IMG/VR virus record: IMGVR_UViG_3300027574_000003
Span: 1-34,256 of that record
DNA length: 34,256 bases
Source: a virus
Strand: one strand, 5' to 3'
The notes under the pieces are model-generated. The model had not been told where the DNA came from. It ran no database searches and saw only the letters and a program-made list of their open reading frames with translations. Position 1 is the stretch's first letter. Every line of letters starts with the position of its first letter. Both the position numbers and the translations under genes were made by a program. Of the stretch, positions 1-34,256 are shown one piece after another.

Positions 1-1711
1 TGACGTAGTCCGAAGGGTACACGAGCGGAATGATCGTCTTCGTCATGGCGTTTGAGACGAGCGTCGCCACAATGAAGGAATCGGTCGTCGGCTTGACGTT
101 CTTATTGATCCGGATCGTGATCGTGAGCGTCTCGCCCTGGGTGTTGTGGTTGATGACCAGGTCGGCCCAGTTCTTCTCGTGATCGGGAAGGCCAACGTTG
201 TGATACTGGGTCTGGTAACGGACGATGGTCGAGCCGCCCACGTACTTGTCTTCGAGCGCAAATACGCCGCCGTTCACACCCAGGAATTGTGAGCCGATGT
301 CGAGGAACGCTCCGTATCCCGAGCTTCCGGCGAACCAGCGTTGGCTTGCCAGGTGATAAATGAACGAGCCCGCCGGGTTGCCGTCGGCAAGCGGGTAAGA
401 CACCCAGAGCCGGCCGTTGCGGAAGCCCACCGCGATTTGCGATTCGTAGCCCTTGCCGAGCGTCGGGAAATTCTCAGTCGGGAGTCCGCGGAAGATGGGA
501 TCGATCTGCGGGGAGATGGGCGCCGCCCAATCGTTGTTGAACGAGTAGGCGCCGCGGCCGGCCGAGGCGACGAAGTAATCGCCCACCGACGTCGAGACCA
601 TGGCGCGCACGCCGGCAATGCCGAGCTCCGGGACCATGGGATCGATGCGCGAGTTCGGATCGTCGAAGTCTCCGAGCACCCGCCAGATGGATTTCCGGCG
701 GTAGATGATGAGCGTCAGCGGCCTGACCGCGATGGCCAGGATGTCATCGCCGGTGTCGGTTCCGATATCCGCCCACTGTCCGGAGTTCGGGTTGTTTGCG
801 CCTGGAAAAAACGCCGGCTGATCGGCCTTGGTCCACCAGATGCGGTTCGGGAACTCCGCGCTGTTCGCCACGACGATGCGGCCGTTGAAGGTCTGATTGG
901 CTACGACCTTCGCCGGGGGAGGGCCGTCATGATCCGGTTCGAGAATGACGCCGAGTTCCGCGAGCGAGGTATCGTCCTGTTGCACGGTGGCTTGCCCTGT
1001 GTCCACATACACGGCGGTAGCGAGCGGAATCGGAACGGGGTTCAGCAGATAGGCCAGGCCGAAGACGCCGATGCCCGACGAGTCGATGTAATTCTGACGG
1101 TAAATGTTCCAGCCCGTTGCACCGCCAGGCGCGTCCGAAAGATCCGGCCGGTTCAGTTGCACCGCGTCGCCGGCGTTGACGGTGATCGGCGCCACGGGCG
1201 CGGGGTTGGTTTCTCCCAGCCCTTGAATCACCCAGGTGAGGAAGTACTCGTATTCGTGGGCGTTCAACGCGCCCTGCCCGGGCAGAACCGTGATCGTGAG
1301 GCCGGGGTATGGATTGCCGGGCCACCAGTCGAAACCTGTGAAGCCGCCCGCCCCGTCGCTTTGCCAACGGCGCTGTTTGCGCGGGTTCATGAACCAGGCC
1401 CAGCCGAGGAAGGAGATCGCGCCTAAGGGCGAACCGTCGAAACTGCTGTCGAGGAAACCGAAGCCCTCGACGAAGAGATTTCCACCGGGGCCGCCGTAAT
1501 AGACATTGCCGTCGGATTCGAGCAGCATGTTGCTGCCGTTGCCGTCGGGGCTGCTTTGTAAGACGAGCTGAGGCGACTGTTCCAGCCGTCCGGAGGAGCT
1601 CGGCCACCAGTCGGCAAGATCGAGCGAGTCGCCGTCATTGACCTGGTCGCCAGGCGCGACGAGGTTCAGGCCGCCGGGGTAAATTTTCAGTTCGCGCGGA
1701 GCGTATGCCAC
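1..1711 (-). CDS. Tail hub / DNA-stabilisation-like structural protein (partial, C-terminus outside window)
   Basis: I translated this frame by hand: from the GTG directly after the stop of the upstream gene it stays open for 570 codons and runs off the left edge, so the C-terminus is missing. The product is rich in Gly, Asp and aromatic residues in short beta-type segments, as in beta-propeller tail proteins. Residues around IIYRRKSIWRVLGD, followed by a segment with GIAGVRAM and YFVASAGRGAYSF, resemble the hub or 'packaged DNA stabilisation' proteins of short-tailed phages. Being last after three adaptor-like genes fits a head-tail completion or tail-hub role. Family assignment is inference from pattern; the frame itself is certain. 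Confidence 0.72.
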   Translation of the reverse strand, partial: MAYAPRELKIYPGGLNLVAPGDQVNDGDSLDLADWWPSSSGRLEQSPQLVLQSSPDGNGSNMLLESDGNVYYGGPGGNLFVEGFGFLDSSFDGSPLGAISFLGWAWFMNPRKQRRWQSDGAGGFTGFDWWPGNPYPGLTITVLPGQGALNAHEYEYFLTWVIQGLGETNPAPVAPITVNAGDAVQLNRPDLSDAPGGATGWNIYRQNYIDSSGIGVFGLAYLLNPVPIPLATAVYVDTGQATVQQDDTSLAELGVILEPDHDGPPPAKVVANQTFNGRIVVANSAEFPNRIWWTKADQPAFFPGANNPNSGQWADIGTDTGDDILAIAVRPLTLIIYRRKSIWRVLGDFDDPNSRIDPMVPELGIAGVRAMVSTSVGDYFVASAGRGAYSFNNDWAAPISPQIDPIFRGLPTENFPTLGKGYESQIAVGFRNGRLWVSYPLADGNPAGSFIYHLASQRWFAGSSGYGAFLDIGSQFLGVNGGVFALEDKYVGGSTIVRYQTQYHNVGLPDHEKNWADLVINHNTQGETLTITIRINKNVKPTTDSFIVATLVSNAMTKTIIPLVYPSDYV

Positions 1712-2338
1712 CTACTCGCCCATCCCGTAATATTCGGCCATCATGGCTTCGTACATCGCGATTCGCCCTTTGCAGTGCTGCGCGAGATCCTGCATTTCCA
1801 TTTCGCCCTCGCGCCCATAAGCCCCTGCCAGAATGCACATGGCGAGATAGCCTTTCAGCGGCTCGGGCGCCGTCACGAGCGTGTTCTCCTGCGCGTCGTC
1901 GAGCTCGGCTGATTGCGCGGTGTAAATGATCGGGACGGTATCGCCGGCGTGATTCGGGACCGGCGCGAGCCCCATAGTGTAATCGCCGATCTGATCGAGA
2001 TACCAGTGATCCGGAGTCCCTGCGGTCGATTGATAGTTCGAGTCGCGGGCTTCGAGTTCCAACGTGCCGGCCGGCCGCAAGGGGCTGGTCCCGTAACTCA
2101 CGTGCAAGACTGCGACGTGATCGCCTGGCAAGGGATAAGTTGGTCGACCGACTGCGGAAACGGTGCTGGTCGATCGCTTCACGAAGACGCCGGCTTTCCA
2201 CGCCAGGCGCTTCAACCCTTCATCCATGAACTCGATCAGGTCGGTCAGTTGCCACCAATACAAATCCGCCGTGTCGGCGGCGTGCAGCGCCGGCAACACG
2301 TCGGTGATGACTTGGGTGGTATCGAGATCGCCGGTCAT
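1712..2338 (-). CDS. Head-tail adaptor-like protein (third of three paralogues)
   Basis: 208 aa. The N-terminal ~60 residues are helical (TQVITDVLPAL, LIEFMDEGLKRLAWKAG), followed by a beta-rich middle with GTPDHWYL, a Leu-Ala-Pro-Val-Pro stretch, and a C-terminal helical part (EPLKGYLAMCILAGAY, MQDLAQHCKGRIAMYEAMMAEYYGM). This helix-beta-helix plan is usual for phage head-tail adaptor or completion proteins. The ATG overlaps the upstream stop by ATGA, and the downstream hub-like gene begins right after its stop. The middle resembles the two upstream genes (G-V/T-P-x-x-W/Y followed by a Pro-rich strand and a YTAQS-like segment). Exact role unknown. Confidence 0.8.
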   Translation of the reverse strand: MTGDLDTTQVITDVLPALHAADTADLYWWQLTDLIEFMDEGLKRLAWKAGVFVKRSTSTVSAVGRPTYPLPGDHVAVLHVSYGTSPLRPAGTLELEARDSNYQSTAGTPDHWYLDQIGDYTMGLAPVPNHAGDTVPIIYTAQSAELDDAQENTLVTAPEPLKGYLAMCILAGAYGREGEMEMQDLAQHCKGRIAMYEAMMAEYYGMGE

Positions 2339-3090
2339 TGAGTCGCTCCGCCGGCGGCATCGCCCGGTTCGGTGGTGCCTGCGATCGGCGACGCCGGCAT
2401 TCCTCGCCGGATTCGGGGAGTGCGGCCGAAGAGCCGCGCGCGATCGAAGGTCTTAAGCTCGAAGGGCAACGTGTCGTAGCGCGCGGCGCGCGATCGCGCC
2501 CTCACAAAGTCGCCGTGTTCCGTAGCCGCGTCGAGGAATAAGTTGAGCTGCTCTTTTCCTCTGGTCAGGCCTTGCGCGCCTTCCTTGAGCTTGACGCGGT
2601 AGATTCCATAGCTGATGAGCGAGGGGTGGTACTGCTCGGGAATCTGCGGTACCTCACCTGCAGATCCGGTGAGGAGGCCAGGTGACTGAGCGTAGGTCCA
2701 GCTAGACGGCAGATTGAAAGCCCGTTGCGGATAGACCGCCCAGAAGTCGAAGCCGAGCGCCGCATAGCGGGACGGAACCCCCGTGCGAGCCTGCCACTGA
2801 TCGTCGAGCACATCGAGATCGCCGAATGTGACCGGTCTCAGGCGCGTGGACCCCACCACAACCCTCAGCGGTACCAGGAAGTCAGGGAAGCTATCGCGGA
2901 TGGTTCCGAACGGTGTGTTCGCTGGGAACGTCAACGTCGCCGTGGTCTCCAGGCAGAGTGTGAGCCATGAGAAAAGGTCCTGGCCTTCGTTGACGGCCGC
3001 TAACGCTTCCGCTTCCGTCACCGACACCGGAGCTTCCGCATCGTCGTCAACTCGCGTGATGACCCGGTCGAGGATGTCGGTTGTCAGCAC
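2335..3090 (-). CDS. Head-tail adaptor-like protein (second of three paralogues)
   Basis: 251 aa from a GTG that overlaps the end of the upstream gene by 7 bases (GTGCTGA). The open frame extends much further upstream, but that part overlaps a convincing gene in another frame, so the GTG is preferred. The N-terminal half has helices (TEAEALAAVNEGQDLFSWL) typical of adaptor proteins. The middle has GVPSRYAAL, YPQRAFNLPSSW and WTYAQS, matching the pattern of both neighbours. The C-terminal ~90 residues are basic and helical (LTRGKEQLNLFLDAATEHG). Probable virion component joining portal and tail; function is inferred from position and fold pattern. Confidence 0.75.
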   Translation of the reverse strand: MLTTDILDRVITRVDDDAEAPVSVTEAEALAAVNEGQDLFSWLTLCLETTATLTFPANTPFGTIRDSFPDFLVPLRVVVGSTRLRPVTFGDLDVLDDQWQARTGVPSRYAALGFDFWAVYPQRAFNLPSSWTYAQSPGLLTGSAGEVPQIPEQYHPSLISYGIYRVKLKEGAQGLTRGKEQLNLFLDAATEHGDFVRARSRAARYDTLPFELKTFDRARLFGRTPRIRRGMPASPIAGTTEPGDAAGGATQ

Positions 3091-4148
3091 CGGCCGCGTC
3101 TCCGCCGATGGGCTGTGTAATAGCTGTCGATCTTCAAGACGGCCGGCGCCATTCCCTGAGCCTCGGAGCCGCGCATGACCTTGAGCGCGATCCCCGCCGC
3201 GGCCTGATGCAGCTGCGCGCCGGTGTAGTCCCTCAGGTGCGCTTTGATCTTCGCCGTCACTCCTTCGATCAGTGCGGCCGGCTGCAGCCAGATTTTCAGG
3301 AGAGTGCCGGTGGCAGTGAGCGGTCCATCCTGAGTCGCGTACGTGAAGGGGATGCCGACGGCCTTTTCCGGTACCGGCCAGATCTCGACCTGCATCAGCG
3401 GCGGAGTCGAGTTGTCGTCCATGTAGGACATCCATTGCTGGGGAACGCCCGTCGTGACGCGCCACGGATCGCTTTCGTTCAACTGAGCGTGTGTGGTGCG
3501 CTTCATCGGCCCGAACTTACCCGAGAAAGCGTCGTCTTCGAGGAGACGGCAATCCGGTGGCAGCGGGTAGATGTGCTGGAAAAGAGTGTAAGGAATCAGC
3601 GGTGTGACGATCCCGCTCGCGGTGTGGCTCGCGGCGGATGTGCCGAGGGCAGCTCGAGTAATTCCCACGCCGGATCCAGAGATGCTGGCCACCTGTACAG
3701 CCTCGGAATCGATCAGCAAATATTGGCCGATGTCGAGGCCTTCGGTGGAACTGAGCGTTGCCGTGAGATCTCCGCTGCCGATGTTGCCGACGAGAGTTGG
3801 CGGAGTGACCGGTGTGCCCTCGTAAGGCCGGTCGAGAACGCCTGACGTCCCGCTCACATAGGTGAACTGGTAGAACTCGGAACGCGGCGGCGTGCGGAAT
3901 GCGCGTCCATTGACGTTCGACGCCCAGGCGGTACCGACGCCCGTGACAGCCGTCGATCCCTGGGTGAGCGCTACAGCGCCCGTGGTGTCAGGCGCAACGG
4001 TGACGAGAACGGATTCGACGTTCTGCCGTTGCCAGGGCAGTTCACCGAGGATCTCGGCATAGCGATCGTTGATCCAGCCCTCGATCAGGTCGAGATCGAC
4101 GCCGGGGAAGGCTTTGGTGAGGCGGAATTTGATGTCGCCGTAGGTCAT
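3084..4148 (-). CDS. Head-tail adaptor-like protein (first of three paralogues)
   Basis: 354 aa. The helical N-terminus (MTYGDIKFRLTKAFPGVDLD, then WINDRYAEILGELPWQRQ) is the usual start of phage adaptor proteins. A beta-rich insert at about residues 45-190 (TTGAVALTQGSTAVTGVGTAW, GYLLIDSEAVQV-type strands) is absent from its two downstream relatives. Then comes the shared core with GVPQQWMSY, IWPVPEKAVG and FTYATQ. The C-terminus ends in a basic run. Start ATG overlaps the preceding small gene by ATGA and the stop overlaps the next GTG. Expected to be a minor structural protein near the portal/tail interface. Confidence 0.8.
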   Translation of the reverse strand: MTYGDIKFRLTKAFPGVDLDLIEGWINDRYAEILGELPWQRQNVESVLVTVAPDTTGAVALTQGSTAVTGVGTAWASNVNGRAFRTPPRSEFYQFTYVSGTSGVLDRPYEGTPVTPPTLVGNIGSGDLTATLSSTEGLDIGQYLLIDSEAVQVASISGSGVGITRAALGTSAASHTASGIVTPLIPYTLFQHIYPLPPDCRLLEDDAFSGKFGPMKRTTHAQLNESDPWRVTTGVPQQWMSYMDDNSTPPLMQVEIWPVPEKAVGIPFTYATQDGPLTATGTLLKIWLQPAALIEGVTAKIKAHLRDYTGAQLHQAAAGIALKVMRGSEAQGMAPAVLKIDSYYTAHRRRRGRC

Positions 4149-4288
4149 GACTCGTTCTTGAAAATGGCCGGAGACTGCGGGTAATCGTCGGATCTGAAGA
4201 TGGAGCCGGACGGCGGAGGCGGACCGGGCGTGAAGCCGGCCGTCACGACGAGGGCCGCGCCGAGACGCAGCACGATCACGGCGATCAC
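4145..4288 (-). CDS. Small protein with hydrophobic N-terminus (47 aa)
   Basis: A GTG overlapping the upstream stop (GTGA) opens a 47-codon frame whose own TGA overlaps the ATG of the next gene. Coupling at both ends in an otherwise gapless operon is the main evidence that it is translated. Residues 1-19 are hydrophobic (MIAVIVLRLGAALVVTAGF), followed by a Pro/Gly linker and a polar tail with SDDYPQSPAIF. It could be a small membrane-anchored or structural accessory protein. No family recognised. Confidence 0.6.
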   Translation of the reverse strand: MIAVIVLRLGAALVVTAGFTPGPPPPSGSIFRSDDYPQSPAIFKNES

Positions 4289-5496
4289 GATGCCCGCGTC
4301 CTTTCGGTCGGAGCGGTCGCGCTATCGGTTGAGAAAGTCATCGACGTCGTCGAACCGTCGAGCTTTTTACAAGTGATCGTGGTACCCGATACGCCGAACT
4401 GGGAGATGGTGGACCAGATCATCAGCAGCAACTGTTCGAGAGTCGGGATGGCGCCATCGGTCGCATAAGTCTCCGAGGCCGGCTGATGGGTGCTCACGGC
4501 GGCCGCTATCGCCGAAGCTGCCGGTACTGCAGCCGTAACGCTCGCTTTCATCGTGGAGGTCAGATCTCCGGACGTGGGCGCGTTCGTCACGTTGGTGACC
4601 GTGGTAACAGTGGCCAATGTGCCGGCGGGCGCGAGACGGCTTGAAACCGTGGCATCGAGATTTGCAATGCGGGTGTCGCCAAGGGCCGTGAGGCTGGCGC
4701 CGGCCGCCCCGATGCGCGCGTAGGAGTCGCCGGTTTGCGCGGTTCCTACGATGGTGGCGATGCTCGTCTTCATGGTGGAAGTGAGGTCGCCGCTAAGCGT
4801 CACTGCGCTCACCGTGGGTGTCGAGCTATTGAGGCTCGTCTTCATCGTGGCGCTGAAGTCTCCTGTCACGGAGACCGGTGATGTAACTGTCGCCACTGCA
4901 CCCTGAATACTGGCCGGCGTCGAGGCGTTGAGGCTGGTCTTCTGCGCGGCCGTGAAATCGACGTTGGCGCTCGAAACCAGCTTCACACCGAGCTGAGCCG
5001 CGGTGGTATCGACTGCCGCGTTCGCGATGTTCTTGAGGTTGACGTCGAGAATACCGGCCGTCGCCGGCGTTGAAACTGCCGTCGAGAGGATTTCCTGCAT
5101 GTCCGACTGGACCGTGCCATCGGAATTCACAACGGCCTGGCGGCCGGCGGTTGCAGGACGCAAAGCGGAGCGGTTGGCGAGAGAGAAAGAGGCGACTACC
5201 CGGCCGACAACCGAAACGGAGTTGACCGTCCCGGCCGTGATCACCACATCGAAATCGTTCTGTTCGGCGTAGAAGGTGCCGTCAGAAGCCGTGGCGATGC
5301 GGACGTGATGCATGCCCGTGCGAGTGTCGAAATCGACAGTCAGCGTGATGCCCGCGGTCGATTCGGTGGTGCTGTTCGACTTATAGACGCTGATGGCCGG
5401 GGTTCCGGCAAGCGTCGTCGGAACCGCCGACACGTTCAGCGTCTGGAACTTCAAGTCTATGGTGTCGCCGGCGCGAAAGTCGCCTCTATAGCTCAT
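4285..5496 (-). CDS. Fibre- or baseplate-like structural protein with internal repeats
   Basis: 403 aa. The first ~110 residues form a beta domain (YRGDFRAGDTIDLKF, AISVYKSN, MHHVRIATASDGTFYAEQND) like N-terminal domains of phage baseplate/fibre proteins such as BppU. A low-complexity Ala/Thr/Ser shaft follows. A nine-residue motif of the type DLTSTMKTS recurs near residues 180, 212, 236 and 310, and RIANLDATVSSRL near 276-288 is a segment seen in many phage tail proteins. A compact C-terminal domain has QLLLMIWSTISQFG and TCKKLDGST. Likely a trimeric receptor-binding or fibre protein; receptor unknown. Confidence 0.8.
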   Translation of the reverse strand: MSYRGDFRAGDTIDLKFQTLNVSAVPTTLAGTPAISVYKSNSTTESTAGITLTVDFDTRTGMHHVRIATASDGTFYAEQNDFDVVITAGTVNSVSVVGRVVASFSLANRSALRPATAGRQAVVNSDGTVQSDMQEILSTAVSTPATAGILDVNLKNIANAAVDTTAAQLGVKLVSSANVDFTAAQKTSLNASTPASIQGAVATVTSPVSVTGDFSATMKTSLNSSTPTVSAVTLSGDLTSTMKTSIATIVGTAQTGDSYARIGAAGASLTALGDTRIANLDATVSSRLAPAGTLATVTTVTNVTNAPTSGDLTSTMKASVTAAVPAASAIAAAVSTHQPASETYATDGAIPTLEQLLLMIWSTISQFGVSGTTITCKKLDGSTTSMTFSTDSATAPTERTRAS

Positions 5497-5499
5497 GTC

Positions 5500-5982
5500 T
5501 TACTCCGCCGTCATGGTCAGGCTGTAGGTGATTCCGGTCGTTACCGTTCCGGCGGCCACCAGCTCGTGGCTGAATGTGTTGCCGATCGCGCCGTGCCGCA
5601 CAAGTCCGGCCCCCAGGGTCTTAATGCCCTGAGCTGAGCCAGCCGTCACGGTGGCAAGGGTGGCGGGATCGATAGCGGCAACACCAGGGGTGGCCGTGGT
5701 GACGGTCCCCATCGGGTCCGCGTCGATCTTCACGCGCGCCGTATAGCGCTTCGCACCAGTGCCGGCGATTTGAGAGAAATGGACGACGTCCCAGTTCGAG
5801 GTATCGTCCCCAGTGGTGACGTAAATATCGTAGGTTCCACCGGAGTCGGCCGCGGTCACATCCAGGGTAAAGATGAGAGTCCGCGTCGATTTGAGGGAGC
5901 GCATCCCCGCCGATCCTAAGACCAGCGGGGTACCCGATTTGGTGGCCAGCTCGTTGCCGGATGCGTGTAGAAGGAATTTCAT
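5500..5982 (-). CDS. Virion structural protein, beta-rich (160 aa)
   Basis: A Thr/Ala/Gly-rich beta-type sequence with little charge. The first 60 residues (MKFLLHASGNELATKSGTPL, then SLKSTRTLIFTLDVTAADSGG) look like a sandwich domain that binds or coats other proteins. The middle contains YDIYVTTGDDTSNWDVVHF. There is no signal peptide or catalytic motif. It lies 3 bases upstream of the fibre-like gene and 4 bases after the 217-aa structural gene, so the three are co-translated and probably co-assembled. Could be a minor capsid decoration, collar or fibre-associated protein. Confidence 0.75.
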   Translation of the reverse strand: MKFLLHASGNELATKSGTPLVLGSAGMRSLKSTRTLIFTLDVTAADSGGTYDIYVTTGDDTSNWDVVHFSQIAGTGAKRYTARVKIDADPMGTVTTATPGVAAIDPATLATVTAGSAQGIKTLGAGLVRHGAIGNTFSHELVAAGTVTTGITYSLTMTAE

Positions 5983-5986
5983 CGCA

Positions 5987-6640
5987 TTAACCGAGGGTGA
6001 GCTGGTCGTAGAACAAAGTCACGATGGCCGTCGAATCGCCCGAGCCTGAGAAGTCCGCGCTGGACGTTTCGAGATCGATGCCGACGTTGGTAGTTACCGC
6101 AGTAGCGGTAGCCGGACCGCCCAACGAGATCGTGGCATTGGCGCTCCCCTTAATCGTGGTCGCGGCAATCGCGCCGGCGAGCAGGTTGGTGGTTGCGCCG
6201 TGATACACCGGCTGAGTGGTGCCGGTCGAAGTCGTGAACTGAACCGTCCCGAACTTGAATTGAAAGAACATCGCCTGAGCGATCAACGCGATGCCGGCGC
6301 CGGGAGCCGCGACCAGCGAGACCGGGACGCTATTGAGCGTGGCTATCTGCGCGGCGGTGAGAGTGACCTGAGCGACGGACTGGGTCAGGTTGACGACGCC
6401 GCCTTGCTTGACGTTGCCATTCGCATCGACAGAGAACAATCCGACGCGGCTGGAGTTGTAGACCTCGATCAGATCTTCGGTTTGGTTGGGCGCGCCCTCC
6501 ACAATAAGTGGGCATTTGTTCGCCGCGTTCGAATCGCCGACAAGCGAGCGATAGCGGGCTTTGAAGCGTGCGAGCGTGAACCGTGTGTAATTGCGGGGGT
6601 TCGCCCCGCTTTCCTGGTCGGCTGGATAAATGAAAGACAT
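5987..6640 (-). CDS. Virion structural protein (217 aa), first gene after the capsid terminator
   Basis: The start is the ATG 15 codons inside the longest open frame, because a GGAG ribosome site sits just upstream and the longer version would include the terminator hairpin. The N-terminus is polar (MSFIYPADQESGANPRNY). Residues ~50-75 (IEVYNSSRVGLFSVDANGNV) form the short 'label plus beta' segment common in phage fibres and head fibres. The rest is beta-rich and Thr/Ala-rich, ending in TAIVTLFYDQLTLG. Likely a head-fibre or tail-fibre-related protein; specific role not recognised. Confidence 0.75.
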   Translation of the reverse strand: MSFIYPADQESGANPRNYTRFTLARFKARYRSLVGDSNAANKCPLIVEGAPNQTEDLIEVYNSSRVGLFSVDANGNVKQGGVVNLTQSVAQVTLTAAQIATLNSVPVSLVAAPGAGIALIAQAMFFQFKFGTVQFTTSTGTTQPVYHGATTNLLAGAIAATTIKGSANATISLGGPATATAVTTNVGIDLETSSADFSGSGDSTAIVTLFYDQLTLG

Positions 6641-6657
6641 CGCTTTTCTCCTGTGTG

Positions 6658-6691
6658 AAAAAATCGGGGCCGCATCTCGCGACACGGCCCC
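6658..6691 (-). terminator. Intrinsic terminator downstream of the major capsid gene
   Basis: On the minus strand the arms GGGGCCG and CGGCCCC pair perfectly around a 12-nt loop (6666-6691) and are followed by a run of six T (6658-6663). It is in the 73-base gap between the capsid gene and the next structural gene, so it probably lowers transcription of tail genes relative to capsid genes rather than ending the operon completely. Confidence 0.85.
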
Positions 6692-6713
6692 AGTGCTTTA
6701 CTTCGGAGGAGCT

Positions 6714-7643
6714 TTAGGCCCCAGGGGTCCCATACACACCGCGCCAGCCATAGAAGCCGAAGTCCGCGCGGTAGCGCATGTACACGTAGCCGGTCTCGTT
6801 CTTTTCGACGAAGTCCGACTTGGTGTAAGGAGCCTTGCGGTCGAGCCACATGGTCTCGGTGTCCGACGCCGGCGCCACAAGGAACCAGGCATCGGGATCG
6901 GTCAGGTAGGGCCACACCAGCGGTTCGATGGCGGTGCCGGTTTCGGTGCCGTCCTGGAACGCGTTGATTGAAACGCGGTTGGCGGTGTCCGAGCGAGTCT
7001 GAGACTTCAGGATCTCGGTGACGTTCCAGCGGTTCGCCGAAGCCACCATGACACGCGGAGTGGGAAGCAACTGGAAGAAACCTTCGTGGGTTTTGATGAG
7101 TTCCCAGTCGGTGAGCGCCAGTTCGAGCGAGCCGACGTCGAGATCGGCCGCGGTGGAAAGAATGTTGTTCTGCACGCCGCCGGCTTTGATGAGCGGGTGA
7201 GAAGCGGAGAACAGAGGGACGCCGTCAGGCCCGTTGAAGGAGCCGGAGAATCCGTTGTTGAAGACGGAAGCGGCCTGGATTTCACGGGACTGATAGATGG
7301 AGTTGGAGAGAGCGACGGCGCGGCGCGAGATCACGCCCCACTTGTCGTCTTCCACCAATTCGAGCGACGCCGGGATGCCCAGACCATACTTCAGCGGCTT
7401 GAAGGTCTTGCTGTATCCCTGAACGAAGTTATCGGTCGGGGTGTCTTCACCTTCGCCCACCAGGACGGGAAGCCCCACGCCTGCCATTTGCGCGAACTGC
7501 TCGATCGAACGGGTGGTGGTGTCGGTATTGAGCACCGTGCCGCCCAGGAATTTCTTCGCCTTGAACGCCTGCCAGATCTTCGCGTTGAGCGCCGGCAGCA
7601 TGGTCTCGAAGAAAAAGTCGGAAAACTGACCTCTGATTTGCAT
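6714..7643 (-). CDS. Major capsid protein (gpT / HK97-like)
   Basis: 309 aa. The N-terminal part (QFSDFFFETMLPALNAKIWQ) and TDTTTRSIEQFAQMAG resemble Mu-gpT-type major head subunits. PLFSASHPL near residue 145 and the C-terminal YMRYRADFGFYGWRGVYG are typical of that family. Size, position after the scaffold-like gene, and the terminator just downstream support the call. No N-terminal prohead protease or delta-domain is evident, so assembly probably relies on the separate scaffold gene upstream. A short hairpin (7668-7681) occupies the 42-base gap before this gene. Confidence 0.9.
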   Translation of the reverse strand: MQIRGQFSDFFFETMLPALNAKIWQAFKAKKFLGGTVLNTDTTTRSIEQFAQMAGVGLPVLVGEGEDTPTDNFVQGYSKTFKPLKYGLGIPASLELVEDDKWGVISRRAVALSNSIYQSREIQAASVFNNGFSGSFNGPDGVPLFSASHPLIKAGGVQNNILSTAADLDVGSLELALTDWELIKTHEGFFQLLPTPRVMVASANRWNVTEILKSQTRSDTANRVSINAFQDGTETGTAIEPLVWPYLTDPDAWFLVAPASDTETMWLDRKAPYTKSDFVEKNETGYVYMRYRADFGFYGWRGVYGTPGA

Positions 7644-7685
7644 TGATTGTGTTCGGGCTGAAAGCCGGAGCCGGGAGGCTCAGGC

Positions 7686-8231
7686 TTAGATGCCCGCCTC
7701 CTGATTGCTGTCGACCAGGTTGTTGAAGGTCACAAAGACCTGCGCGAACTGGCCCAGCGCATTGTTGGCGTTGTTGTACAACCCGCGGACCCTGAGATCC
7801 AGCGTGTTGGTGGTGTTGATCGACGTTTCCGAGATCTGATGCTTCGATCGCAGAAGCGAGGTATCCCCAGCGGTGAGCGCGAGGTTCGCATTCTTGTTCA
7901 TCGAAGCCGCGACCAGGAAAGTGGCCCCGGTTCCATCGCCCTGAGCGACGAAGATAGCGCCGGCGCCCGCCAACACGATCGTGTGATCGGTTGCGGCGGA
8001 GGCCGCGCCATAGATCAGGTTGACGCCGAGAACCGGTGTGGTTCCAGGGGTGATGGCAGCGTCGATCGCTACGGTAGGTTTGGTACCCGCGGCCGCGTGG
8101 GTGATTACGTCCTGCATGAAGAGAGCGGTGCCGTAGCCCGCAATCTTGTGAGCCGGAACGAGGGAACCCGCCGCTCCGGACAGGGTGCGCATCGTCGGCT
8201 TGAAACCGAACGGCGCGTTGTTATTTGCCAT
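7686..8231 (-). CDS. Capsid decoration-like structural protein
   Basis: 181 aa beginning MANNNAPFGFKPTMRTLSGA, an N-terminus shared by many small phage structural proteins encoded next to capsid genes. The body is Ala/Gly/Thr-rich and beta-type (HKIAGYGTALFMQDVITHA, TTPVLGVNLIYGAASAA), ending LGQFAQVFVTFNNLVDSNQE. It is directly upstream of the major capsid gene, so a head decoration or minor coat role is likely. A strong AGGAG site lies before the ATG. Cannot exclude that it is the coat and the next gene a second shell protein. Confidence 0.75.
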   Translation of the reverse strand: MANNNAPFGFKPTMRTLSGAAGSLVPAHKIAGYGTALFMQDVITHAAAGTKPTVAIDAAITPGTTPVLGVNLIYGAASAATDHTIVLAGAGAIFVAQGDGTGATFLVAASMNKNANLALTAGDTSLLRSKHQISETSINTTNTLDLRVRGLYNNANNALGQFAQVFVTFNNLVDSNQEAGI

Positions 8232-8301
8232 ACACTTCTACTCCTTGAGTGGTGTGGTTGCGCCTCATGGAGCGAAGACCTGGCAATGCTGAGGTCTGCT
8301 G

Positions 8302-8339
8302 GCGTCCGGATGCCCTTGTTCAGGGACGGGAGTGGACGC
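8302..8339. other. Hairpin in the 155-base gap before the decoration gene
   Basis: Arms GCGTCC (8302-8307) and GGACGC (8334-8339) enclose a smaller CCCT/AGGG stem. The gap 8232-8386 has no convincing gene. The hairpin has no T-run on either side, so it is more likely a processing or mRNA-stability element than a terminator. Confidence is low because stems this short occur by chance in GC-rich DNA. Confidence 0.35.
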
Positions 8340-8386
8340 GCCTGCTTCGCGTTGGGTTGTTACTTACTGCCAGAAAATTCGAGATG

Positions 8387-8998
8387 CTACCGATCGACGA
8401 TGCCGTCTTCAGAGCGGACGTTGTCTTCGATCTGCCTCAAAAGCTGATTGCCGCGCTGGCGGAAGCCCTCGTTGCGTTGCTTCACCAGGTCCGTGGGAGC
8501 GTGGGCGAGTATCATTCCTTTGACCTTCACCGGATCGCCACCCTCTTTGTGGACGATCTCGTGAATACCGGTCGAGCCCTCTTCCTGAATCCGTTTGGCG
8601 GAAAGGAACTTGGGCGTCATCCCTTCGACGGCATACTTATCGGCGACTTCCTTAAATGGATCGCGCGAATCGGTGAGCGGCATGCCGCGCTGCTTAACGT
8701 CGTCGCGGCGCTGCTGAAGCGACTTCGCGAAGGGGTCCTTACCCATAGTCACTCCGCTAGACGGGCGGGCGTTCGGCGCGGTCTCGCGCTCCTTGATGCC
8801 CTCGTCGGTGGCGAAGTAATCGAGCGCCACCAGCACCGCCGGATCCAGATTCAGATCGGCGATCTTCACGCCGTCGATGTGGCATTCCTTCAGACGGTCG
8901 ACGCCGGTGACATGGCGTTCGTTTTCCGGTGCGCAGAAGATTTTCGATTCCCCTATGCCGCCGGCCACCTTGATCGCGTTTTTTGCTGCTCTCGCCAT
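8387..8998 (-). CDS. Hypothetical phage protein upstream of capsid genes (203 aa)
   Basis: The ATG overlaps the scaffold-like gene's stop (8998), so the two are coupled. The N-terminal ~70 residues are mixed alpha/beta (ESKIFCAPENERHVTGVDRL, LNLDPAVLVALDYFATDEG). The remainder is charged and helical (DPFAKSLQQRRDDVKQRGMP, FKEVADKYAVEGMTPKFLS, DLVKQRNEGFRQRGNQLL). Position between scaffold and coat suggests an assembly factor or head-inside protein. No catalytic motif or known family recognised. Confidence 0.72.
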   Translation of the reverse strand: MARAAKNAIKVAGGIGESKIFCAPENERHVTGVDRLKECHIDGVKIADLNLDPAVLVALDYFATDEGIKERETAPNARPSSGVTMGKDPFAKSLQQRRDDVKQRGMPLTDSRDPFKEVADKYAVEGMTPKFLSAKRIQEEGSTGIHEIVHKEGGDPVKVKGMILAHAPTDLVKQRNEGFRQRGNQLLRQIEDNVRSEDGIVDR

Positions 8999-9822
8999 TA
9001 CCGTCTCCTCCGAGCGCCACTGATGCCCAGCTCTTTGCGGCTGGTCTTGAACTGATCCTGACTGATGCCCATGCCGGCGATTACGGCTTTCGCTTCGTTG
9101 CCAAGCATGTCGTCGTCGTCGATCTCCGCGCGTCCCGAGGGACGGCTGTCCTGGGACCGAACGCGTGTGCGGCGGTCCTGCTCGTCTTCGAAGTCATCGT
9201 CGCGGCCGCGTGAAGGGTTCTTACGTTCGAGCGATTCCTTGGCAGCTTTCGCCGCGAGGAACAAAGCGCCGGGGTTCTTCGCCGACTTGGGATCGATCGC
9301 CACGGCTTCCTTGAACCTGGCGGCCGTTTCCTTGAAGAGCTCCGAGTTCTGATCGCGCAGCTCGGGGAACTTCTCCATGATCGCGGTGTCGGTCGTCCGC
9401 TTGGAGACCTCCCTGCCGATCATTTCCTTAGTCACTGCTTTTGCAGCTTCAATCGCGATCTCCTGCGCTTGCTTGCCGGTGACGAAGCCGCGCTTGCTGA
9501 TCGCCCTGACTCCCTCCGACGCGATGTCCGCCACCATCTTTTCGGCGTTGTCGTCTGCAGGGATGTCCGCCGCGTCGTCATCCATGAACTGCGCAGAGTC
9601 GAGTTCGTCGTCTTCCTCGACCACCTGCGGTTCGGCTACTCGCCCTGCGTTGCCGCGCGCGATGCCTGCCCACGTGCGTTCGGATTCTCCGAGTTCTCTT
9701 ACCTGGCGCTGGAGGCTCTCCAGCTCCGATTTGTTGATTGTGACCTTGTCGCCTTGTCCCTGGCCCTCACCGGGCACTACGGGTTCATTTGCATCGATCT
9801 GGTCGATGACGTCGTTTGGCAC
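8998..9822 (-). CDS. Scaffolding-like protein (acidic, helical)
   Basis: 274 aa, strongly acidic in the first half (Asp/Glu clusters near residues 70-95, such as DDDAADIPADDNAEKM) with a predicted coiled coil at KSELESLQRQVRELGESE. A helical middle (QEIAIEAAKAVTKEMIGREV) is followed by a charged, basic tail (GISGARRRR). Charge pattern, coiled coil, length and place between portal accessory genes and capsid genes are those of tailed-phage scaffolding proteins, whose basic C-terminal helix often binds coat protein. No sequence motif proves it. Confidence 0.7.
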   Translation of the reverse strand: MPNDVIDQIDANEPVVPGEGQGQGDKVTINKSELESLQRQVRELGESERTWAGIARGNAGRVAEPQVVEEDDELDSAQFMDDDAADIPADDNAEKMVADIASEGVRAISKRGFVTGKQAQEIAIEAAKAVTKEMIGREVSKRTTDTAIMEKFPELRDQNSELFKETAARFKEAVAIDPKSAKNPGALFLAAKAAKESLERKNPSRGRDDDFEDEQDRRTRVRSQDSRPSGRAEIDDDDMLGNEAKAVIAGMGISQDQFKTSRKELGISGARRRR

Positions 9823-9832
9823 TGTTTACTCC

Positions 9833-10189
9833 TCAGGAAAGACCTATCGCCTTTCCGAATTCTGTTTGACCGTAAAGCTCCGCGCGCTTCGGAACGTACG
9901 TCCGATTGCAGGGGATGCACATCACGCGATACTTGCCGTTCTCGAAATGAACGGCCATCTCCCCGCGCGGTCCGCACTTGCGTTGCGCCTTCAGTTCGTC
10001 GGCTTTGGTTCCACACTCCGAGCAGTCGCCTAGGAACTGGCCTGTCGCGATGGATTGCATCGCTTCCAGGTGTCTTTGCTCGCACGGAATGCAGATCTTG
10101 ACGCCGCCTGGCTGATGGATGATTTCAAGCGGGCTTCGAAACTTGGTGCAATAGGGGCACTGCTCGCCGATGATGATGCCGACACTCAT
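9833..10189 (-). CDS. Double zinc-ribbon protein (118 aa)
   Basis: Starts at the ATG that overlaps the preceding gene's stop (ATGA). Cysteine pairs CPYC, CIPC, CSEC and a later CIPC, plus single Cys residues, form two probable zinc ribbons at about residues 11-36 and 56-94. Zinc-ribbon proteins bind nucleic acid or scaffold other proteins. In the late operon, next to the scaffold-like gene, it could act in packaging or as a regulator. Function not recognised. Confidence 0.72.
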   Translation of the reverse strand: MSVGIIIGEQCPYCTKFRSPLEIIHQPGGVKICIPCEQRHLEAMQSIATGQFLGDCSECGTKADELKAQRKCGPRGEMAVHFENGKYRVMCIPCNRTYVPKRAELYGQTEFGKAIGLS

Positions 10190-10353
10190 GACGGTCGGAG
10201 GGCGCACGCCGCCAAACTGAGAGTCTTCGCCAAGGACTCGGCCTGCTCTGGAAGAAGGGATACGACGGTGCTGAAAGAGCCATTATTTACCGTCATGGTG
10301 ACCAGACCCGAAGTGAAATCGGAGGCAATGGCAAGTTTTCCGCTAGGATTCAT
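10186..10353 (-). CDS. Small hypothetical protein (55 aa)
   Basis: I found this by reading the gap. An ATG at 10353 overlaps the upstream stop (ATGA) and its own TGA overlaps the ATG of the zinc-ribbon gene. The protein begins MNPSGKLAIASDFTSGLVTM and ends LSLAACALRPS, a beta-like N-terminus then a helix with QAESLAKTLSLAAC. Coupling at both ends is the evidence for translation. No family recognised. Confidence 0.6.
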   Translation of the reverse strand: MNPSGKLAIASDFTSGLVTMTVNNGSFSTVVSLLPEQAESLAKTLSLAACALRPS

Positions 10354-10508
10354 CGCTTCTTGACCACTCCACTGGCTTGCTGAATGGCCTTGCCGTCAGG
10401 CGTACCCGACGCGAGCAGGCGGTTTGCTATGTCCGCCCACTCGCGCTGCTTCTTCGGCGTCGAGGCCTTCTTAGTTTTCTTTTTGGCATCCGCCGGCTTC
10501 CAGGGCAT
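10350..10508 (-). CDS. Small basic protein (52 aa)
   Basis: Begins MPWKPADAKKKTKKASTPKK and ends in a helix with REWADIANRLLASG and QASGVVKKR. An AGGAG site lies 6 bases before the ATG and the stop overlaps the next gene by ATGA. The Lys-rich N-terminus and the 'KKxxxTPKKQREWADIANxLLxxG' layout resemble small phage proteins common near structural genes (nucleic-acid-binding is plausible). Role not known. Confidence 0.65.
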   Translation of the reverse strand: MPWKPADAKKKTKKASTPKKQREWADIANRLLASGTPDGKAIQQASGVVKKR

Positions 10509-10510
10509 CG

Positions 10511-10825
10511 CTACTCCTGGGAGGCGCTGGGATCGGTTGTCGGCGGTACCGGCTGCAATTCGGATCCGGCAACTCCCGAATCGCCGATGGACGCCGGCGT
10601 GTTCGGCTTCGGTTCGGAAAAGGGTTCAGTCTGCGTGTGCGGATGCTCGGGAAGCGGCTCGACATCGTCGACATCGCAGTGCTTAATGATCGCGTCCGCG
10701 ATCGCCACCGACTTCTCGGCTACGACGCCGGCGTTTACTCCGCCGTGATCGACGCCATGCTTTGCGAGAAGTCCGGATGCGACAACCGCGGATAAGTAAG
10801 CTCGTTCGAAAGTTCTGCTCGTCAT
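10511..10825 (-). CDS. Hypothetical phage protein (104 aa), helical then Pro-rich
   Basis: The first ~50 residues are helical and hydrophobic (TFERAYLSAVVASGLLAK, VVAEKSVAIADAIIKH). The last ~50 are acidic and Pro-rich (VDDVEPLPEHPHTQTEPFSE, PVPPTTDPSASQE), probably disordered. It lies in a gap-free run of late genes between portal and scaffold. No motif or family recognised; the two-part composition could fit a flexible assembly factor. Confidence 0.65.
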   Translation of the reverse strand: MTSRTFERAYLSAVVASGLLAKHGVDHGGVNAGVVAEKSVAIADAIIKHCDVDDVEPLPEHPHTQTEPFSEPKPNTPASIGDSGVAGSELQPVPPTTDPSASQE

Positions 10826-10835
10826 TTGAAGTCTC

Positions 10836-11228
10836 CTAGTAACTGTGGCCCAGCATCTTGCTCGCGACTCCAGACCATTGCGTCGGAGCTGCCGGCGAAG
10901 CCGAGGGCGCGCCTTTCTTCGGTGGGAAGGTTTGGCGGATGTGACCCTGCAACGCGCGCAAGCTGCCGTGCTGTCCTGTGGTCACGGGATTCGGACGGTA
11001 GCTGTGATCGTCGCCACGCGGCTGCAGGTGCGTGGTCTTCGAGATGAAACCGCCGTTATCGGTCTCTTCGATTTCCATGTGCTTCCTGCTCTTGGGCGCC
11101 GCTCCCGTTACCTTCTTCAGGTTCGGGTTGGCCTTCTTTGCGGCCGAAGAGCTGGCGAGGATGGCGCCGGCGGCTTTCTTGCCGTACCCTTCGCCTTCGA
11201 TTTTCCGTTGCACTGCTGCGAAGCTCAT
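10836..11228 (-). CDS. Hypothetical phage protein, basic (130 aa)
   Basis: Overlaps the preceding gene by ATGA. The N-terminal ~40 residues (MSFAAVQRKIEGEGYGKKAA, then GAILASSSAAKKANPNLKKV) form the compact helical segment seen in small phage proteins of the 'KIxxEGYxxxxAxAIxASxxRKA' type. The rest is polar and likely disordered, ending KMLGHSY. Position after the portal suggests a virion-associated or assembly role. Not otherwise recognised. Confidence 0.7.
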   Translation of the reverse strand: MSFAAVQRKIEGEGYGKKAAGAILASSSAAKKANPNLKKVTGAAPKSRKHMEIEETDNGGFISKTTHLQPRGDDHSYRPNPVTTGQHGSLRALQGHIRQTFPPKKGAPSASPAAPTQWSGVASKMLGHSY

Positions 11229-11470
11229 CGTCGTTTCTCCTTAACAGGCACTTCCGAAATCAGAATCTCCGGGATGCTCAGCGCCGTCCGGAAGCCTGCG
11301 ATCTGTCCGCGGACTTTGTATGTCGCCGGCATTTCGAGATCGCCCTCCAGCGTGGCCTGAAGGCGCGCGATCTCATCCTGGATCCGCTTTCTCACCAGGG
11401 CGTAGCCTGGCGAAATCAGAAGCTCCTCAATCGAGTCCTTGTCGCCGCTGTCTAACAGTTCGTCTTGCAT
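11225..11470 (-). CDS. Small helical phage protein (81 aa)
   Basis: Starts 6 bases after the portal stop and overlaps the next gene by ATGA. The sequence is helical with a coiled-coil-like segment (ALVRKRIQDEIARLQATLEG) and a following YKVRGQIAGFRTALSIPEI. This type of small protein, placed directly after the portal in short-tailed phages, is often an unknown but conserved virion or assembly component. No enzyme motif. Confidence 0.68.
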   Translation of the reverse strand: MQDELLDSGDKDSIEELLISPGYALVRKRIQDEIARLQATLEGDLEMPATYKVRGQIAGFRTALSIPEILISEVPVKEKRR

Positions 11471-11476
11471 GGCTCG

Positions 11477-13741
11477 TTACCCCGGTAGGATCGTTTGCGG
11501 CACGTGCTGAGCGCCCGCAGCGGCCGGTGGAGGCGGAATATCGCCTGGAGGCACCGGGTTCGCCTGAGGCATCTGAGGCGGTCCGCCCGGACCAGGCGCG
11601 CCTGGCTGTTGGCCCGGTTGACCAGGTTGACCGGGCATTTGCGACATTTGTTCCAATCGCTGGAGAATCCCCGGGTCGATGCCGTTTGCAGGATGGCCGG
11701 CGATCGCAGTTTGCTGAATCAGCTGCGTGGTGAGCGCCGACATCATCTGCTTCGTCTTCATCTGCCGCTGATGCTCCATGATGTGAGGCACCATGAGGCC
11801 GATCGCCTGTTCGTTGCGATCCTTGTCGCGGCGTTCCTGTTCGAGGTCCTGGGTATGCTCGGCGATGTGCTGCTGATCGTTGTCTTGCGGGTTGACGTGA
11901 ACAACCTCGCCTTCGAGCATTTGCGTCCACTCGTCTTCCGGAAGTTGGGGACGATCGAGCGCCGGCGGCCGCGGAACCATCGAGCTGAAATCGCTGATGC
12001 CGAATTCCCTTGCCACACGGTTGGTGAGTTCCCAGAGCGCCAGAGGATTCTGAACGATCAACGGGTTCTGCATGGCGAGCTGAACGAAGCCGAGCAGCTC
12101 CTGCTTCTTCGCCTGGCGCGCCCACACGCTGGTGGCGAACTTCAGCTTGAAGTCATAGCGGCCGCCGAATTCCTTGGGCTGCATGTAGGCGCCGCCCTGC
12201 TTCACATCGAACAAACCGTTGGCCTGCTCTTCGGTGACGCGGAAGAAGAGGCCGGGATCCGTCTTCGGTACCAGATCGCAATCCAGATCCCAGAAATCGC
12301 TGATGATCTGCTCGGTGTCCTCTCGTAGGATGGTCGAGTCGAGATACGCCCGGACGTTGCCTTCCTCGATCAGTGCGAGCTGGCCGGAAGCCGTTCGCGG
12401 TGCGTTAGGACGGTCGATCGATCTGCCGAGCGATTGATCGGTGATGCTGGTGACGCGCTCCGCGATCCCCACGATGTCCTGTTGCCGCGACATGAGGAAT
12501 TCCAGGTTAGGCGTGAGCTTCACGACGTTGACGGATGCCGGGTCTTCAGTCGGATACGCCATGCCCGGTTCGAGCCGGATGGCCCCGGGCTTCATCGCAC
12601 CGCCCGGTTTGAAGAAGATGAGGGGCCACACGCTCAGTTCGCCGGCAGCCTGGAACAATTGCGAGTTGGCGGTGAGATCGTCCTCCAGATCCTCCAGCAG
12701 CGCGCCGAAGCCTTTCGGCCTGTAAGTGCCATCCTTGATGAGCGTCGATTCGACGAACGGCCGGCGCCGCTTCATCTTCGGATAGAGCTGCAGAAGGTCC
12801 TGGACTCCGACGATTTCTTTGAGGCCGGGGATGAACTTCACCACCCAGTCTGATTCGAAGAGCTGGCGGGTTTCGAGGTTGTTTTCCTCCCCGTCCTTCT
12901 TTTGACTCTTCAGCGGCCGCCACTTGCCGTACCATTCCCACACCCACAGGATGCGACGGCCGTACATAAACGAGTCGTAGTCGACGCCTTCCGATCTCTC
13001 GCGCTCTTCCCGCACCGGATCTTGTCCGACCAGCGTGTAATCGTTCGAGGGACCCTGTTGCGCCCACTGAATGAGCTTGTCCACCATCGCCGGGTCTGAC
13101 GTGCCCTGGTAGAGCGTGCCGTCGCCGCGGATGAGGTCGTCGACCGATACCGGTACCCTGCGAATGACGAAGCTGAAATCCTGCAGCGACATGACGCCGC
13201 GCTCCGCCGGAACCATCAGATCGTCGGGCTCGAGCGGAAAGAATCCAGGCCCTTCGTAGTCGCACACGCGGACGGGCTTGCCACCCTTGATCGTGGTGAA
13301 CTCGTCTTTCCACCAGGGCCGGTATGCTGCACTCCAGCCGTTCAGGATGCGGCGGAACTCGAAGACGCACAGCGGATTGATCAGTTGCATCTGATCGAAT
13401 ACCCGCGAGGTCATGTAGCGGCCGATCTTCGCGACTTTCTGCGCGTCTGACGGGCCGGTGGCTTTCGCCGTGATCTCCGCGTCGTCTCCCAGGAGCGCCT
13501 GTATGTCCCTGGCCAACTTGTTGAAGCACTGCCACTGCGTGAGCGGTACCACGTGGTTCGGCTTGTCTTCGTCGCCGGCTCTCGCGGGGTCGACGCGGCC
13601 TTCCCATTTCTGCAACCAACCGGCACATCGTTGAGACCAGCGCAGGTGAGAGGCTTTGCAAAGCAGAAAGTCCTGCTCAATGCGCTGCACCAAGCGGTTC
13701 TTTTCGGCGCCGGAGATCTGGAGTTGAAAGGTCTTTGGCAT
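11477..13741 (-). CDS. Portal protein
   Basis: 754 aa from the ATG that overlaps the upstream stop (TGATG). Helical N-terminal region with the long 'wing' and stem segments of P22-like portals: QRIEQDFLLCKASHLRWSQR, a WSAAYRPWWKDEF stretch, then DLIRGDGTLYQGTSDP. The crown-side C-terminal part contains long helices (QDLEQERRDKDRNEQAIGLM) and ends in a Pro/Gln/Gly-rich tail (GQPGQPGQQPG). Length matches the P22-type portal class rather than the ~400-aa HK97 type. Follows the terminase in the usual packaging-then-portal order. It forms the dodecameric DNA channel of the capsid. Confidence 0.88.
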   Translation of the reverse strand: MPKTFQLQISGAEKNRLVQRIEQDFLLCKASHLRWSQRCAGWLQKWEGRVDPARAGDEDKPNHVVPLTQWQCFNKLARDIQALLGDDAEITAKATGPSDAQKVAKIGRYMTSRVFDQMQLINPLCVFEFRRILNGWSAAYRPWWKDEFTTIKGGKPVRVCDYEGPGFFPLEPDDLMVPAERGVMSLQDFSFVIRRVPVSVDDLIRGDGTLYQGTSDPAMVDKLIQWAQQGPSNDYTLVGQDPVREERERSEGVDYDSFMYGRRILWVWEWYGKWRPLKSQKKDGEENNLETRQLFESDWVVKFIPGLKEIVGVQDLLQLYPKMKRRRPFVESTLIKDGTYRPKGFGALLEDLEDDLTANSQLFQAAGELSVWPLIFFKPGGAMKPGAIRLEPGMAYPTEDPASVNVVKLTPNLEFLMSRQQDIVGIAERVTSITDQSLGRSIDRPNAPRTASGQLALIEEGNVRAYLDSTILREDTEQIISDFWDLDCDLVPKTDPGLFFRVTEEQANGLFDVKQGGAYMQPKEFGGRYDFKLKFATSVWARQAKKQELLGFVQLAMQNPLIVQNPLALWELTNRVAREFGISDFSSMVPRPPALDRPQLPEDEWTQMLEGEVVHVNPQDNDQQHIAEHTQDLEQERRDKDRNEQAIGLMVPHIMEHQRQMKTKQMMSALTTQLIQQTAIAGHPANGIDPGILQRLEQMSQMPGQPGQPGQQPGAPGPGGPPQMPQANPVPPGDIPPPPAAAGAQHVPQTILPG

Positions 13742-13929
13742 CAGGCGTTTGCCAACATCTGTCGAAGCGTCCAACGCATGGCAGCTTTGAGCGGGGGATC
13801 GCCCGGAACGCCGCGGTCAACCTCGCACCATGGAGCGTGCTCACCCGACCCGAAGGTGCAGGCCTCGCAGCACATCTCTGGATTCGGTTGGTAAGGGTTC
13901 GAGCGGTTTCCGTCGCGATCAGAAGTCAC
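13741..13929 (-). CDS. Small Cys-rich protein (62 aa)
   Basis: GTG start inside the end of the upstream gene (11-base overlap); the stop overlaps the portal ATG by one base. Cysteines in EMCCEACTFGSGEHAPWCEV form a CCxxC...C pattern suggesting a bound zinc. A C-terminal helix (LKAAMRWTLRQMLANA) follows. Coupling with the portal suggests co-expression in the packaging module. Function not recognised. Confidence 0.6.
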   Translation of the reverse strand: MTSDRDGNRSNPYQPNPEMCCEACTFGSGEHAPWCEVDRGVPGDPPLKAAMRWTLRQMLANA

Positions 13930-14155
13930 TGAGCAGGCCTCTCTCTTCGCCGTCGATCATCAATCCAACCTCGTGAGCCGGGCAAAAGAACTCCCATCCC
14001 ATGCGCTTCCAGCCGGCAGGAACGCAGGCGTTTGGAATTTCCTGTTGCCGATAAATTCGATGGGCCTCTACGACCTGCACGTCACACGCGGAACACTGGT
14101 AGCGGTACGCGATCGCGGCGATGCTGAAGTTGTCGGAGCTTACCGCGTTAGTCAT
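13919..14155 (-). CDS. Small zinc-binding-like protein (78 aa)
   Basis: Start chosen at the ATG overlapping the terminase stop (ATGACTAA), 40 codons inside the longest open frame, because upstream residues would overlap the terminase end. Cysteines CSAC near residue 22, a single Cys near 44 and FFCPAHE near 56-62 could form a zinc site. Trp residues occur in GWKRMGWEF. Lies between large terminase and portal. Role unknown. Confidence 0.62.
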   Translation of the reverse strand: MTNAVSSDNFSIAAIAYRYQCSACDVQVVEAHRIYRQQEIPNACVPAGWKRMGWEFFCPAHEVGLMIDGEERGLLSDF

Positions 14156-15893
14156 CGTCGTCTCGTCTGCCCTGCATCCTGTAACTCTTGGCTTTCCACT
14201 GCTGCACGCCCTGCTGCTCTTCGAGGGTGTCGCGATATTCGAACGCCCTTCTCGCATAAGGCAGCGCTTCCACACACAGAGCCAGGCCGAAGACGTCGTC
14301 GTCGTGGCCCAAACCTTCCTCGCGGCCGTTCGGTTTCCTGACGAACTCGCGGAGCTGCTGCAGCGTCTCCGGATCGTGTACCTTGATCGCGCCTGAGCGG
14401 ACCGCGTTATCCAGGTTCGAGATCAGGATCGGCCGGTTCACGACGTTGGTTTCGTAACCCAGCTCCTGCAGCAATGCCGTCCGGCGGTCGCTCGGATCGC
14501 GCTGCCTCGCGTAAATCAGCTCCTGAGGGTAAGCCGGGTGATCGTCGTCATGACTCAACAGATGGCCGATCACGGCCTTGCCGACGGCCTTCTGTTCGGG
14601 GCAGATGAAAGCCCAGTTGTAAAACCTGCCCAGCCAGTAAATCCGATGCGCCCAGGGCGAAGGCTCGTAACGTTCCTTCAGCTTGGCGACTTCTTCGCCG
14701 GTGTCGGCGTCCATCACGGTTGCCGAACAGAAGTCCGGATCTGAACCGCCGGCGCCCTTCTTCGCTCCGGGGTCGATTCCCTCGGCATGGTCGACGCCGA
14801 TGATGTAGCGGCCGGCCTTGCGCGGCACGTGGTAGACGACCAGTTCGCCGCGGCCGTCTTCCGATTGCAGGAACTGTACCCGCTTCTCGATTCCCAGGTC
14901 GACGACGTCGAGTCGCCCGCGCGGAGCTTCTCTGATCTCCGGCATGCGCGCGATTGCCTTGAGATCGAAGATCGTGCGTCCGGTCGACTGGAATGCTTCC
15001 TCCGGATTCGCCGGGAACTCTTGCCGGAAGCGTTCGATCTTGCCTTCGCAGGCGGTCTCGATCTGCCGGCGCCGCCAGGCGATCTGATCGACATGCAGGT
15101 TGTACTTCTGCAGCTCGGCCAGCTCGTCGCGCATGAGCTTGAAACCGGGGTCTGGTTTCAGCCGGTATTCCGGATGCTCCCACCACGCGAAGAACAGGAA
15201 CTCCCAGCCGGTTCGCCGGCGTGGGTCCATCGCAAGTCGGCAGAGATCGTAGAAGTCTCCGCCCATCCCGTTGGCCGTCGACTCCACGATGAGGCCGGAA
15301 TCGGGTGAGTTCGGGATGCGCTGCATCAATCCCGTCATCACCGCGCCGAGGTCGCGATAGAAACCTGCCTCAGACAGAATCACCCAGTTGAAGGGCGCGG
15401 ACCTGGCCACATCCACGTTTCCGGCGGTGTGGACCAGGACGCTCGATTCGTTGGCCCAGCGTACCCAGCGCTCCGTGTCCTTCACCAGCGCGGGGAGTTT
15501 GATCGCCGCGTTGAGTTCCGCGCCATACGGATTCTCCGCGTACGATTCCATGTACTGCCGGAAGTAGCTGAAGACCAGATCGGCATGCAACTCGGTGTCA
15601 GCCAACACCAGGCCGCGGCGGCCGGGGAAGAACGGGACCTGGCGGAACATCTGGGTCGAGGCCGAGCTGGTCATCCAGACCTGCGAGGCCTTCAGAACCA
15701 CCACACGCACCGGGAGCATGCGCCGCCGCATTCCCTCGATCACGCGGTTGAGCTTCGATCCGCCCGGTGACGTCCGGTAAGGGACCGCAAGCCCTTCCTT
15801 GTTCCGGATCTTCAGGTGCGAGCAAAACTTCTCGTGATCGGTGAACCCGCGTATCAGTGCCGCGGCCTCAGCCGGAGTAAGGCTTGGAGTCAA
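14148..15893 (-). CDS. terL: Terminase large subunit
   Basis: 581 aa from a TTG overlapping the upstream stop (TTGA). No ATG lies in the N-terminal region before conserved sequence. The ATPase domain has a deviant Walker A segment (LKASQVWMTS, about residues 67-76), a Walker B-like segment NWVILSEAGF (about 169-178, Ser in place of the usual Asp before Glu-Ala) and a coupling motif ESTANG (204-209). EFPANPEEAFQ is a standard terminase segment. The nuclease domain has GVDHAEG (acidic residue near 368) and GHDDDVFGLAL near the end. It packages DNA into the prohead and cuts it. Confidence 0.9.
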   Translation of the reverse strand: MTPSLTPAEAAALIRGFTDHEKFCSHLKIRNKEGLAVPYRTSPGGSKLNRVIEGMRRRMLPVRVVVLKASQVWMTSSASTQMFRQVPFFPGRRGLVLADTELHADLVFSYFRQYMESYAENPYGAELNAAIKLPALVKDTERWVRWANESSVLVHTAGNVDVARSAPFNWVILSEAGFYRDLGAVMTGLMQRIPNSPDSGLIVESTANGMGGDFYDLCRLAMDPRRRTGWEFLFFAWWEHPEYRLKPDPGFKLMRDELAELQKYNLHVDQIAWRRRQIETACEGKIERFRQEFPANPEEAFQSTGRTIFDLKAIARMPEIREAPRGRLDVVDLGIEKRVQFLQSEDGRGELVVYHVPRKAGRYIIGVDHAEGIDPGAKKGAGGSDPDFCSATVMDADTGEEVAKLKERYEPSPWAHRIYWLGRFYNWAFICPEQKAVGKAVIGHLLSHDDDHPAYPQELIYARQRDPSDRRTALLQELGYETNVVNRPILISNLDNAVRSGAIKVHDPETLQQLREFVRKPNGREEGLGHDDDVFGLALCVEALPYARRAFEYRDTLEEQQGVQQWKAKSYRMQGRRDDDD

Positions 15894-16237
15894 CGCGCCC
15901 AGAGAGCGGCCATACCGCCGCGTTCCCAGCGAGCTTGGGCATTGAGGCGAACGCCGCGATGAAGGCTCAGCAGATCGGGGTGAGTGCGCGCAGTCGCGGC
16001 GTTGAACCTGAAACACATCCGGTTCATGCAAAGGCCGCGCTTCGAGGTGTAGTGAAAGCACGCGGGGCACCCGATTGCTGTTCGCGAATGCCGGCCGCCG
16101 CGATAGACGTGAGTCGGGCGAATGTCCTTGGGTGCAACGTACGGCCGCTGCGGATCGCCGCCTGTGGGATTAAGCGAATGCTTGCCGCCGAAGCCCAGCA
16201 TCGCGGCCAGGCCGGAAAGTAAACTAGCAAGTCTCAT
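15890..16237 (-). CDS. Small Cys-rich protein between terminase subunits (115 aa)
   Basis: Coupled at both ends: ATGA overlap with the small terminase and TTGA with the large one. The N-terminus (MRLASLLSGLAAMLGFGGKH) is hydrophobic and could be an anchor or just a helix. CPACFHYTSKRGLCMNRMC gives C-x2-C-x10-C-x4-C, a probable zinc site. The C-terminal ~40 residues are basic. It may be an accessory of the packaging motor or unrelated. Not recognised. Confidence 0.6.
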   Translation of the reverse strand: MRLASLLSGLAAMLGFGGKHSLNPTGGDPQRPYVAPKDIRPTHVYRGGRHSRTAIGCPACFHYTSKRGLCMNRMCFRFNAATARTHPDLLSLHRGVRLNAQARWERGGMAALWAR

Positions 16238-16749
16238 TTGTCGTCGTCTTCCTCAGGAGTGGTGAGTTTTCTATAGAGCGCGAGCAAATCTTCCATCGTG
16301 CCTTCGAAGCGCTTGACCGTCTTGTCGCCCAGCTCGTGTTCGACCCTGTCGCGGTATTGCTCCGGCTTCTTCGCCTTCAGAACCGTGATGAGCAGCTGAT
16401 CGGAGTACTCGCGTTCGAGGTAGGGCACGAACACTTTGCACTCAGGGTCCGCCGGGTTCTTCGGAACCATGACCAGTTCGCCGTGATAGAACTTTGGCTT
16501 GAGCAGCCCCTCGCGCCCGCGGCGAAGAGCTTCGTCTTCGAGAGCATCGGCCGCTATAACCGTCGCTTCATTGAAGGCCACCTTATAGTCCGGCGATCGC
16601 TCCATCAGCCGGTAGTGAGCTTCCCGTCTGACGCCGGCGGCCTTGGCTGCTTTGGTGATGCTGCAGGTCAACCGATACGCCGCGAGAAAGGCGCGGATGC
16701 GCGGGCTCGGGTTCCATTCTTTCGGCTGCTGTTTTCTCTTGCCGGCCAT
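16234..16749 (-). CDS. terS: Terminase small subunit
   Basis: 171 aa. Residues ~20-55 (FLAAYRLTCSITKAAKAAGV, then RREAHYRLMERSPDYKVAFN) form the small-terminase helix-turn-helix with the following helix EATVIAADALEDEALRRGREG. After a segment with VPYLEREYSDQLLITVLKAKKPEQYRDR the protein ends in a helix and acidic tail (EEDDDK). This is the standard layout of phBC6A51-type small terminases, which bind the pac or cos site. Position just before the large subunit supports the call. Confidence 0.87.
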   Translation of the reverse strand: MAGKRKQQPKEWNPSPRIRAFLAAYRLTCSITKAAKAAGVRREAHYRLMERSPDYKVAFNEATVIAADALEDEALRRGREGLLKPKFYHGELVMVPKNPADPECKVFVPYLEREYSDQLLITVLKAKKPEQYRDRVEHELGDKTVKRFEGTMEDLLALYRKLTTPEEDDDK

Positions 16750-16752
16750 CCG

Positions 16753-16968
16753 CTATCGTTCAACGCCGGGCAGGTCCCAGTTCGGACCTTCATACACCGG
16801 CTCGTCTGGTTCACCTGGAAAGAATTTCTTCGCCGGCGCGCTCTTTGCGGTGCGGCTCAGAGTCAACGGATCGTCGTCATCGCCGCGCAGTCCGAACACC
16901 GCATGAAGTCCGGTAAGGAAGCCGGCGACGAACGCCAGCAGCATTCCGAGAGCTACGCCAAAGATCAA
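16753..16968 (-). CDS. Small membrane protein (71 aa)
   Basis: TTG start overlapping the previous stop (TTGA). One N-terminal membrane segment (residues 1-26, IFGVALGMLLAFVAGFLTGL) and a polar C-terminal tail (DDDDPLTLSRTAKSAPAKKF). Paired with the upstream coiled-coil membrane protein, it may act in lysis timing or host membrane effects. No holin family recognised by sequence. Confidence 0.6.
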   Translation of the reverse strand: MIFGVALGMLLAFVAGFLTGLHAVFGLRGDDDDPLTLSRTAKSAPAKKFFPGEPDEPVYEGPNWDLPGVER

Positions 16969-17147
16969 TGGTGCACCGCCACATCAATGAGCGCGGCGAC
17001 GCCGGCGAGGATCAGTCCCACGATGATCTTGCGGAACATAGACTTCACGTCCTTGATGAATTCCTCTGCGGTGGAGAGGCGAACGCCGTGGTTCTCCAGT
17101 TTGGTTTCGTGCAGACCCAGTTGGGTGGCGATGGCTTCGGCGTTCAT
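16965..17147 (-). CDS. XhlA-like small protein: coiled coil plus one membrane segment (60 aa)
   Basis: An amphipathic N-terminal helix (EAIATQLGLHETKLENHGVR then LSTAEEFIKDVKSMFRK) is followed by one membrane segment at the C-terminus (IIVGLILAGVAALIDVAV). This is the layout of phage XhlA/haemolysin-type proteins that accompany holins. Unusually it sits upstream of the terminase and far from the wall hydrolase. It is the first gene after the 51-nt hairpin. Confidence 0.62.
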   Translation of the reverse strand: MNAEAIATQLGLHETKLENHGVRLSTAEEFIKDVKSMFRKIIVGLILAGVAALIDVAVHH

Positions 17148-17169
17148 AATCGTTTACCTGTGTGAGTGC

Positions 17170-17220
17170 GGGGAGATGGCGGGACGGCAGCGCTTATCCG
17201 TCCCGCGCAGCAATCTCCCC
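17170..17220 (-). other. Strong two-part hairpin directly after the sigma factor gene
   Basis: Outer arms GGGGAGAT/ATCTCCCC (8 bp, 17170-17177 and 17213-17220) and inner arms GCGGGACGG/CCGTCCCGC (9 bp, 17179-17187 and 17198-17206) are both perfect, with a 1/6-nt internal bulge and a 10-nt loop containing AGCGCT. It begins one base after the sigma gene's stop on the minus strand. There is no T-run in the direction of late transcription, so it may be an attenuator, RNase processing site or 3' stabiliser. Confidence 0.75.
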
Positions 17221-17221
17221 T

Positions 17222-17872
17222 TTATTGCCCCGCGTCGAGGCTTCCGGCGGCCGCGACATCAATCGCAGTGCTGTGGTTGCTAACGATGTGGGACAAACGC
17301 GTTTCCGCGTCGCATGGCGCGGGTATATCGTGCGGGCAACCCTCGCCCATCATTCGTTCAATTTCGTCCTGCACTCGAATCCTCAGCTTTCGCCGGAGCT
17401 TGGCGATCAGGTGTTGCTTCAACTGACTCACCCGCTGTACGGAGAGTCCTAGCTCTATCGAGGTCTCGTTGCCAGTGAGGCCGCGCAGCATGCAGGCGAA
17501 CACCGCAGCCTGTTGCCCTCCGAGAAAGCGTCCCCAAGTCCGGACCTCACTCAACAGAGTGGTGTGCATGACGTCGCTCGACTCGTCGGACATCGTCACC
17601 GGGATCGGCACGTTCTGCCGAGGCGGCCGCTCGCCGCGCGCTCCGGTTTCGCGCCTGGCGTAGTCGATCATGGCGCCGGTCATGCGCGCTTCGAGGAACG
17701 AGGTACCCTGCGAGATGGCCGGATCGATTCGCGGAATCGCCAGCAATGCAGCGAGTAAAGCTTCCTGCCTGAGATCGTCGCGGGTTTGTGTGCGCAACGC
17801 AAGCGGAAGGCCTCGGGCAAACCGTGCAGCCACGATGTCGGCTTGTCGGAAAACGCGGGGCGCCAGCTCCAC
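17222..17872 (-). CDS. Sigma-70 family (FliA-like) sigma factor
   Basis: 216 aa, GTG start touching the stop of the glycosyltransferase gene. Region-2-like segment at residues ~10-75 with DDLRQEALLAALLAI and a FliA-type GAMIDYARRE. Region-4-like helix-turn-helix at ~117-163 (LGGQQAAVFACMLRGLTGNE, SIELGLSVQRVSQLKQHL) followed by a basic helix. This two-region layout without region 1 is that of group 3/4 sigma factors, which direct RNA polymerase to alternative promoters. Inside a late operon it could switch on later genes. Alternative: a sigma-like regulator lacking activity. Confidence 0.75.
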   Translation of the reverse strand: MELAPRVFRQADIVAARFARGLPLALRTQTRDDLRQEALLAALLAIPRIDPAISQGTSFLEARMTGAMIDYARRETGARGERPPRQNVPIPVTMSDESSDVMHTTLLSEVRTWGRFLGGQQAAVFACMLRGLTGNETSIELGLSVQRVSQLKQHLIAKLRRKLRIRVQDEIERMMGEGCPHDIPAPCDAETRLSHIVSNHSTAIDVAAAGSLDAGQ

Positions 17873-18595
17873 TTACTCGATCCTGAAGGGCTTGGTCTTG
17901 CGGCCCTTCCAGTTGACCGCCATTTCCGCCGGTTCCGATTCCAGGTGATAGCCAAGGATTTCCGGGATGAGCGCGCGCTTGCGGCGAGGCCATTGCGTCG
18001 GGAAGTTGGCGTCCTCTTTGCCGGCGTCGGTGTGGCCCTCGGGATACTTGGTTACTTTTGACTCAGCCGGATGCCACATCTGAAAGAAGCCGATCGGGAT
18101 GTAGCCGCCGTGGTGCTGAAACGCTACTCTGGTACCCAGTTGGAACGGCGCATGAGTCGTATGAATGAAAAAGCCGTTCCCCTGGATGGCAGGGTCGGGG
18201 TTACCGATGAACCGCTGCCAGTCTTCCCAGCTCTTGCACTCCAGGCGGTCGATCCCATAGATCATTGAAGGATCGAGGTCCATCGCTTCGAGCGAGCGCC
18301 GCGTGTGCGGTGGAAGCGCGATGTCGGCGTCCATGTGCACCACGAAGCCGTCCTTGTCGAGCTTATCGAGGCCGACGTTGATGCCGGCGCCCTTGCTGAA
18401 TACGCCTTGCCACCGGGTGTTCAGCTTGTCGGTGCGCTCGTAGGTGACTCCCCAGTAGTCGCAGATGCGCTGGGTGTCGCGATCTTCCGGCGCCGTAACT
18501 ACTACGATGCGATCGAAGTGCGGCTTATTAAAAGGCAGGGTGTGCGCGAGAAAGTCCGCGCATCCGGCCGAGATGATGACAGCTTCGAGCTTCAT
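17873..18595 (-). CDS. GT-A type glycosyltransferase-like protein
   Basis: 240 aa from the ATG overlapping the upstream stop (ATGA). The N-terminal fold starts with MKLEAVIISAGCADFLAHTL and RIVVVTAPEDRDTQRI, followed by the metal-binding DxD motif in VVHMDADIALPP near residues 88-99, the hallmark of GT-A nucleotide-sugar transferases. Conserved Trp/Gly segments GNPDPAIQGNGFF and HPAESKVTKYPEGH follow. It may glycosylate capsid proteins, DNA bases or host surface sugars. Donor and acceptor cannot be read from the sequence. Confidence 0.75.
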   Translation of the reverse strand: MKLEAVIISAGCADFLAHTLPFNKPHFDRIVVVTAPEDRDTQRICDYWGVTYERTDKLNTRWQGVFSKGAGINVGLDKLDKDGFVVHMDADIALPPHTRRSLEAMDLDPSMIYGIDRLECKSWEDWQRFIGNPDPAIQGNGFFIHTTHAPFQLGTRVAFQHHGGYIPIGFFQMWHPAESKVTKYPEGHTDAGKEDANFPTQWPRRKRALIPEILGYHLESEPAEMAVNWKGRKTKPFRIE

Positions 18596-18762
18596 AAGAA
18601 AGCAGGGTTCCGGTTCACAGGGAGGTTCGACTCCGTAGGGCATTCGTCCAGCTCGCTCATCAGAATCGGGGCCGACATGAGGTCGACCAGGGCGATCAGT
18701 TCGCGGCACAACACCGCGGCGGGCATAGAGCGAAGAACTTCGTCATGAGAGAGCCCATCCAA
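18592..18762 (-). CDS. Small hypothetical protein (56 aa), start uncertain
   Basis: Its stop overlaps the ATG of the glycosyltransferase (ATGA), and frame and composition fit a real gene. No clear ribosome site was found: a TTG at 18762 and an ATG at 18726 are both possible. The product (LSHDEVLRSMPAAVLCRELI, then DLMSAPILMSELDE) is helical and acidic. It resembles short helical regulators or adaptor-like small proteins only in general form. Confidence 0.45.
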   Translation of the reverse strand: MDGLSHDEVLRSMPAAVLCRELIALVDLMSAPILMSELDECPTESNLPVNRNPAFL

Positions 18763-18778
18763 AATGCACCAAAGGGTT

Positions 18779-19057
18779 TCATGCTGCCTGCGGGTAGTGC
18801 AGATACGTTTGTCCGGTAAACGCGTCGGGTTTGAACGGAACCACGTCGAGCGGATCGGCTGAATGCCTGACTGCCGGCCGCGATCGCTTCTCACCCGAAC
18901 CGGGGATAGCGGCCGCTCGCGGCTTGTCGATCATGCGGATCGAGGAATCGTCGACGAACTCCGCACGCCCCTTGGCAACAAGCTTGATGGCTCGATCGAT
19001 GCTAGTCATCGCGCCAGGAGTCGTACTGCCCAGCACTCGAATCTTCTGATGAGACAC
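18779..19057 (-). CDS. Hypothetical phage protein (92 aa)
   Basis: GTG start chosen because AGGAG lies 5 bases upstream; the longest open frame extends further but its upstream part has low-quality composition. Begins MSHQKIRVLGSTTPGAMTSI, then DRAIKLVAKGRAEFVDDSSI and RMIDKPRAAAIPGSGEKRSR. A short beta-helix-beta domain with a polar tail. A 155-base gap (19058-19212) before it holds weak inverted repeats and no gene. Not recognised. Confidence 0.65.
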   Translation of the reverse strand: MSHQKIRVLGSTTPGAMTSIDRAIKLVAKGRAEFVDDSSIRMIDKPRAAAIPGSGEKRSRPAVRHSADPLDVVPFKPDAFTGQTYLHYPQAA

Positions 19058-19212
19058 GTCGGCTCCTGTTATCCACGCGGGGAACGCCGTACCCACGGCG
19101 CAAGGGAAAAGCTTTTGATATGGCCGTCGCGAGCCCCGGTACCCGAAACTCCGTTCCGGTCCGGTTTCGCGCGTTCGCCCCGGCACCTTCGGTACCGACG
19201 GCACGTGAAGAC

Positions 19213-19671
19213 TTACGCCGCGGCTTTCACTGGTACCGGCGCTGCTTTGACCACAGTTTTGATGGAGCGCTTACCAACGCGCTCTTTGCGAATGAGCTGC
19301 TCGTACTTAGCCGGGGTGAGCGCGGACTTCAGCGCTTCGAACGTCGGCTTGCAGAGAGCGATATAGGTGTCCTTGCCGATCTCGCGGAAGACTTTCGCGC
19401 GAGCCGGAATGTCGAGCTGCTGCACATCGGCGGCCGCTCCGACTTTGAGGCGGTAGATCAGCCCCTCATCGGTGAAGACCTTCTCGACGTCCTTACCTTC
19501 GTAGCCTGCCAGGAGCTTCGCTTCCAATTCGTCGGCTTCCGCCTCGAACGGGGCGATCTGGACGGCATAGTCGGCCAGGATATCGTTTAGAACCCCCAGG
19601 CGATCAATTGCCTGGGGGCGGTTGAAAGGGGAATCAGGAGGAACAACTTTGAGCTTCGCAGCAGCTTCCAT
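19213..19671 (-). CDS. Hypothetical helical protein, first gene of the late operon (152 aa)
   Basis: Starts MEAAAKLKVV at 19671; a TTG at 19683 in the same frame is possible but lies within the predicted -10 box. The protein is helical and charged (RLGVLNDILADYAVQIAPFE, then AEADELEAKLLAGYEGKDVE), with a later FREIGKDTYIALCKPTFEAL and a Lys/Ala/Val-rich tail. There is no ribosome site before the ATG although others in the operon have one. Function unknown; first-gene position suggests an early regulator or accessory. Confidence 0.72.
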   Translation of the reverse strand: MEAAAKLKVVPPDSPFNRPQAIDRLGVLNDILADYAVQIAPFEAEADELEAKLLAGYEGKDVEKVFTDEGLIYRLKVGAAADVQQLDIPARAKVFREIGKDTYIALCKPTFEALKSALTPAKYEQLIRKERVGKRSIKTVVKAAPVPVKAAA

Positions 19672-19682
19672 TGTCAGGATCA

Positions 19683-19711
19683 ATTATGTGCGCGAAGATA
19701 CAGAGAGGCAA
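19683..19711 (-). promoter_or_regulatory. Predicted promoter of the late operon (minus strand)
   Basis: TTGCCT (19706-19711) and CATAAT (19683-19688) are separated by exactly 17 bases on the minus strand, a good fit to a sigma-70 promoter. The inferred start near 19676 leaves only about 5 bases before the ATG at 19671, so the transcript would be nearly leaderless. It is divergent from the LuxR-type gene. Confidence 0.6.
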
Positions 19712-19737
19712 TTCCTCAGAATGGGGACCATGTAATC

Positions 19738-19745
19738 GGGTACCC
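19738..19745. promoter_or_regulatory. GGGTACCC palindrome between late promoter and LuxR-type gene (possible operator)
   Basis: An 8-bp perfect palindrome (inside CGGGTACCCCG) lies 20 bases upstream of the LuxR-type start, between two divergent genes. It is the obvious symmetrical site for a dimeric regulator. Short, and only one copy in the gap. Confidence 0.35.
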
Positions 19746-19764
19746 CGAAGGTTATCAGGCAAGC

Positions 19765-20067
19765 ATGCAGAATGATGGTCGCGGTCTAGTGAAATTGAGC
19801 CTCAAGGAACGTCAGGTCCTCAGGTTGCTGTGCGAAGGTCTTCAGCACAAAGAAATAGCCATGAGGCTCAAAATCAGCGTCAACACCGTTGCAAGCTACG
19901 TGTGTGAGATCAGGGCGGCGATAGGCAACAGCACCGGGTTACTGGCCGTATGGGCCATGCAACACGAGGGAGCGTTCAGGGGCGAGTGGGTAGATAGGGG
20001 GATCCACAAACCTGGATGCAGGTGCAAGGGTCCGGTGTGCTCGATCCTGGAGGATGCGGCAGCGTAG
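19765..20067 (+). CDS. LuxR-type helix-turn-helix regulator (100 aa)
   Basis: Residues ~10-65 give the LuxR C-terminal DNA-binding domain: LSLKERQVLRLLCEGLQHKE followed by the recognition part MRLKISVNTVASYVCEIRAA. No sensory or receiver domain precedes it, so it is a stand-alone helix-turn-helix protein like GerE. The tail has Cys residues (CRCKGPVC). Divergent from the late operon with a palindrome between, it is a good candidate for the late-gene activator or repressor. Start codon has only a weak upstream site. Confidence 0.8.
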   Translation: MQNDGRGLVKLSLKERQVLRLLCEGLQHKEIAMRLKISVNTVASYVCEIRAAIGNSTGLLAVWAMQHEGAFRGEWVDRGIHKPGCRCKGPVCSILEDAAA

Positions 20068-20101
20068 TACTGTTTGACCGGCTTGTCGCCGGGAGCGTCG
20101 A

Positions 20102-20266
20102 TCAGTGGTAGCCGGGGTCGATCTCGCGTTGGACATCGGCCTGGCGCCTCTCGACCTGCTCCATCTTGGCGCGCAACGCCTCATCAGCCAATTCGCGAAG
20201 CTCCATCCAGGCGCGATACCAGAGATACCTCGATCCAGATCCGGGAGGCCCAGCCATTCCGCTCAT
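20102..20266 (-). CDS. Small helical protein (54 aa)
   Basis: Start at an ATG with a GGAAG-like site 8 bases upstream; the same frame is open further (to 20416) but with weak composition. A short Gly/Pro N-terminus then a helix (RAWMELRELADEALRAKMEQ, with VERRQADVQ) likely to be coiled coil. Last gene of the minus block before the convergent LuxR-type gene. The 169 bases between it and the recombinase show nothing I can support. Not recognised. Confidence 0.5.
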   Translation of the reverse strand: MSGMAGPPGSGSRYLWYRAWMELRELADEALRAKMEQVERRQADVQREIDPGYH

Positions 20267-20435
20267 AGGTCGATCTTCCCACTTTTTTGTTTTCGCGATC
20301 CGGCGTGCACATTCGTGGCAGTGGCCCGCCGGCGCCCGGGGCCCGCGCGTCGGAAGTGACGAGGCTCGAGCGCGAGCTGGAGGTTTGGGCCTGTACCGAA
20401 AACTACAGTATTTCAAGGGGTTAGAAGCGGAGAGC

Positions 20436-21089
20436 TTAGTGCTTTCCTTGCGTCACTTTTGGCCCACGTTTTGGCGAGGCTTTCGATACACGCGATTGGC
20501 GTGGGTTTGACGCACATGCTGATACAGCACGTTGAACCGCGGCGAGCGGGACGCCGAGTTCGCGCGCGATTCCGCGGAAACTCACGCCATCGGCCCTCAT
20601 CTGGACGGCCTTGCCGCGATCAAAGATCTTCTTGGGCCGGCCAAATCGAACACCCTTAGCCATGGCGGCCTTCACTCCGGCCTTGACGCGTTCCTGGATC
20701 ATGGCGCGCTCGAACTCAGCCACTGCGCTCAGAATGATCAGCATCAGCCGGCCGTTGGGGTTGGTCTCGTCGGTATCGAGGTTCTGCGTGGTGGCGATCC
20801 ACCGCACGCCAAGCGAGCGCAGCTCGTTCAGGCTGTCGAGAACATTGGAGACCGAGCGCCCCCAGCGATCCAACTTCCACACCAAAATGACATCCAGCGT
20901 GCGACTGCGCGCGTCCGCCATGAGGCGGTCGAGCTGAGGTCGGGACGCTTTCGAGCCGGACCATCCTGTATCGACATATTCGCCAGCAAGCTTCCAGCCG
21001 CGGAGCCGCACCTGGCGCCGCAGTTCCTTCAACTGCATGGCGCAGTCCTGGTCGGACGTCGAGACCCGTGCGTAAATGGCTGCTCTCAT
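20436..21089 (-). CDS. Serine recombinase (resolvase/invertase type)
   Basis: 217 aa. The catalytic N-terminal domain starts MRAAIYARVSTSDQ with the nucleophile Ser at residue 10, followed by GEYVDTGWSGSKASRPQLDR, the conserved WKLDRWGRS and the dimer-helix region LIILSAVAEFERAMIQERVK. A C-terminal helix-turn-helix (KAVQMRADGVSFRGIARELG) binds DNA. Size is that of small resolvases/invertases, not of large serine integrases. Could resolve genome dimers, invert a DNA segment or belong to a past transposon insertion. No recombination site recognised by eye. Confidence 0.9.
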   Translation of the reverse strand: MRAAIYARVSTSDQDCAMQLKELRRQVRLRGWKLAGEYVDTGWSGSKASRPQLDRLMADARSRTLDVILVWKLDRWGRSVSNVLDSLNELRSLGVRWIATTQNLDTDETNPNGRLMLIILSAVAEFERAMIQERVKAGVKAAMAKGVRFGRPKKIFDRGKAVQMRADGVSFRGIARELGVPLAAVQRAVSACASNPRQSRVSKASPKRGPKVTQGKH

Positions 21090-21169
21090 CTGTGCACTAA
21101 GACCATAACGGAAAAGCGTGACATGCGGAAAGATCCATTTGGTTACTTGGCCTTTTCAACGGCCTCTTC

Positions 21170-21298
21170 TCAAGTGACCAATTCAGGCTGGGACATGTAG
21201 AACTCCTCTGCCGCCTCGCGGCTGGACAGTCCTTCGAACTGAGCCGAAACCAGCTTGATCGCTGAATCCAATTCTTCCGCTATCGTCAACTTTGCCAA
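21170..21298 (-). CDS. Small acidic protein (42 aa)
   Basis: A TTG with AGGAG 6 bases upstream opens a 42-codon frame: begins MAKLTIAEELDSAIKLVSAQ and ends in EEFYMSQPELVT. Predominantly helical, acidic. The 22-bp palindrome at 21315-21336 lies just before its ribosome site, as an operator or RNA structure would. Ribosome site, composition and place in the minus block support it; no family recognised. Confidence 0.5.
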   Translation of the reverse strand: MAKLTIAEELDSAIKLVSAQFEGLSSREAAEEFYMSQPELVT

Positions 21299-21314
21299 AG
21301 GGTTCTCCTTTTCG

Positions 21315-21336
21315 AAGTGGATTTTGAAATCCACTT
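21315..21336. promoter_or_regulatory. 22-bp palindrome before the 42-aa gene
   Basis: Perfect arms AAGTGGATTT / AAATCCACTT with a 2-base centre (21325-21326). As RNA it would be too tight a loop, so a protein-binding operator in DNA is more likely. It ends a few bases upstream of the ribosome site of the small gene on the minus strand. Confidence 0.55.
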
Positions 21337-21338
21337 GC

Positions 21339-21445
21339 GTGGCTAAAACGCATCACTCTGTAACCGATCTATGTCCCAGCTCTTTCAATCGGCACCCACT
21401 TCAAAGGGTGTGTCGCGAAAAAGCCTCAGTCTGTAACTGAGCTAT
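21339..21445. repeat. Duplicated 34-bp element (21339-21372 and 21412-21445)
   Basis: The two copies are direct repeats, 27 of 34 bases identical, spaced by 73 bases. They share GTxGCxAAAAxGC and a core CTGTAAC followed by GAxCTAT (plus strand). They lie in the 169-base gap without a convincing gene (21299-21467). Resembles the short repeated motifs found at ends of some IS481/IS21-type elements, but this is from memory and no transposase is present. Confidence 0.6.
21418..21441 (-). terminator. Intrinsic terminator within the second repeat copy
   Basis: On the minus strand CTCAGT and ACTGAG form a 6-bp stem with a 5-nt loop, followed by GC and five T. It lies 27 bases beyond the stop of the 86-aa gene. 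The equivalent position in the other repeat copy has lost most of the pairing. Confidence 0.65.
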
Positions 21446-21467
21446 TCTGGCACCATGAGCCGGTTCC

Positions 21468-21728
21468 TTATTGAACAGGGCCTTCGAACTCTTGCAGCAT
21501 CCGAAGCCAGGCACTCTCGCCTTCTTGCGAGAGCTTCTGAATTGTCGCGATCGCAGCCTGACGCTTTGCCAGGCGAATGCTTTCGTATCGCGCTGGAGGA
21601 AGAACGCCGGCGAGACCAAGAGCTTCCGTCAGGGCCTCCCGTTCCGCTCGTTCAATAAGCATCACGTTCAGTAGGTTCCACACGAACGCGAAGAACTCCT
21701 TAGATCCCCACGTAGAATCGTTGGTCAT
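21468..21728 (-). CDS. Hypothetical helical protein (86 aa)
   Basis: ATG overlaps the previous stop (ATGA), so the two genes are coupled. Helical throughout: EFFAFVWNLLNVMLIERAER, then ALTEALGLAGVLPPARYESI and ATIQKLSQEGESAWLRMLQE. No Cys, signal or membrane segment. Together with the upstream basic protein it forms a two-gene unit ending at a terminator. This could be a toxin-antitoxin-like pair by layout only; no family match. Confidence 0.65.
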   Translation of the reverse strand: MTNDSTWGSKEFFAFVWNLLNVMLIERAEREALTEALGLAGVLPPARYESIRLAKRQAAIATIQKLSQEGESAWLRMLQEFEGPVQ

Positions 21729-21901
21729 TTGGTAGTCTTCCCTTTCTTCACCTTCTTACCCCAACGTTTCTCTGCCCCTTTTCGCCCCTGTTCCTTCCGT
21801 TGTTCGGCGGTCAACACGCTGGTACCCTTCGGAACCTTCGCAGCGCCACCTTTGGCACCGATGGTAGCTAGGTATTCACTGATGATGTCCTGTTTAGCCA
21901 T
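21725..21901 (-). CDS. Small basic protein with 'RKEQGRKGAEKRWG' segment (58 aa)
   Basis: Begins MAKQDIISEYLATIGAKGGA, then KGTSVLTAEQRKEQGRKGAE with KRWGKKVKKGKTTK. The LTxEQRxExxRKGAxKRW pattern is common in small basic proteins of phages and islands and is also present in the 24461 gene. Such segments are basic and helical and may bind DNA. First gene of the minus block, divergent from a plus-strand gene with an evident promoter. Confidence 0.7.
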   Translation of the reverse strand: MAKQDIISEYLATIGAKGGAAKVPKGTSVLTAEQRKEQGRKGAEKRWGKKVKKGKTTK

Positions 21902-21954
21902 GAGTCTACCTTAAGCCGATAGTACCTTTTTTGCAAGTCAGCACGGTTATTTTC

Positions 21955-21983
21955 TTGATTGTTTAAGCCGCTTATACTATACT
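21955..21983 (+). promoter_or_regulatory. Predicted sigma-70 promoter
   Basis: TTGATT (21955-21960) and TATACT (21978-21983) with exactly 17 bases between; a second overlapping TATACT sits just upstream (21973-21978). It is six bases before the ATG of the next gene, implying a leaderless transcript. Confidence 0.7.
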
Positions 21984-21989
21984 GTATTC

Positions 21990-22412
21990 ATGGAACGCTT
22001 CTCCCAACAAACCACTTCGGAACTGGTCGGCAACTATGCGCGCTCGATCTTTGCCGAAGAGATTTACAACTCTTCGCCCGTGATGGAAACCATGAAGTGC
22101 GATGGGTGCTCAAGGTCGTTTGACCTGGTCGATCTGACAGCCGTGAACGATGGGACTGAGTCTCCGTTGTTCCTGTGCTGCCTGTGCGACGCGGAGTTTC
22201 ATCGCGAGCCGGAGTGCTCTTGCCGGTTCTATGGCGACCAAGCCGATGCTTCCGGATGCGAAGAGCACGGGGAGTATGTTGCAGTGCCGGCCGTCCTCAC
22301 CGAAGCGGGTCTTATTCCGGCCGAGGCGGCCGCGTTCCTTGCCGTGGTGGAGCGGAAACCGGTGGTTGTCGAGCGTATGCAGATGTCTCTATTTCCTCAG
22401 GAGGTGGCGTAA
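21990..22412 (+). CDS. Zinc-binding-like protein (140 aa)
   Basis: The first gene of a plus-strand operon. Cys pairs CDGC (residues ~37-40), CCLC and CDAE segments near 63-67, and CSC and CEEH near 75-90 suggest two zinc sites. The rest contains LTEAGLIPAEAAAFLAVVER. No ribosome site precedes the ATG. Possibly an early phage protein that targets host nucleic acids or proteins. Function not recognised. Confidence 0.65.
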   Translation: MERFSQQTTSELVGNYARSIFAEEIYNSSPVMETMKCDGCSRSFDLVDLTAVNDGTESPLFLCCLCDAEFHREPECSCRFYGDQADASGCEEHGEYVAVPAVLTEAGLIPAEAAAFLAVVERKPVVVERMQMSLFPQEVA

Positions 22413-22490
22413 ATGCTGGATTTCTTTTTTTCCCGGTGCGTCCGGGTTCGTGTTCGGATTGCGTTGCGGAGGTACTTTGACCGTGCGTAA
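22413..22490 (+). CDS. Very short basic peptide (25 aa), possible leader
   Basis: AGGAGG lies 8 bases before an ATG that follows the previous stop (TAAATG). The 25-codon frame has hydrophobic start (LDFFF) and Arg-rich rest (RCVRVRVRIALRRYFDRA), and overlaps the next gene's GTG by 8 bases. Could be an antimicrobial-like or coupling peptide. Evidence is the strong ribosome site and spacing only. Confidence 0.45.
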   Translation: MLDFFFSRCVRVRVRIALRRYFDRA

Positions 22491-22656
22491 TCCAGAGCAG
22501 ATCGAGAAGCGGATCGGCGAACTCAACCGCCAGATCCAGGTGTTGTGTGCGCCGAGGGAACCGCAAGCCGGCCGGGCACAGAAACTGTTCGAGCTCCAAG
22601 GCGAGATCCGGGGCCTTGAATTCGCTCTAGGTGTGGAGGTGGCAAATGCCGCGTGA
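22483..22656 (+). CDS. Small coiled-coil protein (57 aa)
   Basis: GTG at 22483 overlaps the preceding short frame; GGAGG lies 10 bases upstream (a TTG at 22477 is the alternative). Two helices (PEQIEKRIGELNRQIQVLCA and RAQKLFELQGEIRGLEFALG) form a likely helical hairpin. Overlaps the next gene by 11 bases. No family recognised. Confidence 0.6.
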   Translation: MRNPEQIEKRIGELNRQIQVLCAPREPQAGRAQKLFELQGEIRGLEFALGVEVANAA

Positions 22657-23278
22657 AATCGTTCGCTTCGTTCCAAACGTACCGCTCGAAGTGGCGCTTC
22701 AGTATCCGACTGGCAAGCTGGTCACCGGCCAGTATGGCGACCAGATCATGTTCTCGCTCTCCGACAACCGGGTGATGTACCTCGATCCGGGGCCGGCCAA
22801 GATGGTCGAGACGCTTAACCCACGGGTGGGTGAGCCGTTCATGATCGTCAAGAAGTCTACCGGCCGGCGGGACGAACGCCCCCAGTGGGACCTATACCTC
22901 GTCACCGAGCGGGCCGACACCCCGCTTGAAGCGCAGCTCCGGGATTCAGTGGTTCGGAATGAAGGGCGGAAGGCCGCGCAGTCTGCAGCATCGCCGAATC
23001 CGGGGAGTGGAGCTCGAGGTACGGGCACTTATGGGCCTGGTCCGGTAGCAGCTCCGGCGCCGGCCGTGCGTCAGATTCCGACCAAGAGACAGTTTGCCGA
23101 TGCGTTCGCTTTGTTCCTGGTCGACGCGGGTCGAGCGACTATGGCGGCCGAGCGCGCCTTAGCCGGTGAGGGTGGATCCGTGCGGTTCGATTCTCGGGAC
23201 CTGGCCGCGATCGCGACGTCGATGTTCATCGCGGCGGACAAAAATGGGTACCTGACCTGGGACGGCGGCCAGCAGTGA
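22646..23278 (+). CDS. Hypothetical phage protein with beta-rich N-terminus (210 aa)
   Basis: The ATG is chosen five codons inside the open frame because GGAGG lies 7 bases upstream. The first ~100 residues form beta strands (LQYPTGKLVTGQYGDQIMFS, then DNRVMYLDPGPAKMVETLNP and EPFMIVKKSTG), reminiscent of an OB-type fold. A Gly/Pro/Ala linker at about 115-145 leads to a helical C-terminal domain (KRQFADAFALFLVDAGRATM, then LAAIATSMFIAADKNGYL). An ssDNA-binding or recombination accessory role is a guess from fold and place before an HNH-like gene. Confidence 0.7.
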   Translation: MPREIVRFVPNVPLEVALQYPTGKLVTGQYGDQIMFSLSDNRVMYLDPGPAKMVETLNPRVGEPFMIVKKSTGRRDERPQWDLYLVTERADTPLEAQLRDSVVRNEGRKAAQSAASPNPGSGARGTGTYGPGPVAAPAPAVRQIPTKRQFADAFALFLVDAGRATMAAERALAGEGGSVRFDSRDLAAIATSMFIAADKNGYLTWDGGQQ

Positions 23279-23330
23279 AATCGTGGTTTTGGAGGGCGAT
23301 CGGTCGGATCGCCCTCTGGTGGTGGAGATT

Positions 23331-23678
23331 ATGACCGAACTCAGGTACGTCTATTTCAGCCGGGGTCCGGGCAATCGAAAGTCACCCAAGGTTCGAAGGA
23401 CCAGCGTGCCGAGGGACTCCCATTACAAGGCGTGGATTCGCACGATGCCGTCGGCAGTGTCGGGCTACCGCGGGTGCGAAGCTGCCCACACAGGATCGGA
23501 TGGGGGAGCAAAGCTGAAGGCCTCCGACTATTCGTGCATCCCGTTGACGCCGGCAGAACATGCGGAGTATCACCAGATCGGGAAAGAAAGCTTCGAGCGG
23601 AAGTATGGGATCTCGTGTGCGGGGTGGGTCGAGCGGTTAAATGGGACTTGGTTTCGGTTCTCGCGGGAAGTGAAGTAA
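23331..23678 (+). CDS. HNH-like nuclease (DUF968/Ref-type)
   Basis: 115 aa from the ATG at 23331; a GTG at 23283 would add 16 residues of poor composition. A core of CEAAHTGSDGG, KASDYSCIPLTPAEHAEYHQ and FERKYGISCAGWVERLN follows the 'C-x-A-H ... D ... C-I-P-L ... H ... F' layout of the DUF968-type, HNH-related phage nucleases. Such proteins cut DNA, often branched or single-stranded, in phage recombination. A minus-strand lipoprotein follows, end to end. Confidence 0.75.
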   Translation: MTELRYVYFSRGPGNRKSPKVRRTSVPRDSHYKAWIRTMPSAVSGYRGCEAAHTGSDGGAKLKASDYSCIPLTPAEHAEYHQIGKESFERKYGISCAGWVERLNGTWFRFSREVK

Positions 23679-23685
23679 ATCGGGA

Positions 23686-24177
23686 TTACCTTGGGGGATC
23701 AGGTTGGCCGCCGTAGAGGTTCTTCCACTCCAGGTATGAGGAGAGCGCGGCCTCAAATTCCGCGTCGGATTTGCATTTAGTGACGGTCCCATCGACGGCG
23801 TAAAATCGGCATTCTATGGGTTCGACCTCCGAGTAGACTTTGCCTTTGTGGGTGGACCAGCTGTATTCACCGACCACTTCATTCTCATTGGCGTCCGCAA
23901 GGGTTTTAAAGCTAAGGCTTTCGCCCGCCGAGTGGCTGATGTCGAAGGCAACTACTAAGCAGCGTCCGAGCGAGCCGTTGAAGTGACTCGCATAGCTGGC
24001 GTTCGGGCTTTTTCCGATCCCTGATTCTTTGAACCATCTCGCCGCATCCGTCGCGCACCTTTCCTGGATCTCTAACGGCGCCGAGTTGGCGAGCGGAGAA
24101 CGGGGAGCCGGAGCCTTCACGGCTGGTTTTGTACAGGATGATGAAACAACGAGGATCATCAGGAGCGCGGATTTCAT
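23686..24177 (-). CDS. Putative lipoprotein (163 aa)
   Basis: A signal peptide with a lipobox-like end (MKSALLMILVVSSSC, acylated Cys at 15). The mature part has Cys residues that may pair (ERCATDAARWF, RCLVVAFD, ECRFYA, TKCKSD) and beta segments (EYSWSTHKGKVYSEVEPIEC). Not a core phage gene; cargo ('moron') or host-derived. A surface lipoprotein might exclude other phages. Opposite in strand to the HNH gene next to it. Confidence 0.75.
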   Translation of the reverse strand: MKSALLMILVVSSSCTKPAVKAPAPRSPLANSAPLEIQERCATDAARWFKESGIGKSPNASYASHFNGSLGRCLVVAFDISHSAGESLSFKTLADANENEVVGEYSWSTHKGKVYSEVEPIECRFYAVDGTVTKCKSDAEFEAALSSYLEWKNLYGGQPDPPR

Positions 24178-24196
24178 CGGGCAACCAGCATATCAT

Positions 24197-24266
24197 CCGT
24201 CGTCGTCGAACGCACACCGACAAAGCCTGAGGCTGAGGTGGTGACAGGTGAAAACGACGACGACGG
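24197..24266. repeat. 12-bp perfect inverted repeat with CGT triplets
   Basis: CCGTCGTCGTCG (24197-24208) and CGACGACGACGG (24255-24266) flank a 46-base loop in the gene-free region 24178-24460. It is just upstream of the lipoprotein gene on the minus strand. Could be an operator, an attachment-site arm or a cruciform. Confidence 0.6.
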
Positions 24267-24351
24267 GATACTGACTAAGAATGAACTCGAAGGCGTGAAC
24301 CCGAGGTCTCCTGGGTACTCTCTGTAGTTACTCTCAATACGCTGGATTGGA

Positions 24352-24408
24352 GAGCCTACTGATCGCGGGGCCGGGGAACCTACCGGCAGTAGGGTCCAGG
24401 AGCCTACT
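24352..24408. repeat. Three 9-bp direct repeats at 24-bp spacing
   Basis: GAGCCTACT at 24352-24360 and 24400-24408, with GAACCTACC at 24376-24384, give exactly even 24-base steps. They precede the -10 box of the plus-strand small basic gene and lie about 200 bases from the integrase stop. Iteron-like: could be an operator or integrase arm sites. Confidence 0.6.
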
Positions 24409-24460
24409 CGAAAAAATAAATGTCGCCACGTGGTGATGTTTGGAGTATAGTTTAACGAAG

Positions 24461-24676
24461 ATGAAGAAGTCACCTCGAAGTAAAGCCGCCGAGTTGATGG
24501 GCCGAAAGGGTCGTAAGATCAGGCTACAGCAGATGCGCGAGATGACTCCCGAGCAGCTGTCCGAAACCATGCGCAAGGTGTCGCACGCGCGAAAGAAAAA
24601 ATCAGAGCCCGAGGGCTGCGCAGGCGTTGGCTTTAAACAGGTCGCGGGGTCTGAAATAGCGACGCAAGGTGCTTAG
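24461..24676 (+). CDS. Small basic protein (71 aa)
   Basis: Start ATG at 24461 has no ribosome site but a TATAGT box (24446-24451) ends 9 bases upstream. Residues 1-45 (MKKSPRSKAAELMGRKGRKI, then MREMTPEQLSETMRKVSHAR) match the 'RKG ... LTPEQ ... ' type of small basic protein also encoded at 21725-21901. The last ~25 codons overlap the integrase 3' end on the other strand and may be junk read-through. Possible DNA-binding regulator of integration. Confidence 0.6.
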   Translation: MKKSPRSKAAELMGRKGRKIRLQQMREMTPEQLSETMRKVSHARKKKSEPEGCAGVGFKQVAGSEIATQGA

Positions 24677-25567
24677 CGAGCGATGTCCGGTATGATTGGC
24701 AACTCTGATTTCGCCCACGCCCTTTTCGAGCGCTTCAGTGACGAAGCCCGCCCGAAGAGAGTGTGCACCGTACTCAGTGGCGTCGATCCCAATCTTTGCG
24801 ATGTTTCTCTTGACCAGGCCCAGCACGCCTTGCGGCGCGAGGGTGACCAGGGGCCGGTGAACCCGCGACCTGTCCATGCGGACGAACAGTGGGCCAGGCT
24901 CGCGTCCTCTGACATCCAACCAAGATTCCAAGGCGATCAGCGGGCACGTGTGGCGGTTTGCGCCGCGCGGAATGCCTACGATGCGCCCCTTTCCTTCCTG
25001 GTCCTGTTTCTCTTTGCGCACGCGGACGGTGATGCCTTCCCGACAGAAGGCGATATCGTCGAGAGTAAGCGCCGATATATTGCTTCGGCGCAAGGCCGTC
25101 GCGAACCCCAGCAGAATGACGGCCCTATCGCGCGCGGCAACCCTGCCAGCGTCCGCCGTCAAGGCCTCCGCTATCCTCGCGATCATCGCCAGGTCGAGCG
25201 GTTGCATTTGCCTTTGCTTCTCGCTACGAATGCGGCGGGCGCCAGCTATGATGGACCGCAACTCCCAGGTCCATTCAAGGGGGAAGTTACTTTCCCGGTG
25301 TTGGTGGATGATCCCACATACCCGGCGTTGGGCGGTGGCTATCTTGTTACCGCGCGAAAGCGCGTGAGTGACGAACAGGGAAAGGGTTTCGGGGCTTGCA
25401 GGCAGCGGCGAACGCTGCACGCTGGAGCACCAAGCGGTGAAAATTCTCCAGTCGGAAGCATAGCCTTGGATGGTAGTTCGGGCAGAGCAACTGAGCCTGA
25501 GCTGGGAGCGTTGATCGGAGAGTCGTTGAAGTGTAGGTGCTACGGGAAGATCGAGTTGAAGTTGCAT
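24602..25567 (-). CDS. int: Tyrosine integrase
   Basis: 321 aa. N-terminal SAM-like core-binding domain (ARTTIQGYASDWRIFTAWCS). Catalytic residues are clear: Arg at about 160 in ATALRRSN, a Lys near 184-186, HSLR at 269-272, and GHRSLSTLRRYF with His near 295 and the Tyr nucleophile near 304. Asn replaces the usual Glu after the first Arg. It integrates and excises phage DNA at an att site, not identified here. The small basic gene overlaps its 3' end convergently. Confidence 0.92.
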   Translation of the reverse strand: MQLQLDLPVAPTLQRLSDQRSQLRLSCSARTTIQGYASDWRIFTAWCSSVQRSPLPASPETLSLFVTHALSRGNKIATAQRRVCGIIHQHRESNFPLEWTWELRSIIAGARRIRSEKQRQMQPLDLAMIARIAEALTADAGRVAARDRAVILLGFATALRRSNISALTLDDIAFCREGITVRVRKEKQDQEGKGRIVGIPRGANRHTCPLIALESWLDVRGREPGPLFVRMDRSRVHRPLVTLAPQGVLGLVKRNIAKIGIDATEYGAHSLRAGFVTEALEKGVGEIRVANHTGHRSLSTLRRYFRPRDLFKANACAALGL

Positions 25568-25679
25568 AGGAACTGCAACTTATCACACCGTGGGAACCGA
25601 CAATTGACGATTATAATCAATCGCCATCCCCTTGGAGGCCGTAGTGGTCGGCCGCCCCCCAATTTTTCGATTTTCCTCA

Positions 25680-25711
25680 GTTGCGAAACACCGTGGAAAG
25701 TTCTTCGCAAC
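25680..25711. repeat. 8-bp inverted repeat upstream of the integrase
   Basis: GTTGCGAA (25680-25687) and TTCGCAAC (25704-25711) with 16 bases between. A separate 10-bp palindrome GATTATAATC occurs near 25609. Both are in the gene-free 25568-25844 stretch, where integrase promoter, operator or att core would be expected. Confidence 0.45.
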
Positions 25712-25725
25712 CAAGACCTGAAAGA

Positions 25726-25769
25726 AGCGCCGGGAGACGACTCCCTCAATTGTAGTCTGTTCCGGCGCT
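25726..25769 (-). terminator. Terminator-like nested hairpin after the 25845 gene
   Basis: Outer arms AGCGCCGG/CCGGCGCT (8 bp) with an alternative inner GGGAG/CTCCC stem (25732-25745). On the minus strand a short T-rich tail (TTCTTTC) follows. It lies downstream of the unknown minus-strand gene, separating it from the integrase. Confidence 0.5.
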
Positions 25770-25844
25770 AGAGAAAACCCCAAATTTTGCAGTTTGTGAG
25801 GAGGATTCTTTGGTGTCCGAAATAAAAAAGGCGCGGCACGATGT

Positions 25845-26258
25845 CTATGACGGCAGTGCCAACTTCAGGCCGCAGTTCTCTAGTCGAACGGCAATTCCTT
25901 CGTCAAGCAGTTGCGCTTCCGCGAGATCCAGTTCCTGCAACGTCGTAGAGGCGATAAATCCCTCTTCGATCAGTGTCCGGCCTATCCCTTCAGGTCCGGC
26001 AAAGAACAGGCATATCCCCAGCGATGCCGCCCATGCGTTTATTTCGCGCTTGACGTACAACTCCTGGAATCGGCTGATAACCCGGAAGCTGAGGTCTTTC
26101 ATGGCATCTGGCACGTCGTGGTTGACGACCTTGCCGTCCATTAGGCACGAATGCCACAGCCTCAGGAACGACGGGAAAATCATTGGCAGCATGCCGGCGA
26201 TTGGTATATCAGCCGGTGCCGTGAACGTTGCAAGCGTCTTCTTTTTCTGCCTTCTCAC
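25845..26258 (-). CDS. Hypothetical protein in the repressor position (137 aa)
   Basis: GTG start with AGGAG 6 bases upstream. Basic start (MRRQKKKTLATF), then a helical region (RLWHSCLMDGKVVNHDVPDA, ISRFQELYVKREINAWAASL) and a C-terminal part with EEGFIASTTLQELDLAEAQL. It is divergent from the early operon as lysogeny repressors are, but I see no helix-turn-helix, so the repressor role is unsupported. Not recognised. Confidence 0.65.
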   Translation of the reverse strand: MRRQKKKTLATFTAPADIPIAGMLPMIFPSFLRLWHSCLMDGKVVNHDVPDAMKDLSFRVISRFQELYVKREINAWAASLGICLFFAGPEGIGRTLIEEGFIASTTLQELDLAEAQLLDEGIAVRLENCGLKLALPS

Positions 26259-26330
26259 GATTGTCTCCTCTGTCAGGGACGCGGGTGAGGCAACCGGCAG
26301 AGGAACCGGCGGCCACCAGCCCGCGCAAAA

Positions 26331-26349
26331 TACCGGGAGCTACCCGGTA
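26331..26349. promoter_or_regulatory. Operator-like inverted repeat between divergent genes
   Basis: TACCGGG / CCCGGTA arms with 5 bases between (19 bp in all), in the 122-base gap between the minus-strand unknown gene and the early operon. Near it ACCGGC occurs twice (26293 region). Likely binding site of a dimeric regulator controlling early genes. Confidence 0.5.
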
Positions 26350-26380
26350 AGCGGACAGCATAACACCGCGGAGGTGGTCT

Positions 26381-27943
26381 GTGGGTAAGCGAAAAAAAGC
26401 TGACAGACCGAAGACGCGCCATGAAAAAACGCCGCCGTGGATCGTTGCCGCCGATCTGTACGACGGGGAGTGGATGAGCACCAGCAAACTCCAGATCAAG
26501 GCGATGACTAGGCCGGAAATCAACGACCTGAAAACGCGCGTCCTGGGAGTATTGCTCATCCATAGCTTTGGTTTCGACGCGGAAATCGGCGTTGTAATGC
26601 GGCAACTGAAGAGGGCCGAGTCTTTCGAGGCCAATCCGGCCCTGGTCAGAAAGTACCCGAAGCAGAATGACGCGGTGACCGAGGTCATGACATCCGACAG
26701 CGTTGCCACCAAGCTGGTGGAATACGCCTTGGACGGCTATGAAGAATCGGGGGTCACCGTCTCGCCGGCACGCTTAAAGGAGCTGCGGGAAGAGCGTCAG
26801 GACGTACGCAAGCGTCTCCAGGATTTGGAGGAGGAAGGCCGAATCGAGCGCGCCAGGCTGAACTGTCCAGCCCGAGATCTCGAAGGCTTGGGCTATGAGG
26901 ACGCCGTGAAGACAGGGAAACTGACGCCTCTCCGGACGATGGTCAATCCGGACGGAACCCCCTCAGTTGAACGGAGAAAGCTCGGCAGCCGAAGGGGGGC
27001 CGTCGTCGGAATTTTCCTGCTGGCTAGGCCGAAACCGGCTGCCACCTACGGGCAAAAAATCTCAGTAGGCAAATCTGCCTACTCAGATTCCGATAACCCC
27101 AATGCCGCCAATGCGACTTCCGCAGATCAGCTCTGTTTGGATCTCGGCAACGAGTTTGGGCTGGACCCCAAAGTTCTGAGAAGCAACCCTCAATTCAAGC
27201 GAAAACTGGACCAGTACGGCCAGATGGAGCAGAGAGAGAAGCGCGACCAAGTCGCGAAAGAACGGCTGAAATTGGAGCTGCGCGGTATAGCTGAGCTGGT
27301 CAAGAGAGAGCAAGGCTCACCCACACTCACCGGCAAACAGAAGGACCTCAATTTCTCAAAAGCTTCGGCCCTAAATTCCAACGGCAACCACTCCAAGATG
27401 AGCCCCACAATCTCCTCTGCACGCGTTGAAGGCGAGGGTGTAGCTGCTAGGGCCGAAAACACATCGGCGTCTCTAAATCCAAACCGGAAGGAGGAATCCA
27501 CTACTAGGACCTTCCCGACAACTCCAACCGGTAGAGACGCCGAATCATCTCTGGTTTCGCAACCGAGACCCAGGGTCTCTGATCCTGAAGCTTACCAGGT
27601 GCTCGATGCGCTGGAGAAATACTGCAACGCCACCCTGGAAGACGCAGCCATGCTCATCGCTCGATGCCGTCAATCCCGAGCTGTGACTATGTCCCAGGTG
27701 GTCCAGGCCGTCGAGCTCAAGGGTAAGGCAGCCAAGCACAAAGACAGCCCCATCGCCTACATCATGTTCTGGGCGCCGAGGCTATTCCAGTCGACGCCCG
27801 AGCGCAAACCCGTTGAGAGTCAATCGGAGCCCAATATGGCCCTGATCCGCAGCCTGTATGAGAAGGGAACGGCTGAAGACCGGATGACGCTCCTGGCTGA
27901 GTATCCCGAACTGGCACCGGCAACTGCCGCACACGGAGACTAA
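26381..27943 (+). CDS. Winged-helix replication-initiator-like protein (520 aa)
   Basis: GTG with GGAGG upstream. A basic N-terminus (MGKRKKADRPKTRHEKTPP), then a winged-helix-like domain with LKELREERQDVRKRLQDLEE and EGRIERARL near residues 130-165. A long, polar, probably disordered linker (about 310-400) and a C-terminal helical domain (LEDAAMLIARCRQSRAVTMS, QVVQAVELKGKAAKHKDSPI) like C-terminal parts of phage/plasmid replication proteins. First gene of the early operon, as O-type initiators are. No helicase or polymerase motif; a transcription regulator is the alternative. Confidence 0.65.
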   Translation: MGKRKKADRPKTRHEKTPPWIVAADLYDGEWMSTSKLQIKAMTRPEINDLKTRVLGVLLIHSFGFDAEIGVVMRQLKRAESFEANPALVRKYPKQNDAVTEVMTSDSVATKLVEYALDGYEESGVTVSPARLKELREERQDVRKRLQDLEEEGRIERARLNCPARDLEGLGYEDAVKTGKLTPLRTMVNPDGTPSVERRKLGSRRGAVVGIFLLARPKPAATYGQKISVGKSAYSDSDNPNAANATSADQLCLDLGNEFGLDPKVLRSNPQFKRKLDQYGQMEQREKRDQVAKERLKLELRGIAELVKREQGSPTLTGKQKDLNFSKASALNSNGNHSKMSPTISSARVEGEGVAARAENTSASLNPNRKEESTTRTFPTTPTGRDAESSLVSQPRPRVSDPEAYQVLDALEKYCNATLEDAAMLIARCRQSRAVTMSQVVQAVELKGKAAKHKDSPIAYIMFWAPRLFQSTPERKPVESQSEPNMALIRSLYEKGTAEDRMTLLAEYPELAPATAAHGD

Positions 27944-27945
27944 CC

Positions 27946-28353
27946 ATGTTCACCGACCAAGAGAAAGACGCATTGATGGGCAGTGTGGCAAACCGCATTC
28001 GAGCCGACCTAGGCCTCTCAGGGAGCGCTCCCGGCGACAAGCCGGATGAACAAGATCCGCGGTGTTGGATCATTCAGCGCTGCACCCAGAAATGGACACA
28101 CCGCGATGGAGTATCGCCCTATGGCGTCCCGGTCCGTATCCCTGTCGATCTGATCTATGAAGACTGGCCAGGGTACGACACACCCATGACACACACCGAA
28201 ATGGAGGCCGCACTGGATCTCTGCGAACACCTCTTTCCGCAGCATGAATTCCGCGGCCATCGAGTTCCGTCTGACTTCCCCCGATCTCAGGCGGATGTGC
28301 CCGGCTCTTCGTCCCTTGTCGGAGAGCCGGGATCTTCTCAGGAGGGTCGATGA
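27946..28353 (+). CDS. Hypothetical protein in the early operon (135 aa)
   Basis: Starts two bases after the previous stop. N-terminal helix (MFTDQEKDALMGSVANRIRA), middle with CWIIQRCTQKWTHRDG and VPVRIPVDLIYEDWPGYD, then a helix (MEAALDLCEHLFPQHEFRGH). Two Cys, no evident metal site. Tail polar. Its stop overlaps the next ATG (ATGA). Possible replication accessory; no family recognised. Confidence 0.68.
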   Translation: MFTDQEKDALMGSVANRIRADLGLSGSAPGDKPDEQDPRCWIIQRCTQKWTHRDGVSPYGVPVRIPVDLIYEDWPGYDTPMTHTEMEAALDLCEHLFPQHEFRGHRVPSDFPRSQADVPGSSSLVGEPGSSQEGR

Positions 28354-28889
28354 GTCCTGAACTCGATTTGTCGAAGTGGTTGACCGAATCCCAGGTGGCC
28401 CAGCAGCTCGGCATTAGTGAGCGCACGTTGCGCCGCGAGGTAGCTGCTCAGAAGTGGCAGGCCCGCAACAGGCCGAGACCCGGCAAAAAGCCGGAAATCG
28501 TATTCGATCCCGAGGCGGTCGCACTCAGGAAGCCGGGGCCGCCTACTACCGCAGTCTCCATCGGGGGAGTTCCGAATGATATGGACAGCATGGCCGAATT
28601 GACCGAATCCGCGGTGGCCGTGATTCCCGCCCTCCTCGACCTGATCGACCAGAGGGCCGCGGCGATGCAGCCGAAGCCGGAACCGTTGTGGAACCCACTC
28701 CAGAGGGCATCGGAGATCACGGGGCTTTCCGAGGGCTATTTACGGCGAATGATCAAGGCGGATCGGCTTCCTGCGGTTGTGGACGGCCAGACGAAGGTAC
28801 GCACGGCAAGCCTTGAGACTGCCGATCCCACCGATCTCCCGCCGGCGCCACTGAGGAAGCGCGGCAAACGGAAGCCCAAGGGCAGGTAA
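28350..28889 (+). CDS. Protein with two helix-turn-helix domains (179 aa)
   Basis: N-terminal domain at about 9-50 (WLTESQVAQQLGISERTLRR) is of the excisionase/MerR-like type. A Pro/Val linker follows, then a second domain at about 123-160 (RASEITGLSEGYLRRMIKAD) with the RLPAVVDG wing. The second domain resembles that of the next gene. Basic C-terminus. Possible excisionase, early regulator or terminase-like DNA binder; ATGA overlap with upstream gene. Confidence 0.75.
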   Translation: MSPELDLSKWLTESQVAQQLGISERTLRREVAAQKWQARNRPRPGKKPEIVFDPEAVALRKPGPPTTAVSIGGVPNDMDSMAELTESAVAVIPALLDLIDQRAAAMQPKPEPLWNPLQRASEITGLSEGYLRRMIKADRLPAVVDGQTKVRTASLETADPTDLPPAPLRKRGKRKPKGR

Positions 28890-28892
28890 ACG

Positions 28893-29219
28893 ATGGGAGC
28901 GTTTCTCACCCGGCGGCCTGCGATCAATAGGCCCACGTTTGCCCTCTTGGCAGCGGTGGGCCTGTTGACGCTCAGCAGCCGTCCGAGGGTGCAGCAGATC
29001 GCCCGTATAGCCCCGCCTGAGTGGATCGGCCTGTCGGAAGCGAGCGAGAACGCCGGTTTATCGGTGACGCTGCTGAGGAGACTGGTCGCTACGGGGAGAT
29101 TGAGGGCAGTGAGGGATGGCGATCTGAAGGTGAAGCGCGCCGATCTGGCCAACCTGGACGGATTGTCCAAATCGATTGAGGAGTTGAGGCGTGAAGTGCG
29201 GAAACGCAGAGTGCAGTAG
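28893..29219 (+). CDS. Excisionase-like helix-turn-helix protein (108 aa)
   Basis: N-terminus is basic then hydrophobic (PTFALLAAVGLLTLSS), perhaps a membrane anchor but short. Residues ~43-95 (WIGLSEASENAGLSVTLLRR, then ATGRLRAVRDGDLKVKRADL) match the second helix-turn-helix of the upstream gene, including the RLxAVxDG wing and KVxxAxL end. A tandem duplication. Could be the excisionase partner of the integrase, or an early regulator. Confidence 0.7.
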   Translation: MGAFLTRRPAINRPTFALLAAVGLLTLSSRPRVQQIARIAPPEWIGLSEASENAGLSVTLLRRLVATGRLRAVRDGDLKVKRADLANLDGLSKSIEELRREVRKRRVQ

Positions 29220-29355
29220 CCAGGTGCAGACGGAAGGGGATTACCTCTGCCAGGAATGCGTGGGGAGAGCTCTTCACGCTTATAGGCAACCGTCATTGAG
29301 GCAGTTGGCTGATGTTGCTGTGAGCGAACTCTTACAGGGGAAACAACCTTCATGA
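29191..29355 (+). CDS. Small zinc-ribbon protein (54 aa)
   Basis: I found this by reading the gap: GTG at 29191 with GAGGAG seven bases upstream, overlapping the previous gene's end, and a stop overlapping the next ATG (ATGA). Four cysteines in MKCGNAECSSQVQTEGDYLC with CQEC just after form a C-x4-C ... C-x2-C ribbon. A C-terminal helix follows (LRQLADVAVSELLQGKQPS). Function unknown. Confidence 0.68.
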   Translation: MKCGNAECSSQVQTEGDYLCQECVGRALHAYRQPSLRQLADVAVSELLQGKQPS

Positions 29356-29606
29356 AGAAGAAAAAGCATTCTGTTACACCGCCTGCGGCGGGAGCGAAGT
29401 GGTGCCGGTGTCCCGATGAGTTGCAGTCTGGACTGATCGCCGATATCCGGCAGCACGGACCTATCCTGCTCTGGATTGGTAGCGGACCTTTCCCTGGCGG
29501 AAAGTTCAGAGGACTCAACCTGGACGTCGCGACGCTCTCGATATGGGCTGAGCCGGATCCCCCGACTTCTTGTCCGGAGCCCCCGCTCCCGGCGAAGCCG
29601 GATTAA
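29352..29606 (+). CDS. Hypothetical protein (84 aa)
   Basis: Overlaps the preceding gene by ATGA. Lys-rich start (MKKKKHSVTPPAAGAKWCRC), then a region with ELQSGLIADIRQHGPILLWI and FPGGKFRGLNLDVATLSIWA, and a Pro-rich end. Some Cys residues but no clear zinc pattern. The last gene before a 171-base non-coding stretch. Not recognised. Confidence 0.6.
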   Translation: MKKKKHSVTPPAAGAKWCRCPDELQSGLIADIRQHGPILLWIGSGPFPGGKFRGLNLDVATLSIWAEPDPPTSCPEPPLPAKPD

Positions 29607-29777
29607 CAAACAAGTTTTTCTTGAAAGTTCGTGGAGTAGTTCCACCCTGAGGACGTCAGGGTAAGCCGAAGCTCACCGGGCTATCTAACTGGTGTGCGGG
29701 TCCGAACTAGAAAGGGGGCCGAGATTCCCGTCGCGGCCCCCCCTCAGTTCACTTTATGCAAAAAGGAGCAAAACGTC
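29607..29777 (+). ncRNA. Structured non-coding stretch (possible regulatory RNA or leader)
   Basis: Contains two clear hairpins: ACCCTGA/TCAGGGT with a 5-nt loop (29644-29662), and GGGGGCCG/CGGCCCCC with a 12-nt loop (29714-29741). Between them CACC/GGTG pairs around position 29680. The second hairpin has no T-run, so it is a poor terminator. It ends just before the AGGAG and ATG of the next gene, as a 5' leader would. No named RNA family recognised. Confidence 0.45.
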
Positions 29778-30125
29778 ATGAGCACTCGACTCCAGATCGA
29801 GCCCTCCGAACGCGAAACCATTTTCGGCCAACTCAAACGCAAACGCAAATGGACAGGCAGAAGGAACGGGCACACCATCAGGTTGTGGACTCGCCAGGCA
29901 GTGAATGGCGTGCAAATCTGCTACCAGGTGAGCAAGAGACACCTGAACGTCAACGGTCACTCCTATAGCGTTTCGCGCGCCATAGAGTTCGTGAACGAGG
30001 TCCTCCGACCCAAGGGCGCTGCTATCGCCTCACATGCCGAGACAATGCCCCTGGCGTCTCCTATTCGCAAAGAATGGCAACCGCGTCCAGCTTCTCAAGA
30101 GTGGCTTCCTTACGCGGACAACTGA
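29778..30125 (+). CDS. Hypothetical protein, basic (115 aa)
   Basis: ATG chosen with an AAGGAG site 9 bases upstream; the same frame extends upstream through the structured region but that is unlikely. N-terminal ~75 residues are basic and beta-rich (RETIFGQLKRKRKWTGRRNG, then HTIRLWTRQAVNGVQICYQV) and probably bind nucleic acid. The remainder has YSVSRAIEFVNEVLRP. No family recognised. Confidence 0.65.
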   Translation: MSTRLQIEPSERETIFGQLKRKRKWTGRRNGHTIRLWTRQAVNGVQICYQVSKRHLNVNGHSYSVSRAIEFVNEVLRPKGAAIASHAETMPLASPIRKEWQPRPASQEWLPYADN

Positions 30126-30127
30126 AA

Positions 30128-30340
30128 ATGCCATTGCCTGAGCACACAGTTAAACTCCCCCAGGGGATCGCCATCGTTGACGGGAAGCCATTCATGACGC
30201 CAGCCGCGATTCTGTATGTGGTCGAGAACCTCACCGACGAAGAAGCATTCGAACTGACGATCTACGCCGAACAGGATCTCGGCAACTACTGTGAACGCGC
30301 AACGCAGTGGCTCTTTGAGCATGGAAAGGTGAGCGTCTGA
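30128..30340 (+). CDS. Small hypothetical protein (70 aa)
   Basis: ATG two bases after the previous stop. A beta start (VKLPQGIAIVDGKPFMTPAA) and helical end (LTDEEAFELTIYAEQDLGNY, then ATQWLFEHGKVSV). Acidic. It may be a small regulator; I recognise no family. Confidence 0.6.
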   Translation: MPLPEHTVKLPQGIAIVDGKPFMTPAAILYVVENLTDEEAFELTIYAEQDLGNYCERATQWLFEHGKVSV

Positions 30341-30343
30341 TAG

Positions 30344-30961
30344 ATGGCGTACTTCCACCTCGACCTGAAACCAGATCTCAGAGGCGTCGTAAGTCGGCCG
30401 CACGCCTTGAACGATCGCTACAAAGGCGCGCGGCGGTTCGAGATGAAAGCGCCCGATTCACCGGGTGTTCTGATCGTCTATGCTCGCGACGAGCAGGAAG
30501 CGCGCGAGCACCTGGTCAATGCTCTGTTCGATCTGATCTTCCGGCCGGGGCCGGGATCGTCGCTTGCAGCGAATCCCAAGTGCCCGTTTTGCAAAGGGCG
30601 TACCCAGAGCCACGGCCGCAACTCCGCCGGCAAACGCAACTGGAAATGCATGTCGGCGGAATGCGGCCGCTACTTTGTGTTGGATCGCGTGTGGCGCGGC
30701 GGGCTCTCACATCCAGCTCAATCGAAGAAGCCGGCGTTCGTCAAGCTGCTGCTGTCCGGCGTGCCGTTGAGGGAGGCGGCCGACAAGCTCAAGCTGAACA
30801 TCAGCACGGCCGGCAATTGGGCGGAGAAGGTCGCCGCGAACAATCCGCAGGCCTTCGAATCGCTTCAGTGCCCTTGCGGCCGCCCGATGCGGCATCGAGG
30901 CTCATGCTCTTATCGCCTGGGACGGCATCTCGCCGCTCAGCGTCTTGCGCGAGGTGCCTAA
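30344..30961 (+). CDS. InsA-like zinc-ribbon plus helix-turn-helix protein (205 aa)
   Basis: N-terminal beta domain (RRFEMKAPDSPGVLIVYARD). Residues ~79-110 (CPFCKGRTQSHGRNSAGKRN, then CMSAECGRYF) form an IS1-InsA-type zinc ribbon. A helix-turn-helix follows (LLSGVPLREAADKLKLNIST). A second CPCGRPM...CSYRLG cluster near 175-190 may be a second zinc site. No transposase catalytic domain, so a DNA-binding regulator is more likely than a transposase. Confidence 0.7.
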   Translation: MAYFHLDLKPDLRGVVSRPHALNDRYKGARRFEMKAPDSPGVLIVYARDEQEAREHLVNALFDLIFRPGPGSSLAANPKCPFCKGRTQSHGRNSAGKRNWKCMSAECGRYFVLDRVWRGGLSHPAQSKKPAFVKLLLSGVPLREAADKLKLNISTAGNWAEKVAANNPQAFESLQCPCGRPMRHRGSCSYRLGRHLAAQRLARGA

Positions 30962-30963
30962 GA

Positions 30964-31176
30964 ATGCCACGACCTATACGAAAAGACATCCGCCGATCCT
31001 GGCTCATCTCTGCTCTCGAACAGTCGGTGAGCATTCAATCGCACTACGCAAAGCAGCTGAACACGTACGACGGCGGCCAACGCATGATCTTCGCCGACGC
31101 TACCGAGTGGATCGAGCGCCTGGAAGCACTGATACGCGCCAAGCGCCCAAAGGGAGACGCGCATGCCCATTCCTAA
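30964..31176 (+). CDS. Small hypothetical protein (70 aa)
   Basis: ATG two bases after the previous stop; overlaps the next gene by 14 bases. Begins MPRPIRKDIRRSWLISALEQ, then helical (YAKQLNTYDGGQRMIFADAT, EWIERLEALIRAKRP). Basic N-terminus. Not recognised. Confidence 0.6.
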   Translation: MPRPIRKDIRRSWLISALEQSVSIQSHYAKQLNTYDGGQRMIFADATEWIERLEALIRAKRPKGDAHAHS

Positions 31177-31612
31177 ACAGCTTCGTCATCTCTATCGAGG
31201 CCCTGAGTACCGCGCCTTCGTGACAGCACTGCTGGATAGAGCCGGCAACGCCTGCGAGCAGTGCCACGCACCAAACAGAGCGAGAGTCTTCCGAGCAGAC
31301 GTCGAAGAGTTTGCAGGCTGGTGGTGGGATGAAATTCTCGGCATCGGCCGCGATCAGAACGGCGACCAGTGGCCTGAATTCAACTACTGGGCCGTGCAGC
31401 TCGGTTTCGGCGTCAAGTTCCGCGGGGTCAAAATCCTGGTAGGTCCCGCTCACACCAATCGCACGCCGGGAGATCTGGACCCTGAGCACGCAAGAGCGCT
31501 CTGTCAAAGGTGCCACATCGTCTACGACGTGCCCCAACACGTGAATAATTCACGGGTGACCAGGTGCAAGAAGAAAGACGCGGTACGTCCGCTGCTAGAG
31601 GCTAACGCATGA
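31163..31612 (+). CDS. HNH-like endonuclease (149 aa)
   Basis: CEQCHAPN near residue 32 and CQRCHIVYD near 113 are the paired Cys of a zinc-binding HNH core; GPAHTNRTPGDLDPEHARAL in between supplies the His/Asn/His. N-terminus RGPEYRAFVTALLDRAGNAC is typical of phage HNH proteins. It cuts DNA in packaging or homing contexts. Here it is in the early operon, not next to the terminase. Confidence 0.72.
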   Translation: MPIPKQLRHLYRGPEYRAFVTALLDRAGNACEQCHAPNRARVFRADVEEFAGWWWDEILGIGRDQNGDQWPEFNYWAVQLGFGVKFRGVKILVGPAHTNRTPGDLDPEHARALCQRCHIVYDVPQHVNNSRVTRCKKKDAVRPLLEANA

Positions 31613-31791
31613 CCTGCCCGAAATGCGGCCAAGGTACCGAAAGCCTGACCGAGTCCGCCTGGCCGGAAGTAATCCGGCGCTTCGGCAACACGGTGGAAAT
31701 GTTCTGCCAGATCTGCCGTCACCGCTGGCTCAACTCAACCCCACCGAAGGGACCGAACGTTGATGCGCGACAAACAGGAAAGGCGTCGTAG
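31609..31791 (+). CDS. Small zinc-ribbon protein (60 aa)
   Basis: Overlaps the HNH gene by ATGA. CPKCGQG at the N-terminus and CQICRHRW near residues 33-40 make a C-x2-C ... C-x2-C ribbon. The C-terminus is polar. One of several zinc-ribbon products in this phage. Function unknown. Confidence 0.7.
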   Translation: MTCPKCGQGTESLTESAWPEVIRRFGNTVEMFCQICRHRWLNSTPPKGPNVDARQTGKAS

Positions 31792-32007
31792 ATGACCAAC
31801 GAAGAGCACCGCCTGAGACACGCGGAACTGCATCAGTCCCTCGACGAACTGATAGCGGACTTCCTCGCGCAAACGGATGCTCTGCCAAACTCGACTACGT
31901 TGATGGAGCTGATGAATTGGTCCTACGGGCAAACCGTGCGACCGACAGAGAACAGGTACCGGGGAGATGCTGCTCATTTGCCGGTGATCGAGGTAAATAG
32001 GGGGTGA
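31792..32007 (+). CDS. Small hypothetical protein (71 aa)
   Basis: Starts directly after the previous stop and its own stop overlaps the methylase start (GTGA). N-terminal helix (RLRHAELHQSLDELIADFLA), acidic, then TTLMELMNWSYGQTVRPTEN and an extended C-terminus. Typical of short early-phage proteins of unknown role. Confidence 0.6.
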   Translation: MTNEEHRLRHAELHQSLDELIADFLAQTDALPNSTTLMELMNWSYGQTVRPTENRYRGDAAHLPVIEVNRG

Positions 32008-32858
32008 GTTTTCCAGGTGGGAAAAATGGGGCGGGAGTATTTCAGACGCTGATCAATCTGATGCCACCGCACGATGTCTACGTCGAGGCCTTCATCGGCG
32101 GAGGTGCGGTGATGCGGCAAAAGAAGCCGGCGGCCGTCAACGTCGGGATCGACGTCGATCGCATCGCACTGGAAACGGTGAGGATGCCGGCGGGCTCACC
32201 ACTTCCGGCGATGCCGTGTGGAATCTCCCGACCAGGTGAGGCGCGCCGGCGCCGTACGGCAGTTCCGGCGTGGGGGCCCAAACTCTTGGATCCTCTCGCC
32301 TATCCCAGCGATGCGACCAGGCCAACGTTTGAGCTTCGGCACGGGGACGCCATCGAATTCCTGCGCACCGTAGATCTCCCATCGTCGGCTTTGGTGTACG
32401 CGGATCCGCCTTACCTGCTCTCGTCGCGGAAAGGTCCCGAGGATTTGTATCGATTCGAGATGATGGACCATCAGCACCGCGAGCTGCTGCGCGTCATCAA
32501 GCAATTGCGCTGCCGCGTGCTGATCAGTGGCTATTCGTCGACGTTGTATGCGAAGGAGCTGAAGAGCTGGAACGCGGCCTCATTCCAGGCAGGAACGCGG
32601 CGTGGACCAGCGGCGGAATGGGTGTGGTACAACTACCCGAAACCCGAGCAGTTGCACGATTACCGATTCGTCGGAGACACCTTCAGGCAGAGAGATCACC
32701 TGAAGAGAATGATTCGACGATGGAAGGGCAAGCTGCAGAGAATGCCGGCAGTGAAACGGAATGCCGTACTCGCGGCGATCGCCAGCAGCGCCCGAAACGG
32801 CGATGAGGACCTCGCCCTCACACTTTGTGGAAGCGGAGTCTCCCGATCTGGCAGGTGA
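32004..32858 (+). CDS. D12-class DNA adenine N6-methyltransferase
   Basis: 284 aa, GTG start overlapping the upstream stop. FPGGKNG (motif X), YVEAFIGGGAVM (motif I, AdoMet site, residues 26-37) and the catalytic ADPPYL (residues 133-138) are all present in the usual D12 order. A Pro/Arg-rich insert at about 61-108 separates motif I from the DGDAIEFL-like region (RHGDAIEFL). Phage methylases protect DNA from host restriction or regulate genes. Its 3' end overlaps the lysis hydrolase by 41 bases, convergently. Confidence 0.88.
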   Translation: MSFPGGKNGAGVFQTLINLMPPHDVYVEAFIGGGAVMRQKKPAAVNVGIDVDRIALETVRMPAGSPLPAMPCGISRPGEARRRRTAVPAWGPKLLDPLAYPSDATRPTFELRHGDAIEFLRTVDLPSSALVYADPPYLLSSRKGPEDLYRFEMMDHQHRELLRVIKQLRCRVLISGYSSTLYAKELKSWNAASFQAGTRRGPAAEWVWYNYPKPEQLHDYRFVGDTFRQRDHLKRMIRRWKGKLQRMPAVKRNAVLAAIASSARNGDEDLALTLCGSGVSRSGR

Positions 32859-33186
32859 AGTTCTCAGGCGTTGCCCAGGATGGCGCGGGGATCGAGACGT
32901 CGTAATAGCTCGTCGCTCCGCCTGTTGGATCTTCACCCGGTAAAAGGACAGTACCCACCGCGCCTCGATACGAGGGATCGTCTGACTTCGGGTAAAGCTT
33001 TCGCTGAGGGTCCATCGGGTTCCAGCAGGAGAACTGGAACGGCTGCAGGCAGACTTCCTCGCGATCCTTGGGCCACAACGGACGGCCTGAGAATGCGCGG
33101 TTGGCAATGACGTGGTGCACGGCGCGCATGCCTTCGAAGCCTTCGCCGCGTGCTTCTCTCCAGATGGTGATACCGAGGATGTCCAT
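32818..33186 (-). CDS. SleB-type cell wall hydrolase (endolysin)
   Basis: 122 aa. ITIWREARGEGFEGMRAVHH gives the catalytic Glu (residue 11) of the SleB/Hydrolase_2 family, followed by VIANRAF, and FQFSCWNPMDPQ is the second signature. This fold cleaves peptidoglycan glycan chains. No signal peptide, so it needs a holin, consistent with the small membrane gene just upstream. Convergent with the methylase. Confidence 0.85.
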   Translation of the reverse strand: MDILGITIWREARGEGFEGMRAVHHVIANRAFSGRPLWPKDREEVCLQPFQFSCWNPMDPQRKLYPKSDDPSYRGAVGTVLLPGEDPTGGATSYYDVSIPAPSWATPENFTCQIGRLRFHKV

Positions 33187-33354
33187 TTATTTGGCCTTGT
33201 CGAAGTTTGCAAGCAGCAGTTGCACGAACTGGTGGAACCACTCGTAGAATCGATTGCCGCCGGGGAGCGGAGCGGGAAGCGCTCGAGCAGCGGCGGAAAG
33301 GACGATAGCGCCGGCGCCGCCAGACGCCAGGTGCTCGATGATTTGCAACGTCAC
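33187..33354 (-). CDS. Holin-like small membrane protein (55 aa)
   Basis: I found this between two annotated genes: GTG with GGAGG six bases upstream. The sequence (MTLQIIEHLASGGAGAIVLS, then AAARALPAP) has one possible membrane segment near residues 11-25, followed by a Pro-rich turn and NRFYEWFHQFVQLLLANFDK. Its stop is directly before the hydrolase ATG, the usual holin-lysin order. Holin identity is inferred from position and hydrophobicity. Confidence 0.65.
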   Translation of the reverse strand: MTLQIIEHLASGGAGAIVLSAAARALPAPLPGGNRFYEWFHQFVQLLLANFDKAK

Positions 33355-33356
33355 GG

Positions 33357-33656
33357 TTACCCTCCGATTTTGATTCCCGCTTGCAGCAGCGCCCGCCAGG
33401 CCGCCAGCTCTTCGCGCCAGGCTTTGGCTTCGGCAAGAATCGGGTCGAGGTTTTCTTGCGCGTGCGCCAGCAGTCCTACCGCTGCTGCCGAAGCATCCGT
33501 TACTGACTGATGCACGCGCCCTTCAAGTTGCTCAAGGGCGCCGGCAACGCTCTTGTCGAGACCTGCAAGGAATGCGGTCGAGAAGGCCGTCGCTGCCGCC
33601 TGTGCGCGATCTACGACCTCATCCAGAGTCTGTTTCCTTTCGACGTCGAGTCCCAT
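33357..33656 (-). CDS. Helical protein in the lysis cassette (99 aa)
   Basis: Nearly all helix and Ala-rich (VVDRAQAAATAFSTAFLAGL, then LEQLEGRVHQSVTDASAAAV and ILAEAKAWREELAAWRALLQ). No membrane segment and no Cys. It lies just upstream of the holin-like gene and just after the outer-membrane-like gene. Might be a spanin-like or virion protein; not recognised. Confidence 0.65.
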   Translation of the reverse strand: MGLDVERKQTLDEVVDRAQAAATAFSTAFLAGLDKSVAGALEQLEGRVHQSVTDASAAAVGLLAHAQENLDPILAEAKAWREELAAWRALLQAGIKIGG

Positions 33657-34220
33657 TTAGAAAGCCAGCCCCACGAAGATTCCGACCAGCGGTTTCACGC
33701 TCTGACTCGTTACGGTGTTCAGCTCGTAGTCGAAATCGACAATGCAATTGACGCTCGCGTTTTTGTTGAACGCATGACAGGCGCGAAAGACGACGCCGGC
33801 GCCCCCTTGCAGGTTGCCGAGCAGGCCTGAGGCGCTTCCCGTTGGTGCAGTTACCGCACCGGCCTGCATGTTGCCATACAGGATCAGATTGCCGTTCGCC
33901 ACGCTCTTCAAGAAATAACGCGCGCCGAATCGCAAGGCTGCTGTGGAGGATTGACTCCGGGGTGTGGCGTCGATACTCATCACCGCCCATAGTCCCTGAG
34001 TCGGCAGCGTTTGGCCGGCGACTCCCACATTCGCTGAGGTGACTCGCACGCCGAAGTTTGTCGTTTCGGTGAGGGTCTGGTCGTAATAGCTGGCTCTCAC
34101 TCCGGTGGTGCTGAAGTAAGTCGGACCTGTTGATGTCGTTGGGGTGGTTGCTGTTTGTGCCATCGCCAGAAAGGGGGCGAACAGGCAAAGAGAGAGAACG
34201 AGCGTTTGAAACTTTTTCAT
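33657..34220 (-). CDS. Exported outer-membrane beta-barrel-like protein (187 aa)
   Basis: A clear signal peptide (MKKFQTLVLSLCLFAPFLAM, cleavage likely after Ala-Met-Ala near 21). The mature protein is made of alternating beta strands (TYFSTTGVRASYYDQTLTET, SIDATPRSQSSTAALRFGAR) and ends in LVGIFVGLAF, the C-terminal Phe recognised by the BAM complex. Phage-encoded outer membrane proteins such as lambda Lom or superinfection-exclusion proteins are known. Cannot tell which applies. Confidence 0.75.
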   Translation of the reverse strand: MKKFQTLVLSLCLFAPFLAMAQTATTPTTSTGPTYFSTTGVRASYYDQTLTETTNFGVRVTSANVGVAGQTLPTQGLWAVMSIDATPRSQSSTAALRFGARYFLKSVANGNLILYGNMQAGAVTAPTGSASGLLGNLQGGAGVVFRACHAFNKNASVNCIVDFDYELNTVTSQSVKPLVGIFVGLAF

Positions 34221-34235
34221 GATGTTGGTTGTCCT

Positions 34236-34256
34236 TTACTGCTGCTGAGGTTGCTG
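34236..34256 (-). CDS. Possible end of an upstream gene (partial)
   Basis: On the minus strand, six codons giving Gln-Gln-Pro-Gln-Gln-Gln precede a TAA at 34236-34238. This could be the C-terminus of a gene extending beyond the right edge. Too short to be sure. Confidence 0.25.
   Translation of the reverse strand, partial: QQPQQQ

Follow-up and report, generated by a model that had tools for sequence, protein, structure and literature searches.

A sigma-70-family protein encoded upstream of phage terminase genes as a probable late-transcription factor

Introduction

How does a phage time its late genes when a sigma factor of its own appears to be encoded among them? The question is raised by a 34,256-nt stretch of viral DNA (IMG/VR record IMGVR_UViG_3300027574_000003), hereafter the window, in which a 216-aa open reading frame precedes the terminase genes and a LuxR-type gene faces the head of the same late operon (Table 1). 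Relatives located in genome contigs lie in Acidobacteriota, and the virus probably has an Acidobacteriota host. These are among the commonest soil bacteria, and late-gene timing in their phages has, to our knowledge, been little studied.

Table 1 Features of the window that bear on late transcription.
Feature	Position	Strand	Properties
Major capsid protein gene	6714–7643		PF25209, 6.5e-18
Intrinsic terminator	6665–6692	−	12-pair stem then ATTTTTT; follows major capsid gene, inside late operon
Terminase large subunit (terL)	14148–16070	−	phrog_24361, tblastn to annotated terminase genes, alignment; start uncertain, conserved part from ~15893
Terminase small subunit	16234–16749	−	phrog_4044, 1.1e-26
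Strong RNA hairpin	17170–17220	−	begins 2 nt after sigma stop; −32.7 kcal/mol, z −3.4; no U-run
Sigma factor gene	17222–17872	−	216 aa; sigma2 ~residues 1–77, sigma4 ~102–167, no region 3
Glycosyltransferase-like gene	17873–18595	−	weak Glyco_tranf_2_3 match (0.0077); 90% to L002; stop abuts sigma start
Small gene	18779–19057	−	GTG start; 44% to L002 (tblastn)
First gene of late operon	19213–19671	−	152 aa; 78–79% to L002
Sigma-70-type promoter	19683–19711	−	TTGCCT-17-CATAAT; late operon head; consensus scan
Palindrome GAGGAATTGCCTC	19705–19717		overlaps −35; candidate regulator operator
Palindrome GGGTACCC	19738–19745		inside block TAACCTTCGGGGTACCC, conserved in L002
LuxR-type (GerE) helix-turn-helix gene	19765–20067	+	100 aa; no sensor domain
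Small serine recombinase	20436–21089	−	PF00239, 3.4e-43

Results

The 216-aa protein belongs to the sigma-70 family

A sequence-only reading had proposed a sigma factor with regions 2 and 4, and significant sigma-70 matches bore this out. The 216-aa protein matched Sigma70_r2 (PF04542) with E = 5.1e-7 (29.8 bits against a Pfam cut-off of 24), Sigma70_r4 (PF04545) with E = 1.7e-4 (21.4 bits, slightly below the cut-off of 24.1) and the NCBIfam sigma70-ECF superfamily model TIGR02937 with 5e-10 (39.2 bits, slightly below 42.9, a value exceeded by the sigma factors of seven relatives). Region 2 was recognized in 39 and region 4 in 30 of the 42 members of the sigma family, and region 3 matched none of them; in the 216-aa protein, the residues between sigma2 and sigma4 are too few to hold region 3. 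By inspection, the D-L-x-Q-E core-binding motif is kept (TRDDLRQEA). The AlphaFold model comprises sigma2 and sigma4, mostly at pLDDT >85, followed by a disordered C-terminal tail. Its sigma2 superposes on that of FliA over 73 residues at 1.7 Å and its sigma4 on those of SigD and CnrH over 61–66 residues at 1.1–1.8 Å, and T4 gp55 (7d7c_F) matched the model over 88 residues (Z 9.3). Many kinds of phage sigma factor from a viral structure library also matched, the flexible placement of the two domains accounting for their low TM-scores. The open reading frame encodes a genuine sigma-70-family protein; as such, it would bind core polymerase and confer promoter specificity.

The description of this protein as FliA-like held in part. 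Among solved structures, FliA chains were the first matches of the family profile (1e-41), and FliA or FliA_WhiG were the best-scoring NCBIfam models for the sigma factors of several relatives. A true FliA identity is ruled out, as region 3 is absent and FliA_WhiG, aligned to regions 2 and 4 as separate stretches, is far from its cut-off (3e-7; 30.4 bits against 189.6).

The sigma protein shares 46% of its residues with its counterpart in the closest relative, L002, and dN/dS of ~0.36, at dS near saturation, indicates purifying selection on the gene. It diverges faster than its neighbors, which are 79–90% identical; this fits a changing specificity factor but also a weakly constrained accessory gene. 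No near homologue was returned from 50,697 phage records by single-sequence search or from IMG/VR by peptide patterns, and with one relative's sigma as query the single-sequence search gave one marginal match. Such a search is blind at ~20% identity, so its empty result does not prove that homologues are absent.

A conserved promoter and a facing LuxR-type gene mark the operon head

The promoter at 19.68 kb occurs once in the window. Its −10 hexamer ends 11 nt upstream of the first ATG, and both hexamers and their spacing are repeated in L002. The palindrome that the earlier reading had placed between the LuxR-type gene and the late operon exists, and in two forms: GAGGAATTGCCTC is the same in L002 but for one base, and both it and GGGTACCC sit in blocks largely identical between the two genomes, although in this genome neither of them alone is clearly rarer than chance. 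For each of the blocks GCGCCGTGGGTACGGCG and CCTTCGGGGTACC, just one exact copy exists. Homologues of the 152-aa first gene adjoin the facing LuxR-type gene in relatives, the family being conserved at that place. An inverted repeat, CGCCGT-GGGT-ACGGCG (19085–19101), precedes the small gene as a single copy and is also found in L002.

The facing protein, described earlier as a stand-alone LuxR-type regulator divergent from the late operon, is just that: GerE (PF00196) matched with E = 2.8e-10 (40.1 bits against a cut-off of 23.5; helix-turn-helix at residues 11–49), and Pfam found no N-terminal autoinducer-binding domain in its 100 residues. Its C-terminal tail carries H81-x3-C85-x-C87-x4-C92 (HxxxCxCxxxxC; HKPGCRCKGPVC), a pattern kept across about ten distinct lineages. 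The position of the gene beside the promoter fits the proposed LuxR control of the first promoter.

Neither a repressor nor an integrase was recognized in the window, which has one small serine recombinase only. The recombinase gene adjoins the LuxR gene in many relatives and is regarded here as a neighbor of the LuxR/sigma circuit. A circular form of the record was rejected, the open frame across the joint being unconvincing and a terminal repeat absent from the record. Rfam and tRNA scans of the window found nothing.

The sigma gene keeps its place upstream of terL

The GTG start of the sigma gene follows directly on the stop codon of its upstream neighbor (TAAGTG; in L002, TAATG). The sequence-only reading had staked itself on related sigma genes at the same place in relatives, and these were found. 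The terL-anchored set comprised 92 records that extend 1.5 kb or more upstream; of these, 48 carry a sigma gene on the same strand within 5 kb upstream of terL, or 48 of 75 once 17 distant-TerL loci (31% or less) are removed. The gene is usually adjacent to terL, and in several relatives (L028, L032 and L038) it is flanked by a terS-like gene and terL. A sigma-anchored scan yielded 14 loci, every one with terL downstream. MW202692, a distant TerL relative, has no annotated sigma beside TerL.

In the closest TerL clade, the same operon head is kept in many relatives with no recognizable sigma; the sigma factor therefore cannot be the sole solution for the late operon. About 20 records, some having sigma and some lacking it, carry the facing LuxR, and nine sigma-less relatives retain both it and the operon-head gene. 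The same part of the operon holds CxxC-LuxR proteins in six relatives and, in the single case of L053, a NusG paralog (PF02357, 8e-10); in some sigma-less phages such a protein takes the place of sigma. These records speak for a reading that we consider rather unlikely. Here the 19.68 kb promoter would give rise to a single transcript of the late operon, true late activation would fall to the LuxR-type protein, and sigma would only amplify it or could be spared; accessory regulators of the sigma, CxxC-LuxR and NusG types would be gained and lost in the operon's front part. On the late strand, moreover, no good host-type promoter other than that at 19.68 kb turned up, and none was found at positions 1 to 14500. 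Against such a reading, almost every record of the 36–47% TerL clade keeps the sigma gene upstream of terL, which is too strict for an accessory gene, and simple read-through would be opposed by the strong hairpin after sigma and by the terminator that follows the capsid gene. At the place of the hairpin, L002 has one of other sequence, with a z of only −1.6.

A candidate late promoter emerges in one relative

As the sequence-only reading had suggested, promoter elements shared upstream of 17147, 8231 and 6640 were sought. A motif search of these and the other late gaps, leaving out the gene at 34220 (which only 36 bases precede), found none: the best pair scored 11.4, against shuffle maxima of up to 12.6. 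In the same search of 24 sigma-carrying relatives, L038 alone stood out, with a candidate late promoter, CTGTCGGATAGCC, three of whose copies are exact and a fourth nearly so; all four lie between genes on one strand, and the element is not present in the window. Motif matches in five other relatives were discarded as local or tandem repeats. The absence of region 3 from this sigma2–sigma4 form suggests that the protein recognizes a simple −10/−35 pair or a −10-dominated promoter.

Discussion

We favor, at a probability of roughly 60%, the reading that the phage uses the 216-aa protein as a sigma factor for its own late-gene programme, in the manner of PBSX Xpf. With the gene at the corresponding position in dozens of uncultivated relatives, a late-gene switch with known precedent is probable. 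In the proposed sequence, host sigma-70-type RNA polymerase would initiate at the 19.68 kb promoter, whose sequence is conserved in one relative, and the facing LuxR-type protein may regulate this start through the palindrome or palindromes at or above the −35. The late transcript would include the sigma gene, which abuts the preceding gene. The sigma protein, judged by its predicted fold, would bind host core polymerase through sigma2 and contact the promoter through sigma4, and would direct the polymerase to the late promoters from which packaging and structural genes are read, reinforce its own operon, or both. Gene position and the PBSX precedent make plausible the earlier proposal of a redirection by sigma to structural or lysis genes, but the late gaps of the window yield no shared promoter motif.

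Phage sigma factors that act on host genes have precedent (PMC2716549), and it is conceivable, though improbable, that this one redirects host transcription and not phage late genes, as a take-over or lysogenic-conversion factor like those of Bacillus phages. A FliA-like sigma2 could read host sigma-28-type promoters, and related sigma factors abound in the host genomes; however, the gene lies within the late operon against the terminase and is kept there at TerL identities down to 36%, a place where expression in a lysogen is unexpected. Least probable of all, the LuxR/first-gene pair, conserved as a pair and similar in anatomy to the TF-smORF modules of Vibrio phages, in which a regulator beside the late operon activates a facing gene whose product inactivates a repressor (PMC10432266), would be a separate induction module with sigma downstream by coincidence, but the facing gene encodes ~150 aa and not ~60, no cI-type repressor was recognized in the window and the LuxR protein lacks a ligand-binding domain.

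Extending the late-sigma reading to the whole group, we tentatively entertain a two-tier late switch in a large uncultivated group of Acidobacteriota phages. A facing single-domain LuxR with a metal-ligand-like HxxxCxCxxxxC tail might form one tier and an exchangeable transcription-redirecting protein in the operon the other, be it a region-3-less FliA-type sigma, a CxxC-LuxR or a NusG paralog, and CTGTCGGATAGCC might be an example of the short promoter that the sigma reads. If the slot truly exchanges these types, one operon would be swapping its means of late control with the first switch left in place. The sigma gene fixed beside terL offers a testable entry point and an annotation marker for Acidobacteriota phages.

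Among known systems, the LuxR-type protein shares the GerE helix-turn-helix with LuxR quorum-sensing regulators but has no autoinducer-binding domain. It resembles the phage-encoded LuxR-type regulators and TF-smORF modules of Aeromonas and Vibrio phages in facing a possible target near late genes (PMC10432266); it differs in the missing autoinducer-binding domain, the HxxxCxCxxxxC tail and the larger facing gene (152 aa). For the sigma protein, FliA/WhiG (sigma-28, group 3) are, among solved structures, closest to the family profile, whereas the window protein lacks region 3, scores far below the FliA_WhiG cut-off and has no flagellar context. With only sigma2 and sigma4 joined by a linker, it has the layout that defines ECF (group 4) factors; its TIGR02937 score falls just below the cut-off, and the sigma2 sequence of its family is nearer to FliA. 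T4 gp55 is likewise a phage-encoded sigma and a structural match, but it is not known to have a sigma4 and acts with gp33 and the sliding clamp, whereas the window sigma has its own sigma4.

The nearest parallel in design is Xpf (Pcf) of the defective Bacillus subtilis prophage PBSX. As McDonnell reportedly found in 1994, its gene lies directly upstream of the xtmA-xtmB terminase genes and late transcription requires it. Xpf, a 'positive control factor' of sigma2 plus sigma4 with group IV architecture (PMC10141391), also termed a 'positive control sigma-like factor' (PMC9836290), resembles the window sigma in architecture and gene position; the window phage differs in its probable Acidobacteriota host, a family profile nearest to FliA and a LuxR-type gene facing the operon. 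RinA and Ltr, late activators encoded upstream of terS/terL in Gram-positive phages, are also small regulators just upstream of packaging genes and turn on packaging and structural genes (PMC13123087), but they are DNA-binding activators whose target promoter is one used by the main sigma factor of the host, whereas the window protein is a sigma with its own sigma2. To call the circuit unusual, as the sequence-only reading did, was too strong for the principle: in Xpf, RinA and Ltr, regulators encoded just upstream of the terminase are already known.

The late operon encodes a sigma2-sigma4 protein

The two open reading frames that a sequence-only reading had described as a FliA-like sigma factor and a divergent LuxR-type regulator were found where it had placed them in the window, which is 34,256 bases long, represents a complete IMG/VR record and has 60% G+C. 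The sigma protein matched Pfam Sigma70_r2 above cut-off (5.1e-7) and Sigma70_r4 slightly below cut-off (1.7e-4), as well as a general sigma-70/ECF model (5e-10) and FliA_WhiG (3e-7, split over two stretches) in NCBIfam. Run against PDB sequences, the family alignment (A4, 42 members) gave FliA as its top match (9wsm_F, 1.2e-41), followed by WhiG, RpoS, SigA and RpoD. Individually, 39 of the 42 members matched region 2, 30 matched region 4 and none matched region 3. The AlphaFold model (mean pLDDT 82) showed two helical domains predicted with confidence, followed by a disordered tail, and nearly all matches in a structure search were sigma factors. Residues 1-77 superposed on FliA sigma2 (73 residues, 1.7 Å) and residues about 102-167 on the sigma4 domains of CnrH and SigD. 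Together, the family-profile, domain and structure matches identify the product as a sigma factor with a predicted sigma2-sigma4 organization. Membership of the sigma-70 family is thereby upheld; the label 'FliA-like' holds in that FliA is the family's nearest in sequence, but the reduced architecture, without region 3, is that of ECF sigma factors.

The terminase and capsid genes all lie 3' of the sigma gene on the minus strand, which places it in the late operon, before the packaging genes. The strong hairpin behind it has no U-run and may or may not act as a terminator; in L002, the closest relative, a hairpin occupies the same place with a different sequence and a z of just -1.6. The stop codon of a glycosyltransferase-like gene in the late operon (17873-18595(-), 90% identity in L002) abuts the sigma start. 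The opposite arm of the window carries an adenine-specific DNA methyltransferase-like gene (32061-32858(+), PF02086 4.9e-6).

Features of the window and of related loci (L numbers, from IMG/VR or bacterial genomes)
Feature	Position	Strand	Remarks
LuxR-type (GerE) gene	19765-20067	+	100 aa
Promoter TTGCCT-17-CATAAT	19711 to 19683	-	between LuxR-type gene and late operon
Sigma gene	17222-17872	-	216 aa
Hairpin, strong	17170-17220		z -3.4; starts 2 nt past sigma stop codon
Terminase small subunit	16234-16749	-	
Terminase large subunit	14148-16070	-	
Capsid protein	6714-7643	-	
Canonical terminator	6665-6692		3' of capsid gene
CxxC...CxxC zinc-ribbon-like segment fused to GerE HTH	L006:9060-9461; L013:5130-5414; L022:9404-9739	+	mostly sigma-less phages
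NusG paralog	L053:7923-8426	+	PF02357 8e-10, KOW; late operon, Terriglobia-bin phage without sigma
CTGTCGGATAGCC or near-copy sites	L038: 659, 745, 16945, 19182	+	
HxxxCxCxxxxC tail	window residues 81-92; L002, L006, L014, L022, L038, L078-L082, L089, L098		phages with and without sigma

Relatives, host and position of the sigma gene

As a lone query, the window's sigma found no homologues in 50,697 phage records or, by peptide patterns, in IMG/VR, and terminase was therefore chosen as the anchor. This gave 41 IMG/VR loci at first and, with the alignment of the terminase large subunit (TerL; A1) as query, 80 IMG/VR loci plus 22 from bacterial genomes. All five contigs from genomes that reached 36% TerL identity belonged to Acidobacteriota bins (L053, Terriglobia; L054 and L055, Acidobacteria; L056 and L061, Bryobacterales). 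Ordinary host genes at both ends of L056 (cytochrome oxidase, transporters and type VI secretion-like, judged by eye from translations) fit an integrated prophage. By way of these relatives, we infer an Acidobacteriota host for the window. Noncoding tandem arrays of 33-base repeats were seen in L117 (about 1133-1320) and L055 (about 7262-7394).

Of the 92 distinct records with 1.5 kb or more of sequence before terL, 48 had a same-strand sigma gene ≤5 kb upstream of it according to a family HMM. Among these 92, the 17 TerL relatives of ≤31% identity, from other phyla, held no clear sigma gene, and dropping them gives 48/75, in keeping with the expectation that relatives carry a related sigma gene in the same place. 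Pfam region 2 was present in 21 of 42 records, above cut-off in 20. The gap between the end of the sigma reading frame and terL is usually no more than a few dozen bases; in three loci (L028, L032 and L038) the gene has a terS-like HTH gene on one side and terL on the other. A sigma-anchored scan returned 14 loci, all with terL downstream, and serves as a consistency check rather than an independent sample, given that most of its contigs had turned up before and that its query sigmas came from beside terL in the first place. Within the closest TerL clade (≥58% identity), sigma presence was patchy. Two loci carry a pair: in L033 a second sigma-like gene (10368-11292(+)) overlaps a GerE-only gene downstream of terL, the other sigma being upstream, and L011 has two different sigma genes in one operon (5355-5957 and 7985-8629, both +).

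The stretch of the operon ahead of terL houses other regulators as well. In L006, L012, L013, L016, L019 and L022, the operon strand encodes a protein there that combines CxxC...CxxC with GerE; L022 also carries a sigma. L053 has a NusG paralog in this stretch, and NusG paralogs are known antiterminators. With so few examples of alternative regulators, and with L006, L016 and L019 almost identical to one another, this part of the operon is put forward as an 'exchangeable slot' for regulators only hypothetically.

The facing LuxR-type gene and candidate promoters

The LuxR-type protein matched Pfam GerE (2.8e-10). About 20 records have an opposite-strand GerE gene 2-5 kb ahead of terL; among them are phages with a sigma (L002, L022, L038, L084, L088, L089 and L098) and phages lacking one (L006, L010, L013, L014, L018, L053 and L078-L082). 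About ten separate lineages share an H-x3-C-x-C-x4-C tail C-terminal to the HTH; H81 and C92 of the window are invariant in 12 aligned sequences, and L018 and L088 deviate at the middle cysteines. One histidine and three cysteines suggest a metal or cluster site. Since an autoinducer-binding domain is missing from the protein, a role in quorum sensing should not be taken for granted. Beside the LuxR gene, many relatives have a small serine recombinase (window 20436-21089(-)) and L053 a tyrosine integrase (5320-6282(+), PF00589 2.2e-14), as if the two had been exchanged.

The promoter hexamer pair, with one mismatch permitted, occurs only once in the window, against 0.03 expected, and L002 keeps both hexamers at equal spacing. 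A palindrome, GAGGAATTGCCTC, overlaps the -35 hexamer and another, GGGTACCC, lies about 30 bases upstream of it, each inside a block common to the window and L002; by eye, several other relatives have palindromes of different sequence in the corresponding intergenic space. Within positions 1-14500, both strands, 0 sigma-70-type sites were found versus 2.4 expected, a weak hint that late genes there may not be started by host sigma.

The motif search for promoter elements shared within this genome came out negative: nothing stood out among the window's late gaps, and of 24 sigma-carrying relatives one alone showed a shared element. This relative, L038 (42 kb), carries three exact copies of CTGTCGGATAGCC and one of TTGTCGGATATCC. 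Each copy lies in an intergenic space on the late strand; two precede the recombinase gene and the other two precede late genes. The element contains CGGATA, which resembles the sigma-28 -10 element GCCGATAA, and could, in this one genome, be a late promoter or, equally, an operator.

Proposed mechanism and comparison with known systems

Beyond the established identity, predicted fold, position and conservation of the sigma, and the promoter sequence with its conservation in one relative, the following regulatory scheme is probable. Host polymerase would transcribe the operon head, presumably regulated by the LuxR-type protein; the sigma, among the products of the head, would bind core polymerase and carry it to putative late promoters.

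A late sigma in a phage is of a known kind, and phage sigma factors acting on host genes are known as well (PMC2716549). Late regulators beside terminase genes, RinA and Ltr, are known in Gram-positive phages (PMC13123087). A paper on Acidobacteriota phages makes no mention of sigma or LuxR, and the papers searched, all accessible without subscription, appear to contain no description of a FliA-related sigma without region 3 that sits beside terL across a group of uncultivated Acidobacteriota phages, behind an HxxxCxCxxxxC LuxR-type gene that faces it. The nearest functional precedent is Xpf of the Bacillus subtilis prophage PBSX, itself a sigma2-sigma4 positive control factor (PMC10141391; PMC9836290).
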